DNA of 64,000 nt from Microbacteriaceae bacterium VKM Ac-2854 (GTDB lineage: Bacteria > Actinomycetota > Actinomycetes > Actinomycetales > Microbacteriaceae). A program made the position numbers and the translations under genes. The notes under the pieces were generated by a model, which saw only the letters and a program-made list of their open reading frames with translations, was not told the origin of the DNA and searched no databases. This document shows positions 1-64,000 of the stretch, piece by piece. Positions within the stretch are counted from its first letter, which is position 1. Every line of letters begins with the position of its first letter. Location: positions 930,001 through 994,000 of the forward strand of contig JABMLH010000001.1 of NCBI GenBank assembly GCA_013205085.1. Direction: 5' to 3'.

Positions 1-2
1 CG

Positions 3-221
3 GCGCTGATGGGCCTGGCGATCCAGTCCTTCCAGGGCACGTCACTGGCGTACTCGATCTCGGTGAACGAGCTGATGAGCCAGTCGTATCAGGTCAGCAA
101 CACCACCTTCGAATACCTGAACACCTACGCCGTCACCGGACTCATCTACGTCGTCATCGCGGTCCCCGCGACCTGGCTCTCGATGCTCGTCGAGCGCCGG
201 CTCGCCCGCGGCCACGTGTGA
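3..221 (+). CDS. Amino-acid ABC transporter permease, C-terminal part (HisM/GlnP type)
   Basis: The frame is open from the window edge and ends at 221, so only the last 72 residues are present. They contain a stretch of the type SLAYSISVNEL, which resembles the conserved cytoplasmic loop of polar amino-acid ABC permeases (HisM/GlnP family). A hydrophobic final membrane helix and a basic tail follow. The protein would be a membrane subunit importing an amino acid with a periplasmic-type binding protein and an ATPase that lie outside the window. The flavin monooxygenase starts 35 bp downstream on the same strand and may share the transcript, suggesting the imported compound is oxidised by it (inference). 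Confidence 0.75.
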   Translation, partial: ALMGLAIQSFQGTSLAYSISVNELMSQSYQVSNTTFEYLNTYAVTGLIYVVIAVPATWLSMLVERRLARGHV

Positions 222-256
222 CCCCCCTTCATCCGCATTCGAAAGGAACCATTTCC

Positions 257-1576
257 ATGCCCCGCTATTGCGTGATCGGTGCCGGCGCCGCCGGCATCTC
301 CGCCCTGCAGAAGCTCCGCGCCGCCGGCTACGACGTCGATTGCTACGAGAAGACCGACCGCGTCGGCGGCCACTGGCACACCGACTACGACGCCTTGCAC
401 CTGATCACCTCGCGCGACATGACGCACTTCGAGGACTTCCCGATGCCGGCGGACTACCCGCCGTTCCCGCGGCGCGACCAGGTGCGCAGCTACCTCGAGT
501 CGTACGCCGCGGCGAACGGTCTGTACGACGTGATCCGCTTCGAGACGCCCGTCTCCTCCGTCCGGCCGATCGAGTCGGACGGCCCGATCGGCTCGCTCGG
601 CTGGCGCGTCACCCTGGAGAACGGCGAGGTGCACGCGTACGACGGCGTCCTCGTGGCGAACGGACACCTGTGGGATCAGAAGGTGCCGACAGTCCCGGGC
701 GTGTTCACCGGCACGCAGATCCACTCCGGCTCCTACCGCAACACCGGCGACATCGTCGGCGATCGTGTGCTCGTCGTCGGCGCCGGGAACTCCGGCTGCG
801 ACCTCGCCGTCGACGCGGCCCAGCACCGGTTCGACGTCGACATCGTGATCCGGCAGGGCACGTTCTTCCAGCCCAAGAGCTACTTCGGCGTGCCGCGCCA
901 GGAGGTGGCGTGGCTGGCCGAGTTCGCGCCGGAGGAGCAGGACCTGATCTCGCGCCTCCTGGCTCGGGTCACCATCGGCGAGTGGCACAACTATCCGGGC
1001 CTGCCCGAGCCCAAGGCCAAGACCCTCGCGGAAGGGCGCACCGTCGTGAACAACCTGCTGCTGTACTGGCTGCAGCACGGCCGCGTCCGGGTTGTGCCGG
1101 GGATCAGCGGCTTCGATGGCAACACCGTGCACTTCAGCGACGGCAGCTCCCGCGACTACGACACCATCCTGTGGGCGACGGGATTCCACGCCAGTGTGCC
1201 GTTCCTCGACGAGAGCCTCATCGCAAGGCGCAACGGCACCCCGCTGCGTTACGCGGGCGGCATCGTCCCCGTCGGCCTGGAGAAGCTGTACTACATCGGT
1301 CTCGCAGCGCCGCGCGGCCCGCAGATCCCGGTGTACGGCGAGCAGACGAAGCTCGCGCTGCGCATCATCGAGCTGCACGAGCAGGCGGAGCGCGGCGGCG
1401 CCGGGATCGAGGCGTACCTCGCGGGGTTGCAGGAGTCCGACGACCGGATCGACATCGTCCGCGCCGTCTGGAACGAGCAGATGGCGGACACCGCCCGGCT
1501 GCTCGACGCCTTCGGCCTCGCGCGGACGAGCGCGATGGGGGAGGCGCACGAGGTGATGGGGAGCGCCGTTTCGTGA
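257..1576 (+). CDS. Flavin-containing monooxygenase (FMO-like NAD(P)-binding protein)
   Basis: This 439-residue protein has an N-terminal FAD-binding Rossmann motif (GAGAAG, about residues 8-13) and the FMO fingerprint FTGTQIHSGSY at about 150-160. A second dinucleotide motif (GAGNSG, about 175-180) would bind NADPH, and a late ATGF segment is typical of the family. FMOs oxygenate soft nucleophiles such as sulfur or nitrogen atoms using O2 and NADPH. I chose the ATG at 257 because a GAAAGGA ribosome site precedes it and the FAD motif then sits at the usual distance; an ATG 39 bases upstream lacks this. It follows an amino-acid permease gene, so its substrate may be an imported N- or S-containing compound, which is inference. 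Confidence 0.85.
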   Translation: MPRYCVIGAGAAGISALQKLRAAGYDVDCYEKTDRVGGHWHTDYDALHLITSRDMTHFEDFPMPADYPPFPRRDQVRSYLESYAAANGLYDVIRFETPVSSVRPIESDGPIGSLGWRVTLENGEVHAYDGVLVANGHLWDQKVPTVPGVFTGTQIHSGSYRNTGDIVGDRVLVVGAGNSGCDLAVDAAQHRFDVDIVIRQGTFFQPKSYFGVPRQEVAWLAEFAPEEQDLISRLLARVTIGEWHNYPGLPEPKAKTLAEGRTVVNNLLLYWLQHGRVRVVPGISGFDGNTVHFSDGSSRDYDTILWATGFHASVPFLDESLIARRNGTPLRYAGGIVPVGLEKLYYIGLAAPRGPQIPVYGEQTKLALRIIELHEQAERGGAGIEAYLAGLQESDDRIDIVRAVWNEQMADTARLLDAFGLARTSAMGEAHEVMGSAVS

Positions 1577-1665
1577 CCGAGCCGCAGACGGATGGGGCCG
1601 TGGCGGCGTCCGACGCCGCGACGGCCCCGGTCACCGAGGCCGTCGTCATCCTCGGCGACAACTGA
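1573..1665 (+). CDS. Possible 30-residue small protein coupled to the monooxygenase
   Basis: A GTG codon overlaps the monooxygenase stop codon in a GTGA arrangement and opens a 30-codon frame. The peptide is Ala/Thr/Asp-rich and ends in VVILGDN. I recognise no family. The overlap is the usual sign of translational coupling, but a frame this short can arise by chance in GC-rich DNA, and it may also be the remnant of a longer downstream gene. It is listed as a weak call. Confidence 0.25.
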   Translation: MTEPQTDGAVAASDAATAPVTEAVVILGDN

Positions 1666-1747
1666 GCGGCTACGAACGGCGGGCGGGCTTGCGTCGCGGC
1701 TCGGCCGCCGTCCCCTCCGTGACTCGGAGCGGCGCGGGCGACTCGTG

Positions 1748-2644
1748 TCAGGGCACAACGACGGGCTTGCCGACGGTGTGCCCGCGTTGGACCTTCTCGT
1801 GCGCGATCGCCGCTTCCTCCAGGGTGTAGCGGTGCTCGATGTTCAGGGCGAACCCGGGGAGCGCGGCGGCTTCGGCGAAGCCGTCGCGCGGATTCGTGGC
1901 GCGGGTGGCGCCGGCGGAGACTCGGGCTCCGAGTCGCGGGGCGGTGAAGTCGGAGATCGAGATCACCTTCGTCGGGTCGCCCGTCAGTTCGATGAGGTCG
2001 GCGATGACGCCGGCTCCGGAGAGATCAAGAGCGCCGTCGACTCCGTGCGGCGCGGCCGCCCGGACGCGCTCGACGAGGCCGGGGCCGTAGCTGACGGCCA
2101 CGGCGCCGAGGCGCTCGAGGTAGCCGTGATTCCTTTCGCTCGCGGTGCCGATGACGGCGAGGCCGCGGGCGCGGGCGAACTGGATGAGCGCGGAGCCCAC
2201 CCCTCCGGAGGCTCCGCTGAGCAGGAGCGTGCCGGTGGGAAGTCCCAGCTCGGTGAGCAGCCGGTTGGCGGTCTCGACGGCGACGCCCCAGGCGCCGGCC
2301 TCGACGGGGTCGATGCCGGCGGGGACCTTCGCCCACTGGGTGAGGACCGCCTGCTCGGCGAGCGTGTTGCGGCCCGTTCCGAAGACGAGGTCTCCGGGCG
2401 CGACATCGGCGACCCCGGCTCCGACCTCGGTGACGGAGCCCGCCGCGTCGAAGCCGGTACCGGAGGGCTCTGCCAGCGCGCATCCGGAGTCCATGGCGCC
2501 GGATCGGATCTTCGTGTCGAGCTGGTTGATGCCGGCGCCGGCGACGCGGATCAGGATCTCGCCGGGGCCGGGGCGGGGAATCTCGACGTCGACGACCTCG
2601 AGGACGTCGGGGCTTCCGTAGGCGGTGAACTGAACGGCTTTCAT
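1748..2644 (-). CDS. NADP-dependent zinc-free alcohol dehydrogenase / quinone oxidoreductase
   Basis: The 298-residue product belongs to the medium-chain dehydrogenase family of the quinone oxidoreductase type. It starts MKAVQFTAYG, has an N-terminal GroES-like fold with the segment GEILIRVAGAGINQLD, and carries a nucleotide-binding motif SGASGGVGSALIQ near residue 140. It lacks the zinc-binding Cys/His set of true alcohol dehydrogenases. Such enzymes reduce enones or quinones with NADPH. The start at 2644 is fixed by a GAGGAG site just upstream. The NmrA-like gene lies 38 bp upstream on the same strand, and both would be transcribed away from the MarR regulator at 3636, which probably controls them. 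Confidence 0.85.
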   Translation of the reverse strand: MKAVQFTAYGSPDVLEVVDVEIPRPGPGEILIRVAGAGINQLDTKIRSGAMDSGCALAEPSGTGFDAAGSVTEVGAGVADVAPGDLVFGTGRNTLAEQAVLTQWAKVPAGIDPVEAGAWGVAVETANRLLTELGLPTGTLLLSGASGGVGSALIQFARARGLAVIGTASERNHGYLERLGAVAVSYGPGLVERVRAAAPHGVDGALDLSGAGVIADLIELTGDPTKVISISDFTAPRLGARVSAGATRATNPRDGFAEAAALPGFALNIEHRYTLEEAAIAHEKVQRGHTVGKPVVVP

Positions 2645-2682
2645 GGGGTGCTCCTCAGTGGTGGATCGGGTGGGTGGGTGGG

Positions 2683-3567
2683 TCAGGCGGCCGGGGTGTA
2701 GCCGACGGCGTCGCGCCACTGCGCGAGGGTCCAGGTGTCCGGGGCGATGGCGCGGACGTGGTCGAGGTCGGCCTGATAGGCGGGTGTCTCGGCGAACCAG
2801 CGGAACATCGCCTGCATGTCGTCCTGCCCGTCCATCACGGCCAGGGGCAGGGCCTCGTAGCGGGCCGGCAGCCTGCTCTTCTCGGCGAGGATCGCGGCGA
2901 TCTCGCTGCCGGTTAGCGCGTCGCCGGCGATCTCGATCGTCGGAGGCACCGTTGCGGGTTCGAGGAGTGCGATGGCGGCGATGGCTCCGACGTCGCGGGC
3001 CGCGATCAGCTGCAGCGTGATGCCGTCGGGGAACGGAAGGCGCAGCACGAGCGCGCCCTCCTCGACGGTCGGGGCGAACCAGCGGAAGTTGTCGGTGAAG
3101 AACACGGGGCGGATGATCGTCGTCGGTAGTCCCAGGCTCGTCAGGTGCTGTTCGACCCGGTACTTCGAGTCGAACTGCGGCACGCCTGAGTCGCGTTCGG
3201 CGCCGCCGACCGAACTGAAGACGACGTGAGGCACCCTCGCGGCGGCAGCGGCAGCGGCATCGGCCAGCGCGACGCCCTGAGCGGTCTCGCCTTCGGTGTC
3301 GGCGTCCTGCATCCCTCCCGGAGGGGTGGTCATGAACCAGAACGCGTCGACACCGTCGAGCGCGGCAGCGAGGGTGGTGGCGTCGTGCACATCGATTCGC
3401 GCGAGCTCGACGCCGCGATCGGCGAGCGCTCCGGCCTTGTCGGAATCGGTGTCGCGCACCAGTGCGCGGACGTTCGCGCCCCGCCCGAGCAGCGCGTCGG
3501 TGACGGCTCCGCCCTGGGTTCCAGTTGCGGCGAAGACGGCAATGGTGGGGGTGGTGCTGGTGGTCAT
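2683..3567 (-). CDS. NmrA/HSCARG-family NAD(P)-binding protein
   Basis: This 294-residue protein has an atypical SDR fold. An N-terminal TGTQGG glycine motif follows the first beta strand (about residues 15-20), and a segment DAFWFMTTPP is typical of NmrA-like proteins. They either reduce small molecules or sense the NADP/NADPH ratio. The start is set by a GAAGGAG site before the ATG at 3567. It is the first gene of a leftward two-gene unit with the quinone oxidoreductase, and its promoter faces a perfect palindrome and the MarR gene. The neighbourhood points to redox or electrophile stress handling. Confidence 0.8.
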   Translation of the reverse strand: MTTSTTPTIAVFAATGTQGGAVTDALLGRGANVRALVRDTDSDKAGALADRGVELARIDVHDATTLAAALDGVDAFWFMTTPPGGMQDADTEGETAQGVALADAAAAAAARVPHVVFSSVGGAERDSGVPQFDSKYRVEQHLTSLGLPTTIIRPVFFTDNFRWFAPTVEEGALVLRLPFPDGITLQLIAARDVGAIAAIALLEPATVPPTIEIAGDALTGSEIAAILAEKSRLPARYEALPLAVMDGQDDMQAMFRWFAETPAYQADLDHVRAIAPDTWTLAQWRDAVGYTPAA

Positions 3568-3601
3568 GGTTGACTCCTTCTGGTTGTTCGTACCGCGAAG
3601 C

Positions 3602-3615
3602 ATTAGCCGGCTAAT
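3602..3615. promoter_or_regulatory. Perfect 14-bp palindrome, probable MarR operator
   Basis: ATTAGCCGGCTAAT is a perfect palindrome in the 68-bp gap between the divergent NmrA and MarR genes. MarR proteins typically bind such short AT-flanked palindromes and repress both directions. The position suits repression of both start regions; the link to the adjacent regulator is inferred. Confidence 0.55.
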
Positions 3616-3635
3616 TAATATTCCGAAAGGTCGCG

Positions 3636-4145
3636 ATGAGTTCCGAGAATGTTCGGCGGGAGCCGGAGGGGCCGACGGCCATCAGCTCGTTGATCCCGTC
3701 GGTCGCCAAGGCGCATCGGCGGCTCGCCGGTTCCCTCCTGCAGCGGGTCGGACTCGCCGCCGGCCAGGAGTTCGTCCTGATGCTGCTGTGGCGCGAGTCG
3801 CCGCAGTCACAAGCGGACCTCACGCGACAGCTGATGGTCGAGCCTCCGACGACAGCCAAGGCCCTTGCGCGGTTGGAGAAGCTGGGTCTGGTCTCGCGGG
3901 AACGATTGGCCGCGGACCGGCGGGTCGTGATGGTGTCGCTCACGGAGGACGGTCGCGCGCTGGAAGATCCGGTGCACGAAGTCTGGAGCGGCCTGGAAGA
4001 TCTGACGACGGCGGGTCTGACGGATGCGGAGCGGGATCAGCTGCGTCGACTCCTCGTGCGGGTCGATGCTGCGCTGGAGGCCGCAACGGATCGGCCGCGT
4101 CCGGCGGACGGTGACGACGACTCCGTCAGGAGCGTGCGAGGCTGA
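3636..4145 (+). CDS. MarR-family transcriptional regulator
   Basis: The 169-residue protein has the winged helix-turn-helix layout of MarR. The recognition region reads LTRQLMVEPPTTAKALARLE and is followed by the wing with the usual DRR-like motif (LAADRRVVMVSLTEDGR). It would act as a dimeric, ligand-responsive repressor. It is transcribed divergently from the NmrA/quinone-oxidoreductase pair with a palindrome in the gap, so it most likely regulates that pair and itself. Its last 20 bases overlap the end of the convergent F420-reductase-like gene. Confidence 0.88.
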   Translation: MSSENVRREPEGPTAISSLIPSVAKAHRRLAGSLLQRVGLAAGQEFVLMLLWRESPQSQADLTRQLMVEPPTTAKALARLEKLGLVSRERLAADRRVVMVSLTEDGRALEDPVHEVWSGLEDLTTAGLTDAERDQLRRLLVRVDAALEAATDRPRPADGDDDSVRSVRG

Positions 4146-4803
4146 CGTCCCGGCCGCGGACCGTGCTCGGGAAGCGTTCGATCATCGCCTCGAGCTCGCG
4201 GGCTGGAACGTTGGCGCCGAACGCCTCAGCGTGCGGCTCGAGTGCGATGCTCTCGCGGAGGGAGCCGGCATCGACCGGGTCGAAACCCCACGTGTCGACC
4301 AGGGTCGACACGGCAGCGACGGCGCGCGGGTCGTCGCCCGCGACGGCGATCGCCTTGCGGTCGACCGCGCCGGGTGCGCGCGGCCCCTCGTCGAGGTCGT
4401 GGTAGCCCATGTGGTTGAAAGCCTTGACGACGGTCGACTCGGGCAGGTGCCGCTGTACGAGTTCACTGGTCGAGTTCCGCGGGTCACCCAGATCCTCGCG
4501 GATGCCGTCGACCTCCCACCAATAGTTCATCGCGTCGATCACGAGTCGACCGCGCAGCGCCTCGGCCGGGACCGTGTCCAGTTTTCCCAGCGGTAGCGCG
4601 AGGATCACGATGTCGGCGACCCGAACGGCGTCGACGGCGCGGGCGGGCTCGGCGCCGGGAGCGATCACGTCGAGGATCAAGCGGATCCTTTCGGGCTCCC
4701 CTGGTCCGGCCACGAGGGTCCGGTGTCCGGCGGCGACCGCCCGTCGAGCGAGGACGGTGCCGAGTTTCCCCGCTCCGAGGATCGCGATCGTCTCGCTGCT
4801 CAT
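4126..4803 (-). CDS. NADPH-dependent F420 reductase-like oxidoreductase
   Basis: The 225-residue protein begins with the dinucleotide motif ILGAGKLG and shows DIVILALPL and the segment VIDAMNYWWE, which match the NADPH:F420 oxidoreductase / ProC-like Rossmann family. Such enzymes move hydride between NADPH and the deazaflavin F420. It overlaps the LLM flavoprotein gene by 4 bp (ATGA), so the two are translated together. This fits a module that makes F420H2 and spends it in the partner. The use of F420 here is inferred from family and context. Confidence 0.8.
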   Translation of the reverse strand: MSSETIAILGAGKLGTVLARRAVAAGHRTLVAGPGEPERIRLILDVIAPGAEPARAVDAVRVADIVILALPLGKLDTVPAEALRGRLVIDAMNYWWEVDGIREDLGDPRNSTSELVQRHLPESTVVKAFNHMGYHDLDEGPRAPGAVDRKAIAVAGDDPRAVAAVSTLVDTWGFDPVDAGSLRESIALEPHAEAFGANVPARELEAMIERFPSTVRGRDVSLARS

Positions 4804-5855
4804 GCGCTCATCGCCGGCACGGCGGGCATCTCGGCGAGCAACTCTCGAACGCGCGGGATGACGGTGCTGCCGTACAGCTCGACCGAGCGCAACCGCGACG
4901 CCATCGACTGGGCGCCGGAGGTGTAGATCATGTCGAAGCGGCCGACGCCCATGCTGTGGATCGTGCGCGCGATCCGCTGGGCGACGGTCTCGGCGGAGCC
5001 GACGTACATCGATCCCGACCGCACCTCACGGTCGAACTCGGCCCGCGTGACCGGCGGCCATCCGCGCAGCGCACCGATCCGGTCCCTGACGACCTTGAAG
5101 TGCGGGTACCACGCCTCCAGTGCCTGCTCATCGGTGTCGGCCACGAATCCGGGCGAGTGCATCCCGACGGGATGTGCCGTGGTCCCGAAGCTCTCGGCCG
5201 CGCGCCGGTAGAGGTCGAGGTAGGGAGCGAAGCGCTCGGGCTCGCCTCCGATGATCGCGAGCATCAGCGGGAACCCGTACTTCGCGGTGCGCACCACCGA
5301 CTGCGGTGATCCGCCGACGCCGACCCAGGTCGTCAAGCCGTGCTCGGTCTTGGGGAACACGTCGGCGTCGATGAGTGGCGCGCGCGTCGTGCCGGACCAG
5401 GTGACGGGAGCCTCGGTCAGGAGTCGGGAGAACAGCTCGATCTTCTCCTCGAAGAGCACCTCGTAGTCGGCCATGTCGTAGCCGAACAACGGGAACGATT
5501 CCGTGAAGGAGCCGCGACCCAAGATGACCTCGGCCCGTCCGTTGGAGAGCGCGTCGACGGTCGCGAACCGCTGGAAGACCCGCACCGGGTCGTCGGAGCT
5601 GAGCACCGTCACGCCGGATCCGAGTCGGATCCGTTCGGTCACCGTCGCGAGCCCCGCCAGCACCGTCTCGGGGGAGGAGACCGAGTACTCCGGTCGGTGG
5701 TGCTCGCCGACCGTGAATACGTCCACCCCCAGCTCGTCCGCCAGCACGGCCTCGTCGACGAGTTGCCTGATCGACCGGGCGTGGCCGACCAGGGCGCCGG
5801 TGTCGTCAGAGGGCACGTCGCCGAAGGTGTCGAGGCCGAAGGTGATGTCGGTCAT
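4800..5855 (-). CDS. LLM-class flavin/F420-dependent oxidoreductase
   Basis: The 351-residue protein is a TIM-barrel luciferase-like enzyme. Diagnostic segments include DVFTVGEHHRPEY, RIRLGSGVTVLSSDDPVRVF and EVILGRGSFTESFPLFGYD, as in the LLM subgroup often annotated as alkanal monooxygenase-like. It would use FMN or F420 to oxidise or reduce an unknown substrate. It is the first gene of a leftward pair with the F420-reductase-like gene and diverges from a MarR regulator. Two operator-like palindromes occupy the gap, one near its start codon. Confidence 0.85.
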   Translation of the reverse strand: MTDITFGLDTFGDVPSDDTGALVGHARSIRQLVDEAVLADELGVDVFTVGEHHRPEYSVSSPETVLAGLATVTERIRLGSGVTVLSSDDPVRVFQRFATVDALSNGRAEVILGRGSFTESFPLFGYDMADYEVLFEEKIELFSRLLTEAPVTWSGTTRAPLIDADVFPKTEHGLTTWVGVGGSPQSVVRTAKYGFPLMLAIIGGEPERFAPYLDLYRRAAESFGTTAHPVGMHSPGFVADTDEQALEAWYPHFKVVRDRIGALRGWPPVTRAEFDREVRSGSMYVGSAETVAQRIARTIHSMGVGRFDMIYTSGAQSMASRLRSVELYGSTVIPRVRELLAEMPAVPAMSA

Positions 5856-5870
5856 GGAATCCTCATCTCA

Positions 5871-5902
5871 TTGATGCGTCAACTAGATGGTTGACGCGTC
5901 AA
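5871..5902. promoter_or_regulatory. Tandem MarR operators upstream of the LLM gene
   Basis: Two near-identical palindromes, TTGATGCGTCAA (5871-5882) and the perfect TTGACGCGTCAA (5891-5902), have centres exactly 20 bp apart, about two helical turns. They lie between the divergent LLM oxidoreductase and MarR genes. This geometry suits two dimers bound on one DNA face. Confidence 0.65.
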
Positions 5903-5941
5903 TGATCTGTCGCTACGGTCGAGTTGTCAACAGGAGGATCC

Positions 5942-6454
5942 ATGAGCGGCACCGAGAAACAACGAGCCGGCCGACGGTCACCGAACGCGTCGGAGTTGGC
6001 GATCTGGCGCGAGTACGTCGAGACCTCGGAGCAGGTCCGACGCACCCTGTCCGTCTCCTTCCAGGAGATGTCGGGGATCTCGCCCGGGGACTATTCCGTG
6101 ATGCTCGCCCTCAGCGAGGCGCCGGAAAAGGTCCTGCGTTCGTCCGACCTGGCGACGGTGGTGGGATGGGAACGCAGTCGCCTCTCGCACCACCTGCGCC
6201 GGATGCAGGAGCGCGGGCTCGTCCATCGCGGTCCCGTCGGCGGCGACGCCCGCGGCGCCGCCATCGAACTCACCGAGGGGGGTGCGCGAATCTTCCGCAG
6301 CTCATCCGCCGCTCACCTCCGACTGGTCCGCGAGGTCTTCGTCGACGCTTTCACCGCGGAACAACTCGACGCCATGCGGACGCTGACCACGGCGCTGCGC
6401 TCGCACCTCGACGACGGTCGGCCAGGCATCTCCGAGAACCCGGACCAGGCCTGA
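5942..6454 (+). CDS. MarR-family transcriptional regulator
   Basis: This 170-residue MarR regulator shows the helix-turn-helix region LATVVGWERSRLSHHLRRMQ and a wing containing GGDARGAAIELTEGG. The start at 5942 follows an AGGAGG site with ideal spacing. It is divergent from the LLM/F420-reductase pair, and the intervening palindromes are the likely binding sites. It is therefore probably the local repressor. The ligand is unknown. Confidence 0.88.
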   Translation: MSGTEKQRAGRRSPNASELAIWREYVETSEQVRRTLSVSFQEMSGISPGDYSVMLALSEAPEKVLRSSDLATVVGWERSRLSHHLRRMQERGLVHRGPVGGDARGAAIELTEGGARIFRSSSAAHLRLVREVFVDAFTAEQLDAMRTLTTALRSHLDDGRPGISENPDQA

Positions 6455-6597
6455 ATCCCCGTCCAACTCGACTCGCCGTCCTGATGGTCGGTGCCGTCAT
6501 CGTGCACGCCCGCCGCCGGGAATCGTTCGTGCCGCCGCTGATACGGGCCGTGCTGTTCATCGTCACCGCCGTGTCGGGCTTGGTGGCGACGCTCTGA
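6455..6597 (+). pseudogene. C-terminal remnant of a DoxX-like membrane protein
   Basis: Directly after the MarR stop an open frame encodes about 47 residues with the pattern MVGAVIVHARRRESF, then a hydrophobic helix ending at 6597. This resembles the last two helices of small DoxX-family membrane proteins. No start codon with a ribosome site and no N-terminal helices are present, so I read it as the tail of a deleted gene. The similarity is from memory of the family and is moderate. Confidence 0.45.
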
Positions 6598-6674
6598 ACG
6601 ACGCTCGCCAAAGGCACGATCCGACGTATCGAAGCGCCGAGCGGGGCAGCGCCTGACGGGCGCGTCGGTCGAAC

Positions 6675-7001
6675 TCAGAACAGCAGTCGGAACACGTCGA
6701 TCACAACGGGTACTACCGCGGCGAGCAGACACGCGGTGGATAACGTCAGGCCGGTCGTCGACATCACTCGGTGACCCTCGCGACGGCGAGCCACGATGCC
6801 GACGACGAGACCGGCCAGGGGGACCACGTACTGGAGGGTCGTCGCGATCCCGATCACCAGAGCGTCGCCCGGCCAGATGCGGGCGACCGCCACGAAGCTC
6901 GCGACGTAGAGCACGCATGCCGAGATCCCCAGCCACAACGCGCCACGACTCAGTCCTTCCACGCCCCATCGGTCGGTTCCGGTCCTCGTCGTCGACGTCA
7001 T
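6675..7001 (-). CDS. Small hypothetical membrane protein
   Basis: The 108-residue product has three to four predicted membrane helices. One is around LGISACVLYVASFVAVARIW, another around VVPLAGLVVGIVA, and a last helix ends in VVPVVIDVFRLLF. The N-terminus is polar. No family is recognised. It is convergent with the DoxX remnant and stands alone, with a 256-bp gap to the next gene. Confidence 0.6.
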   Translation of the reverse strand: MTSTTRTGTDRWGVEGLSRGALWLGISACVLYVASFVAVARIWPGDALVIGIATTLQYVVPLAGLVVGIVARRREGHRVMSTTGLTLSTACLLAAVVPVVIDVFRLLF

Positions 7002-7257
7002 GCCTCAACCGTAGGAACCGATCCTGAGAGCCGCCCGCTGGGACGGCGTTCGGGGCGGTGTCCGTCGTGGCATCGGCGCCGTGTCCTCACCGCGCACGCT
7101 CGCGCGTATGGCACGGAGCATCGGCGCTTCGCAAGGGTCGTCGTCTCCGCCGGAAATATGTCGTTCGACGCGTCACATCCGCGTGCGCTGGTCGTTCTCG
7201 TCCCGCCACCATTGCCCCCACGTCCGAAAGACAACCACGAAAGAGGGGGCCATCACC

Positions 7258-8610
7258 ATGACCGACCAATCGACCACTGACCCGCATCCAGCCGCCGAAC
7301 GACGACTGCTCTTCGGCCTGCTCGGCGGCGAATCGGGCAGCAAGACCTCGTGGCTGCGGCCCGAGAGCCGTCGCGGCGACGCGACCGACGTGCACCGCCT
7401 CATCGACCAGGCCCGCCTCGCCGAGAGCGGCTACTTCGACATCTACTTCCTCGCCGACGGTCTCGGCTTCGACCCGGAGCTCGCCCGCAGCCAGCCCGCG
7501 GGCGGTCTCGAACCGCTGACCGCACTCTCGGCGGTCGCTCTCGCCACGACCGACATCGGCATCGTGCCCACCGCATCCACGTCGTTCAACTCGCCGTACA
7601 ACCTGGCGCGCCGGCTCTCGTCGCTCGATCACATCAGCGGTGGTCGCGCCGGCTGGAACATCGTCACCTCATCGGGCGGTGAAGCGAACTTCGGTTGGGA
7701 TGCGCTGCCGCCGCAGGAGGAGCGGTACGCCCGCGCTCGCGAGTTCGTCGAGGTGGTCGGCCGGCTCTGGGACTCGTGGGAGGACGACGCCGTCGTCTTC
7801 GACAAGTCGGCGCAGCGCTACGCCCAGCCCGAGCGGATCCACTCCGTCGACCACCGCGGCGAGCACTTCGCCGTCGCCGGTGCGTTGAACATCCAGCCCT
7901 CGCCGCAGCGCCGTCCGCTGTACGTGCAGGCCGGCTCGTCCGCGACCGGCAAGGCGTTCGGCGCCGAGATCGCCGAACTCATCTACACCGCGCAGCAGCA
8001 CGAGGACGACGCGATCGCCTTCCGCAGTGAGATCCGCGCCGCGGCGGAGGCGGCCGGTCGCTCGGCCGACGACGTCGCCGTGCTTCCGGGTCTCAGCCCG
8101 ATCATCGGAGACACCGAAGCGGATGCGGAGCGCGCCGAGCGCCGGCTGCTCGCCGGCATCGACTACGACGCCGCCCGCGACGCGTTGCAGGGCCACCTCG
8201 GCGGCGCCGATCTCGCCGGACTCGACCTCGACCGCCCGATCCCGGCCGATCGACTCCCCGAGACCGGCGGTCTGCTGAGGCGGCAGAGCCGACCCGAGAT
8301 CTTCCGCCGCTTCGCGCTCAGCGAGGGGCACACCCTCCGTGACGTGATCCACTACGCCGCGCGGGCACACGGGCACGGCATCGTGCGCGGCACCCCGCTG
8401 CAGATCGCGGGGCGCATCCGCCGCTGGTACGAGAAGGGAGCGGCGGACGGCTTCATCCTGATGCCGCCCGAGCCGGAGGCGCTGGATGCCTTCGTGACCA
8501 AGGTGATCCCGATCCTGCAGGACTGGGGGCTCGCGCAGACCGGCTACGCTCCGGGCACGCTGCGCGAACGTGTCGTCGCCGCCCGCCGCGGCGCGGAGGT
8601 GCTGGTCTGA
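7258..8610 (+). CDS. LLM flavin-dependent monooxygenase, NtaA/SnaA/DszA type
   Basis: The 450-residue protein matches the NtaA/SnaA/DszA branch of bacterial luciferase-like monooxygenases. Typical segments are SLDHISGGRAGWNIVTS, REFVEVVGRLWDSWEDDA and the late block GTPLQIAGRIRRWYEKGA. These enzymes use reduced FMN from a separate reductase to cleave C-S, C-N or chelate bonds. The start at 7258 follows AAAGAGGGGG; upstream in-frame codons lie in non-coding sequence. Its TGA overlaps the start of the binding-protein gene by one base, making it the first gene of an uptake operon. The 256 bp upstream hold no other recognisable element. Confidence 0.88.
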   Translation: MTDQSTTDPHPAAERRLLFGLLGGESGSKTSWLRPESRRGDATDVHRLIDQARLAESGYFDIYFLADGLGFDPELARSQPAGGLEPLTALSAVALATTDIGIVPTASTSFNSPYNLARRLSSLDHISGGRAGWNIVTSSGGEANFGWDALPPQEERYARAREFVEVVGRLWDSWEDDAVVFDKSAQRYAQPERIHSVDHRGEHFAVAGALNIQPSPQRRPLYVQAGSSATGKAFGAEIAELIYTAQQHEDDAIAFRSEIRAAAEAAGRSADDVAVLPGLSPIIGDTEADAERAERRLLAGIDYDAARDALQGHLGGADLAGLDLDRPIPADRLPETGGLLRRQSRPEIFRRFALSEGHTLRDVIHYAARAHGHGIVRGTPLQIAGRIRRWYEKGAADGFILMPPEPEALDAFVTKVIPILQDWGLAQTGYAPGTLRERVVAARRGAEVLV

Positions 8611-9770
8611 TGTCCGCCACCTTCACCCGCCGTGCCGGTCTCTCCGCAGCCGGCGCCGCCTTCCTCGCCACCCTCGCCGCCTGCTCCTCGGGAGCCACCG
8701 CGAGCGATGTGACGGCTGCCGGCGCGGGGGACACCAGCACCCCGCGCACCGTCACCATCACCGATGAGACCGGGCGCGAGGTCGAGTTGCAGTTGCCGTT
8801 GACCCGTGTGGTCTCGGGCCTCGGCGGCAATCAGTACATCCTCGAGACGATCCGGGCGGTCGGTGCCGACGACCGCGTGATCGGCGCGAGCGCCAGCCAG
8901 ATCCGCACCGACGGCTGGGGCGACTACTGGAACAGCTTCGAGCCGCTCGCCGACGACGCGAACCTGATCGCCGGCGAATCCGGCGACTTCAACTACGACG
9001 CCATCATCGGCCTGAACCCGCAGGCGCTGCTCACCGGCAGCAACAGCTCGTGGCAGGAGGCCGAGGAGAAACTCGCCCCGTTCGGCATCAAGGTTCTCGT
9101 CTTCACCGCCTGGGAGCCTCGCTTCGCCGACGTCAACACCGATCTGCTCGCCGAGCTCTTCGATGTGCAGGACACGGCGGATGCGTACCGCGCGTACGTC
9201 GATGAGATCCGCGAGGTCGTCGCGACCGGGCTCGAGGGCATCACGGATGCGGAGAAGAAGTCCGTGTACTTCGAGGGTGCCGTCGACTACCAGGCCGGCG
9301 TTCCCGGTGGCTGGGACTGGGTGATCCAGTACGCGGGCGGTAGAAACATCTTCAGCGACATCCTGATCAACGGGGGGATCGGATGGAACTCCTACGACGT
9401 GGAACCTGCCGAGATCGTCGCGCGCAACCCGCAGGTGATCGTGAAGAACGGCGTGCCGACCCTGCCGCAGGGCTTCTACGTGCCGTGGGGTCGTGACGTC
9501 TTCGCGGCGAGCTACGACGCCGTCGTCTCCCGTCCCGGGTTCGACACGATCGACGCGGTGCGCAATGACGAGGTGTATCAGCTGAACAACTTCCTCACGA
9601 GCGCCGCGTCGAAGTGGGTCGGGGTGCTGTACCTGGCGACCTGGCTCTACCCGGACCGTTTCGCGGACGTGGACCCCGAGCCGTACTTCGAGCGCTGGAC
9701 CAGCGAGTTCCAGAAATCGGAGTACATTCCGGCAGCGGACTACCTCTACCTCCCGGCGGATCGCGCATGA
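8610..9770 (+). CDS. FecB-type ABC transporter substrate-binding lipoprotein
   Basis: The 386-residue protein has a lipoprotein signal with the lipobox LAAC (Cys25). A periplasmic-binding fold of the iron/siderophore/vitamin B12 class follows, with segments TVTITDETGREVELQ and EIVARNPQVIVKN. The ligand would be an iron chelate, heme, cobalamin, oxyanion or related compound; the sequence does not decide. TGATG overlap with the monooxygenase and ATGA overlap with the permease tie it tightly into one operon. The linkage suggests the imported compound is a monooxygenase substrate or supplies its cofactor metal, which is inference. Confidence 0.87.
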   Translation: MSATFTRRAGLSAAGAAFLATLAACSSGATASDVTAAGAGDTSTPRTVTITDETGREVELQLPLTRVVSGLGGNQYILETIRAVGADDRVIGASASQIRTDGWGDYWNSFEPLADDANLIAGESGDFNYDAIIGLNPQALLTGSNSSWQEAEEKLAPFGIKVLVFTAWEPRFADVNTDLLAELFDVQDTADAYRAYVDEIREVVATGLEGITDAEKKSVYFEGAVDYQAGVPGGWDWVIQYAGGRNIFSDILINGGIGWNSYDVEPAEIVARNPQVIVKNGVPTLPQGFYVPWGRDVFAASYDAVVSRPGFDTIDAVRNDEVYQLNNFLTSAASKWVGVLYLATWLYPDRFADVDPEPYFERWTSEFQKSEYIPAADYLYLPADRA

Positions 9771-10882
9771 CCGCGACAGCTCCAGCACCGACCCGTGCGC
9801 CCGCCCCCCAACGCCGTTTCGCGGAGCGGCTCAACCGCTATCGCTCCAGTGATGGCGCGCGCTCCGTGGCGATCGCCGTCGGCATCGCGCTCACCGCGAT
9901 CGCGGCGTTCGGCAGCCTCTCGGTGGGCACCGGCACGATAACCCCACCGATCGCGTGGGATGCGATCCTCGCGAACCTCGGTCTGGGCATCCCGACCGAC
10001 CTCGACACGCAGCGGCTCTACCTGCAGGTCTGGGAACTGCGGGTGCCGCGTGTGCTGCTCAGCGTGATCGGCGGTGGCGCGCTCGCCGTCGCGGGCGTGC
10101 TGTTCCAAGGGCTGCTGCGTAATCCACTGGTCAGCCCGTACACCCTCGGTATCGCACCGGCTGCCGCCTTCGGAGCGTCGATCGCGATCCTGTTCCTCGG
10201 CCCGGTCAACTTCGGCATCTCCGCCTCGATCTGGACCATCATCGGCGCACTGGTGTTCGCGATCGGCGCCTCGGTGCTGGTGCTGTCGCTGGCGCGCTTC
10301 AAGCGAGGAGACCCCGCGACGCTGATCCTGCTCGGTATCGCGATCACGCAGTTCTTCACCGCGGCGACCGGAGGGCTGCAGTACCTCGCATCCGACGAGG
10401 TGCTCGCGCTGATCGTGCAGTGGACGTGGGGGAGTGTGAACGGTGCGCTCTGGTACCAGGTCGCCGTTCTCGGCGCCGTGTTCGTCGTCGCGTATCCGCT
10501 CATCCAGCGCCGCTCCGGCGACCTGAACGCGATCGCCTTCGCCGGCGACGACGCGGCGAAGAGCCTCGGTGTCGCCGTCGAACGCGTGCGCCTCGGCCTG
10601 ATCGCGGCGGCGGTTGTGATCACCGCGGTGACGATCAGCTTCACGGGCATCATCGGCTTCGTCGGATTGGTCGCACCGCACATCGCGCGCCTCGTGATCG
10701 GCAGCAACCACCGGTTCCTGCTGCCGTTCGCGATCGTCACCGGCGCGCTGCTGCTGGTCGTCGCGGATGCGGTCGGCCGCACCGTCATCAACCCGGCGGT
10801 CGTGCCCGTCGGCATCGTCGACGCGCTCGTCGGCGCGCCGATCTTCCTCTATCTCATCCTCGCGAAGAAGCGGAGCAGCTGA
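9767..10882 (+). CDS. FecCD-type ABC transporter permease
   Basis: The 371-residue protein has about nine to ten membrane helices and the FecCD/BtuC signature segments ELRVPRVLLSVIGGGALAVA, LLRNPLVSPYTLGI and GFVGLVAPHIARL. Two copies would form the membrane channel with the ATPase. The ATG at 9767 overlaps the binding-protein stop (ATGA) and is preferred over an upstream codon inside that gene. Its own TGA overlaps the start of a 19-codon frame by one base. Confidence 0.9.
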   Translation: MTATAPAPTRAPAPQRRFAERLNRYRSSDGARSVAIAVGIALTAIAAFGSLSVGTGTITPPIAWDAILANLGLGIPTDLDTQRLYLQVWELRVPRVLLSVIGGGALAVAGVLFQGLLRNPLVSPYTLGIAPAAAFGASIAILFLGPVNFGISASIWTIIGALVFAIGASVLVLSLARFKRGDPATLILLGIAITQFFTAATGGLQYLASDEVLALIVQWTWGSVNGALWYQVAVLGAVFVVAYPLIQRRSGDLNAIAFAGDDAAKSLGVAVERVRLGLIAAAVVITAVTISFTGIIGFVGLVAPHIARLVIGSNHRFLLPFAIVTGALLLVVADAVGRTVINPAVVPVGIVDALVGAPIFLYLILAKKRSS

Positions 10883-10941
10883 TGCGCCCCCGCCTCGACG
10901 CTCTCGACCTCGACGCTCTCGACTCGGAACGGAACGACTGA
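10882..10941 (+). CDS. Possible 19-residue mini-ORF between permease and ATPase
   Basis: An ATG overlapping the permease stop (TGATG) opens a 19-codon frame whose own TGA overlaps the ATPase start in another TGATG. The peptide is MRPRLDALDLDALDSERND. Its centre is a perfect 15-bp tandem duplication (10894-10908 and 10909-10923) encoding LDALD twice. The ATPase gene has only a weak ribosome site, so the frame may serve mainly as a translational bridge. Function as a peptide is unproven. Confidence 0.4.
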   Translation: MRPRLDALDLDALDSERND

Positions 10942-11729
10942 TGTCTCTCGAAATCACCGACCTCTCCTTCGGCTACGGCAAGCGACCGGTCCTCGACGGC
11001 GTCAGCGTGACAGCTCGCCGCGGCGAACTGCTCGGCCTACTCGGGCCCAACGGCTCCGGCAAGTCGACCGTGCTGAAGACGGTCGCGCGGATCCACGCGC
11101 CGGCCGCGGGCCGCATCACCTGGGACGGAGCCACGGATCTGCGTGCTCTGTCGCGGCGGGAGCTGGCCCGCCTGGTCGCCTACGTGCCGCAGAACATCGC
11201 CGCGACCTTCGCGCTCGAGGTGCGCGAGGCGGTCGCGCTGGGCCGCACTCCGCACGTCAACAGCCGACCGAGCGCGGCGGACTGGGAGCACGTCGACCGC
11301 GCGATCGAGCAGCTGGGCCTGAGCGAGCTGGTCGGCCGCAGCGTCACCGAACTCTCCGGCGGTCAGGCGCAGCGGGTGCTGATCGCGCGCGCCCTCGCTC
11401 AGGAGCCCTCGGTGCTGCTGCTCGACGAGCCGACCAGCGCGCTCGACCTGAAGTACCAGCTGCAGACCCTGAGCCTGGCTCGCGCCGTCGCGCGCGATCG
11501 CGAAGTCGCCGCCGTCATCGCGATCCACGACCTCAACCAGGCCGCGCGCTACTGCGACCGCATCGCGTTCCTCCTCGGCGGGCGGATCATCGCGCACGGC
11601 ACACCGCGCGAGGTGTTCTCCACCGCGATCGTCCGAGAGGTCTACGGCATCGACGTCGAGATCGCCGAACACGGCGGCCACGTGCTCGTGCACCCGCTCG
11701 ATGATCAGGAGGCACTCGCCGCCGCGTGA
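10941..11729 (+). CDS. FecE-type ABC transporter ATP-binding protein
   Basis: The 262-residue ATPase carries a Walker A motif GPNGSGKST (residues 35-43), the ABC signature LSGGQAQRV and a Walker B VLLLDEP, followed by the H-loop HDLNQAARYCD typical of iron-chelate importers. It energises the FecCD-type permease upstream. Translation probably depends on coupling through the 19-codon frame, because the start codon is preceded by only a weak purine-rich site. It closes the operon; a 12-bp inverted repeat follows 20 bp later. Confidence 0.9.
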   Translation: MSLEITDLSFGYGKRPVLDGVSVTARRGELLGLLGPNGSGKSTVLKTVARIHAPAAGRITWDGATDLRALSRRELARLVAYVPQNIAATFALEVREAVALGRTPHVNSRPSAADWEHVDRAIEQLGLSELVGRSVTELSGGQAQRVLIARALAQEPSVLLLDEPTSALDLKYQLQTLSLARAVARDREVAAVIAIHDLNQAARYCDRIAFLLGGRIIAHGTPREVFSTAIVREVYGIDVEIAEHGGHVLVHPLDDQEALAAA

Positions 11730-11749
11730 AGCCGGCTCTCACGCACGAG

Positions 11750-11787
11750 CGCATCGATCGGCTGGACGGATCCTGCCGATCGATGCG
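11750..11787. terminator. Inverted repeat between convergent operons
   Basis: Arms CGCATCGATCGG and CCGATCGATGCG (12 bp, perfect) enclose a 14-base loop. They lie between the ATPase gene and the end of the truncated kinase gene on the other strand. A hairpin here could end transcripts from both sides, though there is no T-tract. Confidence 0.5.
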
Positions 11788-11788
11788 T

Positions 11789-11956
11789 TCACCGCGACGA
11801 CGCGGAGAACGCCCGGTTGCATTCCGGCGAGTGCAGCTCGTCGGCATCCAGGAACGGGCGCTCCACGTCGCGCGCCAGCAGCTCGCCGACGGTGGTCTTG
11901 CCGCAGCCGGAGACGCCCATCACGACGATCGGCGCGAGCATGCTCGGCAGCGTCAT
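11789..11956 (-). pseudogene. Truncated gluconate kinase (gntK/idnK-like), 55 codons
   Basis: The frame starts with an ATG overlapping the hydroxyacid dehydrogenase stop (ATGA) and encodes 55 residues. It reads IVVMGVSGCGKTTVGELLA, a P-loop closely matching gluconate kinases, then DADELHSPECN, matching the family's D-x-DxLH element. The usual protein is about 160-175 residues, so two thirds are missing and the frame stops just after the substrate-binding start. It keeps the operon position expected for a gluconate kinase next to IdnD/IdnO-type genes, so I read it as a decayed last gene of that operon. Confidence 0.7.
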
Positions 11957-12888
11957 CCTCGGCTCACGCGGTTGACGACCTCGGAGCCCTGCCGGATCGC
12001 CGCGATGTTGGCGCGGACGAGGGCCGAGGCTCCACGGGGGCGATTGCCCCCGGCGTGCGGGGTGAGGATCACGTTCGGTGCACGCCAGAGCGGGGACGCG
12101 GCCGGCAGCGGCTCGGTGCGCATAACGTCGAGCGCGGCGACGCGCAGTCGGCCCGCTTCGAGCGCGGCCACCAACGCCTCCTCGTCGACGGTGGCACCGC
12201 GGCCCACGTTCACGAAGATCGCGTGCGCGGGCAGGCGCGCCAGCAGCTCGGCGCCGAGGGCGTTCTCCGTCGCGGGGGAGGCGGGGAGGAGCGAGATCAG
12301 CACGTCGGTGTTCTCGAGCAACGTCGGCAGCTCGCCTGCGGCGACGACCGGGAAGCCGGAGCGGACGCCCGCGGAGCCGGCGACGCCGGTCACCGTCGCG
12401 CCGACGGCGGCGAGCATCGGCGCGAGTCGGGCGGCGATGGAGCCGAAGCCCCAGATCGTGACCCGGGATCCGTCGAGGGTGTAGAGCCCGTCGGTCGCCG
12501 CCGTACGTTGCGCGAGCAGGAATTCCTCGTCCCAGCGAGCATCCGCCTGCGCGGCGCCGAGCCGGTCGAGTCGACGCACGGCGGCGAGCGTGAGGGCGAG
12601 CGCGTGTTCCGCGACGGGGCCGTCGTGCAGCGAGCGGCCCGAGCAGAGCACAACTTCCGGCGCGAAGCCGGCGTTCTGCACCTGATCCGGTCCGGCGGCC
12701 AGCGTCTGCACCAGCCGCAACGCGGGCAGGGCCGCGGCATCACGGAGGTTCTCGTCGGTATTGCGCCAGACGATCATGGCGTCGGCGTCGCGCGCCTCCG
12801 CCGGGATCGACGCTGTCACGTCGTAGTGCACCGTTTCGTCGCGCGGGTCGAGCTCGAGCGGGATGGTATCGGGAACGAGGATCTTCAT
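11953..12888 (-). CDS. D-isomer-specific 2-hydroxyacid dehydrogenase
   Basis: The 311-residue protein has the split layout of this family. The central NAD-binding segment reads IWGFGSIAARLAP, the catalytic arginine lies in VNVGRGATVDEEAL, the glutamate in MRTEPLP and the histidine in LTPHAGG. It interconverts 2-oxo acids and D-2-hydroxy acids with NAD(P)H. It overlaps the IdnD-like gene by 4 bp and the truncated gluconate kinase by 4 bp. In this setting it may reduce 2-oxo or 2,5-dioxo sugar acids or glyoxylate; the exact substrate is not visible. Confidence 0.87.
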   Translation of the reverse strand: MKILVPDTIPLELDPRDETVHYDVTASIPAEARDADAMIVWRNTDENLRDAAALPALRLVQTLAAGPDQVQNAGFAPEVVLCSGRSLHDGPVAEHALALTLAAVRRLDRLGAAQADARWDEEFLLAQRTAATDGLYTLDGSRVTIWGFGSIAARLAPMLAAVGATVTGVAGSAGVRSGFPVVAAGELPTLLENTDVLISLLPASPATENALGAELLARLPAHAIFVNVGRGATVDEEALVAALEAGRLRVAALDVMRTEPLPAASPLWRAPNVILTPHAGGNRPRGASALVRANIAAIRQGSEVVNRVSRG

Positions 12889-13970
12889 CGCGGGGTCTCC
12901 TGAGTCGAGGTGGTGGGGGCGCCGAAGTCGAGCAGGACCTTGCCGGACACGGCGGCGTCGCCCGCGACCCGGAAGGCCTCCTCGCTGTCGACGGCATCGA
13001 AGACGTGGGTGATCACCGGATCGACGCGCAGGCTGCCGTCGGCGAGGGCGGCGAGCACCTCGTTCATCGGGTCGAGGAAGCGGAACGATCCGACGAGGTC
13101 GATCTCGCGTGAGATCGCCAGTGAAAGCGGCACCGGTTGGTCGCCCGTCGGCGGCAGGCCGACCATCACCACGCGGCCACCGCGGGTGGTGCCGGAGAGC
13201 GCCGACGCGAGCCCGCGCGGGTTGCCGGAGGATTCGATCGCGATGTCGGCATCCGTCGCCGCGATCGCCGCCGCGTCGCCGGCGAGCAACGTGCGGTCGG
13301 CGCCGACGAGGCGGGCGATGGCGAGGGGGTTCTCCAGCACGTCCACCGCGGTGATCTGCCGGGCGCCGGCCCGACGCAGCACACCGACGATCAGCGCCCC
13401 GATGGGGCCGGAGCCGACGACCAGCACCGACCTGCCGGCGACGTCGCCCGCCCGCTCGACCGCGTGCCAGGCCACCGAGGCGGGTTCGGCCAGTGCGGCG
13501 CTGCGCAGGGAGAGTGAGGCGGGGACGACCCGCAGCATGCTGCTCGGCAGCGCGATCCGGCGCTGGAAGGCACCGGCCGTGTGCGGGAAGCGGGCGGCGG
13601 AGCCGAGGTAGCGCACGCCGGGGGAGAGGTTCGCTCGCTCGACGGGGAAGCGCTCGTCGACCGGCTCGATCCTCGCGGGATGCGCGACCACCGGGGTCCC
13701 CGCGGCCGGACCGGAGCCGTCGGCCGCGGCCACGGCGACGACGCCGGAGATCTCGTGGCCGAGCACCATCGGCTCGCGCAGGATGGATTCGCCGACCGCC
13801 CCGTGTCGCCAATAGCTCAGGTCGGAGCCGCAGATCCCGCCGTAGACGACCGCCACGATCGCCTCGTCGGGCGCGGGATCGGGGGCGGGGACGGCCGCGA
13901 CCCGGAGGTCGCCGGCGGCGTAGGCGAGGACGCCGATGGTGGTGTCGGTCGGAGTGATGGTGCTCGGCAT
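12885..13970 (-). CDS. idnD: L-idonate 5-dehydrogenase-like medium-chain dehydrogenase
   Basis: The 361-residue protein resembles IdnD. It has GGICGSDLSYWRHGAVG, the catalytic-zinc segment PMVLGHEISG, RYLGSAARFPHT, the nucleotide motif VVGSGPIGALIV and GSFRFLDPMNE. IdnD oxidises L-idonate to 5-keto-D-gluconate. The catalytic-site Cys and His-Glu are kept, but the four-cysteine structural zinc loop seen in E. coli IdnD is absent and replaced by about 20 residues without cysteine. It sits between an IdnO-like gene and a 2-hydroxyacid dehydrogenase on one transcript. The substrate call is by similarity and neighbourhood. Confidence 0.78.
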   Translation of the reverse strand: MPSTITPTDTTIGVLAYAAGDLRVAAVPAPDPAPDEAIVAVVYGGICGSDLSYWRHGAVGESILREPMVLGHEISGVVAVAAADGSGPAAGTPVVAHPARIEPVDERFPVERANLSPGVRYLGSAARFPHTAGAFQRRIALPSSMLRVVPASLSLRSAALAEPASVAWHAVERAGDVAGRSVLVVGSGPIGALIVGVLRRAGARQITAVDVLENPLAIARLVGADRTLLAGDAAAIAATDADIAIESSGNPRGLASALSGTTRGGRVVMVGLPPTGDQPVPLSLAISREIDLVGSFRFLDPMNEVLAALADGSLRVDPVITHVFDAVDSEEAFRVAGDAAVSGKVLLDFGAPTTSTQETPR

Positions 13971-14002
13971 CGAGGAGTCCTTAGCGGTGAGGGGAGTACG
14001 GG

Positions 14003-14773
14003 TCAGACGACGACGCTCATGCCGCCGTCGATGAAGACGACCTGGCCGTTCACGTAGTCGGAGGCCCGGGAGGCGAGCCAGACGGCGGGGCCGGTGAGGT
14101 CATCGATCCGGCCCCAGCGACCCGCGGGCGTGCGGCCGAGGATCCAGCTGTTGAACGCCGCGTCGTCGACGAGGTTCTGGGTCATCTCGGTGTGGATGTA
14201 GCCGGGTGCGATGCCGTTGATCTGCAGGCCGCTCGCAGCCCATTCAGCGGTCATCGCCCGGGTGAGGTTGCGCAGGCCACCCTTGGCGGCCGTGTAGGGC
14301 GCGATCGTGGGGCGGGCGAGATCGGTCTGCACCGAGCAGACGTTGATGATCTTGCCGCTGCCGCGCGCGATCATCCGCCGCGCGACCGCGCGCCCGACGA
14401 TGAAGGCCGAGGTGAGGTCGACATCGATCACGCGTTTCCAATCCGCGAGCTCGAGCTCGAGCATCGGCACCCGGTGCTGGATCCCGGCGTTGTTGACCAG
14501 GATCTCGATCGGGCCGATGTCGCCTTCTACTGTTTCGATGCCGGACTCGACGGCGGACTCGTCGGTGATGTCGAAGCGCGCGGAGCGGATCCGTTCGGAA
14601 CCGTAGCGAGCGGAGAGGGCGCCGACGGCGGCCTCGAGTCGGCCCGCATCGACGCCGTTGAGCACCAGCTCGGCGCCCGCGGCGGCGAGGCCGTCGGCGA
14701 TCGCGAAGCCGATGCCGCGGCTGGAGCCGGTGACGAGCGCGCGGCGGCCGGTGAGGTCGAACGGGTTCGTCAT
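14003..14773 (-). CDS. idnO: Gluconate 5-dehydrogenase-like SDR
   Basis: The 256-residue short-chain dehydrogenase has the TGSSRGIG cofactor motif, NNAGIQHR, the catalytic YTAAK and the family-specific segments INGIAPGYIHTEMT, RTPAGRWGR and DYVNGQVVFIDGGM. These closely follow IdnO, which reduces 5-keto-D-gluconate to D-gluconate. The start at 14773 overlaps the RraA-like gene by 4 bp; a much longer upstream frame is only read-through into that gene in another frame. With the IdnD-like gene and the kinase remnant it rebuilds the classical idonate-to-gluconate route. Confidence 0.85.
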   Translation of the reverse strand: MTNPFDLTGRRALVTGSSRGIGFAIADGLAAAGAELVLNGVDAGRLEAAVGALSARYGSERIRSARFDITDESAVESGIETVEGDIGPIEILVNNAGIQHRVPMLELELADWKRVIDVDLTSAFIVGRAVARRMIARGSGKIINVCSVQTDLARPTIAPYTAAKGGLRNLTRAMTAEWAASGLQINGIAPGYIHTEMTQNLVDDAAFNSWILGRTPAGRWGRIDDLTGPAVWLASRASDYVNGQVVFIDGGMSVVV

Positions 14774-15432
14774 CGCGCCGGCACGAGGTCCGTGTGCGAG
14801 GCGCGCAGCGCCCGCATGGCGGCGACCTCCGCATCCTTCTCGGCTTCGATCACGGCGATCTCCTCGACGGCGCGCAGGATCTCGCGGGCGCGAGCCGGGC
14901 GGATCACGATGACGCCGTCGCTGTCGGCCACCACGATGTCGCCCGCGTTGACGACGACGCCGCCGATCGCGACGGCCTCGCCGATCGTGCCCGGGCCGTT
15001 CTTGAACGGTCCGGCGGGGGTGAGGCCACGCGCGAAGACCGGGAAGCCGAGGCCCTCGATGATGTCGCGGTCGCGCACGTAGCCGTCGACGACGGCACCG
15101 GCCGCGCCGAAGAACTCGAAGCGCTGGGCGAGGTTGTCGCCGATGATGGCGCGACCCTCGAAGCCGAAGGCGTTGATCATCAGCATGTCGCCGGGGCGGA
15201 TGAATTCCAGTGCCTCGATCACGGCGCGGTTGTCGCCCGCGACGGTCATGATCGGCAGGGCGGTGCCGACGGCCTTGGCGCCGTGCCAGATCGGGTGGAT
15301 GCCGCCGTCGAGGATGTTCAGCCGCTCGGCCGCGTCGCCGATGTTGGCGACGGGGTAGCGGGCGAAGGCCGCGACCAGCTCGGGGTCGGGGCGGTTCCAC
15401 GGCGCGGTGGGGAAGACGTTGTCGGAGGTCAT
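14770..15432 (-). CDS. RraA-like / 4-hydroxy-4-methyl-2-oxoglutarate aldolase family protein
   Basis: The 220-residue protein shows the RraA/HMG-aldolase fold markers NIGDAAERL near the N-terminus, PGDMLMINAFG and the metal/substrate-binding GAVVDGYVRDRDII. Family members cleave 4-carboxy- or 4-hydroxy-2-oxo acids into pyruvate and a second oxo acid, or decarboxylate oxaloacetate. It is translated together with the IdnO-like gene (ATGA overlap) and lies 40 bp after the Glu/Leu dehydrogenase gene. The operon therefore could end in aldol cleavage of a hydroxy-oxo acid, which is inference. Confidence 0.8.
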   Translation of the reverse strand: MTSDNVFPTAPWNRPDPELVAAFARYPVANIGDAAERLNILDGGIHPIWHGAKAVGTALPIMTVAGDNRAVIEALEFIRPGDMLMINAFGFEGRAIIGDNLAQRFEFFGAAGAVVDGYVRDRDIIEGLGFPVFARGLTPAGPFKNGPGTIGEAVAIGGVVVNAGDIVVADSDGVIVIRPARAREILRAVEEIAVIEAEKDAEVAAMRALRASHTDLVPAR

Positions 15433-15472
15433 GCGGAGTCCTTTCGGAGGTTCGTTCTGGCAGGGAAGGGGT

Positions 15473-16762
15473 TCAGGGGTAGAGGCCGCGGCTGCGGTGA
15501 CTCTCGGTGACGCGCTCGACGGCGATCAGCATCGCCGCGTCGCGCAGGCTGCAGCCGTGTCGCACCGCTGCGGCCGAGACGTCGTGCCAGGCGCCGAGCA
15601 TCCGCTCGCGCAGTCGCTGCTCGACGAGTTCGAGCGGCCAGCGGTAGGTCTGGTTCGCCTGCGCCCACTCGAAGTAGGAGGTGATCACCCCGCCCGCGTT
15701 GGCCAGGATGTCGGGCACGACCAGAACGCCGGCGGCGGCGAGCACCGCATCAGCCTCGGCCGTGGTCGGACCGTTCGCGCCTTCGATGACGGCGCGGGCG
15801 CGGATCCGCTCGGCGTTGCCGGCGTGGATCACCCCCTCGACCGCGGCGGGCACCAGCAGGTCGACGTCGAGTTCCAGGAGTTCAGCGCCGTCGATCTCGT
15901 CGGCCTCGGCGAAACCCGCGACGCGTCCGGTCGCCTCGACGTGGTCGACGAGCGCGCGCAGATCGAGCCCGGACGCGCGGTGCACGGCGCCGAACTGGTC
16001 GCTGACCGCGACGACGCGCACCCCCGCCTCGGCGAGGAAGAGTGCGGCGGAGCGGCCCACCTTGCCGAAGCCCTGCACGGCGGCGCTCGCCGCGGCGGCG
16101 GCGATGCCGAGGCGGTCGAGGGCGGCGAGCGAGACGTGTTCGACACCGCGGGAGGTGGCGGTGGCTCGGCCGAGTGAGCCGCCCAGGCTGAGCGGTTTGC
16201 CGGTGACGACGCCGGGCACGGTGTAGCCGCGGCCCACCGAGTAGGTGTCCATCATCCAGGCCATGGTGCGCTCGTCGGTGCCGATATCGGGTGCCGGGAT
16301 GTCGCGCTCCGGGCCGATGATCGGCGCGATCTCGCTGGTGTAGCGCCGGGTCACCCGTTCCAGCTCGGCCGAGGAGTGGGTGGCCGGGTCGATGGTGACC
16401 CCACCCTTGGCTCCGCCGTACGGCAGGTCGAGCAGGGCGCACTTCCACGTCATCCACATCGCGAGCGCTCGGACGTCGTCGAGCGAGACGGTCGGGCTGA
16501 AGCGCAGGCCACCCTTGGCGGGCCCGCGGGAGAAGTTGTGCTGCACGCGGAAGCCCTGCAGCACCTCGACCGAACCATCGTCCCGGCGCAGCGGGATGCC
16601 GACGGTCATCTCGCGGCGCGGGGTGGCGAGCAGCGCGTAGCTGCCCTCGTCGTAGCCCAGGGTGTCGACCGCGGCGCGCAGCTGGGCGCGAGCGTCGTCG
16701 AGAGGATGGGCGGTCCGCGGATGAGCGGCGAGCGGAGCGGGTCGTTCCGTGACGGTGAGCAC
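15473..16762 (-). CDS. Glu/Leu/Phe/Val-family amino-acid dehydrogenase
   Basis: The 429-residue protein has the family's substrate-binding stretch ALLDLPYGGAKGGVTIDP with the catalytic lysine, GPERDIPAPDIGTDERTM and the NAD-binding segment VQGFGKVGRSAALFLAEAG. It would deaminate glutamate or a related amino acid to its 2-oxo acid. I chose the GTG at 16762 because a GGAGG site lies four bases upstream; an in-frame ATG at 16825 would put the operator inside the gene. It is the first gene of the leftward operon ending at the gluconate-kinase remnant. Confidence 0.88.
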   Translation of the reverse strand: MLTVTERPAPLAAHPRTAHPLDDARAQLRAAVDTLGYDEGSYALLATPRREMTVGIPLRRDDGSVEVLQGFRVQHNFSRGPAKGGLRFSPTVSLDDVRALAMWMTWKCALLDLPYGGAKGGVTIDPATHSSAELERVTRRYTSEIAPIIGPERDIPAPDIGTDERTMAWMMDTYSVGRGYTVPGVVTGKPLSLGGSLGRATATSRGVEHVSLAALDRLGIAAAAASAAVQGFGKVGRSAALFLAEAGVRVVAVSDQFGAVHRASGLDLRALVDHVEATGRVAGFAEADEIDGAELLELDVDLLVPAAVEGVIHAGNAERIRARAVIEGANGPTTAEADAVLAAAGVLVVPDILANAGGVITSYFEWAQANQTYRWPLELVEQRLRERMLGAWHDVSAAAVRHGCSLRDAAMLIAVERVTESHRSRGLYP

Positions 16763-16781
16763 GGCGCCTCCAAAGGGGAAA

Positions 16782-16805
16782 GAAATGCGACTTGATTCGC
16801 ATTTC
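16782..16805. promoter_or_regulatory. Operator copy 1 (GAAATGCGA-N6-TCGCATTTC)
   Basis: The two 9-bp arms are perfectly complementary around a 6-base spacer. The site lies just upstream of the ribosome site of the amino-acid dehydrogenase, where bound protein would block leftward transcription. Related copies occur at 16949 and 21154. Confidence 0.75.
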
Positions 16806-16948
16806 GTGAAGCAGTCTGCACGCATCTCGCTCCGGAAGCAAGGCCGGCGAACTACCTGCCACCACCCGGCATCTGCCGGTCTGGCAGTCGAAACATGCCG
16901 GACACAAACTCGTTACACCCCCGAATTGGTGTTGCCTTGACCCCGATT

Positions 16949-16972
16949 GAAATGCGACTCTATTCTCATTCA
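16949..16972. promoter_or_regulatory. Operator copy 2 over the transporter promoter
   Basis: The left arm GAAATGCGA is identical to copy 1, while the right arm TCTCATTCA is degenerate. The site covers the proposed -10 TATTCT of the rightward promoter, so a bound repressor would exclude RNA polymerase. Confidence 0.6.
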
Positions 16973-17099
16973 CGATTCGAGTCTCACGAGAGCGACGATG
17001 CTCGATCACCACGTACCTCACTCGAACCAGCCGCCCCTCCCCAGAGAGCGGAACGGTTCGGGGACTTCCACTGCCCGCCGCGGCAGTTCACGATTGGGA

Positions 17100-17118
17100 G
17101 GAGCCCGCCACGGGCTCC
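17100..17118 (+). promoter_or_regulatory. Leader hairpin before the MHS transporter
   Basis: GGAGCCCG and CGGGCTCC form a perfect 8-bp stem with a 3-base loop, 22 bases before the ATG. It could affect transcript stability or access to the ribosome site. A weaker CTGCC/GGCAG stem lies at about 17071-17086. Confidence 0.4.
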
Positions 17119-17140
17119 GTGTCTCGGAAAGAGAACAACG

Positions 17141-18478
17141 ATGACCACAACGCAACGCCTCGACACCGCCATGGTCGACGTCGTCACCGCCGACGGGAAG
17201 GTGGTCCGCAAGGCCACCGTCGCCGGCGCGGTCGGCTCCTTCGTCGAGTGGTACGACTACGGCATCTACGGCCTGCTGACCACCTACCTCGCGATCAACA
17301 TCATGGGTGGGGCGGAGGCGGGCGGCCTGTTCCTGACCAACGTCGGCTTCCTGGTCAGCTTCATCGCCCGCCCCTTCGGTGCCGTGATCTCCGGCTACCT
17401 CGGCGACAAGCTCGGCCGCAAGACGCTGCTGGCCACCTTGCTGCTGCTGATCTCGGGCGCGACCGCCGCCATCGGCCTGATCCCCTCCGCCACCGTGATC
17501 GGCGTCGCCGCGCCGATCCTGCTGATCGCGCTGCGCGTGCTGCAGGGCTTCTCGGCCGGCGGCGAGGTCGCCGGAGCGATGTCCTTCGTCGGCGAGTACG
17601 CCCGCGACCGCAACCGCAACTTCTCGATGAGCTTCATCGCCGTCGGCTCGTTCTTCGCCCTGATGTTCGGCAGCGCCTTCTCGGCGATCCTGATCACCAC
17701 TCTCGGCGACACCACGATGACCGAGTGGGGCTGGCGCATCCCGTTCCTGTTCGCGGCCCCGCTGGGCTACGTCGGCTTCTACATCCGCCGCAAGATGGAG
17801 GAGACGCCGCACTTCGAGGCGCTGCGCGAGCGCAACACCGTGGCCCGCAATCCGCTGCGCGAGGCCTTCACCAACAAGACCCACCTCAAGGCGATCGCGC
17901 TGACGATCTTCCTGCCCGCGCTGAACGGCCCGGGTTACTACCTGCTCTTCGCCTACATGCCGACCTACCTGAAGACCCAGCTCGGCGAGGCGAACAACTT
18001 CACCATGGTGCAGGCGCTCGTCGTCACCGCGTTCTCGCTGGTCGCGATCATCATCTCCATCCCGCTGATGGCGCGTCTGTCGGACCGCATCGGTCGCAAG
18101 CCCGTGCTGATCCTCTCCTCCGTGCTCGTCGGCATCGTCGCGATCCCGATGTTCTCGCTGATCACCACCGGCCAGTTCGTGCCGGCGATCATCGCGACCG
18201 TTGTGATGGCGATCGCCTTCTCGGGCCACGCCGCCGTTGTGCACACGGTGCTCACCGAGATGTTCCCGACCACGGTGCGATACAGCGCGTACAGCATCGG
18301 CTTCAGCCTCTCGACGATCATCTTCGGCGGCAGTGCGCCGCTGGTGATGACCGCCCTGGTGCAGTCCACCGGTTCCAGCCTGATCCCGGCCTACGCCGCC
18401 GTGATCACCGCCGCCATCACGCTGATCTCGGTCCTCTTCCTCAAGGAGACCAAGGGCCTGCCGCTGCGCACCGAGTAG
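17141..18478 (+). CDS. MFS transporter, metabolite:H+ symporter (MHS) type
   Basis: The 445-residue protein has twelve predicted helices and the MHS hallmark VEWYDYGIYG at the first helix. GYLGDKLGRKTLL fills the conserved inter-helix loop, and later RLSDRIGRKPVL repeats it. Relatives take up shikimate, proline/betaine, citrate, 2-oxoglutarate or other organic acids with protons. The ATG at 17141 is chosen because the first helix then starts at the usual distance. It heads the rightward operon with the PxpA/B/C-like trio, so it probably imports the compound these enzymes process. Confidence 0.88.
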   Translation: MTTTQRLDTAMVDVVTADGKVVRKATVAGAVGSFVEWYDYGIYGLLTTYLAINIMGGAEAGGLFLTNVGFLVSFIARPFGAVISGYLGDKLGRKTLLATLLLLISGATAAIGLIPSATVIGVAAPILLIALRVLQGFSAGGEVAGAMSFVGEYARDRNRNFSMSFIAVGSFFALMFGSAFSAILITTLGDTTMTEWGWRIPFLFAAPLGYVGFYIRRKMEETPHFEALRERNTVARNPLREAFTNKTHLKAIALTIFLPALNGPGYYLLFAYMPTYLKTQLGEANNFTMVQALVVTAFSLVAIIISIPLMARLSDRIGRKPVLILSSVLVGIVAIPMFSLITTGQFVPAIIATVVMAIAFSGHAAVVHTVLTEMFPTTVRYSAYSIGFSLSTIIFGGSAPLVMTALVQSTGSSLIPAYAAVITAAITLISVLFLKETKGLPLRTE

Positions 18479-18493
18479 CAGCGCCCCAGACTC

Positions 18494-18527
18494 GGAGGGG
18501 CCGGTGTTCTCACCCGCCGGCCCCTCC
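18494..18527 (+). terminator. GC-rich hairpin between transporter and pxpA-like gene
   Basis: Arms GGAGGGGCCGG and CCGGCCCCTCC (11 bp, perfect) flank a 12-base loop in the 84-bp gap. No T-tract follows, so it may be a processing or attenuation structure that lowers downstream expression rather than a full stop. Confidence 0.45.
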
Positions 18528-18562
18528 GCACCACCGATCCACCCACTCTCTGGAGGAACCCC

Positions 18563-19369
18563 ATGGGCATCTCATCCGTCGCCGTCGTCGCCGATCTCGG
18601 CGAGAGCTTCGGCAACTACACCATCGGCAACGACGAGGCCCTGCTCGGCCTGGTCACCGCCTCCAACATCGCCTGCGGCTTCCACGCCAGCGACCCGCGC
18701 GTGATGGACTGGACCGTCGCCGAGTGCGTCGCCCGCGGCATCGAGCTCGGCGCGCACCCCGGCTACCCCGACCTGGTCGGCTTCGGCCGCCGCTTGATCG
18801 AGGCGTCGGAGGAGGAGATCCGCACCGACGTGCTCTACCAGATCGGGGCGCTGGACGCCTTCGCCCGCGTGCACGGCGGCACCATCAGCCACGTCGCTCC
18901 GCACGGCCGGATGGGCAGCATCGCGCAGACGGATGCGAAGCACGCCCGCGCCATCACCGACGCCATCGCGGCGTACAACCCGGACTACATCGTGATCTGC
19001 CAGAACGGTCTGCTGGCGGACGAGGCGCGCAAGCGCGGCCTGCAGGTGGGGTACGTCTTCCTCGCCGATCGCGGCTACGGCGACGACGGCATGCCGGTGC
19101 CGCGCTCGCACCCTGGCGGACTCATCCACGACCCCGCCGCGATCGGCGCCCGCGTCGCCCAGGTGGTCCGCGAGGGCACCATCGTCTCGGTCGACGGCAA
19201 CACCGTTCCGCTCGGTCACGACTGCGACGTCGTGCTGCTGCACGGCGACCACCCGAACGTGCTGGAGAACGGCACCGTGCTCCGCGCAACGCTGGAGGCC
19301 GAAGGCATCCGCGCCGTCGGGCTGCAGGAGGTGCTCGCCGAGAAGGCGCGCGTGCTCGCGCACTCATGA
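18563..19369 (+). CDS. LamB/YcsF family protein (5-oxoprolinase subunit A-like)
   Basis: The 268-residue protein follows the PxpA (LamB/YcsF) layout: DLGESFGNYTIGNDEALL, NIACGFHASDP and ELGAHPGYPDLVGFGRR. PxpA works with PxpB and PxpC to hydrolyse 5-oxoproline using ATP. This copy departs from the classical motifs: the usual DLNCDMGESFG is shortened to ADLGESFG, and the typical KPHGALYN becomes APHGRMGS. It lies in a PxpA-B-C order with 4-bp overlaps, so the three subunits probably form one enzyme. The motif changes suggest a substrate other than 5-oxoproline (inference). Confidence 0.82.
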   Translation: MGISSVAVVADLGESFGNYTIGNDEALLGLVTASNIACGFHASDPRVMDWTVAECVARGIELGAHPGYPDLVGFGRRLIEASEEEIRTDVLYQIGALDAFARVHGGTISHVAPHGRMGSIAQTDAKHARAITDAIAAYNPDYIVICQNGLLADEARKRGLQVGYVFLADRGYGDDGMPVPRSHPGGLIHDPAAIGARVAQVVREGTIVSVDGNTVPLGHDCDVVLLHGDHPNVLENGTVLRATLEAEGIRAVGLQEVLAEKARVLAHS

Positions 19370-20091
19370 CCGAGCCGTCGAGCATCCCGGTGATCGTGAC
19401 GGGCTTCGGCGACGGGGCGGTCATGGTGACCATCGCCGCCGCCGATGCGTCGTTGCGCCGCCAGGCCGTGATCGTCTTCCGCGAGCGGCTGCTCGCGCGG
19501 CGCCCGCACGGTGTGGTCGACGTGGTCTCGGGGCTCGAATCGCTGCTGGTGGAGTTCGATCCGCTGGAGACCTCGGTGGAGAACCTGGTGTTCGCCGTCG
19601 AGCTGCTCGCGGAACTCCCGGTCGCGGTGGCCGCGACGGCGCCGACGCGTTCGTTCGAGATCCCATTCGTCGTCGATGAGAACAATGCGCCGGATCTCGC
19701 CGACGTCGCCGCGGAACTGGGCGTCTCGGACGAGGAGGTCGTGGCGATGATCGAGGCGTCCAGCTTCCGGATCGCCCTGCTCGCGGCGGCCATGGCGCCG
19801 ATGATGGACGGGCTCGACGTGCCGCGTCCGGTGCGTCGGCGAGCGCAGCCGCGCACCGACGTGCCCGCCGGGGCGATCATGATCGCCGGAGGTAACGCGA
19901 TCATCCAGCCCTTCGCCGGCCCGACCGGCTGGCGCGTGGTCGGCCGCACTCCGCTGACGATCGTCGACATCACCCGGGAGCGTCCGGTGGCGTTCGCCCC
20001 GGGCGACGCGGTGTGCTTCCGGCGTATCGACGCCGCCGACGCCGTGCTGCTGCACGGCGCCTTCCTGGAAGCCGCGGAGGTGACCGCATGA
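19366..20091 (+). CDS. 5-oxoprolinase subunit B-like (PxpB/KipI family)
   Basis: The 241-residue protein has the N-terminal GDGAVMV strand, the segment LADVAAELGVSDEEVV and the C-terminal core TDVPAGAIMIAGGNAIIQP and GWRVVGRTPLTIVD of the allophanate hydrolase subunit 1 fold. The family's FLPGFPYLGG loop is replaced by AMAPMMDGL, so a likely active-site loop is altered. It overlaps the genes before and after it by 4 bp each. It should pair with the following subunit to form the amide-hydrolysing half. Confidence 0.8.
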   Translation: MTEPSSIPVIVTGFGDGAVMVTIAAADASLRRQAVIVFRERLLARRPHGVVDVVSGLESLLVEFDPLETSVENLVFAVELLAELPVAVAATAPTRSFEIPFVVDENNAPDLADVAAELGVSDEEVVAMIEASSFRIALLAAAMAPMMDGLDVPRPVRRRAQPRTDVPAGAIMIAGGNAIIQPFAGPTGWRVVGRTPLTIVDITRERPVAFAPGDAVCFRRIDAADAVLLHGAFLEAAEVTA

Positions 20092-21155
20092 GTATCGAGG
20101 TCGGCATCACGGTCGTCAGTGCCGGTTGGGTCAGCACCTTCCAGGATCTCGGTCGGGTCGACGCGGAGCGGCTGGGTGTGCCCAGCGGGGGAGCCGCCGA
20201 TCAGCATTCCGCCGCCATCGCCAACATCCTCGTCGGCAACCCCCGCGGTGCCACGCTCATGGAGAGCCTCGGCGGTGTGCTCGCCGTGGTGCCGGATCGG
20301 GACATCCTGGTGGCAGTCACCGGCACTCCGGCGGAGGTCACGGTCGACGGCGCCGCCGTCGAACTGTGGGCGCCGTTCGTCGTCCCGGCCGGCCACCTGC
20401 TCTCGATCCACGGGGCGCACACCGGAGCCCGCAGTTACCTCGCGATGAACGGCGCCCTGACCGCGGCGCGGTTCCTCGGCAGCGCGGCCCCGGATGCGCG
20501 GATGGGATTCGCGCAGGCACTCCGCGTCGGGCAGAGCATCGAGCTCGTCACGACGTTCCGCGGCTTCCGCCGGACATTCTTCGAACAGTCCTTCTTCCGC
20601 CTCCCCGTGCCGGTGCCGGCGTTCGGGCAGCATCCCTGGACGATCGACCTGGTGCCGAGCGACCTCACCGATGCATTGCCCGGGCTGCGCACCCTGATGG
20701 CCAACGCGCGCTACCTCGTCACGGATCGTTCGAACCACGTCGGACTGCGTCTCGACGGCCCGGTGCTGCACCCCGAGGGTGAGGATGAGATCGTGTCGCA
20801 CGGCGTCCCGATCGGAGCCGTGGAGATCCCGCACGGCGACGAACTGATCGTGCTCGGGCGCTACCGCACTCTCACCGCGGGCTATCCGATCGTCGGTTTC
20901 GTCACTCGCGCTTCGCAGTCGATCCTCGGTCAGGCCGGACCCGGCCGGGAGCTCGTCTTCCGCTGGGTCGATCGCGGGGCGGCTCGGCGACTCCTGGCCG
21001 AGAGCGAGAACCGACTGATCGCGCTGGAGGAATCGGTGGCGCGGGCGTTCCGGGCCGCCGGCCTCGGCCTCGAGGCCGCCTCCGAACCGATCAACGTGCT
21101 GCCCGACGTGCTCGAGGCATTGCCCGACCACGAAATAAATGCGACGATCTTCTAG
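20088..21155 (+). CDS. 5-oxoprolinase subunit C-like (PxpC/KipA, biotin-dependent carboxyltransferase family)
   Basis: The 355-residue protein shows STFQDLGRVDAERLGVPSGG, ANILVGNPRGATLMESLGG and the late RTLTAGYPIVGFVTRASQSI, which are hallmarks of allophanate hydrolase subunit 2 / PxpC. It would act with the PxpB-like subunit. The start at 20088 overlaps the previous stop (ATGA). An operator and the promoter of the following SDR overlap its last codons, so two transcription units meet here. Confidence 0.84.
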   Translation: MSIEVGITVVSAGWVSTFQDLGRVDAERLGVPSGGAADQHSAAIANILVGNPRGATLMESLGGVLAVVPDRDILVAVTGTPAEVTVDGAAVELWAPFVVPAGHLLSIHGAHTGARSYLAMNGALTAARFLGSAAPDARMGFAQALRVGQSIELVTTFRGFRRTFFEQSFFRLPVPVPAFGQHPWTIDLVPSDLTDALPGLRTLMANARYLVTDRSNHVGLRLDGPVLHPEGEDEIVSHGVPIGAVEIPHGDELIVLGRYRTLTAGYPIVGFVTRASQSILGQAGPGRELVFRWVDRGAARRLLAESENRLIALEESVARAFRAAGLGLEAASEPINVLPDVLEALPDHEINATIF

Positions 21156-21177
21156 AATGCGAATCCGTTCGCGTTTC
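21154..21177. promoter_or_regulatory. Operator copy 3 before the SDR-aminotransferase operon
   Basis: AGAATGCGA-N6-TCGCGTTTC matches the operator at 16782 in all but a few positions. It starts one base before the end of the PxpC-like gene and lies about 27 bp before the SDR start, overlapping a -10-like TAGAAT (21153-21158). Confidence 0.65.
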
Positions 21178-21203
21178 TTGACGCCTCTCGAAAGGTCCTT
21201 CCC

Positions 21204-21998
21204 GTGACTCAGCTCGACTCGAAGATCGCCGTGATCACCGGCGCCGGCAGCGGCATGGGCGCGGAGATCGCGGCGCTGCTCGCCGAAGACGGCGCTCACG
21301 TCGTGCTCGTCGGCCGCGACGCCCGCAAGCTCGACGCGATCGCGGAGCGGATCGCTGCCGCGGGAGGAACTTCGACGGTCGCCGCCTGCGACATCGCCGA
21401 CGGCGACCAGATCCGCGCCCTCGTCGCCCGCGTCCACAACGAACTCGGCCCGGTCGACATCCTCGTGAACAACGCCGGCAGCGCCTCGACCGTGCTGAAC
21501 CCGCAGTACACCCCCGTCGCCGAGTGGCGAGGGGTTGTGGACGTGAACCTCACCGCCGTGTTCGAGCTGACGCAGGCGCTGCTGCCCGACCTGCTCTCGC
21601 GGGGCGGCGGCACCGTCGTCACCGTCTCCTCCCTCGCGGCCGTGAATCCGAACCTCCTCGGCGGCGCGGCGTACGGTGCGGCGAAGGCCGCCGTCCGCAA
21701 TTTCATGACCTTCCTGCACAACACCTTCCGCAACGACGGGCTGCGCGCCATCACGGTGCTGCCCGGCGAGGCCGACACCCCCATCCTCGACAATCGCGCG
21801 CGCCCGCCGCGTCCAGAGGAGCGGGCGAACATGCTGCAGCCGATCGACGTGGCCCGCGCCGTGCACCTGGCGGTCAGCCTGCCGCAGCGCGTTGTGCTGC
21901 AGGAGATCGTCGTCGCCCCCACCCGGCAGCGCGACACCAGCCACGACCTCGAGGTCAGCCGCCGCGTCGGCGCCCCGACCACCGAACCGACTCTCTAG
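21204..21998 (+). CDS. Short-chain dehydrogenase/reductase
   Basis: The 264-residue classical SDR has the motif TGAGSGMG for the cofactor, NNAGSAS, an active-site Ser in VTVSSLAAVN and the YGAAK catalytic pair. The substrate is not predictable from sequence. The start is GTG at 21204 with an AAAGG site upstream. It follows its own operator copy and is nine bases from the aminotransferase gene, so both belong to a second rightward unit of the same regulon. Confidence 0.85.
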   Translation: MTQLDSKIAVITGAGSGMGAEIAALLAEDGAHVVLVGRDARKLDAIAERIAAAGGTSTVAACDIADGDQIRALVARVHNELGPVDILVNNAGSASTVLNPQYTPVAEWRGVVDVNLTAVFELTQALLPDLLSRGGGTVVTVSSLAAVNPNLLGGAAYGAAKAAVRNFMTFLHNTFRNDGLRAITVLPGEADTPILDNRARPPRPEERANMLQPIDVARAVHLAVSLPQRVVLQEIVVAPTRQRDTSHDLEVSRRVGAPTTEPTL

Positions 21999-22006
21999 GA
22001 ATTGCC

Positions 22007-23200
22007 ATGACGATCCTCAGCCCTTCGTTCCCCGCCTCCGCCGCGGTCCGCCGCATCGAGCAGAGCTCGCGCCGGGTGCAGCAGCCCGCCTCGACCGCCA
22101 GCCTGGTCTCGCTCGCGATGGGCGAGCCCGACTTCGACACCCCTGCGGTCGTCCGCGAAGCCGCCGAACGCGCGCTGGCGAACGGACGCACCCACTACTC
22201 GCCGCTCGCGGGCGAGGCGAGCCTGCGCGGCCCGCTCGCCGACCGCATCGGCGCCCTCACCGGCTCCGCCGTCGACGCCGGCGACGTGCTGATCACCCAC
22301 GGGGGCACGGGCGGGCTCGCGGCGGCCATCCTGGGCATCGTCAGCCCCGGCGACCGCGTCGTCATCCCCGACCCGACCTATTCGCTCTACAGCGATCTGG
22401 TCAGCATGGCCGGGGGAGTCGCCGTGCACGTGCCCATCGCCGCGGACCTGCACTGGGACCTCGACCGGCTCCGCGACGCCCTCGTCGGCGCGCGCCTGTT
22501 CGTCTTCTGCAACCCCGGCAACCCGACCGGCATCGTGCACACCCGGGAGGAACTCGAAGCCCTCGCGTCCTTCGTCGACGGCACCGACACCATCGTGCTC
22601 TCCGACGAGGCGTACTCCACGCTGGACTTCACCGGCCGCCCGTTCACCTCCGCCCTCGAGATCGACGGACTGCGCGAGCGCACCGTCTACTGCCAGACCT
22701 TCTCGAAGAGCTACGCGATGACGGGCTGGCGCGTGGGCTACCTCTGGGGCCCGAGCGAGCTGATCCGGGCCTCCGCCCGCGTGCACAACACGTTCAACGG
22801 ATCGGTGAACACCGCGGTGCAGGATGCGGCGCTCGCCGCGCTGGAACACGCAGGCGCCGACATCGAGCGGATGCGTGCGGCCTACGCCGTGCGGCGCGAG
22901 ATCATGCGCGAGGGTCTGGTGCAGGTTCCCGGCCTGCAGATCAGTGAGCCGGAGGGCGCGTTCTACTTCTTCCCGCGCTACTCCGCCTCGACCGCAGCTG
23001 GTGCGTCCATCGGCTCCGTCGACATGGTCGCGCGGCTGCGCGAGGCAGGGATCGCCGTCCGACCCGGCTTCGAGTTCGGCGCCAATGGCGAGAACCACCT
23101 GCGTCTGTCCTACGCTGCCAGTGAGGACGCCATCCGCACCGGGACGGAGCGCATGAAGGCGGCCTTCGAGGGTTTCGCGACGACCACCGACTTGGAGTGA
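22007..23200 (+). CDS. Class I/II PLP-dependent aminotransferase
   Basis: The 397-residue protein has the fold type I aminotransferase pattern: ALANGRTHYSPLAGEASLR, FCNPGNPTGIVH, DEAYSTLDF and the PLP lysine in FSKSYAMTGWRVGY (Lys234). It would move an amino group between an amino acid and a 2-oxo acid. The start at 22007 follows an AGGAAT-type site. It lies between the SDR and a TetR regulator. Together with the Glu/Leu dehydrogenase at the other end of the regulon it suggests catabolism of an amino acid or hydroxy-amino acid. Confidence 0.88.
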   Translation: MTILSPSFPASAAVRRIEQSSRRVQQPASTASLVSLAMGEPDFDTPAVVREAAERALANGRTHYSPLAGEASLRGPLADRIGALTGSAVDAGDVLITHGGTGGLAAAILGIVSPGDRVVIPDPTYSLYSDLVSMAGGVAVHVPIAADLHWDLDRLRDALVGARLFVFCNPGNPTGIVHTREELEALASFVDGTDTIVLSDEAYSTLDFTGRPFTSALEIDGLRERTVYCQTFSKSYAMTGWRVGYLWGPSELIRASARVHNTFNGSVNTAVQDAALAALEHAGADIERMRAAYAVRREIMREGLVQVPGLQISEPEGAFYFFPRYSASTAAGASIGSVDMVARLREAGIAVRPGFEFGANGENHLRLSYAASEDAIRTGTERMKAAFEGFATTTDLE

Positions 23201-23206
23201 CCGAGA

Positions 23207-23812
23207 ATGCGCAGCGATCAGGAACGCAACCGCCGTCGCATCGTGAAGGCCGCGGTCTTCCTGGTCGCCCGTAAAGGGTCGGCGGTACGGATGGCCGACA
23301 TCGCCGACCGCGCCGATGTGTCCACGGCCACCGCCTACCGCCACTTCGCCTCCGTGGACGACGTGCTGGCCGAGTTCCGCGACGACGTCGGCCGCCAACT
23401 GCTCGACTTCAGTTCCCACTGCGAGGCGAGCGGCGTCGCTCTGCTCGAAGCCGTGTCGCAGGAGTGGGTCCGCCTCGTGGTCAAGAACGGCGCCGCGATG
23501 ATCCACAGCCGTTCCGACCAGGGCTACCTGAAGCGACTCCGAGCCGGCACCGCCTACCTCTCCGCGCAGGCGGAAGCGGTCGGCCGACCGATCACCGAAG
23601 CCGCCGCCGAACTCGGCATCCCGGATCTCGGCGACGAGGGGCTGTTCCTCTGGAACGTCCTGTTCGACCCTCGCGAGATCCACGACCTGTTGGAGACCGT
23701 CGGGCTGACCGGGCCCCAGATCGGCACCCGCCTGGTGCTGACGTTCACCGGCGCGATGCGCGGCTGGGCCGCCGCCCGCGAGAGCGCGGACGTCGAGGCG
23801 ATCAGCGCGTGA
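23207..23812 (+). CDS. TetR/AcrR-family transcriptional regulator
   Basis: The 201-residue protein has an N-terminal TetR helix-turn-helix (MADIADRADVSTATAYRHF) and a longer ligand-binding C-terminal part. It is the only apparent regulator inside this catabolic region and is co-transcribed with the SDR and aminotransferase. It is therefore the best candidate to bind the three GAAATGCGA-type inverted repeats. That link is inferred from position and the palindromic form of the sites. Confidence 0.85.
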   Translation: MRSDQERNRRRIVKAAVFLVARKGSAVRMADIADRADVSTATAYRHFASVDDVLAEFRDDVGRQLLDFSSHCEASGVALLEAVSQEWVRLVVKNGAAMIHSRSDQGYLKRLRAGTAYLSAQAEAVGRPITEAAAELGIPDLGDEGLFLWNVLFDPREIHDLLETVGLTGPQIGTRLVLTFTGAMRGWAAARESADVEAISA

Positions 23813-23904
23813 TCCGGGTCGAGAACGCGGAGCCCGCGGTGACGGATGACGAGCTCGCCGCGATCGTGGCGGCGGTCGAGTGCGCGCGGCCGCTCACAAG
23901 GTGA
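23809..23904 (+). pseudogene. Short fragment resembling acyl-CoA carboxylase epsilon subunit
   Basis: A GTG overlapping the TetR stop (GTGA) opens a 31-codon frame containing VTDDELAAIVAAVE after an IRV-type strand. This recalls the start of the small epsilon subunits of actinobacterial acyl-CoA carboxylases, which are about twice as long. The C-terminal part is missing and the frame ends next to a truncated glycosidase on the other strand, so a deletion joint is likely. The match is short and uncertain. Confidence 0.35.
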
Positions 23905-24496
23905 AGGAGGCCGTTGCGGCGTCGGAGTCGCCGGAGTAAGCCGACGCTTCGAGTAGCACCGTGGGTGCCGCGGCGACGAAGCCGTTCGGGGTCCACCGCT
24001 GCAGCGGGCGCAGGGAGGCGCGAACGGTGACCTGCTCGCTCGCGCCCGCCTCGAGGGAGACGGGGGCGAAGCCCAGCAGGACGCGGGAGGGGAAGTCATC
24101 GGCATCGATACATCCGTAGACCTGAACGACGTGACGTCCGGTGCGGTCCCCGTTGTTGCTGACGCGGACGGTGAGGGTGAGGTTCTCGTCGTCGCGGTCG
24201 GTGATGTCGATCGTGTCGATGCTGAAGCTGGTGTAGGAGAGGCCGAATCCGAGGGGGTAGGCGGCGGTGTGTCCGTCGCGGTCCAGGAGTCGTTGACCGT
24301 GCCAGAGGTCGTAGGTGATCGCGGTCGCGTTCCGGTCGAAGAACGGCAGGTGCGCTTCGGTGGTGGGGATCGAGTACGGCAGCCGGCCCGAGGCGTCGAC
24401 GGTTCCCAGGAGCACATCGGTGAGAGCGTGTCCGCCCTCACCGCCGGCGTACCAGCTGACGAGGATGGCGGGCACGTCGGTCTTCCACTCTTCGGT
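23894..24496 (-). pseudogene. C-terminal fragment of a GH3 beta-glucosidase
   Basis: About 200 residues match the end of family 3 glycoside hydrolases. They include DVPAILVSWYAGGEGGHALT, the LPFFDR region, YPLGFGLSYTSF, and a fibronectin III-like domain with VRVSNNGDRTGRHVVQVY. The frame is closed by a stop at 24497-24499, and the N-terminal catalytic barrel is absent. It is a 5'-truncated remnant ending against the epsilon-subunit-like fragment. The aldo/keto reductase gene ends 15 bases upstream of the break. Confidence 0.8.
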
Positions 24497-24511
24497 TCAG
24501 GGGGAGTGGGG

Positions 24512-25528
24512 TCAACGCCGGCGCGCGGCGGGGGCGAGTTCCGCTGCGCCGTAGCTGTTGTCGTCGGGGTTGATGGTGACGCCGGGCGCGACGAGTTCGT
24601 CGATGCGGTCGAGGACCTCGCTCGACAGCGCGACGTCGGCGGCCGGCAGCTGGGACACCAGCTGCTCCATCGTGCGCGGGCCGATGATCGCCGCGGTGAT
24701 GCCGGGGTGGTTGATCACGAAGCCGATGGCGAGCTCGATCAGGCTGAGCCCGGCCTCATCCGCGATCTGCGCCAGGGCCTCGACGACCTCGAGCTTCTGC
24801 TGGTTCGCGGCGCTCTGCATGTCGAACCGGGCCGCGGGTCGGGCGCTCGAGGTGGGCGTGGGGGCGTTGTCCTTGCGCCACTTGCCGGAGAGCCAGCCGC
24901 CGGCGAGCGGGCTGTAGCTCAGGGTGCCCATGCCCCAGCGCTGCGCGGCGGGCAGCACATCCTGCTCGATGCCGCGGACCAGGATCGAGTACGGCGGCTG
25001 CTCGGTGACGAAGCGCTCGAGGCGGCGGTCCTTCGCGGTCCACTGCGCCTCGACGATCTGGCTGCCGGAGTAGGACGAGGAGCCGATGTAGCGCACCTTG
25101 CCCTGACGGACGAGGTCGGTGAGCGCGCCGAGGGTCTCCTCGACATCGGTCGTCTCGCTCGGGCGGTGCACCTGGTAGAGGTCGATGTAGTCGGTGCCGA
25201 GTCGGCGCAGGGACGCCTCGACCTCCTGCATGATCCACTTGCGCGAGCCGCCGCCGTGGTTGGGGGCCTCGCTCATCGGCATAAAGAACTTGGTGGCGAG
25301 CACGACGTCGTCGCGGCGGCCCTTCAGGGCCTTTCCGGTGATCTCCTCCGAGACGCCGCCGGAGTAGACGTCCGCCGTGTCGACGAAGTTGATGCCGGCG
25401 TCGAGCGCGTGGTGGATGACACGGATCGCGTCGGCCTCGTCGTTGTTGCCCCAGGGGCCGAACATCATCGTGCCCAAGCAGAGCGGGCTCACCTTCACGC
25501 CGGTGCGTCCGAGGGTGCGGTACTGCAT
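24512..25528 (-). CDS. Aldo/keto reductase
   Basis: The 338-residue TIM-barrel protein has the AKR signature: INFVDTADVYSGG with the catalytic Asp and Tyr, VVLATKFFM with the Lys, and DLYQVHRPS with the His. A GTITAAIIGPRT-like cofactor segment lies near the end. It reduces carbonyls with NADPH. The ATG at 25528 follows an AAGGAG site; a GTG two codons earlier is an alternative. Its promoter has TAGCGT 19 bp after a CCTCCC block, an arrangement shared with several nearby genes. Confidence 0.87.
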   Translation of the reverse strand: MQYRTLGRTGVKVSPLCLGTMMFGPWGNNDEADAIRVIHHALDAGINFVDTADVYSGGVSEEITGKALKGRRDDVVLATKFFMPMSEAPNHGGGSRKWIMQEVEASLRRLGTDYIDLYQVHRPSETTDVEETLGALTDLVRQGKVRYIGSSSYSGSQIVEAQWTAKDRRLERFVTEQPPYSILVRGIEQDVLPAAQRWGMGTLSYSPLAGGWLSGKWRKDNAPTPTSSARPAARFDMQSAANQQKLEVVEALAQIADEAGLSLIELAIGFVINHPGITAAIIGPRTMEQLVSQLPAADVALSSEVLDRIDELVAPGVTINPDDNSYGAAELAPAARRR

Positions 25529-25573
25529 GATCACTCCTTCCCGGCTCCGCGTTCGATCGCGGGGCCGTTTCTC

Positions 25574-25622
25574 ACGCTAGGTGCGGCCCGTCGGCGGCGG
25601 GAGGTTCTGCCATCCCCTGGCA
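25574..25622 (-). promoter_or_regulatory. Shared promoter element A (aldo/keto reductase)
   Basis: On the minus strand a block reading CCAGGGGATGGCAGAACCTCCC in two parts (CCAGGGGATGG, then CAGAACCTCCC; 25599-25620) is followed by 19 bp and TAGCGT (25579-25574). The same CCTCCC-N19-TAGSGT pattern recurs at 27503 and 27557. Confidence 0.6.
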
Positions 25623-25668
25623 CAGCAGGGCATGGCAGTGCGGGATGCGGGCGCAGCCGCTGCCGTGA

Positions 25669-26556
25669 CTAGGCCTCCGGGATGCTGAACTGGCCTGGCT
25701 TGCGCACCGCGTCCGGGTCCGGGCCGCTGCGCACACCGGTGTCGAGGGCGTCGATCGCGTCGAGCTGCTCGCTCGTGAGTTCGAAGTCGAAGACGTCGAA
25801 GTTCTCGGCGATGCGCTCGGGCTTGACCGACTTCGGGATCGCGCTGCGACCCTGTTGCAGGTGCCAGCGCAGCATCACCTGGGCGTTGCTCTTGCCGTGC
25901 TCCGCGCCGATGGCCGCGATGGTCGGGTCGGTGAGCGGGCTGCGTGAGGAGCCGTCGCTCCAGCCGGGGTAGAAGGTGATGCCGCCGATCGGCGACCAGG
26001 CCTGCGTCACGGTTCCCTGGGCGGTGTCGGCCGCCTCGTTCTGCTTCTGTGCGAAGTACGGGTGCAGCTCGATCTGGTTGACGGCGGGCACGACGGTGCT
26101 GCCCTCGGCGAGGCGGGCGAGGTGGGTGGGGGTGAAGTTGCTGACGCCGATCGCGCGGACGCGGCCGTCGGCGAGCAGGGTCTCCAGCGCACGGTAGGCC
26201 TCGAGTGTCACGTCGAACTGCCAGGGTGCGGGCTGGTGCAGGATGAGCAGATCCAGGGTGTCGACGCCGAGCTTCCCGGTACTCACGTCGAAGGCGTGCA
26301 GGGTCTCGTCGTAGCCGTACTGGCTGATCCAGACCTTCGTCTCGATGAAGACCTCATCGCGGTCGATGCCGGAGGCGCGGATGCCTTCGCCGACCTGGCG
26401 CTCGTTCATGTAGGCGGCGGCCGTGTCGATGTGGCGGTAGCCCGTGCGCAGAGCGATCTCCACCGCGGCCGCGGTGTCCTCGGCGGAGCTCTGGAAGACG
26501 CCGAGGCCGAGAGCGGGCATCCGGACGCCGTTGTTCAGGGCGATGAATTCGGTCAT
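25669..26556 (-). CDS. Aldo/keto reductase, 2,5-diketo-D-gluconate reductase type
   Basis: The 295-residue AKR has GYRHIDTAAAYMNERQVG with Asp and Tyr, FIETKVWISQYG with Lys, LLILHQPAPW with His and the cofactor-binding block AIPKSVKPERIAEN. It belongs to the small AKR5-like group that reduces diketo sugar acids or other aldehydes. A possible leaderless start is indicated: the weak -10 TGCGGT ends seven bases before the ATG and no ribosome site fits. It is the second AKR of a row of three in this region. Confidence 0.87.
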   Translation of the reverse strand: MTEFIALNNGVRMPALGLGVFQSSAEDTAAAVEIALRTGYRHIDTAAAYMNERQVGEGIRASGIDRDEVFIETKVWISQYGYDETLHAFDVSTGKLGVDTLDLLILHQPAPWQFDVTLEAYRALETLLADGRVRAIGVSNFTPTHLARLAEGSTVVPAVNQIELHPYFAQKQNEAADTAQGTVTQAWSPIGGITFYPGWSDGSSRSPLTDPTIAAIGAEHGKSNAQVMLRWHLQQGRSAIPKSVKPERIAENFDVFDFELTSEQLDAIDALDTGVRSGPDPDAVRKPGQFSIPEA

Positions 26557-26562
26557 GTCCCG

Positions 26563-26611
26563 ACCGCACGGCGCTCCGCGGGAGCGAGGGAGGTGCCAGC
26601 AGTGCCTGCTT
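26563..26611 (-). promoter_or_regulatory. Shared promoter element E (2,5-diketogluconate reductase-like gene)
   Basis: On the minus strand GCAGGCACTGCTGG followed by CACCTCCC (26609-26588) precedes a 19-bp spacer and the -10-like TGCGGT (26568-26563). The upstream block closely matches element C at 27557. Confidence 0.5.
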
Positions 26612-26623
26612 GAGGGTGGTGGA

Positions 26624-27025
26624 TCAGCGTCCGTTGTAGTCGGCGTCGCTGATGTGCTCGAGCCAGGTGGTGGTGGTATCGGGGTCGTCGGCGGATTCGA
26701 TCATGGCGATGTGCTCCATAAAACCGTCTCCGGCGGCGGCGTGGAAGTGCTCCTCGCCGGGTGGGGTGTAGATGGTCTGCCCGGGGTACACGTCGAACAC
26801 GGTGCCGTCGCGCTGCCCGAAGCGGGCGACGCCCTGGGTGACGCGAAGGTACTGGCCGCGGGCGTGCGAGTGCCAGGCGGTGCGGGCGCCCGGCGCGAAG
26901 CGGACGGTGGCGACGGTCATCCGCTGGTCGTCGGTGTGCGGCGCGGCGATCACGTCGAGCCACACGTCGCCGGCGAACTGCTCGGGCGGGTTCTTGGTGG
27001 TGGGCTTGCGGGGTTCGATCTGCAT
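26624..27025 (-). CDS. Cupin-domain protein
   Basis: The 133-residue protein has one cupin fold with motif 1 near TAWHSHARGQYLRVTQG and motif 2 near PPGEEHFHAA. These supply metal-binding histidines, while the usual motif-1 glutamate is a glutamine. Small cupins of this kind accompany aldo/keto reductases and carboxymuconolactone decarboxylase-like proteins in many clusters, but their reaction is unknown. It is probably co-transcribed with the DUF2255 gene 59 bp upstream. The gap is largely a 13-bp tandem repeat. Confidence 0.8.
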   Translation of the reverse strand: MQIEPRKPTTKNPPEQFAGDVWLDVIAAPHTDDQRMTVATVRFAPGARTAWHSHARGQYLRVTQGVARFGQRDGTVFDVYPGQTIYTPPGEEHFHAAAGDGFMEHIAMIESADDPDTTTTWLEHISDADYNGR

Positions 27026-27040
27026 GGTGCGGCCTTTCGG

Positions 27041-27092
27041 AGTTGTCGGGCGGAGCTGTCGGGCGGAGTTCTCAGGCGGTGTTCTCAGGCGG
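27041..27092. repeat. Four imperfect 13-bp tandem repeats
   Basis: Units AGTTGTCGGGCGG, AGCTGTCGGGCGG, AGTTCTCAGGCGG and TGTTCTCAGGCGG follow each other without gaps. They start between the DUF2255 and cupin genes, and the last unit covers the DUF2255 stop codon. Replication slippage is the likely origin. Confidence 0.8.
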
Positions 27093-27450
27093 GGTCGACC
27101 CGCAGGGTGGTGCTCGTCGCGGTGGCGCTGGTGATGGCCCGGACCGCGCTGCCCGAGCCGTACTTGGCCCGGTAGGCGGCGTCGATCTCGGCATCCGCGC
27201 TGTCGTCGCGCGTGAAGACGACGTCCTTGCCGATGCCGCCGGACTCGATCCGGCCTTCGCCGCGCAGCTGAGTGCCACGGAACCAGGCCGCATCGGGCCC
27301 GTTGACGGAGCGGACGTAGATCCGGTCGTCGACGCGCACCTGCCAGATGATGACCAAGCGGCGCAGGGTGCCGTCGGTGCGACGGCCCGCGATGCGCAGC
27401 TCTCCTGCGCGGCCGATCGTGCTGAGTTCGTCTTCGGTCCATTCGGTCAT
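27085..27450 (-). CDS. DUF2255-family protein
   Basis: The 121-residue protein matches my memory of DUF2255: GELRIAGRRTDGTLRRLVII, IWQVRVDDRIYVRSVNGPD and an arginine-rich AWFRGTQLRGEGRI. The fold is thought to resemble small split-barrel flavin-binding proteins, but no function is established. It is the first gene after promoter element B and lies upstream of the cupin. Its 3' end has been shaped by a tandem repeat. Confidence 0.75.
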   Translation of the reverse strand: MTEWTEDELSTIGRAGELRIAGRRTDGTLRRLVIIWQVRVDDRIYVRSVNGPDAAWFRGTQLRGEGRIESGGIGKDVVFTRDDSADAEIDAAYRAKYGSGSAVRAITSATATSTTLRVDPA

Positions 27451-27477
27451 GGCACGCCTCTCTCGTGAGTCGATTCG

Positions 27478-27526
27478 ACCCTAGAAGCGGCGGCCGCGCT
27501 GAGGGAGTCCTTGTGGGAACCCCTCA
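27478..27526 (-). promoter_or_regulatory. Shared promoter element B (DUF2255-cupin operon)
   Basis: On the minus strand GGACTCCC (27510-27503) is followed by 19 bp and TAGGGT (27483-27478). The upstream block is a weaker match to the other elements. It is back-to-back with element C, so the two operons diverge from one 80-bp control region. Confidence 0.5.
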
Positions 27527-27556
27527 GGGCACCCGTTGGCTGAACGATCACGCTCG

Positions 27557-27605
27557 TTGCAGGTAACGCCAGTGCCTCCCTCGTCCGGTCGCTCTGACCT
27601 AGCGT
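27557..27605 (+). promoter_or_regulatory. Shared promoter element C (aldo/keto reductase-CMD operon)
   Basis: GCAGGTAACGCCAG then TGCCTCCC (27559-27580) is followed by exactly 19 bp and TAGCGT (27600-27605). The long spacer without a standard -35 box suggests activator-dependent transcription. Confidence 0.6.
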
Positions 27606-27652
27606 CGAGTCATGGCCCGTCGCCCGAGCGGCGCCCAGGAAAGAGAACTCTG

Positions 27653-28621
27653 ATGCAGTACACCCGATTGGGATCCTCCGGCCTAAAGATCAGCCGCATC
27701 GCGCTGGGCTGCATGAGTTTCGGCGACACCTCGCGCGGCTTCAGCGAGTGGTCGCTCGACGACGACGGTGCGGAGCCGATCTTCCGTCAGGCGGTGGAGA
27801 ACGGCATCACGTTCTGGGACACGGCGAACGTGTACGCGTTCGGCTCGTCCGAGGAGATCGTGGGCCGGGCGATAAAGCGCTACTCCACGCGCGAGGAGGT
27901 CGTGTTGGCGACGAAGCTGCACTTCCGGATGCACGACGGGCCGGGCGGATCCGGCACCTCGCGCAAGGCCGTGATGGAGCAGATCGACGCGTCGCTGCAG
28001 CGTCTCGGCACGGACTACGTCGACCTGTACCAGATCCACCGCTTCGATCCGGAGACGCCGGTCGAGGAGACGATGGCGGCGCTGCACGATGTGGTGAAGG
28101 CGGGCAAGGTCCGCTACCTCGGCGCCTCGTCGATGTGGGCGTGGCAGTTCGCGAAGATGCAGGAGGCGGCGCGTGTGAACGGTTGGACGCCGTTCGTGTC
28201 GATGCAGGATCAGTACAGCCTGCTGCAGCGCGAGGAGGAGCGCGAGATGTTCGGCCTGCTGGCGGATCAGGGCGTCGGTTCGATCCCGTGGAGCCCGCTC
28301 GCGAAGGGGCGCCTGGCGCGTCCGTTCGGTGAGGCGACCGCCAGATCGTCGACGGACGCGACGGGCAAGCGCTTCTTCGGCGACGGCGACCAGTCGATCA
28401 TCGACGCCGTCGAGCAGGTCGCGAGCGAGCGCGGTGTGGCGATGGCGCAGATCGCGCTGGCGTGGGTGCTGCAGAACCCCGTCGTGTCGGCGCCGATCGT
28501 GGGCGCGACCAAGGAACGGCACCTCGCCGATGCCGTCGCCGCTCTCGACATCACCCTCACGAGCGAGGAGATCGAGCGGCTCGAGGCGGGGTACACCCCT
28601 CGTGAGCCCACCGGCTTCTGA
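27653..28621 (+). CDS. Aldo/keto reductase (YajO-like)
   Basis: The 322-residue AKR shows GITFWDTANVYAFGSSEEIV with the catalytic Asp/Tyr, VVLATKLHFRM with Lys and DLYQIHRFDPETP with His. The late segment APIVGATKERHLADAV binds the cofactor. The start at 27653 follows AGGAAAGAG. It begins a rightward pair with the carboxymuconolactone decarboxylase-like gene under element C. The substrate is unknown; the group often handles small aldehydes or quinones. Confidence 0.87.
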   Translation: MQYTRLGSSGLKISRIALGCMSFGDTSRGFSEWSLDDDGAEPIFRQAVENGITFWDTANVYAFGSSEEIVGRAIKRYSTREEVVLATKLHFRMHDGPGGSGTSRKAVMEQIDASLQRLGTDYVDLYQIHRFDPETPVEETMAALHDVVKAGKVRYLGASSMWAWQFAKMQEAARVNGWTPFVSMQDQYSLLQREEEREMFGLLADQGVGSIPWSPLAKGRLARPFGEATARSSTDATGKRFFGDGDQSIIDAVEQVASERGVAMAQIALAWVLQNPVVSAPIVGATKERHLADAVAALDITLTSEEIERLEAGYTPREPTGF

Positions 28622-28675
28622 ACTGCCGCACCCATGAGCGCCGACCAGCGGATGACCAGCCACGAAGGAACGACG

Positions 28676-29443
28676 ATGACCCACAACCCGCAGCCCAACC
28701 CCGTCGCTCAGAAGAACCACGACGAGTTGTTCCCCGGCCGCGTCTCGACGCTCGCCACGACCGACCCGGAGCTGATCGCGTACTTCGATGACTTCGCCTT
28801 CGACGAGGTGCTCGGCCACAGCGACCTGGACCCGCGCCTCCGCCTGATGACGCAGCTCTCAGCGACCATCGCCGCCGCGGCGCTGACGGAGTTCCGGGTG
28901 CTCGCCGGCGCGGCGCTCACCGTGGGGGTGACCCCGATCGAACTCAAGGAGGTCGTCTACCAGGCGGTGCCCTACGTCGGCATCGCGCGCGCGATCGACT
29001 TCGTGCACGCGAGCAACGACGTGCTGCGCGAGCACGGCGTCGAGCTGCCGCTGCCCGGACAGTCGACCACGACCCCGGAGACGCGGATGGCGGCCGGCCT
29101 CGCCGTGCAGAAGCAGGTGGTGGGCGACGCCGCCGTCGACGCGATGTACGCGAACGCGCCCGAGGACGAGCAGCACATCCAGCGCTACCTCTCCGCCAAC
29201 TGCTTCGGCGACACCGTCGCCCGCGGCGGGCTGGACCTGCGCACCCGCGAGCTGCTGACGTTCTCGATGCTGGTCGCGCTCGGCGGCTGCGAGCCGCAGG
29301 TGGCCGGTCACGTCCGCGGCAACCTCAACGTCGGCAACGACCGCACCGTGCTGCTGAACGTACTGACTCAGCTGCTGCCCTTCATCGGCTACCCGCGCAC
29401 GCTGAACGGCCTCCGCGTCCTCGACGAGATCACCCGGTCATAA
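28676..29443 (+). CDS. Carboxymuconolactone decarboxylase (AhpD-like) family protein
   Basis: The 255-residue protein contains two CMD-type helical domains. The first runs around LRLMTQLSATIAAAALTEFR, and the second around LDLRTRELLTFSMLVALGGC followed by GHVRGNLNVG. Only one conserved cysteine is evident, so a peroxidase role like AhpD is unlikely; a decarboxylase or isomerase-like role is possible. I prefer the ATG at 28676 with a GAAGG site over the one at 28634. It is co-transcribed with the aldo/keto reductase. Confidence 0.82.
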   Translation: MTHNPQPNPVAQKNHDELFPGRVSTLATTDPELIAYFDDFAFDEVLGHSDLDPRLRLMTQLSATIAAAALTEFRVLAGAALTVGVTPIELKEVVYQAVPYVGIARAIDFVHASNDVLREHGVELPLPGQSTTTPETRMAAGLAVQKQVVGDAAVDAMYANAPEDEQHIQRYLSANCFGDTVARGGLDLRTRELLTFSMLVALGGCEPQVAGHVRGNLNVGNDRTVLLNVLTQLLPFIGYPRTLNGLRVLDEITRS

Positions 29444-29447
29444 CCTC

Positions 29448-29497
29448 GGTTGAGAGTGTTCGTCAGCGCTGATCGGCGCTGAGGAGCACTCTCAGCC
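29448..29497. terminator. Long imperfect inverted repeat after the CMD gene
   Basis: Two 21-bp arms (29448-29468 and 29477-29497) match at 18 of 21 positions around an 8-base loop, five bases past the CMD stop. The structure would make a strong hairpin and probably ends the operon. No long T-tract is present. Confidence 0.6.
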
Positions 29498-29526
29498 GAA
29501 GTTGTGTCCGCCCCGACACCCCGCGT

Positions 29527-29566
29527 GGGAGGTTCTGCGAGTACCTGGGACAGCAGGCACTGCCGG
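29527..29566. promoter_or_regulatory. Shared regulatory block D before the efflux transporter
   Basis: GGGAGGTTCTGC is identical to the complement of the core of element A. It is followed by ACCTGGGACAGCAGG, again close to element A's flank (CCCTGGCACAGCAGG). It lies 30-69 bp before the MFS start. The -10 box is not clear in either direction. Confidence 0.45.
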
Positions 29567-29595
29567 AGTCGGCCACCGGAGAGTGGGATGGTCGT

Positions 29596-31035
29596 ATGAC
29601 CTCGCTGGAACACTCGCCCGATACCCGCTCGACCCCGACCGTTGCGGTGCATCGGACCGCGATCCTGGCGATCATCCTGGTGACCTACTTCATGATCATC
29701 CTGGACAACTCGATCATCTTCACCGGGCTGCCCTCGATCCAGGCGACGATGCAGTTCACGCCCACGGGGCTCGCCTGGGTGCAGGACGCGTACACGCTGG
29801 TCTTCGGCGGGTTGCTGCTCCTCGGCGCCCGCACGGGCGACATCATCGGCCGGCGCCGGCTGTTCCTGATCGGGCTGGTGATCTTCTCGATCGCGTCGCT
29901 ACTGGTCGGCGCCGCACCGTCCGGGGGAGTGATGGTCGCCGCTCGCGCGTTGCAGGGGGTCGGCGCGGCGATCCTCGCGCCGCTATCGCTCTCGCTGCTG
30001 ACCGCGACGTTCCCGGAGGGTCGCGAGCGCACCCGTGCCGTCGCGCTGTACTCCGCGGTCGCCGGCATCGGCGCCAGCGCCGGCATGGTGATCGGCGGGG
30101 TGCTCGCCGAGCTGGTGTCGTGGCGGGCCGGTTTCTTCCTGAACCTGCCGATCGGCATCGTGATGTTCCTGCTGGCGCTGCGCTACATGATCGAGCTGCC
30201 GCGCGTCGCGGGCCGCTTCGACGTGGTCGGCGCGGTCACCGGAACCCTCGGCGTCGGCTCGCTGATCTTCGGCATCATCAGCGCGTCGGAGGAGGGTTTC
30301 ACCGCGCCTCGGACGCTGATCGCGCTCGCGCTCGGTGTGGTGCTGCTGGTGGTGCTGGTGCTGAACGAGCGCTGCGCGGCGCAGCCGATCATGCCGCTGC
30401 GGCTCTTCGCGAGCCGTGAGCGCTCGGGCGCCTACGCCATCCGGTTCCTCTACCTCGGCGCGATGATGGGCTTCTTCTGGTTCACGACGCAGTTCCTGCA
30501 GGAGGTCTTCGGCTGGAGCCCGCTGCAGGCCGGCCTCGGCTTCCTGCCGATGACGGTGGTGAACTTCGCGATCGCGATGGCGATCCCGCGCCTCTCCGGC
30601 CGGTTCCGCCCGGTGCTGCTGCTGGGCGCCGGTGTGGTGCTGACCTTCGCCGGGATGCTCTGGCTCAGCCGCGTCGACGCCGGCAGCTCCTTCCTGACCG
30701 CGGTCGCCCTGCCGATGGTGCTGATCGGGCTCGGCCAGGGTCTCGCGTTCGCACCACTCACGGGATACGGCATCAGCGGCATCACCGGAGCGGATGCGGG
30801 GGCGGCGTCGGGTCTGCTGAACACGGCCCACCAGCTCGGCAGCTCGCTCGGCCTCGCGGTACTCGTCGCGATCGGCAGCGCATCGGTACCGACGGGCGGC
30901 GACGTTGTCGCCACGGTATCCGGACGCGTCGAGGTGGCCCTGACCGGTTCGAGCGTGATGCTCGCGCTGGCGTTCGTCGTCGTCCTGGCCGTCATCCTCC
31001 CCGCCGATCGCGCGCGCCGACGGACCGCGAACTGA
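29596..31035 (+). CDS. MFS drug efflux transporter, DHA2 (14-helix) type
   Basis: The 479-residue protein begins with a long polar stretch, then the first helix with the family motif LDNSIIFTGLPSI. Motif A-like GARTGDIIGRRRLFL and the antiporter motif region AVAGIGASAGMVIGGVLAE follow. Length and topology fit the 14-helix EmrB/QacA group that exports drugs with protons. No strong ribosome site precedes the ATG. It shares regulatory block D with the aldo/keto reductase group, so it may export a product or toxicant handled by those enzymes. Confidence 0.87.
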   Translation: MTSLEHSPDTRSTPTVAVHRTAILAIILVTYFMIILDNSIIFTGLPSIQATMQFTPTGLAWVQDAYTLVFGGLLLLGARTGDIIGRRRLFLIGLVIFSIASLLVGAAPSGGVMVAARALQGVGAAILAPLSLSLLTATFPEGRERTRAVALYSAVAGIGASAGMVIGGVLAELVSWRAGFFLNLPIGIVMFLLALRYMIELPRVAGRFDVVGAVTGTLGVGSLIFGIISASEEGFTAPRTLIALALGVVLLVVLVLNERCAAQPIMPLRLFASRERSGAYAIRFLYLGAMMGFFWFTTQFLQEVFGWSPLQAGLGFLPMTVVNFAIAMAIPRLSGRFRPVLLLGAGVVLTFAGMLWLSRVDAGSSFLTAVALPMVLIGLGQGLAFAPLTGYGISGITGADAGAASGLLNTAHQLGSSLGLAVLVAIGSASVPTGGDVVATVSGRVEVALTGSSVMLALAFVVVLAVILPADRARRRTAN

Positions 31036-31080
31036 CCGACGGCTCCGCCGTCGAGATCGAGACCCCGGCGGCTGTTCGCC

Positions 31081-31215
31081 GGCGGAATCGGCGCGGTGGT
31101 GGTCGGCCGGCCCATCGCCGAACTCGACGTCGACAACGTCGCGGGGTCCAGCTCCACCGTCGACGGCTACAACGACGCGGTGAACCAGATCATGCAGGCC
31201 GCGGCCCGGTCGTGA
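31081..31215 (+). pseudogene. C-terminal remnant of an FMN-binding-domain protein
   Basis: An open frame without a start encodes about 44 residues ending LDVDNVAGSSSTVDGYNDAV then NQIMQAAARS. The S-S-T-V-D-G-Y segment resembles the end of FMN-binding domains, where a serine/threonine in SGAT carries FMN. It follows directly on the MFS stop without upstream domain sequence, so it is a leftover tail. Confidence 0.5.
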
Positions 31216-31246
31216 CGCCGCTCGGGCTCGCGCGAAGCGTTTCCGC

Positions 31247-31699
31247 TCAGTCTGCGTCGAGGGCGGCGGCGAGCCCGTCGATCACGGCGATGACGGTCGT
31301 CGCATCGGCGTCGCTGATGGCGTCAGCCGCTTCGAGCAGAGCCGGACGAGCGCCGGCGAGCAGCGCGTGCAGGTCGTCGTCCGAGGTGTGCGTCGCGGAG
31401 ACGATGGTGCCGCGGCGATCGTGAGGGTCCGGGCGGCGCTGCACGAGCCCCGCCCTCTGCAGCCGGTCGATCAGGATCGTCACCGACGCCGGCGTGATGG
31501 CCAGGTGTCTGGCGAGGTCCTTCGCGAACACCACTCGTCCCGCCCGGCCGGAGCGGACGAGGTGAAGCAGGGCGAGCAGATCGGTCTCTCCGCCGCCGTT
31601 CCTCGGATGGTCGCGACGCAGCGCGGACGTCTCGGCGGCCCGGAGCTTCTTCAGGCTGTCGAGGATCGCCAGGCCGTGCGGTTCGCGGACGGCGCTCAT
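31247..31699 (-). CDS. MarR-family transcriptional regulator
   Basis: The 150-residue protein has the MarR winged helix: LARHLAITPASVTILIDRLQ, then RAGLVQRRPDPHDRRGTIV with the DxRR wing. It is the third gene of a leftward operon after two small unknown proteins and overlaps the preceding one by 4 bp. The operon promoter region and the facing kinase promoter contain GTTAGAT/ATCTAAC half sites, which are its likely targets (inference). Confidence 0.87.
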   Translation of the reverse strand: MSAVREPHGLAILDSLKKLRAAETSALRRDHPRNGGGETDLLALLHLVRSGRAGRVVFAKDLARHLAITPASVTILIDRLQRAGLVQRRPDPHDRRGTIVSATHTSDDDLHALLAGARPALLEAADAISDADATTVIAVIDGLAAALDAD

Positions 31700-32028
31700 C
31701 GGGCCTCGTATCCGAGGTAGTCCAGGTGTTCACCGCTGCTCGGAGCCGTGTGGTGTTCCGGGGCCGCGAGGATGCGTAGGGTCTGGCCCGCGTCGGGCCG
31801 GAACTCCAGCGCGGCGGACGGTGTGGCGCTGACCGTGCTCGTGGCCGTGATGGCGACGCGGATGTAGGTGGTCGCGTCCCAGCCATCCGGCGATGACCGG
31901 GGCACGATCGGGAACTCGACGGTCACCGGACCCGAGCCTGCTGCGACGGATCGCGCGACCGCGAGGATCGCCGCGGCGACCGCATCCTGGGTCAGGTAGC
32001 GGGATTGGGCGATCGTGATCTCGTGCAT
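31696..32028 (-). CDS. Hypothetical protein, 110 residues
   Basis: I recognise no family. The protein is soluble, with an N-terminal helix (YLTQDAVAAAILAVARSVAAG) and then beta strands such as TYIRVAITATSTVSA. It starts at 32028 after a strong GGAGG site and overlaps the MarR gene by 4 bp, so the two are translated together. A role linked to the MarR regulator, such as ligand handling, is possible but unsupported. Confidence 0.65.
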   Translation of the reverse strand: MHEITIAQSRYLTQDAVAAAILAVARSVAAGSGPVTVEFPIVPRSSPDGWDATTYIRVAITATSTVSATPSAALEFRPDAGQTLRILAAPEHHTAPSSGEHLDYLGYEAR

Positions 32029-32090
32029 TCTTGCCTCCCTATCCGGATCCGCGGTGCGCACCGCGACCCGGGGTGGTCGGTAGCGAGCCG

Positions 32091-32477
32091 TTAGGCGGCG
32101 GTGCGGCGGTGCGAAGCCGTCGGCGCTCCTGTCGCGGGAGCGGAGGCGGAGGCGGATGCGGATGCGGGGGCGGCGGGGGCGGCCGGTTCCGGAATCAGGG
32201 AGAGGCCGCGACCGCTGTTCGCTTCGGTCATCAGCGCCTCGCACCACTGCCGGCTGATCGCCGGGCGAGCCTGGTCGTCGAAGCGGAAGCGCACCTGGAT
32301 CGACGGGTGCATCCACACGCTCTCGCGCCCGGCCGCGCCGTCCTGCGTCAGGTCCAGCGACATCGCGAAGGTCTCGTTGCGGCGGAACTTGTTCACGATC
32401 ACGACCTGCAGGTGCGCCAACTCGCGGTCTTCCATCTCGAACGCCGCAGCCGGCGAGCCGTACAGCAATTGACCCAT
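32091..32477 (-). CDS. DUF7882-like small actinobacterial protein
   Basis: The 128-residue protein begins MGQLLYGSP, followed by DRELAHLQVVIVNKFRRNE. This pattern is seen in a small-protein family common in Microbacteriaceae and often mislabelled as DNA ligase. The C-terminal tail is a low-complexity Ala/Ser/Pro run encoded by a GGCGGATGC-like repeat. The start at 32477 follows GGAG. It is the first gene of the MarR operon. Function is unknown. Confidence 0.6.
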   Translation of the reverse strand: MGQLLYGSPAAAFEMEDRELAHLQVVIVNKFRRNETFAMSLDLTQDGAAGRESVWMHPSIQVRFRFDDQARPAISRQWCEALMTEANSGRGLSLIPEPAAPAAPASASASASAPATGAPTASHRRTAA

Positions 32478-32516
32478 GATCACTCCGATCCTCGTCGCGT
32501 CCGATTCGACGCACTC

Positions 32517-32547
32517 GTTAGATTAGCTAGTGATTAGAACATCTAAC
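32517..32547. promoter_or_regulatory. Operator with GTTAGAT and ATCTAAC arms
   Basis: GTTAGAT (32517-32523) and ATCTAAC (32541-32547) form an inverted pair with further TAG/CTA half sites between them. The site lies upstream of the MarR operon. Confidence 0.5.
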
Positions 32548-32656
32548 AATCTCGAACGGGCCGTAGAAATGGATCCTCGCCGCATGCTAAGCCGAGGCGG
32601 CGAGCGACTCCGCCCGCCCGTACACCTATCGGGACACCGTGGCAACGCCCATTCGC

Positions 32657-32679
32657 TAGATCATCTAACTACCTACGAT
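32657..32679 (+). promoter_or_regulatory. Kinase promoter with overlapping operator
   Basis: TAGATCATCTA (32657-32667) is a palindrome around one central base and includes ATCTAAC as at 32541. TACGAT (32674-32679) is a good -10 box, and the kinase ATG begins six bases after it. The transcript should therefore start at the ATG, without a leader. Confidence 0.5.
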
Positions 32680-32685
32680 CGTCCC

Positions 32686-33507
32686 ATGGACACAACGCCC
32701 CGAGTCGGAGCCTGCGACGCCGGGCTCGACGCTCCGCCTCGCTACGAACTCGGCCGCCGGCTCGGCTCGGGAGCTGCCGCGGTGGTCTCCGAGGCGCACG
32801 ATCGTGTTCTCGACCGTCGAGTCGCCGTGAAGGTGTTCCGCGAGGTCAGCGCCACACCGTACGAGACCCGCCGGCGGGAGCAGGAAGTGCGACACCTGGT
32901 CGATGCTCGCCATCCCGGGGTCGTCGAACTCTTCGACCGGTTCGTCGACGATCGTGGTCGCGATGTGCTCGTTTTCGAGGCGATGCAGGACACCCTCGCC
33001 GCACCGACTCCGCGTTCGCGTCGTGGTCCGTTGCCCGCGCTGACGCGCGCCGGGCGGCAGGCGGCCGCCGCCGTCGCGCACCTGCACGCACTCGGCATCG
33101 TGCACCGCGACCTGAAGCCGGCGAACATCCTGACCTCGGGGAGCGGGCCCGCGCAGCTTGTGAAGCTGGCCGACTTCGGCCTGGCCGCCTACGTCGATGA
33201 GCGCGAGCTGCCGATCGCGGGCAGCATCGAGTTCATGGCGCCCGAACAGATCGACGGCGCCCCCGCCTCGTTCGCCAGCGACGTCTACGCCCTCGGGCTC
33301 ACGCTGCTGCAGACGTACACCGGACGGCCGGCGTATACGGGCACCACCCTCGAGATCGCGATCCAGCGCACCGTCCGGCCGGCGGCCGTTCCGGCTGCGT
33401 TGCCGAGAACCCTTCGCCGGGCGCTGCTCTCAGCGACGGCCATCGACCCGGTCGACCGGCTCAGCGCGGCCGAACTCGCTGAGCGATTCGCCCTGCAGGC
33501 GCACTGA
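32686..33507 (+). CDS. Soluble Ser/Thr protein kinase (Hanks type)
   Basis: The 273-residue protein is little more than a kinase domain. It has the glycine loop LGSGAAAVV, the ATP-anchoring VAVKVF (Lys49), the catalytic HRDLKPANI (Asp142), DFG (Asp163) and SIEFMAPEQIDGAP in the activation/APE region. No membrane helix or PASTA domain is present, unlike PknA/PknB. The gene appears leaderless. It diverges from a MarR operon with a shared operator motif, which hints at regulator-controlled kinase expression. Confidence 0.87.
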   Translation: MDTTPRVGACDAGLDAPPRYELGRRLGSGAAAVVSEAHDRVLDRRVAVKVFREVSATPYETRRREQEVRHLVDARHPGVVELFDRFVDDRGRDVLVFEAMQDTLAAPTPRSRRGPLPALTRAGRQAAAAVAHLHALGIVHRDLKPANILTSGSGPAQLVKLADFGLAAYVDERELPIAGSIEFMAPEQIDGAPASFASDVYALGLTLLQTYTGRPAYTGTTLEIAIQRTVRPAAVPAALPRTLRRALLSATAIDPVDRLSAAELAERFALQAH

Positions 33508-33522
33508 CGCCGCGACGTTCGT

Positions 33523-34845
33523 TCAGGCGAGTCCGGCGAGGGCGTCGTTGATGATGCCGAGGCCGCGCGTGACCTCCTCGGGTGTGACGACGGCCGGCGG
33601 CACCACGTGGATGCGGTTGTCGGCGATGAAGGGCAGCAGGCCGCGGGCGAGCAGGTCCTTCTTCAGCCCCGCCATCGTCGCGGCGTCCAACGGCGCGCGC
33701 GTGCCGCGATCCGCCACGAGTTCCAGCGCCCAGAAGACGCCGCTGCCGCGGACCTCGCCGATCACCTCGTGCGTGTCGGCCAGCGCGGCGAGGCCGGGGG
33801 CGAGGTGCTCGGCGCCGATCCGCGCGGCGTTCTCGACCACGCCTTCGTCCGCCATCGCCGTGAGCGTGGCGACGACGCTCGCCGCGGCGAGCGGGTGGCC
33901 CGAATAGGTGAGGCCACCCGGGAAGACGCGGTCGTCGAAGTGATGCGCGATGGCCGCGGAGATGATCACGCCGCCGATCGGGACGTAGCCCGAGTTGACG
34001 CCCTTCGCGAAGGTGATCAGGTCGGGCCGCACATCGAAGGCGTCGAACGCGAACCAGTGCCCGGTGCGGCCGAAGCCGGCCATCACCTCGTCCAGGATCA
34101 GCACGATGCCGTAGCGGTCGCAGATGGCGCGCACGCCGGCGAGGTAGCCGGGCGGAGGAGTGAGGATGCCGGCGGTGCCGGGCACTGACTCGAGCAGCAC
34201 CGCCGCGACACTGTCCGCGCCCTCGAGCTGAATCGTTCGCTCGAGGTGCTGCAGCGCGCGCGCCGACTCCTGCTCGGGCGTCTCGGCCCAGAACTCGGTG
34301 CGGTACAGGTAGGGACCCATCACGTGCACGTGACCGCGGGAGTACTCGTTCGGGATCCGGCGCCAGTCGCCGGTCGCGACGATCGCCGCGCCGGTGTTGC
34401 CGTGATACGAGCGATAGCGCGAGATCACCTTGTCGCGGCCGGTGAACAGCCGCGCCATCCGGATCGCGTTCTCGTTCGCATCCGCTCCGCCGTTGGTGAA
34501 GAAGACCTTCTCGAACTCCTCGGGCGCGCGATCCAGGATCAGCCGGGCGGCCTCGGCGCGGGTCGCGTTCGCGTGGGCCGGAGCGATGGTGGCGAGCGTG
34601 GCCGCCTGCTCCTGGATCGCGGCGATCACCTTCGGGTGCTGGTGGCCGATGTTGACGTTGACCAGCTGGCTGGAGAAGTCGAGGTACTCGCGGCCCTCGA
34701 CGTCCCAGACCGTGCTGCCGAGTCCGCCCGCGATGGCCATCGGCGCGAGCGAGCCCTGCGCCGACCAGGAGTGGAACACCGATGACGTGTCGCGCGCGGC
34801 GACGTCGGCGTTGCTGGGGCGGGTGAGGGGCGCTTCGATCGTCAT
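33523..34845 (-). CDS. Class III (omega-type) aminotransferase
   Basis: The 440-residue protein is a subgroup II fold type I aminotransferase. It shows NIGHQHPKVIAAI, FFTNGGADANENAIRMA, SRYRSYHGNTGAA, LILDEVMAGFGRTG and the PLP lysine in ITFAKGVNSGY (Lys281). Relatives transfer amino groups from beta-alanine, taurine, GABA or other omega-amino acids to pyruvate or 2-oxoglutarate. It diverges from a PucR regulator across a gap with two operator types. With the methylmalonate-semialdehyde dehydrogenase it makes a transaminase-dehydrogenase pair. Confidence 0.87.
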   Translation of the reverse strand: MTIEAPLTRPSNADVAARDTSSVFHSWSAQGSLAPMAIAGGLGSTVWDVEGREYLDFSSQLVNVNIGHQHPKVIAAIQEQAATLATIAPAHANATRAEAARLILDRAPEEFEKVFFTNGGADANENAIRMARLFTGRDKVISRYRSYHGNTGAAIVATGDWRRIPNEYSRGHVHVMGPYLYRTEFWAETPEQESARALQHLERTIQLEGADSVAAVLLESVPGTAGILTPPPGYLAGVRAICDRYGIVLILDEVMAGFGRTGHWFAFDAFDVRPDLITFAKGVNSGYVPIGGVIISAAIAHHFDDRVFPGGLTYSGHPLAAASVVATLTAMADEGVVENAARIGAEHLAPGLAALADTHEVIGEVRGSGVFWALELVADRGTRAPLDAATMAGLKKDLLARGLLPFIADNRIHVVPPAVVTPEEVTRGLGIINDALAGLA

Positions 34846-34890
34846 GTCGGTCTCCGTGGGGTCGAGGGTGTCTCCAGCATCGCGGAACCG

Positions 34891-34905
34891 ACTGGTCCGA
34901 CCACT
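34891..34905. promoter_or_regulatory. FadR/GntR-type operator near the aminotransferase
   Basis: ACTGGTCCGACCACT has perfect TGGTC/GACCA arms around one base. It closely matches the operator at 45093-45109 beside the FadR/GntR gene. It lies 46 bp before the aminotransferase start. Confidence 0.6.
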
Positions 34906-34951
34906 GCCGAATTTGTCGACCTTGACCGCGCGGCGGTGGACAAATACGGCA
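34905..34951. promoter_or_regulatory. Inverted repeat, probable PucR operator
   Basis: Two 17-bp arms (34905-34921 and 34935-34951) match at 15 of 17 positions around 13 bases; the core half site is TGCCGAATTTGTC. It fills the space directly before the PucR ATG. A related half site occurs at 38313 upstream of the dehydrogenase gene. Confidence 0.6.
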
Positions 34952-34961
34952 CGATGGTCGT

Positions 34962-36479
34962 ATGCCCGCCACGCTCCGCTCCCTCCTCGCGGAGGCCGAC
35001 TTCCACCTGCATCCGCTGGCCGCGATCGACCCCGAGAACGCCGCGCTCGATGTCCCCGTCACCTGGGTGCACAGTTCTGACCTGGTCGATCCGACTCCGT
35101 GGCTCGAAGCGGGGCAGATCCTGCTGACCGACGGCGTGCACTTCACGCCGGAGTCGAATGACGCGTTCAGCGTCGAGTACGTGCAGCGGCTGCGCTCGCG
35201 GGGGATCCTGGCGTTGGGCTTCGCGACGCGGATCGCGCACGATGCGGTGCCGGATGCGCTGGTGCGCGCGTGCGAGCGCCTCGGGCTGCCGCTGTTCGAA
35301 GTGGCCGACCGCACGCCGTTCATGAGCATCATCCGGCATGTGGCGGATGTAATCGCCCAGGAGCGCCAGGCTCGTCTGGAGTGGTCGCTGCAGGCTCAGC
35401 GGGCGCTCGCGCGGGCGGCGTTGCGGCCCGACGGACTCGAGGGCATCCTGATCGAGCTCGAGCGGCAGCTCGGTTGCTGGGTGGCGCTGTACGACTCGAT
35501 CGGCGCGCGGGTGCGCGTGAGCACAACGATCCAGGTGCCGCAGCAGAGCGAGCACGCGGTCGAGGACGCGGTCCGCGCCGCCCTGGCCAGGGGCACGCGC
35601 TCGGGCGGGCGCCTCAGTGTGCAGGGCGGCGACATCACGCTTCAGACGCTCGGCCGGCGCGACCGGCTCCGCGGAGTGCTCGCCGTGGGCACGGCGGTGC
35701 CGCTGGATGCGGCGGGCAACGACCTGGTGGCCAGCGTGATCGCGCTGGCGAGCATCGCGCTCGAGCAGCGCCGCACGTTGGACGCGGCGCATCGGCAGCT
35801 GCGCTCGGGGCTTCTGGAGTTGTTGCTCGCCGGCGTGATCGACGTGGCCGGCCGAACCGCCCGTCGGCTCGGCGGGCCGCTCCCCGCGGAGCCGCTGCGG
35901 GTGTGGCTGCTCGCCGGGGCGCTGCACGGGCAGTCGCTGGTCGACGAGCTCGAACTGCATCAGGAGCGCAGCGCCGGTCGGCTGTTCTTCGCCGAGCGGG
36001 ATGAGGAGATCGTGCTCGTCACTGCGCACACTGGCGAGCCGGGCGTGGAGGCACTGCTGGCGCGGAACGGACGCGGCGCGGGGATCTCGGCGCCCGTGAC
36101 CTGGGGAGAGCTCTCGCGGGGCCTGGCTGAGGCGCGGCGTTCGGTCGCGTACTCATCCGAGGTGCGTCCGCTGGTGCGGTTCGATTCGCTCGCCGCCGAG
36201 GGCATGCTCGGCTTGCTCGAAGCGTCCGGTGGGCACTCGATGGCTCGGCGGGTGCTGCAGCCCGTGCTCGATCGGCCGGCAGCGGAACGCGACGTGCTGC
36301 TGAACACGGCGCGGGTGTGGCTCGAGCAGAACGGCGCGTGGGACCCGACGGCCAAGGCGCTCGGCGCGCACCGGCACACCGTGCGCAACCGCATCTCGAC
36401 AGTCGGCACCGTGCTCGGCCTCGACCTCGACACCTTCGCCGGCCGCGCCGAACTCTGGTCGGCCCTGCACTTCGTGTAA
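34962..36479 (+). CDS. PucR/CdaR-family transcriptional regulator
   Basis: The 505-residue protein has an N-terminal PucR-type sensing domain (LLAEADFHLHPLA to about residue 125), a middle GGDEF-like region, and a C-terminal helix-turn-helix with ALGAHRHTVRNRISTVGTVL. This order is typical of PucR activators of purine, amino-acid or amine catabolism. It faces the class III aminotransferase gene. A large inverted repeat sits directly before its start, so it probably controls both directions. A small hairpin ends the gene. Confidence 0.85.
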   Translation: MPATLRSLLAEADFHLHPLAAIDPENAALDVPVTWVHSSDLVDPTPWLEAGQILLTDGVHFTPESNDAFSVEYVQRLRSRGILALGFATRIAHDAVPDALVRACERLGLPLFEVADRTPFMSIIRHVADVIAQERQARLEWSLQAQRALARAALRPDGLEGILIELERQLGCWVALYDSIGARVRVSTTIQVPQQSEHAVEDAVRAALARGTRSGGRLSVQGGDITLQTLGRRDRLRGVLAVGTAVPLDAAGNDLVASVIALASIALEQRRTLDAAHRQLRSGLLELLLAGVIDVAGRTARRLGGPLPAEPLRVWLLAGALHGQSLVDELELHQERSAGRLFFAERDEEIVLVTAHTGEPGVEALLARNGRGAGISAPVTWGELSRGLAEARRSVAYSSEVRPLVRFDSLAAEGMLGLLEASGGHSMARRVLQPVLDRPAAERDVLLNTARVWLEQNGAWDPTAKALGAHRHTVRNRISTVGTVLGLDLDTFAGRAELWSALHFV

Positions 36480-36481
36480 CG

Positions 36482-36500
36482 AACCCGCCCTCAGCGGGTT
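36482..36500 (+). terminator. Hairpin terminator after the PucR gene
   Basis: AACCCGC and GCGGGTT (7-bp arms, 5-base loop) lie two bases after the stop codon. A second, longer hairpin follows at 36609. Confidence 0.5.
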
Positions 36501-36608
36501 GTCGTCAAAGAAACGTCAACCCGCTGGAGGGGCCTGGTTTCGGCAGGCTCAATCAGCGGGTGGGCGGCCGTCTCGGGAACGTGACCGCCTCTGCTCGGAG
36601 CGCCGCGA

Positions 36609-36636
36609 CGAAAATCCGCGTTGCAGCGGATTTTCG
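36609..36636. terminator. Bidirectional hairpin between the convergent pucR-like and mmsA genes
   Basis: Arms CGAAAATCCGC and GCGGATTTTCG are perfect over 11 bp around a 6-base loop. Each end carries an A/T run, suited to termination from both strands. The rest of the 248-bp gap shows only degenerate repeat-like sequence (TTTCGGCAGGCTCA). Confidence 0.65.
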
Positions 36637-36727
36637 CAGCGCGACGCAACCGGCTCCAGCCAACGCACCACGTCGCAAGGCCGACTGCCGGCGATCGACG
36701 AGGAACGAGGAGAGAGCCCCAATCAAC

Positions 36728-38245
36728 TCAGTTCTGGGGGAAGCCGAGGTTGATGCCGCCGTGGCTGGGGTCGAGCCAGCGGGAGGTGATGGCTTTCTGC
36801 TGGGTGAAGAAGCGCACGCCTTCCGCGCCGTGGGCTTTGGTGTCGCCGAACAGTGACGACTTCCAGCCGCCGAAGGAGAACGTCGCGACGGGCACGGGGA
36901 TGGGCACGTTGATGCCGATCATGCCGACCTGGATCTCGTTCTGGAAGCGGCGGGCGGCGCCACCGTCGTTGGTGAAGATCGCGGTGCCGTTCCCGAACGC
37001 ACCGTTGTTGATCAGGGCGACGCCCTCTTCGTACGAGGCGACCCGCACGATCGACAGCACCGGTCCGAAGATCTCCTCGGTGTACACGCGGGAGGTGATC
37101 GGCACGTCATCGATCAGGGTCGGGCCGAGCCAGAACCCGTTCGGGTCACCGTCGACCTCGATACCGCGACCGTCGATGACGACCTTCGCACCATCGGCTT
37201 CCGCGATCTCGATGTAGGAGGCGACCTTGTCGCGGTGCACCTTGGTGACCAGCGGTCCCATGTCGCAGCCGCGACGACCGTCCCCGATCCGCAAGGTGGC
37301 GGCGCGGTCCTGGATCTTCGTGATCAGTTCATCCGCGACCGGCTCGACCGCGACGACCACACTGATGGCCATGCAGCGCTCGCCCGCGGAGCCGAAGCCC
37401 GCGTTGATCGCGGAGTCCGCGACCAGGTCCAGGTCCGCATCCGGCAGCACCAGCATGTGGTTCTTCGCCCCACCCAACGCCTGCACCCGCTTGCCGTGCT
37501 GGGTGCCGGTCTCGTACACGTACTGCGCGATCGGGGTGGATCCCACGAAACTGATCGACTGCACGTCGGGGCTGGTCAGCAGCCCGTCCACGGCCTGCTT
37601 GTCACCGTTGAGCACCGTGAACACACCGTCGGGCAGCCCGGCTTCCTTCCACAGCTTCGCGAGCCAGATCGCGGCGGTCGGGTCCTTCTCCGACGGCTTG
37701 AGCACCACGGTGTTACCGGCGGCGATCGCGATGGGGAAGAACCACATCGGCACCATCGCCGGGAAGTTGAACGGGCTGATGATGCCCACCACGCCGAGGG
37801 GCTGCTTCGTGGAGTAGACGTCGACGCCGGTGGACACCTGCTCGGAGTACTCGCCCTTGAGGTGGTGCGCGAGCCCGGTCGCGAACTCCACGACCTCCTG
37901 CCCGCGGGTGATCTCCCCGAGAGCGTCGGAGACGACCTTGCCGTGCTCGGACGTGATGATCTCGGCCAACTCGCCCTTCTTCGCCTCCAACAGCTCCCGG
38001 AACCGGAACAGGATCTGCTGACGCTTCGCGAGCGACAGATCCCGCCACGCCGGGAACGCGGCCTTCGCCGACGCGATCGCCGCAGCGATCTCCGCGTCAT
38101 CAGCGAGCGCGACCTCCTTCGTCGCGACCCCGAGAGCCGGATCGTAAACGGGCGCAGTACGGCCGGAGGTCGAGGGGACCTCCCTACCATCGATCCAATG
38201 CGGGACGACAGCGAGAGCAGTGGTGGGCTTGTCCGTGATGGTCAT
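36728..38245 (-). CDS. mmsA: CoA-acylating methylmalonate-semialdehyde dehydrogenase
   Basis: The 505-residue aldehyde dehydrogenase has the MmsA features ITSEHGKVVSDALGEI, SPFNFPAMVPMWFFPIAIAA, LGGAKNHMLVLPDAD and the catalytic cysteine in SAGERCMAI (Cys291). The end reads INVPIPVPVATFSFGGWK. Unlike ordinary aldehyde dehydrogenases it lacks the general-base glutamate segment (ELGGK becomes ALGGAKN), as expected for CoA-dependent enzymes. It converts malonate or methylmalonate semialdehyde to acetyl- or propionyl-CoA. A very strong inverted repeat with a PucR-like half site lies upstream. Confidence 0.92.
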   Translation of the reverse strand: MTITDKPTTALAVVPHWIDGREVPSTSGRTAPVYDPALGVATKEVALADDAEIAAAIASAKAAFPAWRDLSLAKRQQILFRFRELLEAKKGELAEIITSEHGKVVSDALGEITRGQEVVEFATGLAHHLKGEYSEQVSTGVDVYSTKQPLGVVGIISPFNFPAMVPMWFFPIAIAAGNTVVLKPSEKDPTAAIWLAKLWKEAGLPDGVFTVLNGDKQAVDGLLTSPDVQSISFVGSTPIAQYVYETGTQHGKRVQALGGAKNHMLVLPDADLDLVADSAINAGFGSAGERCMAISVVVAVEPVADELITKIQDRAATLRIGDGRRGCDMGPLVTKVHRDKVASYIEIAEADGAKVVIDGRGIEVDGDPNGFWLGPTLIDDVPITSRVYTEEIFGPVLSIVRVASYEEGVALINNGAFGNGTAIFTNDGGAARRFQNEIQVGMIGINVPIPVPVATFSFGGWKSSLFGDTKAHGAEGVRFFTQQKAITSRWLDPSHGGINLGFPQN

Positions 38246-38298
38246 GATTCGATCCTTGGTCGTGAGGGGAGGTCGAGCACAGTCAGGTTAAGCCGATC

Positions 38299-38340
38299 CG
38301 CCCGCCATCCGACTGTCGAATCTGTCGGATGGCGGGCGGC
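38299..38340. promoter_or_regulatory. Perfect 16-bp-arm inverted repeat upstream of mmsA
   Basis: Arms at 38299-38314 and 38325-38340 are perfectly complementary around 10 bases. The inner part ACTGTCGAATCTGTCG matches the PucR-gap half site at 34903 in 14 of 16 positions. It may be both a hairpin ending the amidase operon and the operator of mmsA. Confidence 0.6.
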
Positions 38341-38378
38341 CGGTTGTACGTTCTGGCAGGGCTGGAGTCGGCGACGGG

Positions 38379-39805
38379 TCAGCGCGCGTTCGGGAACACC
38401 GGCACAGCGGATGCCGGGCGCGCGGCCTCGTACCAGGAGGTCAGCTTCAGCACCTCGTGGTCGGCGAAGCGGCGACCCGAGATCTGCAGCCCGATCGTGC
38501 GTCCGTCGGCGGTGAAGCCGGCGTTGATGCTGGCGGCGGGCTGACCCGACATGTTGTAGGGCAGCGTGAAGGCGATGTGCGCCATCCCGTCGTCCGAGAA
38601 GCCCCACGGCATCGGCCACTCCGCCGGGAAGGCGGCGACCGGCGAGACCGGAGCGAGCACGGCGTCGAACGGCAGCGTCGCCTCGACGGTGCGCCGGCGC
38701 AGCTCGCTGATGCCCTCGGCGCACTCGAGCACCCGGGCGCCCGAGACATCCGCGCCGCGGTGCACCCAGGTCGAGATGAACGGCAGCACCGTGCTCTTCG
38801 CCTCGGGCGCGAGATCGCGGTACTGGCGCCAGAACCGCACCCGCCAGTAGGTGTCGATCAGTTCGAGCGCGCTGTCGTCGATGAACGGTTTCAGCTCGAC
38901 AACCTCGGCGCCCGCATCCGAGAACACGTCGGCCGCCGCGGCGATCGCGGCCCGCACCTCGGGGTCGACGGGCATCCCCGCGCCGGGATCCAGGTGCAGC
39001 CCGATCTTCTTGCCCCGCACATCCGTGCCGAGATCCGACCACGCGATGCTCTCGGGCGCGAGCGCCGTGTAGTCGCGTCCGTCGGGTCGCGACAGGATCT
39101 CCATCCCGAGGGCCACGTCGGCGACGGTCTGCGCGAGCGGTCCGGCCGCACGCCCCTGGTACGGGTTGTCCAGCGGGATCCGGCCGTCGCTCGGCTTGAG
39201 CGTCGCCAGGCCCAGCCACGTCGCGGGCAGCCGGACGGATCCGCCGATGTCGGTGCCGACGTGGAAGGTGCCGAAGCCGGCCGCCGCGGCGGCTCCCGCC
39301 CCGCTGCTGGAGCCGCCGACCGTGAGCGACGGATCCCACGGGCTGCGGGTGACGCCGTGCAGGCTGGAGACGCCGGAGGAGAGCATGCCCCAGTCGGGCA
39401 TGGTGGTCGAGCCGACGATCACGCCGCCGGACTCGAGGATGCGCTCGACCGCGGGGGAGTCGCGCCCCGGCAGGACGGGCTCGCTCGCCGCGGTACCCGC
39501 CCGGGCCGCGATGCCGCGGCGATACAGATTCTCCTTCACCGTGACGGGCACGCCGTCGATCGGGCCGAGCGGCGCTCCGGCGCGCCAGCGCGACGCGCTC
39601 GCCCGCGCATCCGCCAGCACCTGCTCGGGGTCGAGATCGGTGAAGGCGTTCAGCACCGGGTTGCGCGCCTCGATGTCGGCGAGGATGCCGGCGGCGACCT
39701 CGACGGGCGAGAGCGAGCCGTCGGCGTAGCCGCGGGTGAGCGTCGCTCCGTCGAGCGGGGCGCTGGCAGTGACGGCGGTAGCGGTGGCGGCGGACGGCGA
39801 CGAGG

Positions 39806-39809
<4 letters not shown>
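38379..39809 (-). CDS. Amidase (amidase signature family)
   Basis: The 476-residue protein has the Ser-cisSer-Lys triad of amidase-signature enzymes. Lys92 lies in VTVKENLY, Ser167 in GGSSSGAGAAAAAG and Ser191 in GTDIGGSVRLPA. It hydrolyses a carboxamide to acid and ammonia or amine. It overlaps the dual ABC ATPase gene by 4 bp and ends the five-gene import operon, so the transported compound is probably an amide or peptide-like molecule cleaved on entry (inference). Confidence 0.9.
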
Positions 39810-41568
<1,759 letters not shown>

Positions 41569-41569
<1 letters not shown>

Positions 41570-42471
41570 CAGCGGTTCCTCATCTTGGGGTCGAAGCGGT
41601 CGCGCAGCCCGTCGCCGAGCAGGTTGAAACCGAGAACGGCGATCGCGATGGCGATGCCGGGCACGATGGCGAGGTAGTCGAAGCTGCCCAGGAACTGCTG
41701 CGAATCCTGCAGCATCCGGCCCCACGAGGGCGTCGGCGGCTTGGTGCCCAGGCCCAGGAAGGAGAGTCCGGCCTCGGCGAGCACCGCGGTCGCGAAGTTC
41801 ACCGAGCACTGCACCACGAGCATCCCGCTGATGTTGGGCAGCACGTGCTTCACGGCGATCGCGAAGCCGGAGCGGTTGGCGGCGCGGGCCGCGAAGACGT
41901 AGTCGGTGCCGACCACCTGCAGAGTGCCGGCGCGGGCGACCCTGGCGAACGCGGGCGCCGCGCCGATGCCGAGCGCGATCATGGCGGTGGAGGTGTCGGC
42001 CCCGAACACGGCGCCGAAGACGATCGCGATCAGCAGGCCGGGGAAGGCCATCACCACGTCGCTGCCGCCCATGATCAGGGTGCCGAGCTTGTTCGGCCGC
42101 ATGCCGGCGATGATGCCCAGCGGCACGCCGATCACGGCGGCGATGGCCACGGCGACCGTGCCGACCAGCAGGGTGATCTGCGAGCCGACCATGATGCCGG
42201 AGAGCACGTCGCGGCCGTAGCGGTCGGTGCCGAACGGATGCGCGAGGCTGGGGAACTGCAGCCGGTCGGCGGCCACGGTCTGCACCGGGTTGTACGGCGT
42301 CCAGACCAGCGAGACGAGGGCCGTGACGACGATCACGGCGATCAGGATCGCGCCGATGATCAGCGAGGCGTTTCCGCGTGGCCGGAATCGGGCGAAGCGG
42401 CCGACGGTCGGCAGCAGGGTGGTGCGTGGCGGGCCGGCGGGGCTCGTCTCGCGGGGAACGGTGGCGGTCAT
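41569..42471 (-). CDS. DppC-type ABC transporter permease
   Basis: The 300-residue protein has about six helices and the oligopeptide permease C features HPFGTDRYGRDVLSGIMVGSQ near the N-terminal side, ARVARAGTLQVVGTDYVFAA and the inner-loop EAGLSFLGLGTKPPTPSWG. It forms the membrane channel with the DppB-type partner, whose stop overlaps its start by 4 bp. Confidence 0.92.
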
Positions 42472-43412
42472 GCGGCCCTCCGCAGTCTCGGGTCGAGCAC
42501 CGTGAAGGCGAGGTCGACGAGGAAGTTGATCAGCACGATGGCCACGACGAGCACCACGACCACCGCCTGCACGGCGAGCAGGTCGCGATTGCCGACGGAG
42601 TCGACGAGGTAGCTGCCCAGGCCCGGGATGCTGAACACCCGCTCGATCACCACGGCGCCGATGAAGAGGCCGGCCAGCTGCACGCCGATGACGGTGAGCA
42701 CGGGGATGCCGGCGTTGCGCAGGCCGTGCCGCACCAGAGCCGAGCCGGCGGTGAGGCCCTTCGAGCGGGCGGTGCGCAGGAAGTCCTCACTCATGATCTC
42801 GAGCACGGCCGAACGGACGTAGCGGGTGAGGATGGAGGCCTGCACGGAGCCGAGCGCGATGGCCGGCAGCGCGAGGTGGCGGAAGAACTCGGCGCCCTCG
42901 GCCGGGGCGGCCCAGCCGCCGGAGGGGAACCAGCCGAGCCCGATCGCGAGGAAGGCGACCAGCAGCACACCGACCAGGAAGTTGGGGATCGCGACGCCGA
43001 GCTGCGAGACGCCGGAGATGACGACGCCCGAGACCTTGTTGTGCCGCATCGCCGCGATGGTGCCGAGCGGGATGGCGACGATCAGGGCGATGACCATGGC
43101 TGCGACCACGAGGATCAGGGTGACCTGCAGCCGGTCGAAGACGGTGCTGGAGATGTTCTGCTGGCTGACGTAGGAGGTGCCGAAGTCGCCGCGGAACAGG
43201 CCGAGCAGCCAGTCGACGTACTGCTGGAAGAGGGGGACGTCGAGGCCGTTGGCGGCGCGCCAGGCGACGAGCTGGTCGGGCGTGGCGTCGATGCCGAGCG
43301 CGACGGTGGCGGGATCGCCGGGCATCACACGCAGCAGGAGGAAGACGACGATCGTCGAGATGAGGACGGTGGCGACGAAGCTGCCGAGCAGGCGGATCAT
43401 CCGGAGGGCCAC
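42468..43412 (-). CDS. DppB-type ABC transporter permease
   Basis: The 314-residue protein has six helices with the DppB hallmarks VVFLLLRVMPGDPATVALG, GDFGTSYVSQQ, RYVRSAVLEIMSEDFLRTAR and SIPGLGSYLVDSV. The GTG at 43412 is chosen because an AAAGGGGG ribosome site precedes it at good spacing; a GTG two codons earlier overlaps that site. A stable hairpin lies between it and the binding-protein gene, which may lower permease expression relative to the binding protein. Confidence 0.9.
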   Translation of the reverse strand: MALRMIRLLGSFVATVLISTIVVFLLLRVMPGDPATVALGIDATPDQLVAWRAANGLDVPLFQQYVDWLLGLFRGDFGTSYVSQQNISSTVFDRLQVTLILVVAAMVIALIVAIPLGTIAAMRHNKVSGVVISGVSQLGVAIPNFLVGVLLVAFLAIGLGWFPSGGWAAPAEGAEFFRHLALPAIALGSVQASILTRYVRSAVLEIMSEDFLRTARSKGLTAGSALVRHGLRNAGIPVLTVIGVQLAGLFIGAVVIERVFSIPGLGSYLVDSVGNRDLLAVQAVVVVLVVAIVLINFLVDLAFTVLDPRLRRAA

Positions 43413-43455
43413 GGTCACCCCCTTTCAGGGAGTTCGGATCGGGAGGGCGGAGGGG

Positions 43456-43486
43456 CGGCGGCCCCGGCGCGGTGCCGGGGCCGCCG
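43456..43486 (-). promoter_or_regulatory. Hairpin between binding-protein and permease genes
   Basis: Arms CGGCGGCCCCGGC and GCCGGGGCCGCCG (13 bp, perfect) surround a 5-base loop in the 82-bp gap. Such intercistronic hairpins commonly stabilise the upstream binding-protein message or partially terminate. Confidence 0.6.
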
Positions 43487-43494
43487 AGGCGGGG

Positions 43495-45012
43495 TTACTC
43501 CCAGGTGAGGCCGGTGAGGTCCATCGATTCGGTGACCGAGTTCGCCTTGATGCCGTCGAGGCCGGCGTCCGAGATCACGATGTTCGGGAAGAGGAACAGC
43601 GGCACGGCGGGCTCGTCCTCGACGATCTGGTCGACGACCTCCTTCATGCCATCGACCCACTCCTCCTCGGTGCCGGCGTCGGCCGCGGCGACGATCGGGG
43701 CGATGGTCGAGTTGTCGTAGCCGATGTAGTAGTCGGGGTTGTTGAAGGTCGCGAGCAGGTCGCGCGCCTCCACCGAGAGGATCACCGACATCTGGTAGTC
43801 GTGCTTGGTGAAGACCTGGTCGAGCCAGACCGCGGGGAACTCGCTGGAGCGGATGGTCGCGGTGATGCCGACCTCGGCGAGCTGCGAGACGATGATCTCG
43901 GAGACGGCGGTGGCGTAGGGGCGGGTCGGCACGTCGAACGTGATCGCGAGGTCCGAGACGCCGGCCTCGGCCAGCAGGTCCTTCGCCTTCTCGGGGTCGT
44001 AGGCGTACGCGTCCGACTTGTCCTCGTAGTACGGGTCGGTCGGCGGCACCATCGCACCGATGACCTCGCCGTAGCCGGCCCAGGCCGTGTCGATGATGGC
44101 CTGCTTGTCGAGGGCGTAGGCGACCGCCTGGCGCACGCGCACGTCGTCGAACGGCGCGGTCTTGTTGTTCAGCGACAGCAGGATCTCGCCGTTGGAGGAG
44201 CCCTGCACGACCGCGAAGTCGTCGTTCGCCTCGAACTGGCTGATCAGGTCGGGGGCCTGCATGTTGTAGAGCATGTCGACGTCGCCGGCGCGCAGCGCGT
44301 TGGTGCTGGCGACCGCGTCGGCGAAGTAGCGGACGGTGACATCGGTGACGGCGGGCGCCTCCCCGTAGTAGTCGTCGCGGGCGGCGAGCGAGATGTGGTC
44401 GCCCGTCACACGCTCGGTGACCGTGTACGGGCCGGTGCCGATCGGCGTGTTCGCGAGGTCGGCGACGCCGCTCTCGTCGAACATCAGGCCGACGGTGCCG
44501 GCGATGTCGAAGAGCCACGAGTTGCTCGGCGTGGTCAGCACGACCTTCGCCTCGGTCGGCGACACGACCTCGACGTGGTCGAGCACGGCCATCTTCGCGA
44601 CGTTGATCTTCCAGTCGGTCTTGATGCGCTCGAGCGAGAACTTCACGTCGTCCGCCGTGAACTCGGCGCCGTTGGAGAAGGTCGCGCCCTCGACCAGGGT
44701 GAAGTCGTAGCTGAGGCCGTCGTCGCTCACGGTCCAGGACTCGGCGAGCTTGGGCACGAGCGCGCCGTCCTGGTCGACGGCGATGAGGCCCTCGTAGACG
44801 TTGTTCATCAGCAGCTGCGGGATCGCGGCACCGGAGGTGGTGGTCAGGTCGAAGTTGGCGGGTTCACCGGTCAGGCCGATCACCGCGGTCGGCTCGTGCG
44901 CCTCGCCGCTGGCGGCGGAGGAGGCGCCGGCTCCGGCGCTGCAGGCGCCGAGGGTGAGGATGGATGCGGTGGCGATCGCCGCGGCGGCGAGACCTCGGGA
45001 GGGGAGTTTCAC
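43495..45012 (-). CDS. ABC transporter substrate-binding lipoprotein, family 5
   Basis: The 505-residue protein has a lipoprotein signal with lipobox LGAC (Cys24). Peptide/nickel-type binding segments follow: KLAESWTVSDDGLSYDFTL, FTADDVKFSLERI, NTPIGTGPYTVTER and VRQAVAYALDKQAI. It captures a peptide-like or amide substrate outside the membrane for the Dpp-type channel. It is the first gene of the five-gene importer/amidase operon and diverges from the FadR/GntR gene across a perfect GntR operator. Confidence 0.92.
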   Translation of the reverse strand: MKLPSRGLAAAAIATASILTLGACSAGAGASSAASGEAHEPTAVIGLTGEPANFDLTTTSGAAIPQLLMNNVYEGLIAVDQDGALVPKLAESWTVSDDGLSYDFTLVEGATFSNGAEFTADDVKFSLERIKTDWKINVAKMAVLDHVEVVSPTEAKVVLTTPSNSWLFDIAGTVGLMFDESGVADLANTPIGTGPYTVTERVTGDHISLAARDDYYGEAPAVTDVTVRYFADAVASTNALRAGDVDMLYNMQAPDLISQFEANDDFAVVQGSSNGEILLSLNNKTAPFDDVRVRQAVAYALDKQAIIDTAWAGYGEVIGAMVPPTDPYYEDKSDAYAYDPEKAKDLLAEAGVSDLAITFDVPTRPYATAVSEIIVSQLAEVGITATIRSSEFPAVWLDQVFTKHDYQMSVILSVEARDLLATFNNPDYYIGYDNSTIAPIVAAADAGTEEEWVDGMKEVVDQIVEDEPAVPLFLFPNIVISDAGLDGIKANSVTESMDLTGLTWE

Positions 45013-45092
45013 GGATGCTGCTCCTGGTGTCAGGTGGTGCTTCGGGTGAGGGAGATGGAACGCGAGGGGGCCGGCGAGACGAGGACTGGGTC

Positions 45093-45109
45093 TACTGGTC
45101 CGACCAGTA
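45093..45109. promoter_or_regulatory. Perfect FadR/GntR-type operator
   Basis: TACTGGTCCGACCAGTA is a perfect 17-bp palindrome (8-bp arms, one central base) matching the TGGTCnGACCA form bound by FCD-type GntR proteins. It lies in the gap between the importer operon and the GntR gene. Confidence 0.8.
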
Positions 45110-45210
45110 AAAAGAACGCTAGGATCCTGGTACTCAGCGGGTCAAGCCAGGAAACAAAGATGTAACAACCCCCTTACTTCCCCCGCACACAGGCTTTGGA
45201 AGGAGCGACG

Positions 45211-45960
45211 GTGACCTTCACCCCCGTCCAGAAGATCAGTGCGTACGAGTCGATCGTCGAGCAGATCGAGGGCGCCGTTCAGTCCGGCGAACTCAAGCCG
45301 GGCGACCGGCTGCCCGGCGAGCGCCAGCTGATGGCCGACTTCTCGGTGAGCCGCGCGGTGGTGCGGGAGGCGCTGCGTGTGCTGCAGGCCACGGGCACCG
45401 TCGAGTCGCGCCCGGGCGATCCCCGCGGCCCGGTGATCACGGCGTACTCGCCGCGGATGCTGGAGAAGTCGATGTCGCGCCTCGCGCACCTCGAGAGCAT
45501 CTCCCGGGTGGAGTTGCTGCAGTTCCGCCTGCTGCTGGAGGGGCGCTCCTGCCTTCTGGCCGCGGAGAACCGCAGCGAGGCCGACCTGATCGAGTTCGAC
45601 GCGCGCCTGGATGCGCTGCGGCAGAGCGCTCTCGCCGGCGGTTCGGGCTTCGGCATCGCCGTGAACCGATTCCACGCCGCCATCCGTCACGCCTCCGGCA
45701 ACCAACTCGTCGAGGTCTGCGGCAACGTCGTCGGCGGCGTGATGGTGCAGCTGGCCGAAAACCGATTGCACAGCGAGAGCGACCGGCTGGCGCGGGTGCA
45801 GCGCAGCGTCGCCGACGCCGAGGTGCTGCTCGAGGCGATCCGGAGCCAGGAGTCGCACAAGGCCGAGCGGATCTCGATCCAGAACATCTACCGGTACTAC
45901 GAGGACGACCTGTCGGCCGAGGAGGTCCGCGCCCTGGCGCCGTTCGTCGATACGCCGTGA
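45211..45960 (+). CDS. FadR/GntR-family regulator with FCD domain
   Basis: The 249-residue protein has a GntR winged helix (GDRLPGERQLMADFSVSRAV, then REALRVLQATGTVESRPG) and an all-helical FCD ligand domain with the metal-site pattern NRFHAAIRHASGN. The start is GTG at 45211, after GGAAGGAG. It faces the Dpp-type importer operon over a perfect TGGTC/GACCA palindrome. A second copy of this operator near the aminotransferase suggests that it controls both segments of the pathway. Confidence 0.9.
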   Translation: MTFTPVQKISAYESIVEQIEGAVQSGELKPGDRLPGERQLMADFSVSRAVVREALRVLQATGTVESRPGDPRGPVITAYSPRMLEKSMSRLAHLESISRVELLQFRLLLEGRSCLLAAENRSEADLIEFDARLDALRQSALAGGSGFGIAVNRFHAAIRHASGNQLVEVCGNVVGGVMVQLAENRLHSESDRLARVQRSVADAEVLLEAIRSQESHKAERISIQNIYRYYEDDLSAEEVRALAPFVDTP

Positions 45961-45988
45961 TCGCGGCGCGGCTGAGCGTCGCTGCGCC

Positions 45989-48900
45989 TCACATCACGAA
46001 GTCGACGGCGAACACGAGGCGCCGGGCGGCGGGCTTGCGGGCGGCTTCGCCGAAGCCGCCCGCCGGCCGGCTGATCCAGGTCTCGGCCTGCGAGGCATCG
46101 GTTTCGAAGAGCTCGTGCTCGGTGATCAGCAGCCGCAGCTCCGTGTCCTCGATGCCGTCGACCGGCGGCACGATCGCGTGCCAGCGCAGGTCGGCCAACT
46201 CGCCGCTCGCGTGCAACGTCACGGGCGCCGACGCATCCGCCCAGGCGATTTCGTCGGAGCCGTGTGGGCGCCGCTGCCAGAGCGCGACCACCTGGCGCGA
46301 GGCGTCCGCGATCACCGCATCCGCCGAGCCGAACAGGTAGTTCTGGCCCAGCGCGTTGTAGCCGGAAGGTCCGCGAACGGACACCGCGAAGGAGCCGGAC
46401 AGCAGCGGGGTGAGCGCCGCGGTACGGTCCGGCAGCAACTGCGTGAAGCCGGGCTTGACCACCGCGGAGGCGTGGTAGCCCGAGATCGAGTGCGGCTGGT
46501 AGCGCACCAGGGCGAGGTCGACGAAGGGCTGGTACGCCGAACCGCCGTCGAGCTGGAGGTCGCAGTACCAGAGTCCGCGCTCGGCGTCGAAGGCGGGCTG
46601 GTGGCCCACCACAACGCCCGTCTCGGACTGGCCGGGGATGGCGATGCCGGTGCCGACGGCCGAGCGCAGCGCGAACTGGTGCACGTACGGACCGCGCGGC
46701 AGCGCGGGCGAGGCCCAGGCCGGATCCGAACCCCAGCGGCTGACCAGCGGTCCGCTCGCTCCCAGCAGCGCCGGGAAGAGTTCGAGCGCGCCGGTCAGCT
46801 CCTCGTGCCGCTCGAAGACGGGCTCGGCCCCGACGCCGGCCAGCACCGCGAGGTGGGCGCTCAGCTGGGCGTCCTCGCGGTCGATCCGAGCGCCGAGCAC
46901 GGCGGCCTTCGGCGCCGCGGCCCGCGCGTTCAGCAGCCGCTCGCTCGGCCGCAACCGGGCGGATCCGTTCAGGGTCGCCGCCCCGGCGGCGCGCAGCCGC
47001 TCGGCCGCCAGGTCGGCGCCCTGCAGCGCCTCCGGGCTCGGCAGCAGCGCCGTGTCGATCGGGGCGGTCAGCCACGGCTGGTTCGGCACCACAACGCCGA
47101 GCAGTTCGTCGGCACCGGAGGAGTACCACGGCCGGCCGAGGTACACGCGCAGCCCGCCGCCGGTGCGGCTGCGCACCCGCGTCGGCATCAGCGCGCCGAG
47201 TCCGAGCCGGGTGCGCGCCCCGATCGTGCTGCGCTCCGACCAGGTCCAGGTGGGCACGACGTACTCCACCTGGGGCGGATCGGGGCGGTGCGAGGAGGGC
47301 ACGTTCAGCCGAAGCGTCGGCCCGGGATGCACGGTCAGATCGCCGCCCAGCAGGCGGTCGGTGATGGCGGGCGGGAAGTATTCGCGGAATCGTGTGGTCG
47401 CCGTCGCGCTGTAGTCGACCCAGCGGTGCTTGGTGTCGCCGAACTCGTGCCGGAGCAGGTGGGTGGCCGGGCGCAGCGGCGTCGGGGCGTACTCGGTGCC
47501 GCCGATGCGGCAGTCGTCCTCCGTCGCATCCAGCAGGAAGTCGCCGACGTGCGCCTGCCCCGTCCGGGTCTCCGGCGCGGGCTGGGTGACGTCGTCGACG
47601 GGCTCCTCCCACGCGGCCTCGACGTCGAGGCGGCCCGTGCTCTTCGCGTGCACGCGGATGATGCCCGCCAGCGTCGCGGCGGTCTCACCCGGAAAGCGGA
47701 AGACGCCGGAGGAGAGCGTCTTCGGCTCGTCCACCCGGAGCTCGGGCGGCGCGAGCGGCTTCTCCACCGCGTGCACCAGCTCCAGGGTCTCGGCGGGCGT
47801 GAGCAGCCAGTGCCGCCCGAGCACCGCATCCTCCTCCTGCGCCTGCCGGTACGGCTCGGCCTCGAGGCCCCAGACCCCCATCAGCTCGAGCTCGTCCTTC
47901 GGCAACACCGAGCTCAGTGCGACGACGGCGTGGTCTGCCTGCGGCACGAACACCCGCAGCAGCCGCCGATCCGCGTCCCACTCCGCCGCGCCGGCGCCGT
48001 CCTCGATCCGCAGCCGGATCGGATCTCGGTCGTGCCAGGCGCCGGCGCTCGGCCACTCCTGCACCCGGGTGCCGCCGTCGCCGGGCAGGCTCGTGAACGA
48101 GACGCCGAGCGCGAGCGGATCCGGCAGGTACGGCAACGAGAGCGCGTCCACGTCGTGCAGCACGTACGAGCCGCCCTGCTGCAGGTTCTGGTGCGGCACC
48201 AGCCGCCCGAGCTCGTCCGTCAGCACGATCGGCCGTGGCGGCTCCTTGCCGTCGCTGAGCATCCCGGCGTCGTCGGGGGAGAGGAAGGTGCCGGAGGAAC
48301 GCGCGGCGATCGCGAAGGCCGCGTCGCGGTCGGCGGCGCTCGCCGAGCGGTGCAGCGCGTCGTCGAAGCGGCCGTGCAGCTCGGCGAGCTGCTGCGAGCC
48401 CTGTGGAGCCGCGAGGTGCCGCTCGTTCGCGGCCCGGTAGGCGAGGTCCTCCCGCTCGTGCCCGGGCAGCGCGACGATGCGCGCCAGCGCGGCGTACTCC
48501 TCCGCGCCGACGCCGAGGGTCGACCGGATCACCATCCGCAGCAGCGACTCGCCCTCGGTGAACGGACGCCGTGGCACCACGGCGGGAGCGGGCACCGGGT
48601 CCCAGCGGAAGAACGTCGTGAACGGCGTGACGTGCTGCGGATCCAGGAAGTCGCTCGGCACGGAGCGGCCGGCCATGTCGACCAGCCGCGCGCGCATCCG
48701 ATAGCGGCGGCCGAAGCGCAGCCGCGGCAGGCTGCCGCGCACCGGGCGGAACAGCACCTCCAACGGCAGCGGATAGGGTTCCGGCTCCTCGACGCCGGGC
48801 AGCGGCGGCTCGACGCCGAGCAGGCCGATGCGGTTGCCCGGGCGTTGCGCGGCGAGGCTCCAGCCCTCCCACCCGGCCACGGCCTCGTGCAGGTAGGCGA

Positions 48901-50368
48901 GCGTCGGCTCCGCGGCGTTGCGGCTGGCGCTCGCCGCCTTGAGATAGCCCTCGTCGTCGGCGAGCGGCGCGTTCACCGGCAGCGGCAGCCGCTCGCCGGG
49001 GGTCGCGGTGCGCAGCCGGTAGTCGCCGGTGCGCTGGTGCAGCGAGCGCCAGTCGTCCGGCGCCGACTCCTCCGCGACGTCGACGCGGTAGCCGCGGGTG
49101 ACCTCCTCCGCGCGCAGTTCGGCCGGGGCGTCGGCGGCGCGCTGGGCCTCCTGCTGCTGCGCCTCGTCCCAGCCGGCGACGACTCGACCGGCGCGCCCGC
49201 GGCGGTAGAGCGTGAGCCCCGCGCCGCGCAGGGCGGGCAGCGACGCGGCATCCGCGGTCATCGACGGCGCGACCTCGTCGCTGCCGGGCGTCGCCGCGAC
49301 CACCTCGGCCGTGCGCACCACGGAGCGGGCGGTGTTGGCGACCTTGAGCGCGGCGCCGTCGAGGTCGATCTGCTCCAGCAGGAACAGCCGTTCCGCATCG
49401 ACGCGCAGGGAGCCGTCAGCCAGCTCGCCCTCCCGATCGCGCGGAAGGGCGATGAAGCGGCGCTCGCGGAATTCGTAGCCCGTCCACGGGCGGGCGCCCT
49501 CGCGCTGGATCCAGTCGGCCGGCGCATCCCGCGGCAGCAGCCGCACCCGGCCCTCGCCCTCCGGGATCCGTTCGCCCTCCACCACGAGGTAGTCCAGCGC
49601 GAGGCCGAGCCGACGCAGCAGCTCCGGGTAGTCGGCCAGCGCCGAGACGAAGCCGTGGAACTCCAGCGCCGGGCGCTCCGGCGGCGGCGGCTCGACGTCG
49701 GGGCCGAGCGGATCGGCCGAGCCCGGTCGCTCGTAGAAGCGCATCGCCTCCTGCACCGTGAGCACGCTGCCGAGGGCCGTCGTCGGCGCGGGCAGGGCGC
49801 CCCGATCGACGTAGCGGCCGGGGGTGCCGACCGGGCTGCCGGGCGGCGGCGAGACCAGCGGGAAGTCGGGGTTCATCAGAGCCGGGCCGCGCCGCTCGCC
49901 GTGCAGCAGCGCGCGGCCGATCGGATGCAGCGTCGACAGCGGCCCCGAGCGTGCGGGCGGCAGCCGATCGTGCGAGTCCTCGGCCACGGTGGCGTAGACC
50001 GTGCGGATCAGCTCCGCCACGGCCGCCGCCGGGAAGGACGCCACGGTGGTGCCGCTGAGGTCCTGGAAGCCGCCGTCGCCGACCTCGACGGCGTCGAACA
50101 GGGCGTGCCACAGGCCCGGATCCGCTGGCGGTGCCGCCGGGTCCGGCTCCAGTTCGAGCACCTCGTGGAAGCCCGCGGCGTCGACCTCCAGCGCGAGGGC
50201 GAGCCGCTGCGTCGCGGCGGCCCAATCGGCGAACACCGGATACTCCGCGAGCGGGACTCGGCCGCCGCCGGCGTCGAGGCGCGGCGTGACGAATGCGGTC
50301 AGCCGCAGCCGTCCGCTCTGCGGATCCGTGCTGCCCGGCAGGGCGGTGAGCAGGCCGTCCTCGTCCAT
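45989..50368 (-). CDS. Giant protein of unknown function, 1459 residues
   Basis: I recognise no family. The protein starts after a strong GAGGAGGAGG site. Its N-terminus contains RLRLTAFVTPRLDAGGG and FADWAAATQRLALAL. Around residue 553 it has YRMRARLVDMAGRSVPSDF, and around 743 DVDALSLPYLPDPLALGVSF. No signal peptide, membrane helix, P-loop or clear catalytic motif was seen. The C-terminal third is predicted beta-rich (for example QPFVDLALVRYQPHSI). It lies 34 bp after the 1251-residue gene on the same strand, so the two probably act together, perhaps as large structural partners (inference). Confidence 0.75.
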   Translation of the reverse strand: MDEDGLLTALPGSTDPQSGRLRLTAFVTPRLDAGGGRVPLAEYPVFADWAAATQRLALALEVDAAGFHEVLELEPDPAAPPADPGLWHALFDAVEVGDGGFQDLSGTTVASFPAAAVAELIRTVYATVAEDSHDRLPPARSGPLSTLHPIGRALLHGERRGPALMNPDFPLVSPPPGSPVGTPGRYVDRGALPAPTTALGSVLTVQEAMRFYERPGSADPLGPDVEPPPPERPALEFHGFVSALADYPELLRRLGLALDYLVVEGERIPEGEGRVRLLPRDAPADWIQREGARPWTGYEFRERRFIALPRDREGELADGSLRVDAERLFLLEQIDLDGAALKVANTARSVVRTAEVVAATPGSDEVAPSMTADAASLPALRGAGLTLYRRGRAGRVVAGWDEAQQQEAQRAADAPAELRAEEVTRGYRVDVAEESAPDDWRSLHQRTGDYRLRTATPGERLPLPVNAPLADDEGYLKAASASRNAAEPTLAYLHEAVAGWEGWSLAAQRPGNRIGLLGVEPPLPGVEEPEPYPLPLEVLFRPVRGSLPRLRFGRRYRMRARLVDMAGRSVPSDFLDPQHVTPFTTFFRWDPVPAPAVVPRRPFTEGESLLRMVIRSTLGVGAEEYAALARIVALPGHEREDLAYRAANERHLAAPQGSQQLAELHGRFDDALHRSASAADRDAAFAIAARSSGTFLSPDDAGMLSDGKEPPRPIVLTDELGRLVPHQNLQQGGSYVLHDVDALSLPYLPDPLALGVSFTSLPGDGGTRVQEWPSAGAWHDRDPIRLRIEDGAGAAEWDADRRLLRVFVPQADHAVVALSSVLPKDELELMGVWGLEAEPYRQAQEEDAVLGRHWLLTPAETLELVHAVEKPLAPPELRVDEPKTLSSGVFRFPGETAATLAGIIRVHAKSTGRLDVEAAWEEPVDDVTQPAPETRTGQAHVGDFLLDATEDDCRIGGTEYAPTPLRPATHLLRHEFGDTKHRWVDYSATATTRFREYFPPAITDRLLGGDLTVHPGPTLRLNVPSSHRPDPPQVEYVVPTWTWSERSTIGARTRLGLGALMPTRVRSRTGGGLRVYLGRPWYSSGADELLGVVVPNQPWLTAPIDTALLPSPEALQGADLAAERLRAAGAATLNGSARLRPSERLLNARAAAPKAAVLGARIDREDAQLSAHLAVLAGVGAEPVFERHEELTGALELFPALLGASGPLVSRWGSDPAWASPALPRGPYVHQFALRSAVGTGIAIPGQSETGVVVGHQPAFDAERGLWYCDLQLDGGSAYQPFVDLALVRYQPHSISGYHASAVVKPGFTQLLPDRTAALTPLLSGSFAVSVRGPSGYNALGQNYLFGSADAVIADASRQVVALWQRRPHGSDEIAWADASAPVTLHASGELADLRWHAIVPPVDGIEDTELRLLITEHELFETDASQAETWISRPAGGFGEAARKPAARRLVFAVDFVM

Positions 50369-50402
50369 CCCGATCCTCCTCCTCGTTCGTGTGATCTCGG
50401 CG

Positions 50403-53400
50403 TCAGTCGGCGAACGCGTCGCAGTAGTCGTCCCACGGCCGGGGCTCGGCGGGCGCGGCGGGATGCACCCCCATCACCTCCGCGAAGGTGGGGTCGCCGG
50501 AGGAACCGGCGAACTTCTTCTCGCAGCTGATCGAGACGGAGAACGAGAGCAGGCAGACCGAGACCTCGACCGAGATGCTGGCCCGCCCCACCGCCTTGCC
50601 CGTCGAGGTCTCGTAGCTGAGCTCCAGGTAGATCTCGATGCTCGCCGTGATCAGCCCGAGCACGTCGACCTCGCCGCGGGCCCGGAAGTACCCGGCTAGC
50701 AGGGCGCTGGTCACGCCGTTCTCGGTCCGCAGCCGGAAGTAGATGCCCGCCATCACCGAGACCGAGCCGCTGGCCACGCCGAAGTTCAGCTCGATCGCCG
50801 CGCCGAACTCGAAGGCCGCCTCGAGTTCGCGCACCTCGTTCGGCGTGATCACCACGGCGAAGAAGCCGCCGCCGGCGAAGAACGCCACCGCGAGTCGGAA
50901 CGGGTCCTCCCGGCTGGAGAAGGCGAAGCGCACCGCGATCGACTCGCCGACGAACGGCACCTCGAAGGCGGCCGAGAAGACGATGTTCGAGAGCGAGAAC
51001 ACGCCCATCGCCACGGTCGGGATGGCCAGATCGAAGCCGGCCTTGATGCCCGAGGCCGAGACGTCGAGGTAGGGCGGGTCGCTGAAGCCGTCGAACGGGA
51101 TGATCTCGCGCAGGGTCTCCACGAACGACAGCGGCCCGCCGAAGCGCACGCCGCGATCCGCCGTGAACACCACGTTCACATCCGTCTTGCTGCCGGGCAC
51201 CGCCGAGAACTCGATCTTCTCGAACGAGAGCGTGATGAACGGATCCGCGCCGCCGATCAGCCGCAGCTCGAACGGACTGATCGCGCACGTGACCAGCGCG
51301 CTCGCCTCGCCGCCGGGTCGTGTGGGCGCCTGCAGGTCGACGGCCAGAGTCAGGCTGCCCGTGCCGTCACGCGGCGCGAAGATCGGGTCCCCTGCCGGCC
51401 ACGGCCGCAGAGGTGTGCTCCAGTCCAGACGTGCCCGCACGGTCTCGGGCAGGGTGCCGCCGGAGGCGAGCAGCCGCAGCGCCGCGAGCAGCGCCTGCGT
51501 CTCGGCCGCGGTGGCACCGAGCTGGTCCAGCAGCCGCTGCGCCGTCGCGGTCAGCGCCTCCCGGTCTGCGCGCAGCAGCGCATCCGCCGCGGCGAGCTCG
51601 GTCGAGAGGGCGCCGAGCGCGCCGCGCAACCCGGGCACGGCCGCCTCGACCGCGGCGATCCGGTCGTCGATCGGCACGCCGTCGTCGGCGAGGCCGGTCA
51701 CGGCAGCCAGCAGGGCCTCGGCCGCGGTGGCCGTCTCCTGCAGTCGGGCCGCGACGGCGCTGGGCTGCGCCGCGAGCCACACCGCCGTCTGCTGCAGCTG
51801 CGCGAGGTTCGCCGTGAGCATGCCCGCCGCATCCAGCCCCTGCGCGACGAAGCGGGGCAGCGTGTCCAGATCGCTCGGGATCAGCTCCGCCAGGCTGACC
51901 AGGCCGAACAGCTTCGCGGAGGAGGGGAAGTACTTCGCGATGTCGAAGGCGGGCCCGCCCGCGACCAGGTCGGCGACCGGTCCGCCCACCGGGCCGAGGC
52001 TGCGCGAGAGCGCGCTGACGTCGAGTGACGGCGCGACGAAGCCGCCGGAGCGGTCGGACTGGGTGCTGAAATTCAGCGCGGCTGGCGCCGCGAGCTGCAG
52101 GAACACCTCGGCGGCGTTGCCCGCAAAGCCCTTCGAGAGGTACTCCGCCGGGAAGCGCACCGCGACCGAGGCGTTCGCGCCGGCGAGGGCGCTCATCGCA
52201 GGCACGATGGTGCGCGCCTCGCGCAGGATGGGCTCCACCCGCGCCTGCGACTGCGGCCGCGCCAGGGTTCCGGTGGTCGCGATCACGTCGAAGGTCATCG
52301 AGCGGGTGGCCAGGCTGGTGTCGTCGGCGTTCGCGGACGCCGCGTAGGCCACCTTCTGCCCGCGGAAGTCGAAACTCGGAGCGATCGGCGCGTAGAAGGC
52401 GATCGTCTTCGTCAGCGGTGAGCCGAGCGGATCCGCGGCGCTGTAGGCGTTGTGGTCGTACTCGGCGAACACCAGCGGCCCGTCGAACTCGAGCAGGTGC
52501 CCGTCGAGGTCGACCCCGAGCATCCGGAACCGGAACGGCACGCCGTTCACCGTTGGCGTGAACAGCACCCCGCCGATGCCGGGGGAGTGATCCACCGGCA
52601 GGTCGAGGTCGGGCGTCGAGACGGTGAGGATGCGCACGCTGGTCAGCATCATGCCGAGGTCGATCCGCACGTCGCCGGCCGTCTCGCCGGTCGCGCCGTA
52701 GCTGCGCTCCGGCTCGCGGACGACCACGTACATGCGTTGGAACAAGGAGGCGACGCCGTCGCGCACCTTGCGCTCGGTCACCTTCACCAAGGAGGCCGGA
52801 TGCAGCAGCGGCCAGAGGAATCCGGCGTAGACGACCTTCACGGAGCTGTCGCGGCCGAGCGCGGCGTTGTGCGTCCACTCCTGCAGCGAGAGCGCGCCGT
52901 CGGGCGGTTCGGTCTCGAAGCGGCTCGACAGCCAGCCGCCCAGGCTCGACAGCATCAGCCGGTCCACCGCGACGGACGGCGGGGTGTAGCGCAGTCGGTC
53001 GCGGCGCAGGTGGAAGTTCGCGGATTCGTGCACCAGCATCATCCGGTCGCGGCTGCTGAGCGGGCTGCGCCAGTTCGGCCGGTCCTGCGTCTGGTCGGCC
53101 TCGGGCAGCACGGCGGTGGCCGTCGCGTCGAAGCCGAAGCCCGGCGTCTCGTCGAAGTCGCGGGCACAGACGGCGCGCACGGTGCGGTCGTCGCGGGCAC
53201 TCTCGTCGACGCCCCCGCCTTCGCCTTCGCCCCGGTCAACGGGATCGTCGGAGCGGTTGCCGAGGCGGGTGTGCCACAGCTCGACGCGGCCCTCGGGCGG
53301 TGCGGCGCTGCGATGGGCGAACGCCGCGCCGCGATGCGGGCTGAGCTGCAGCCGCCAGGGCAGCTCGATCGCCGTCTCCGTCGGGCTCGGAGCGCGGGGA

Positions 53401-54158
53401 ACGGGCGGCAGCACCACGGGGCCGGGCACCCGGGTGACCACGTCGATCAGCTCGCGCCGCGACTCGGCCGCGAGCCGGAACGCCCCGGCGCCGGCGCTCG
53501 CCGCGATCAGCGCCCGCGCGGCCGAACGCGCGCCGAACCGCGCCTCGAGGACGGCGGCGGAGGCGCGCATCCGGGCGGCGCTGCGCAGCCCCGCGGCCGT
53601 GCTCGCGCTGACCCGGGTCACCTCGAGCGGGCGCCAGAGCGTCGCCTGCTGCACGGCGTGCGGGGCCACGGCCAGCGGCAGCGTGCGCAGCGCCTCCAGC
53701 AGGCCGGCGGCCGTGTACGGGATGCGCTCGTCGCTGATGCGGAACACCAGCCGGCTCGCCCCGGCCAGCCGGATCTGCACCGGTGGTGGCAGCACAGCAT
53801 CCGCGGCCGATTCCGTATCCGGATCCGTCGGCTGGCCGGGCGACGGGGTGAAGTCGCCGACGCCCATTCCGGTGATCTGCTCGAAGAACGCCCGCTCGTG
53901 CAGGTGCTGGCCGCCGAAGATCACGCGGAGGAATCCCTCGGCCGCGTCGTCGGAACGGCGCAGCGTGTCGCCGTCGAGCACCAAGCCGACGAAGGAGAAG
54001 CGCAGCCGGAGCAGGTCGCTCGGCCGGAGCAGGGTGAGCCCGGGCAGGCTCTCGTGCACACCGTCGACGTCGATCAGGCCGAGATCGATCGGCGTGAAGA
54101 CGAAGCGCTCGGTGAGGAGCGCACGGAAGGCGGATGGATCGAGATCGCGACCGGCCAT
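50403..54158 (-). CDS. Giant protein of unknown function, 1251 residues
   Basis: No family is recognised. The start at 54158 follows CGGAG; a longer upstream frame has no ribosome site. The N-terminal half contains the striking segment LSLQEWTHNAALGRDSSVKV and VYAGFLWPLLHPASLVKVTE. Residues about 785-910 are an Ala-rich helical, possibly coiled-coil stretch. Residues about 920-1210 are repetitive beta-strand sequence rich in Phe/Gly/Ala (GGGFFAVVIT, FEFGAAIELNFGVASGSVSV, ASIEIYLELSYE). The tail has three cysteines. No signal peptide or membrane helix was seen. It is the upstream gene of a two-gene operon with the 1459-residue protein. Confidence 0.75.
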   Translation of the reverse strand: MAGRDLDPSAFRALLTERFVFTPIDLGLIDVDGVHESLPGLTLLRPSDLLRLRFSFVGLVLDGDTLRRSDDAAEGFLRVIFGGQHLHERAFFEQITGMGVGDFTPSPGQPTDPDTESAADAVLPPPVQIRLAGASRLVFRISDERIPYTAAGLLEALRTLPLAVAPHAVQQATLWRPLEVTRVSASTAAGLRSAARMRASAAVLEARFGARSAARALIAASAGAGAFRLAAESRRELIDVVTRVPGPVVLPPVPRAPSPTETAIELPWRLQLSPHRGAAFAHRSAAPPEGRVELWHTRLGNRSDDPVDRGEGEGGGVDESARDDRTVRAVCARDFDETPGFGFDATATAVLPEADQTQDRPNWRSPLSSRDRMMLVHESANFHLRRDRLRYTPPSVAVDRLMLSSLGGWLSSRFETEPPDGALSLQEWTHNAALGRDSSVKVVYAGFLWPLLHPASLVKVTERKVRDGVASLFQRMYVVVREPERSYGATGETAGDVRIDLGMMLTSVRILTVSTPDLDLPVDHSPGIGGVLFTPTVNGVPFRFRMLGVDLDGHLLEFDGPLVFAEYDHNAYSAADPLGSPLTKTIAFYAPIAPSFDFRGQKVAYAASANADDTSLATRSMTFDVIATTGTLARPQSQARVEPILREARTIVPAMSALAGANASVAVRFPAEYLSKGFAGNAAEVFLQLAAPAALNFSTQSDRSGGFVAPSLDVSALSRSLGPVGGPVADLVAGGPAFDIAKYFPSSAKLFGLVSLAELIPSDLDTLPRFVAQGLDAAGMLTANLAQLQQTAVWLAAQPSAVAARLQETATAAEALLAAVTGLADDGVPIDDRIAAVEAAVPGLRGALGALSTELAAADALLRADREALTATAQRLLDQLGATAAETQALLAALRLLASGGTLPETVRARLDWSTPLRPWPAGDPIFAPRDGTGSLTLAVDLQAPTRPGGEASALVTCAISPFELRLIGGADPFITLSFEKIEFSAVPGSKTDVNVVFTADRGVRFGGPLSFVETLREIIPFDGFSDPPYLDVSASGIKAGFDLAIPTVAMGVFSLSNIVFSAAFEVPFVGESIAVRFAFSSREDPFRLAVAFFAGGGFFAVVITPNEVRELEAAFEFGAAIELNFGVASGSVSVMAGIYFRLRTENGVTSALLAGYFRARGEVDVLGLITASIEIYLELSYETSTGKAVGRASISVEVSVCLLSFSVSISCEKKFAGSSGDPTFAEVMGVHPAAPAEPRPWDDYCDAFAD

Positions 54159-54268
54159 AACAACGCTCCGGGATCGACACTGATGCGGGAGAGGATGCTC
54201 CACTCGGGAGCGCGGCGTGCGGTTCTCATTCACCCACTCGGCGGGCCCGGCGTCAATGCTGCGCTCTG

Positions 54269-55732
54269 TCACGTCTTCGCCCGGGGTCTCGGTCGGGGTG
54301 GTGGGTCGGGGTCTTCTGGTCTTCCGGTGAGTCTTCGGTGGGGGTTGCCCATCGGTCGTGGTGTGCGGTGCGGGTCGATCACGAAGGGTGGGATCAGGTG
54401 CGCGCGCAGGCCCTGCGCGGTCATCTTCATCACGATCTCCCAGCCGGTGTTCGCGTGGACCACGTGGTGGTGAAAAGCGCATAACGGCACCCCGTTGTCG
54501 ACGCTGGTCCTGCCGCCGCGGGAGTGCCAGTGCACGTGGTGCGCTTCGGTCCATGCGGGTGGGGCGGTGCAGCCGGGCCAGGCGCAGCCGCCGTAGAGGG
54601 CAGCGAGGAGCTTCTTCTGCGCGGGCGTGAATTCGCGCACGGGCCGGCCGAGGGCGTCGGTGAGGTTGCGGTTGCCGAGGATCGCGAGGCGCACCTCCCC
54701 GTGACACCGCAACCGCCGCACCGTCGCCGCCGGTACCGGCTCCTCCGTGTGGTCCAGGTACGCGGGCCCGGTCGCGTCGTCGTCGAGATCGGCGGCGTTC
54801 ACGTACGCGGTGATCTGCGGCGTCGCCCCGGCGGGCGCCTCGGACGCGGCGCCGGCGACGACGAGCGCGACGACCGTGTCGAGTACCTTCTGCCCGTGCG
54901 TGCGGTCATCCCCGAACACCTCTCCCTCCGCCGCTTCACGGGTGTTGTCGCCGTCGCGGAACGCGGGCTTGCGGGGGCTGGTGTGCGGGGACAGCGACGA
55001 TTTGATCGCCGCGGCCTGCTCCGTCGTCACCGTCAACACGAGCGTCTCCGTGCCGGTCTTCCCTTTGCGCCACACCGCGTTGCGGAGGTGGAACGCTTCC
55101 TCCTCGCTGGGCTCGAGCCCGTCGGGGTCCAACCGGGCTCGCCACGCGAGGGCCTGGATCTTCACCAGCTCCGCCGCTATCCCGGTCCCGGTGACGGCGC
55201 CGTGCGCGTTCGCGTCCCCGGCCGGGTCGGTCGCGGATTCCACGATCGCCTTCTCCGCGACCGCGAGTTCGTCGGGGTGGATCCGCGCCGCGGACCCGGA
55301 CAGGGTCGACACGAGCACCTCCGCGGCGTCCGCGTGCATGGTCCCGGCCAGTACCGCCTGCCCCATCACGGGGAACAGTGCGGGCGCGCCCCAGCCGCTG
55401 GTGACCGCTTTGCCCATCCCCGCCTGCCCGAGCCGGATGCGTCGCCCCGCGGTCGCTTCGGAGGATCCGGTGAGCATCGCCAGCAGTTGCTTCCCGGTGC
55501 GGACCCCGTGCCGCAACGCGAGCGAATCCATCCCCCGCTCGACCTGGCAGGCCTCCTCGATCGCGCCCGCCGCCCCGATCGCGCCGCCGACCACGGCCCG
55601 CTCCAGCCCTCCCCACGCGACCGCGAGTTCCATACGCTCGTTCTCCGTCAGCCGCCCCCACTCGATCGAGGCGACCTCATCACGCACCTGCGCCGCCAGA
55701 GCGGCGATGCGAGGGAGAAGGGTTGGAGTCAT
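54269..55732 (-). CDS. DUF222 / HNH endonuclease signature protein
   Basis: The 487-residue protein has an N-terminal DUF222-like helical region and a C-terminal HNH nuclease fold with zinc ligands. The latter reads CAWPGCTAPPAWTEAHHVHW, then GVPLCAFHHHVVH. Such genes are repeated in many actinobacterial genomes; they are suspected mobile or homing-type nucleases, but their role is not settled. I chose the ATG at 55732 because a perfect TATAAT box lies seven bases upstream, implying a leaderless transcript; an ATG at 55786 is possible. A palindromic repeat lies upstream. Confidence 0.85.
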   Translation of the reverse strand: MTPTLLPRIAALAAQVRDEVASIEWGRLTENERMELAVAWGGLERAVVGGAIGAAGAIEEACQVERGMDSLALRHGVRTGKQLLAMLTGSSEATAGRRIRLGQAGMGKAVTSGWGAPALFPVMGQAVLAGTMHADAAEVLVSTLSGSAARIHPDELAVAEKAIVESATDPAGDANAHGAVTGTGIAAELVKIQALAWRARLDPDGLEPSEEEAFHLRNAVWRKGKTGTETLVLTVTTEQAAAIKSSLSPHTSPRKPAFRDGDNTREAAEGEVFGDDRTHGQKVLDTVVALVVAGAASEAPAGATPQITAYVNAADLDDDATGPAYLDHTEEPVPAATVRRLRCHGEVRLAILGNRNLTDALGRPVREFTPAQKKLLAALYGGCAWPGCTAPPAWTEAHHVHWHSRGGRTSVDNGVPLCAFHHHVVHANTGWEIVMKMTAQGLRAHLIPPFVIDPHRTPRPMGNPHRRLTGRPEDPDPPPRPRPRAKT

Positions 55733-55738
55733 ACCCCC

Positions 55739-55744
55739 ATTATA
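55739..55744 (-). promoter_or_regulatory. Perfect -10 box (TATAAT) before the HNH gene
   Basis: TATAAT on the minus strand ends seven bases before the ATG at 55732. In GC-rich DNA this is a strong promoter element and points to transcription starting at the ATG. Confidence 0.6.
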
Positions 55745-55810
55745 GGTGACAAGTTCTAACGAGTCCAGCGTCTCGTCTAGATTCATTCGAAGATACGTTC
55801 AGCTTCACGG

Positions 55811-55997
55811 GGCGCTCCCTCCTCCGCTGATCGAGTAGCCCAAGGCCGCCCGCGGCCGACGCGTATCGAGATCCTTGCGCCTGCTCTCAACGGTGGGTGC
55901 AAGGGTCTCGATACGCCGGTTCGCAGAGCGAACCGGCTACTCGACCAGCGGGGGGCGTCGCGTCCGCGAGGCGCTCCCTCCTCCGCTGATCGAGTAG
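55811..55997. repeat. 28-bp direct repeats flanking a palindromic element
   Basis: GGCGCTCCCTCCTCCGCTGA and the following TCGAGTAG occur identically at 55811-55838 and 55970-55997. The second copy begins a diverged version of the palindromic element, so the unit seems to have duplicated in tandem. Confidence 0.75.
55825..55950. repeat. 126-bp nested palindromic intergenic element
   Basis: The outer arms CGCTGATCGAGTAG and CTACTCGACCAGCG (one mismatch) enclose inner arms GCGTATCGAGATCCTTGC and GCAAGGGTCTCGATACGC (one mismatch). The inner arms are at 55861-55878 and 55899-55916. Small perfect hairpins lie inside. The form recalls REP/BIME or MITE-like elements. Confidence 0.7.
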
Positions 55998-56217
55998 TTC
56001 AGGGCCGCTTCAAATCACTGTCGGCATAGCCGTCGATCCGGTGGTTGAGTCTGCCGACTTGTCCTGAGCCTGTCGAAGGGAACCCGGCCGACGCGTGTCG
56101 GGATCCTGCACCTGCACTCAGCGATGGGTGTATCGAGTCCAGCAGGGCACTTCTATCGAAGTGGTAATCGGCTCGGCTCCGTCGTCTGCGTCCCGCCGCA
56201 CCGCTGAGACGGCGCAA

Positions 56218-56253
56218 CGAAAGAGGGCGCCCCCGGAAGGGCGCCCTCTTTCG
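56218..56253. terminator. Strong hairpin terminator of the sugar porter gene
   Basis: Perfect 15-bp arms (56218-56232, 56239-56253) of the form CGAAAGAGGGCGCCC surround CCGGAA, with a CTCTTTCG end. It lies 43 bases after the stop on the minus strand and has A/T-rich ends on both strands, so it may work both ways. Confidence 0.85.
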
Positions 56254-56295
56254 CGGCGGATCGCGGCGGCTCGTGGCGGAAGAGCCTCGGCGGAG

Positions 56296-57744
56296 TTACT
56301 TCTTGTGCACCGTGTAGATGGCGCCGGTGGTGACGTCCTCTTCGAGGGCCTCCAGCGTGCGGCCGCGGGTCTCGGGAACCGAGGTGTAGATGAAGATCAG
56401 CGTCAGGATCCCGATGCCGCCGAAGAGCAGGAAGGATCCGGTGATACCGACCCCTGCGACGAGCGAGGGGAAGTACAGGCCGAGGAACGCGTTCGCGATC
56501 CACAGGCAGAACACCGAGATGCCGATCGCGAAGCCGCGGATGAACAGCGGGAAGATCTCCGACAGCATCACCCAGATGGCGATGTTGAGGAAGGTCTGCA
56601 CCGAGCCGACGAAGAGCACAACGAGCAGCAGGATCACGTAGGGGCGGAATTCGTTGCCGGTCGGCAGCAGCGTCGCGGCAAGAGCGATGAGGAAGTGCAT
56701 CGAGGTCGTCAGCGAGAAGCCGAGCAGAAGGGTCGTGCGACGGTTCATGGTCTGCATCAGGCGCAGGGCGATGAGGCCACCGATCACAGCGATGACACCC
56801 GGGGCGACGTTCGCGATGAGCGCGCCCTGCTTGTCGAAGCCGGACTCGACCAGCACGGTCTGGCCGTAGTACATGATCGAGTTGATGCCGGTGAGCTGCT
56901 GGGCGACACCGAGGCCGATGCCGACCAGCACGATGCGAAGGATCCACTTGTCCTTCAGGGCACCCCAGGAGCCCATCTTGGTGGCCTTCTCCTCCTCGGC
57001 GAGGTGCTTCACATCGGCCATCTCGGCCTCCGCGCGGTCGACGGAGCGGACGGTCTTCAGTACGGCGAGGGCTTCGTCGTTGCGGCCCTTGGAGATCAGC
57101 CAGCGCGGCGATTCGGGGACGCGGAGCATTCCGACGAACAGGGCGATCGCGGGCACGGCGGAGACGGCGAGCATGTAGCGCCAGACGCCGCCGTCCTCGC
57201 TCCAGACGCTGCCGATGATCGCGTTGATCACGAAGGCGGCGAGCTGGCCGATCACGATCATCAGTTCGTTGCGGCCCGCGATCTTGCCGCGGATCTCGTG
57301 CGGGGCCATTTCGGCGAGGAAGACCGGGACGACACCGGAGGCGCCGCCGACGGCGAGGCCGAGCAGGATCCGACCGAAGACCATGACCTCGAACGAGGGT
57401 GCGAAGACGCAGGCGAGCGTGCCGAAGAAGAAGAGCAGGGCGAGCAGGATGATCGTCTTGCGGCGGCCCCAGCCGTCCGACAGGCGACCGCCGAGGATCG
57501 CGCCGAACGCGGCGCCGAAGAGAAGGGCCGAGGTGACGACGCCTTCCGTGAACGGGGTGAGGCCCAGTTCGACCGTCATCGGCGACAGGGCGCCGTTGAT
57601 CACTCCGGTGTCGTATCCGAAGAGGAGGCCGCCGAAGGTGGCGATCAGCGCGACGACTCCGAGGCGCTTCATGTGGGGACCCTCGGTGAGGGGCGGTAGC
57701 GGCACCGAGCTGGCGGCACCGTGTGAGGGCTTCATGGTGGTCAA
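56296..57744 (-). CDS. MFS sugar porter (SP family)
   Basis: The 482-residue protein has twelve helices and the sugar porter signatures [49 protein letters not shown] and [13 protein letters not shown]. It imports a sugar or polyol with protons. I chose the TTG at 57744, six bases after AAGGAG; the ATG at 57735 is the alternative. An operator copy lies directly upstream, and a GntR/UTRA regulator gene precedes it. With the Gfo/Idh/MocA enzyme it forms a small sugar or inositol-like uptake and oxidation cluster (inference). Confidence 0.9.
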
Positions 57745-57768
57745 GAGGGACTCCTTCGTCGCCGGGAA

Positions 57769-57790
57769 TTTGTTAAGACAATACAACTAA
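57769..57790. promoter_or_regulatory. GntR/UTRA operator copy 1 (sugar porter promoter)
   Basis: The 22-bp site starts TTTGTTAAGACAATAC and ends AACTAA. It matches the site at 58635 in 20 of 22 positions and contains outer TTGT/ACAA symmetry. It lies 25 bases before the porter start. Confidence 0.7.
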
Positions 57791-57801
57791 ATGGGGCGGA
57801 G

Positions 57802-58614
57802 TCAAGGTTTCGCTCGCGATGTGCCGTCGAGTGGGGTCGTGGCCGCCGCTTCCGGAGCGTGCGGATGCAGCAGATCCGTCATGTCGAGGTCGGCGACGGT
57901 GATCGTCCGGGCGTGGATGAGCCGCACCCGGCTCGCGAGCCAGGAGGTCCGCGAGATCTCCACCAGCCGCCCCGTGAGAGCGGCGCGACTGACGGTGGTC
58001 ACCACGATCAGCGGGATGTCGAGGAACGAGTGCAGCGTCTTCGCCTCGGCGGCCGTGGTCATACCGACCTCGACCAGGCCCGCCTCCTCGACGGCGATCG
58101 ACTCGGGCGGCAGGGCGGCCAGTGTCGAGTCGGTGGAGTACCACGATTCGGTGATGGCGATCGGGATGCCGTCCACGACCTGCACGTGCCGCCCGTAGAT
58201 CGACGGCTCGCCCGCGGCCGCCCCGTCGAACAGTCGGGTGATCTCGACCGGCACCTGCTCGTTCGCCCGGGTCTCCAGCAGTTCGGACACGGCGCGGTGC
58301 CCGGTGCTGACGATCTGCTTGCGCCACGGTCGCCGGATGTCGAGGTCGCAGCGCACATCCGGCCGATCGCGCACGAACGTGCCGGCGCCCTGTCGGATGA
58401 CCAGATAGCCGTCGGCGACCAACTCGCGTGTCGCGCGCCGGACGGTGGGGCGACTCACGTCGTAGTAGGCGATCAGTTCCGCCTCCGACGGGATGCGTGC
58501 GCCGACGGCGAAGACCCCCGCCTCGATCCGCCGCATCAGGTCGCGGTGCACCTGCCCCCACGCGGTGAGGGCCGAGTCGTGTTCAACGACGAAAGGGGAG
58601 GGTGTGGCGAACAA
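57802..58614 (-). CDS. GntR-family regulator with UTRA domain (HutC subfamily)
   Basis: The 270-residue protein has a GntR winged helix (ARIPSEAELIAYYDVSRPTV, then RRATRELVADGYLVIRQGAG) and a C-terminal UTRA ligand domain. That domain is marked by SIYGRHVQVVDGIPIAITES and RIHARTITVADLD-like sequence. The start is TTG at 58614 after GAAGGA. UTRA regulators sense sugars, amino sugars or small acids. It sits between two nearly identical operators and probably controls itself and the sugar porter. Confidence 0.87.
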   Translation of the reverse strand: MFATPSPFVVEHDSALTAWGQVHRDLMRRIEAGVFAVGARIPSEAELIAYYDVSRPTVRRATRELVADGYLVIRQGAGTFVRDRPDVRCDLDIRRPWRKQIVSTGHRAVSELLETRANEQVPVEITRLFDGAAAGEPSIYGRHVQVVDGIPIAITESWYSTDSTLAALPPESIAVEEAGLVEVGMTTAAEAKTLHSFLDIPLIVVTTVSRAALTGRLVEISRTSWLASRVRLIHARTITVADLDMTDLLHPHAPEAAATTPLDGTSRAKP

Positions 58615-58634
58615 CGTTGTCCTTCGATGGCGGT

Positions 58635-58656
58635 TTTGTTACGACATTACAACTAA
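58635..58656. promoter_or_regulatory. GntR/UTRA operator copy 2 (autoregulatory)
   Basis: The site starts TTTGTTACGACATTAC and ends AACTAA. It lies 21 bp before the GntR gene and overlaps the stop codon of the Gfo/Idh/MocA gene. The near identity to copy 1 supports a common binding protein. Confidence 0.7.
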
Positions 58657-59714
58657 TTTGCCGCGCTCACGAGGATTTCCGGATCGAGGACGTCGACCGT
58701 GCGCTTCTCCAGCGCGGCCGACCGCGCGGCGTCGAGGACGGCGAGGGTGTGCAGCGCCGCGTCGGCCGGAACGGGGGAGTCGCCGCCGTTATCGACCGCT
58801 GCGGCGAATCGTCGGTAGAACTCGCCGTGATCACCCTTCGCCGACGCCACGATCTCGGCGCCGTCCGAGGTCCGCAGGACGCCCCAGTGCGCTTCATCGT
58901 CGTAGCCCCAGCTCACGGGATCGTCGGCGGGTCGACGGCCGGCGAAGATCGCCTGCGCCTGCACATCCGTGCCGGAGGCGACGTAGCTCCCTCCGCTGCC
59001 GTAGACGCGGAACTCGCGCTGCACCAAACGGTTCAGCTTCGTCGAGCTGACATAGGAGACGGCTCCGCCGACATGATCCAGCACCGCCACGAAGCCCGCA
59101 TCGGTGCGGTCCGCGGGATCCGCTTCCTCCGTCCAGTCCAGATGGCAGCTGACCCGCTCGACGCGGCCGAGCAGCCAGATCATCTGATCCACGGTGTGGC
59201 TGCCGAGATCGCGCAGCATCCCGCCCGCCGGACCGCGCAGCAGCCCAGGGGCGTCGTCGAGGTCGAAGCGCGAATGCACCCGCCAGATGGTGCCGAGGCG
59301 ACCGCTGTCGATCACGGCGGCCACCGTGCGCAGGTCGGCATCCCAGCGACGATTGTGGAACACGTTCAGGATCACTCCGGCCGCCGCCGCGGCGTCGACG
59401 AGTTCGCGCCCGGCTTCGGCGGTGGGCGCGAACGGCTTGTCCGCCACCACGTGCACCCCCGCCGCGATCGCCTCGAGTACGAGCGCGCTGCGCGTCTGCG
59501 GTGGGGTCGAGATCGTGACGGCGTCGACTCCGGCCGCGAGCAGATCGGTGAGGCTGTCGAAGACAGCGACGCCCGGCAGGTCGTTCGCTATCTCGTGCTT
59601 CTTCGCCGCGGAGCGGGCGACGATGCCGACCAGTTCGATCCCGGGCGTCGCAGCGATGAACGGCGCGTGGAAGTACCTGCCGCCGACGCCGTAGCCGACG
59701 AGTCCGAGTCTCAT
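58653..59714 (-). CDS. Gfo/Idh/MocA-family oxidoreductase
   Basis: The 353-residue protein starts with the NAD(P)-binding motif LVGYGVGGRYFHAPF, has the family's KP motif in VVADKPFAPTAEAG and the C-terminal region HSRFDLDDAPGLLRGPAGGM. It oxidises sugars, inositols or their derivatives. The start at 59714 is only two bases after the flavodoxin stop, so it is joined to the redox operon that precedes it. The neighbouring sugar porter and UTRA regulator support a sugar-like substrate (inference). Confidence 0.87.
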   Translation of the reverse strand: MRLGLVGYGVGGRYFHAPFIAATPGIELVGIVARSAAKKHEIANDLPGVAVFDSLTDLLAAGVDAVTISTPPQTRSALVLEAIAAGVHVVADKPFAPTAEAGRELVDAAAAAGVILNVFHNRRWDADLRTVAAVIDSGRLGTIWRVHSRFDLDDAPGLLRGPAGGMLRDLGSHTVDQMIWLLGRVERVSCHLDWTEEADPADRTDAGFVAVLDHVGGAVSYVSSTKLNRLVQREFRVYGSGGSYVASGTDVQAQAIFAGRRPADDPVSWGYDDEAHWGVLRTSDGAEIVASAKGDHGEFYRRFAAAVDNGGDSPVPADAALHTLAVLDAARSAALEKRTVDVLDPEILVSAAN

Positions 59715-59716
59715 GC

Positions 59717-60163
59717 TCAGGCGGCGACGCGGCTGGCGACGAGTTCCTGCACCCACTCGATCGCGGTGTCGTTCGGCAGCGAGCCGTCGCTCGCGTCGTG
59801 GCGGCCGTAGACGCCGACGCGCTGGGCGCCGAGCTCGGTGAGCTTCTCGTCGATGATCTCGCTGCCGTGGCTGTACGTCTCGTAGCTGGAATCGCCGAGG
59901 CCGAAGACGGCGTAGCGGAATCCGGTGAGGTCGGGCGTCTGCGCCACCAGTGCCGCGAAGAACGGGCGGGCGCCGGTGGGCAGTTCGCCGTCGCCGTGCG
60001 TGGAGCAGACGACGATGTAGAAGTCCTCGGCGGAGAGCTCGTCGAGTTCGAAATCGGTCATGTCCTCGACGCTCACCTCGCCGTCGATCTCACTCTCGAG
60101 GTCTTCTGCGACCATTTCGGCGTTGCCGGATTCGGTGCCGAAGAGGATGACGGTGCGGCTCAT
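59717..60163 (-). CDS. Flavodoxin
   Basis: The 148-residue protein has the FMN-phosphate loop FGTESGNAEMVAEDL at its start, STHGDGELPTGARPF and the FMN-stacking segment GLGDSSYETYSHG. Flavodoxins carry electrons in FMN. It overlaps the ferredoxin reductase-like gene by 4 bp, and the P450 is divergent, so it is the likely electron carrier to the P450 in place of a ferredoxin. The same arrangement is known for cindoxin in the P450cin system. Confidence 0.9.
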   Translation of the reverse strand: MSRTVILFGTESGNAEMVAEDLESEIDGEVSVEDMTDFELDELSAEDFYIVVCSTHGDGELPTGARPFFAALVAQTPDLTGFRYAVFGLGDSSYETYSHGSEIIDEKLTELGAQRVGVYGRHDASDGSLPNDTAIEWVQELVASRVAA

Positions 60164-61383
60164 GACAGTTCCTTCGTGGTGATGAGGTCGTGGAGGGTGG
60201 TCGGGTCGGTGACGATCGGGTCGGTGGGGGTTCCGACGGGCACGTCGGCGACGGCGACGTAGCCGGGTTTGCCCAGCGGGAGGGCTCCGGAGTCGACGGC
60301 GGCGCCGATCACGTCGGCCACCATGCGCGCATCCGCCCGGTTCTCCGGGATCGTGCCGCTCGGGCCGCGCCGGAGCCAGCCGACGCAGTAGAGCCCGTCG
60401 TCCAGGTAGCCGGTGCTCAGATCGGCGGACGCCGACTCGTGCTCGCCGCGGCGCACCGGAGCCGTCGCCGCCTCGGCGAAGCCGATGGCCGTGCAGACGG
60501 AATCGGTCTCGAGGGTGAGGGTGGCATCGCCGCCGTCGGCAGCACGAAAACGGATCCCTGAAACGGCGTCGGTGCCGAGGACCGCCTCGGGAGACCAGCC
60601 GAAGTGGAAGTGCACGGTCCGACGCGCATCGACCGGGGAGTCGGCGACCAGCCCGGCCACGGCATCCCGGCGGGCGCCGGCGCTCGGATCGGGTTCCGCA
60701 GCGCCGGCATCCGCGCCGAGGCCGTCCGCACGGAAGCGGACATCGGGGATCCGGCCCAGTTCGCGCACCATCGCGGTGTCGAACTTGGCCAGCGAGGGCA
60801 GGGAGCGTCCGACGATGTCGATGTGACGGACGGGCCGGATCGCGTCGACGACGGCCGAATCGATCTCGAGCCCGCGCAACGTATCCGGATCGGTGAGGAA
60901 GAGCCGCAGCAGATCGATCGAGACGTTGCCGTGGCCCACGATCGTGACGCGCTCGCCGAGCACGAGTCCGTCCGCGCTCTCGTCGGGGTGTCCGTTGATC
61001 AGGCGGGTCAGCCGGCCGGATCCGTACACCTGCGCCAGCTCGGCGCCCGGCCCCGTGAGTGGGCGGTCGGCGTACAGGCCGGTGGCCAGCACCACGATGT
61101 CGAAGGCCGCTCGGATGCGTTCGAGCGTCAGACCCGTGCCGGTGCCGATCTCGGCGCCGCCGACGAAACGGACGTTGTCGCGCTCGAAGAGTCGGTCGAA
61201 CTGGCGGGCGACGGCCTTGGTGCCGTGATGGTCGGGGGCGACCCCGTATCGGACGAGCCCGTACGGCAGCGTCAGGCGGTCGAAGATCGTGATCTCCGCG
61301 TCGCGCCAGCGCTTGCGCAGGAATTGGGCGGTGTAGCAGCCGGAGGGTCCGCTGCCGATCACGGCGATCGTCGGCGTTGGCAT
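60160..61383 (-). CDS. Adrenodoxin-type FAD-dependent NADP reductase
   Basis: The 407-residue protein has the FAD motif VIGSGPSGCYTAQFL and LTLPYGLVRYGVAPDHHGTK, which is typical of adrenodoxin reductase/FprA, followed by the NADPH motif VGHGNVSIDLLRLFL. It passes electrons from NADPH to a small carrier, here most likely the coupled flavodoxin (4-bp overlap). It is the first gene of the leftward redox operon facing the P450. Confidence 0.9.
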   Translation of the reverse strand: MPTPTIAVIGSGPSGCYTAQFLRKRWRDAEITIFDRLTLPYGLVRYGVAPDHHGTKAVARQFDRLFERDNVRFVGGAEIGTGTGLTLERIRAAFDIVVLATGLYADRPLTGPGAELAQVYGSGRLTRLINGHPDESADGLVLGERVTIVGHGNVSIDLLRLFLTDPDTLRGLEIDSAVVDAIRPVRHIDIVGRSLPSLAKFDTAMVRELGRIPDVRFRADGLGADAGAAEPDPSAGARRDAVAGLVADSPVDARRTVHFHFGWSPEAVLGTDAVSGIRFRAADGGDATLTLETDSVCTAIGFAEAATAPVRRGEHESASADLSTGYLDDGLYCVGWLRRGPSGTIPENRADARMVADVIGAAVDSGALPLGKPGYVAVADVPVGTPTDPIVTDPTTLHDLITTKELS

Positions 61384-61761
61384 GTCGCTGCTCCTTTGCA
61401 GGTCGGCGGCCGATTCGGTCGGTGGCCTTGTCGGTCTGAGGTCGTGGTGTGCGAGCCCCTGAGTGGCTCCGCGGCGCCGACGCTATCACGGGATAACGGG
61501 TTCGATAAGCGAATCCGGTCACGTTCTCCGGCCGATTCTTCAATTAGTCATGAGTGCATGACCAATGCCGTCGAATCGGGGCCGGATGCAGTGCGTTTTC
61601 GCCTGTCGTCACGCCCGATAAGTCTTATCGAGCAGACCTATTCGTGCCGCGTGAGATGGATCATCCGATCCGTGTTGTCTTTTGGTTTATTCGTGGCATA
61701 CGATTCCGAACACCGCACGAGTTCTCTTCGAAAGCCGCGGTTCTTGTGAAAGGAAACAACG
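61384..61761. promoter_or_regulatory. Divergent control region of the P450 system
   Basis: This 378-bp gap separates the reductase and P450 genes. It contains an inverted repeat at 61543-61566 (ATTAGTCATG, then CATGACCAAT, one mismatch in ten) and a perfect palindrome CGATAAGTCTTATCG at 61616-61630, with a further CGATAAG half site at 61503-61509. No gene is evident, and no regulator gene lies in the window next to it. Confidence 0.6.
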
Positions 61762-63333
61762 ATGTCTCTCCTCGAATCCGCGAGCGAATCCCTGAGCGAA
61801 TCCGCGACCGAATCCGCGATGCGATCCGCCCCCGCACGTTCCGGCGGCGGCTGCCCGTTCCCGCACGAGCAACTGCGCGCGCAGATCGGTGAGCAGGCGT
61901 ACGCCTCGATGCTCGCCGCCCACGCGGCGATGCAGGCCGAGGCGATGCAGGCCGAGTCGACCGCCGTGGTCGATGCGTCGTCCTCCGGCCCGACCGAGTC
62001 CATCCCGCTAACGACCCCCGTCACCCAGTCGGACGCGCCGGAGGAACCCGCCGAGGAGCCGAAGCCGGCGCCACCCGCCGACCTCACCGTCTACTACGAT
62101 CCGCTGTCCTACGCGGTGTACGACCACCCGTACGACACCTACAAGCGCCTGCGCGATGCGGCTCCGGTGTACTACAACCCCGATCGCGAGCTCTACGTCG
62201 TCTCGCGCTACGCCGACGTCCGCGCCGGCCTCGCCAATCACGAGCAGCTGGTCAACGGGCTGGGCAACGACATGGACGGCACGCACGACTCCTACGGCGA
62301 GGGGATCCTCGTGGCGCAGGACCCGCCCCGGCACACCAACCTGCGCCAGGCCGTCCGCCGCACCTTCGCCGCGCGCGAGATCCTCGCCCGCGAGGACGGC
62401 ACTCGCGCGTTCGCGCAGAAGCTGCTCGCCGAGATGTACGCCAAGGGCAGCGGCGACTTCGCCAGCGACTTCGCGTTGCCGATGTCGATCGGGATGGGCA
62501 TCTCGCTGATCGGCTCGCCGGCCGAGGACAACGAGGTGATCGTCGAGCACCTGTGGCGCGCGATGGCTCGCACGGTGGGGAAGTTCGGTATCCCCGAAGA
62601 CGCGGCGGTGGCCAACCAGGAGACCGAGGAGCTGCTCGCGATGCGATTCGCCGCGCGCCGCGCCGAGATCGAGGCCGGCGCCGACACCTCGACCTCCGAT
62701 GCGTACACGCAGATCCTGCTCGCCTCGCAGAAGGGCAAGGTCTTCGACTCCGAGCAGGACGGCCTCGCGCACCTCGTGCTCTCGGCCGCGAGCGACGCCC
62801 CCGCGGCGCTGTTGACCAACATCGTCTACGTGCTCGACAAGTTCCCGAAGCTCTGGAGCTTCCTCCGCGAGAACCCCGCCCGGATCAAGGACTTCGTCGA
62901 GGAGACGCTGCGCTACGAAACGCCCGGCCAGAACCTCACTCGGCAGACGACGGAAGAGATCGAGATCGGCGGCGTCACCATCCCCGCCGACCGGCGCGTG
63001 ATGTTCCTGCAGGGCTCGGCCAACCGCGACGAGCGCGTCTACGCCGACCCCGACGTGTTCGACATCGACCGCGAGTTCACGCCGAAGAATCGCAGCATGT
63101 CGTTCGGCGAAGGAATCCACGCCTGCATGGGCGCGCCCTTCGCCCGCCTCGCCGCGAAGATCACCGTCGAGGAGCTGCTCAAGGGTCCTGACCTGACGAT
63201 CGTCGGCTCGCCGGAGCGCTGGATCAAGCAGATGGTGCGCGGCTTCTCGAAGCTGCCGGTCGAGTTCCGCGAGCCGGGCGCCCCGGTGCCGCACCAGCAC
63301 TTCACCCTCGCCAAGCTGCACGGCCAGCACTGA
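61762..63333 (+). CDS. Cytochrome P450 with long N-terminal extension
   Basis: The 523-residue protein carries the heme-binding segment FGEGIHACMGAPFARL (Cys455), the K-helix EETLR and a C-terminal end normal for class I bacterial P450s. The I-helix reads LSAASDAPAALL: Asp345 is kept, but the usual catalytic threonine is Ala346. About 105 residues precede the P450 fold, with a Ser/Glu-rich tandem repeat, GGGCPFPHEQL and an Ala/Met-rich stretch. The start follows GAAAGGAAACAACG. It diverges from the flavodoxin/reductase operon, which presumably feeds it electrons. Confidence 0.9.
   Translation: MSLLESASESLSESATESAMRSAPARSGGGCPFPHEQLRAQIGEQAYASMLAAHAAMQAEAMQAESTAVVDASSSGPTESIPLTTPVTQSDAPEEPAEEPKPAPPADLTVYYDPLSYAVYDHPYDTYKRLRDAAPVYYNPDRELYVVSRYADVRAGLANHEQLVNGLGNDMDGTHDSYGEGILVAQDPPRHTNLRQAVRRTFAAREILAREDGTRAFAQKLLAEMYAKGSGDFASDFALPMSIGMGISLIGSPAEDNEVIVEHLWRAMARTVGKFGIPEDAAVANQETEELLAMRFAARRAEIEAGADTSTSDAYTQILLASQKGKVFDSEQDGLAHLVLSAASDAPAALLTNIVYVLDKFPKLWSFLRENPARIKDFVEETLRYETPGQNLTRQTTEEIEIGGVTIPADRRVMFLQGSANRDERVYADPDVFDIDREFTPKNRSMSFGEGIHACMGAPFARLAAKITVEELLKGPDLTIVGSPERWIKQMVRGFSKLPVEFREPGAPVPHQHFTLAKLHGQH
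61773..61820 (+). repeat. Four 12-bp tandem repeats inside the P450 gene
   Basis: Units CGAATCCGCGAG, CGAATCCCTGAG, CGAATCCGCGAC and CGAATCCGCGAT encode an acidic Ser/Glu-rich start of the protein. The reading frame is kept because the unit is four codons long. Confidence 0.8.
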
Positions 63334-63384
63334 ACCCCGCAGCACTGAACCGGGCAGCACCGAACCCCGGAGCACCGACTCCCC
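63325..63384 (+). repeat. Four 15-bp tandem repeats across the P450 stop codon
   Basis: Units CAGCACTGAACCCCG, CAGCACTGAACCGGG, CAGCACCGAACCCCG and GAGCACCGACTCCCC run from the last two codons of the P450 into the gap. The first two units each hold an in-frame TGA, so the stop region itself was duplicated. Confidence 0.8.
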
Positions 63385-63418
63385 GATGAACAGCACGAAC
63401 AACGAGAGGTAACACCAC

Positions 63419-64000
63419 ATGCAGTACCGCACCTTCGGCCGAACCGGCTGGCAGGTCAGCGAGATCTCCTACGGCGCCTGGCAGCTCGGCGGCCAATGGG
63501 GAACCGTCGACGACGAGGAGTCGATCGGCACGTTGCTCGAGGCCTACAGCCAGGGCATCAACTTCGTCGACACGGCCGAGCTCTACGGCGCCGGTCACAG
63601 CGAGAAGGTCGTCGGCGAGTCGCTTCGACGCTGGGACGGTGACAAGATCTACGTCGCCACGAAGATCCAGCCGACGGTCTGGCCCAGCGCCGACGAGGAC
63701 GACCCGTTGATGAGCGGGCGCTACCCGGAGTGGCACCTGCGCCGCGGCGTGGAGCTGGCCCTGGAGCGGCTCGGCGTCGAGCGGCTGGATCTGCTCCAGT
63801 TGCACGGCTGGTTCACCGACGGCGTGAACAACCTCGACTGGCTCGAGACGCTCAACGCCCTGCGCGTGGAGGGCAAGATCGACAAGATCGGCGTCTCCAT
63901 CCGCGACTACCGCCCCGACGAGGGTGTCGACATCGCCGCGTTGGGCCTGGTCGATTCGATCCAGGTGATCTTCAACATGTTCGAGCAGCGCCCGGTCGAC
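63419..64000 (+). CDS. Aldo/keto reductase, 3'-truncated by the window edge
   Basis: The 194 codons present start MQYRTFGRTGWQVSEISYGA after a GAGAGG site. They include INFVDTAELYGAG with the catalytic Asp/Tyr, IYVATKIQPTV with Lys and DLLQLHGW with the His. The rest lies outside the window. It follows the P450 by 86 bp on the same strand, so it may reduce or oxidise the P450 product, for instance an aldehyde or ketone (inference). Confidence 0.85.
   Translation, partial: MQYRTFGRTGWQVSEISYGAWQLGGQWGTVDDEESIGTLLEAYSQGINFVDTAELYGAGHSEKVVGESLRRWDGDKIYVATKIQPTVWPSADEDDPLMSGRYPEWHLRRGVELALERLGVERLDLLQLHGWFTDGVNNLDWLETLNALRVEGKIDKIGVSIRDYRPDEGVDIAALGLVDSIQVIFNMFEQRPVD

Follow-up and report, generated by a model that had tools for sequence, protein, structure and literature searches.

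Based on a comparative analysis of a 64,000-nucleotide stretch of DNA (hereafter the window), we identified two adjacent and very large genes, P2 and P1, that form a patchily distributed and seemingly horizontally mobile pair, recur side by side in other bacteria and diverge in step with each other. The linker between two conserved modules of P2 varies widely in length among relatives, and some of these relatives carry a Tat-like start. The mobility, the variable linker and the Tat-like starts go beyond the original prediction, which was made from the window sequence. The pair may well represent a two-part molecular machine that has yet to be described, whose proteins may form a physical complex, contact a membrane, be exported and act against other cells or against mobile elements.

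The two genes and their reading frames

Both genes are located on the minus strand. P2, the first (upstream) gene of the pair, spans positions 50403..54158 and encodes 1251 aa, and P1, the second gene, spans 45989..50368 and encodes 1459 aa. The original prediction of two giant genes on one strand at 45989-54158, separated by 34 bp, was correct in its coordinates, strand, lengths and gap. The P2 frame stays open upstream as far as a GTG at 54707, and the ATG at 54158 aligns with the residues MAGR close to the beginning of the nearest fetched relative, L002 (an Actinomycetales MAG). Over aligned codons, the identity to L002 is 63% for P2 (dN 0.30, dS 0.73) and 70% for P1 (dN 0.24, dS 0.71). The third-position GC is 0.90 for P2, calculated on the 1434-aa frame, and 0.94 for P1. 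Additionally, a likely ribosome-binding site, AGGAGGAGG, was read from the sequence 6 bp before the P1 ATG (50375..50383, minus strand). Considering the third-position GC, the dN/dS values relative to L002 and this site before P1, both P1 and P2 look like real genes.

An artefact of open frames in GC-rich DNA was ruled out by the codon positions, the dN/dS values and the homologues. Very long plus-strand frames run antisense to the pair (46115-50530 and 52452-54473), and the codon-position filter, which P1 and P2 pass, does not mark them as coding. A common origin of P1 and P2 was rejected because profile similarity between them was absent. An apparent fusion of the two genes in G194 was also rejected, since its 3045-aa stop-to-stop frame is an extension of the P1 frame across P2, and P2 itself is encoded in a different frame. 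A search for DNA repeats gave weak matches only.

Recurrence and matching divergence of the pair

Relatives were collected by searches of genome contigs (4 loci), a plasmid collection, IMG/VR (two contigs carrying a pair, 2 loci) and whole genomes. Among the 72,556 records of the plasmid collection, P2 was detected in 20 and P1 in 11. Three further scans gave no match, and another re-found one of the two IMG/VR loci. One P2 profile was built without L005; the plasmid records H2 and H18, seemingly near copies of fetched ones, were left out of the locus set, and the locus count leaves out G162 and G462, whose P1 matches are split over contigs.

P2 and P1 are adjacent and in the same order, P2 then P1, in 27 of the 35 loci examined, including the window (the others being L002, L004-L011, L013-L018, L021, L022, L028, L029, L053-L055 and L057-L060), and the flanking genes vary between loci. 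Named carriers include Streptomyces and Proteobacteria. In the paired set, P2 is split over two frames in L008, L022 and L059, P1 is split likewise in L018, and L060 is a distant member. Elsewhere, the contig of L003 ends after P2, L020 holds pieces of P2, and L025, L026 and L027 hold pieces of P1. L056 is ambiguous: its P1 is a distant one, and the 2094-aa frame in front of it gives no match to the P2 profile. Upstream of the pair in L016, a 108-aa minus-strand frame (9241-9564) matches the alpha-type P1 profile with an E value of 7.5e-8 and may be the remnant of a further P1.

L019 and L024 have the P2 beta domain as well, but the giant gene that comes next is a different one, which neither of two P1 profiles matches. 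These second genes (L019 15649-23358, 2569 aa; L024 13992-20378, 2128 aa) resemble each other, belong to a distant branch and occupy the place of P1. Since this partner has no detected similarity to P1, P1 may be replaceable by another partner. The interpretation in the original prediction is supported in part: the two-part unit is borne out by the recurrent adjacency and by the lack of library matches described below, L019 and L024 speak against strict pairing, with the two genes always neighbours, and a structural or effector role of the unit is a possibility.

The distances among P1 proteins and among P2 proteins are strongly correlated, with a Mantel r of 0.931 over 22 of the 27 paired loci, a value that 0 of 5000 permutations reached; the split genes of L008, L018, L022 and L059 and the distant L060 were left out. 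Over the 17 short forms, the correlation was 0.906. Most groups are common to the P1 and P2 trees, while L021, L028 and the group of L053-L055 are placed differently.

P2 architecture and the variable linker

Two sub-profiles, one for residues 400-760 and one for residues 935-1250 of the window P2, were scanned against 24 P2 proteins. The first, the conserved core module (51879..52961, minus strand), was detected in 23 of them. The second identifies a conserved beta domain of amphipathic character, about 315 residues long, which covers approximately residues 905-1217 (50508..51446, minus strand) and was detected in all 24, including L019, the only protein that matches the beta domain without the core. 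Between these modules lies an Ala-rich helical linker, residues 769-898 (51465..51854, minus strand), which forms four helices in a low-confidence model. In the alignment of the window P2, residues 701-900 stand out by a high helical moment and residues 901-1200 by a high beta moment, in agreement with the earlier description of an Ala-rich helical stretch followed by about 300 beta-like residues in the upstream protein.

The AlphaFold2 model of P2 (residues 52-1251, 7 sequences) is too poor to be read as a fold, with a mean pLDDT of 42.8 and a pTM of 0.31. Its four helices at about 769-898 and the strands that follow, six of which, of 13-18 residues, lie within 1111-1217, agree with the moments. 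A second structure model, with a mean pLDDT of 35.4, was too poor for fold comparison.

Across 23 P2 proteins, the linker between the core and the beta domain ranges from 58 to 1184 residues. It measures 58-73 residues in L009, L010, L021, L029 and L058, 119 in L028, 169-226 in the window, L002, L013, L053-L055 and L057, 288-303 in L004-L007 and L014, 703 in L017, and 975-1184 in L011, L015, L016 and L018. In 20 of the 23 proteins, its beta moment is lower than its helical moment; the exceptions, L021, L029 and L058, all have short linkers. The Ala content is 12-26% in linkers of at least 169 residues and 8-11% in the six shorter ones. In the C-terminal domain, the beta moment exceeds the helical moment in 23 of 23 P2 proteins. 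The largest P2 chain reaches 3311 aa.

Tat-like starts in some P2 proteins

A Tat-like pattern, S/T-R-R-x-(F/L/V) followed by an uncharged hydrophobic run, was found at the start of 9 of 30 P2 frames (L009, L011, L015, L016, L017, L018, L022, L029 and L059) and in 0 of 30 P1 frames. Among the frames counted are first genes of uncertain identity (L024 and L056) and second genes that look unrelated to P1 (L019 and L024). The pattern suggests that P2 is exported or membrane-anchored in some lineages only. The window P2, read from the GTG at 54707, does not show a twin-arginine motif with a hydrophobic run after it, and neither do 20 other P2 frames; thus, export of the window copy is unsupported.

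Signal-less partners of Tat substrates travel along with them as a folded complex. The P2 chains greatly exceed known Tat substrates in size, and 3311 aa would be very large for this pathway. In L011, located on a conjugative plasmid of Sinorhizobium, P1 is followed at a distance of 50 bp by a 55-aa gene annotated as tatA (25535-25702), with genes for type IV secretion and for mobilisation on either side.

Distribution and probable insertion of the pair

Counting the genome of the window each time, P2 occurs in 1 of 15 genus genomes and 2 of 100 family genomes, and P1, searched by profile, in 6 of 149 order genomes and 6 of 246 phylum genomes. The search found no P2 in the other 14 genomes of the genus. 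In the window, a segment of about 10.3 kb that holds the pair and an HNH gene (45951..56296) is absent at the same place in the sister genome G010, where a P2 match is also absent. The left flank of G010 matches with 89.8% DNA identity up to 45950, which is 39 bp beyond the end of P1, and the right flank matches again from 56297 onwards, at a distance of about 138 kb on that contig. In G006, the left-flank match stops at 45939. The GC content over the pair is 72-76%; in the other 28 blocks of 2 kb it is 65.9-71.3% in 27 and 73.6% in one. The pair appears to be horizontally mobile and is patchily distributed.

The HNH-endonuclease-like gene (54269-55786) adjoins the pair within the segment missing from G010. 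Twelve similar stretches, with 70-72% DNA identity, are dispersed in G010, which indicates that this gene is repeated and possibly mobile; a rearrangement around it is possible too. Next to the insertion lies a peptide/nickel-type ABC transporter operon (39806-45012; a binding protein, two permeases and a double ATPase), which is conserved in sister genomes without the pair.

Searches of family, structure and literature libraries

Neither protein had been expected to fall into a common family, and searches of Pfam, PHROGs, PADLOC and NCBIfam with P1 and P2 returned 0 families at E values up to 1. P1 had no match among PDB sequences, either as a single sequence or as a profile. The single P2 sequence gave six chance-level PDB matches (best E 0.26), and the P2 profile gave 16 (best E 0.0037), every one to helical proteins in the helical linker; the long forms gave E values of 0.38 and 2.9. 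A 14-row profile of the P2 beta domain matched bactofilin alone in the PDB (E 0.27), and the 14 beta-domain members matched four Pfam families at E values up to 1, each through one member. The giant relatives in L011 and L019 gave nothing above the curated cut-offs of Pfam or NCBIfam, the L019 matches falling below them. Additionally, 50,697 phage records held no match to P1 or to a C-terminal piece of the L011 P2.

By sequence, the pair is of no kind described in the libraries searched, a placement that a good structure could change. Searches of open-access papers returned no publication on the pair, as judged by title, a result weakened by the fact that the genes have no searchable name.

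Proposed working of the pair and alternative explanations

As a possible explanation, which we favour while giving it somewhat less than even chances, the products of P1 and P2 would act as one assembly encoded by a horizontally mobile two-gene unit, with a helical stalk, a membrane- or lipid-facing beta domain and export in some lineages. P2 would be the stalk-like subunit. Its N-terminal part, which includes the conserved core, would be joined by a helical stalk of lineage-dependent length to the amphipathic beta domain at the C-terminus, and this domain may face a membrane or bind lipid. P1 would be the large partner without a Tat-like start. In the lineages where P2 has a Tat-type N-terminus, P2 could leave the cytoplasm or be anchored in the membrane, taking P1 with it as a folded complex.

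The principal alternative, which we regard as unlikely, is an undescribed intracellular anti-phage or anti-plasmid system. Its two giant proteins would stay in the cytoplasm, where one would serve as the sensor and the other as the actor, and their genes would move between genomes together with other defence genes. The patchiness and mobility of the pair and the lack of a Tat-like signal in the window P2 are consistent with it, as is part of the gene neighbourhood. Defence-type genes lie within about 15 kb in 4 of the 11 annotated plasmid loci (L007-L011, L015-L019 and L024, nine of them with a detected P1): DpdE and DpdF beside the pair in L018, an IIG-type methyltransferase in L017, PtuB (Septu) in L024 and a SIR2-like protein in L019, the last two being the loci with a different second gene. 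The annotation of four 49-kb control stretches from the same four plasmids lists neither Dpd nor Septu genes, nor any gene for a DNA methyltransferase or SIR2. However, these controls, judged by annotation only, do hold an HNH endonuclease in one case and toxin-antitoxin genes in three, and the ten neighbours run against PADLOC had been picked after seeing their annotation (eight from L017, L018, L019 and L024, one from L005 and one from L016). For the neighbour from L016, the matches were weak only, with an E value of 4e-4 at best, and the other loci adjoin metabolic, transport, conjugation or toxin-antitoxin genes. We take the proximity to defence genes as a lead and not as a statistic. Also speaking against an intracellular defence system, no PADLOC-DB profile of known anti-phage systems matches either protein, neither matches a Pfam nuclease or nucleotide-binding domain, and Tat-like starts in 9 of 30 P2 frames are ill-suited to a purely cytoplasmic system.

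Two further features were noted in these neighbourhoods. In L018 (7051-30762, Agrobacterium vitis), the pair lies just before dpdE-dpdH of the Dpd DNA modification/restriction system. DUF4365 genes occur near two loci, at 2351-3268 in L024 and at 23097-23504 in L025.

An effector that is secreted or displayed on the surface and targets other cells, with the amphipathic beta domain as its pore or membrane-binding part, seems to us improbable. Such an effector would suit the placement of that domain behind a helical region, the Tat-like starts found in relatives and the origin of several plasmid carriers from plants or soil. Small same-strand hypothetical genes, which could be immunity genes, also follow the second gene in L015 (26396-26857), L017 (20799-21179), L018 (21818-22153), L019 (23678-24253) and L024 (20419-21009), a count that depends on incomplete plasmid gene tables; no similarity was found among these five (best E 0.16). 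On the other hand, P1 and P2 match no toxin family in Pfam or NCBIfam, and the C-terminus of P2 is conserved rather than variable. In the window, no small same-strand gene was found after P1; the next gene is on the other strand, in a region common to sister genomes without the pair.

Finally, a cell-envelope or lipid-handling machine of ordinary physiology, such as a membrane-wall bridge, that has spread horizontally would agree with the long helical stalk, the amphipathic beta sheet and carriers in both Streptomyces and Proteobacteria, but is very improbable, since a pair found in a few percent of the sampled genomes and in 0 of 14 others of the genus is not a core function, and no Pfam lipid-transfer family, including the AsmA/TamB type, matches P1, P2 or the 14 beta-domain members.

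The assembly of P1 and P2 proposed above could be given a bolder form, which we consider rather doubtful: a new, self-contained two-protein conflict machine, co-evolving, Tat-exported in some lineages and spread by plasmids across phyla, in which the stalk length would set the reach of a membrane-active beta domain. Whatever its function, a very large protein pair that lies side by side in distant bacteria, yet outside the family libraries searched, is an open target. Additionally, the stalks form an unusual natural series, as their length between the two conserved modules changes about 20-fold, which raises the question of what this ruler measures.

Comparison with known systems

The pair resembles the anti-phage systems of PADLOC-DB in being patchy, mobile and sometimes near defence genes, and differs from them in the absence of a profile match. 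With polymorphic toxin systems, it shares large proteins, a patchy distribution, a location on mobile DNA and, in some loci, small unrelated genes that follow; unlike in those systems, the C-terminal beta domain is retained in 24 of 24 P2 proteins, and toxin family matches are lacking. The long amphipathic beta sheet beside helices in P2 resembles that of the bridge-like and AsmA-TamB lipid-transfer proteins, whereas the pair has no Pfam match and a recurrent second gene. As to the hydrophobic beta groove of this class, the P2 beta strands are amphipathic, but the P2 model has a mean pLDDT of 42.8. The S/T-R-R-x-(F/L/V) motif and uncharged hydrophobic run of nine P2 frames are as in Tat-exported proteins, while the window P2 and 20 other P2 frames have no such motif. 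The pair differs from phage proteins in having no PHROGs match; nevertheless, two IMG/VR contigs hold a pair.
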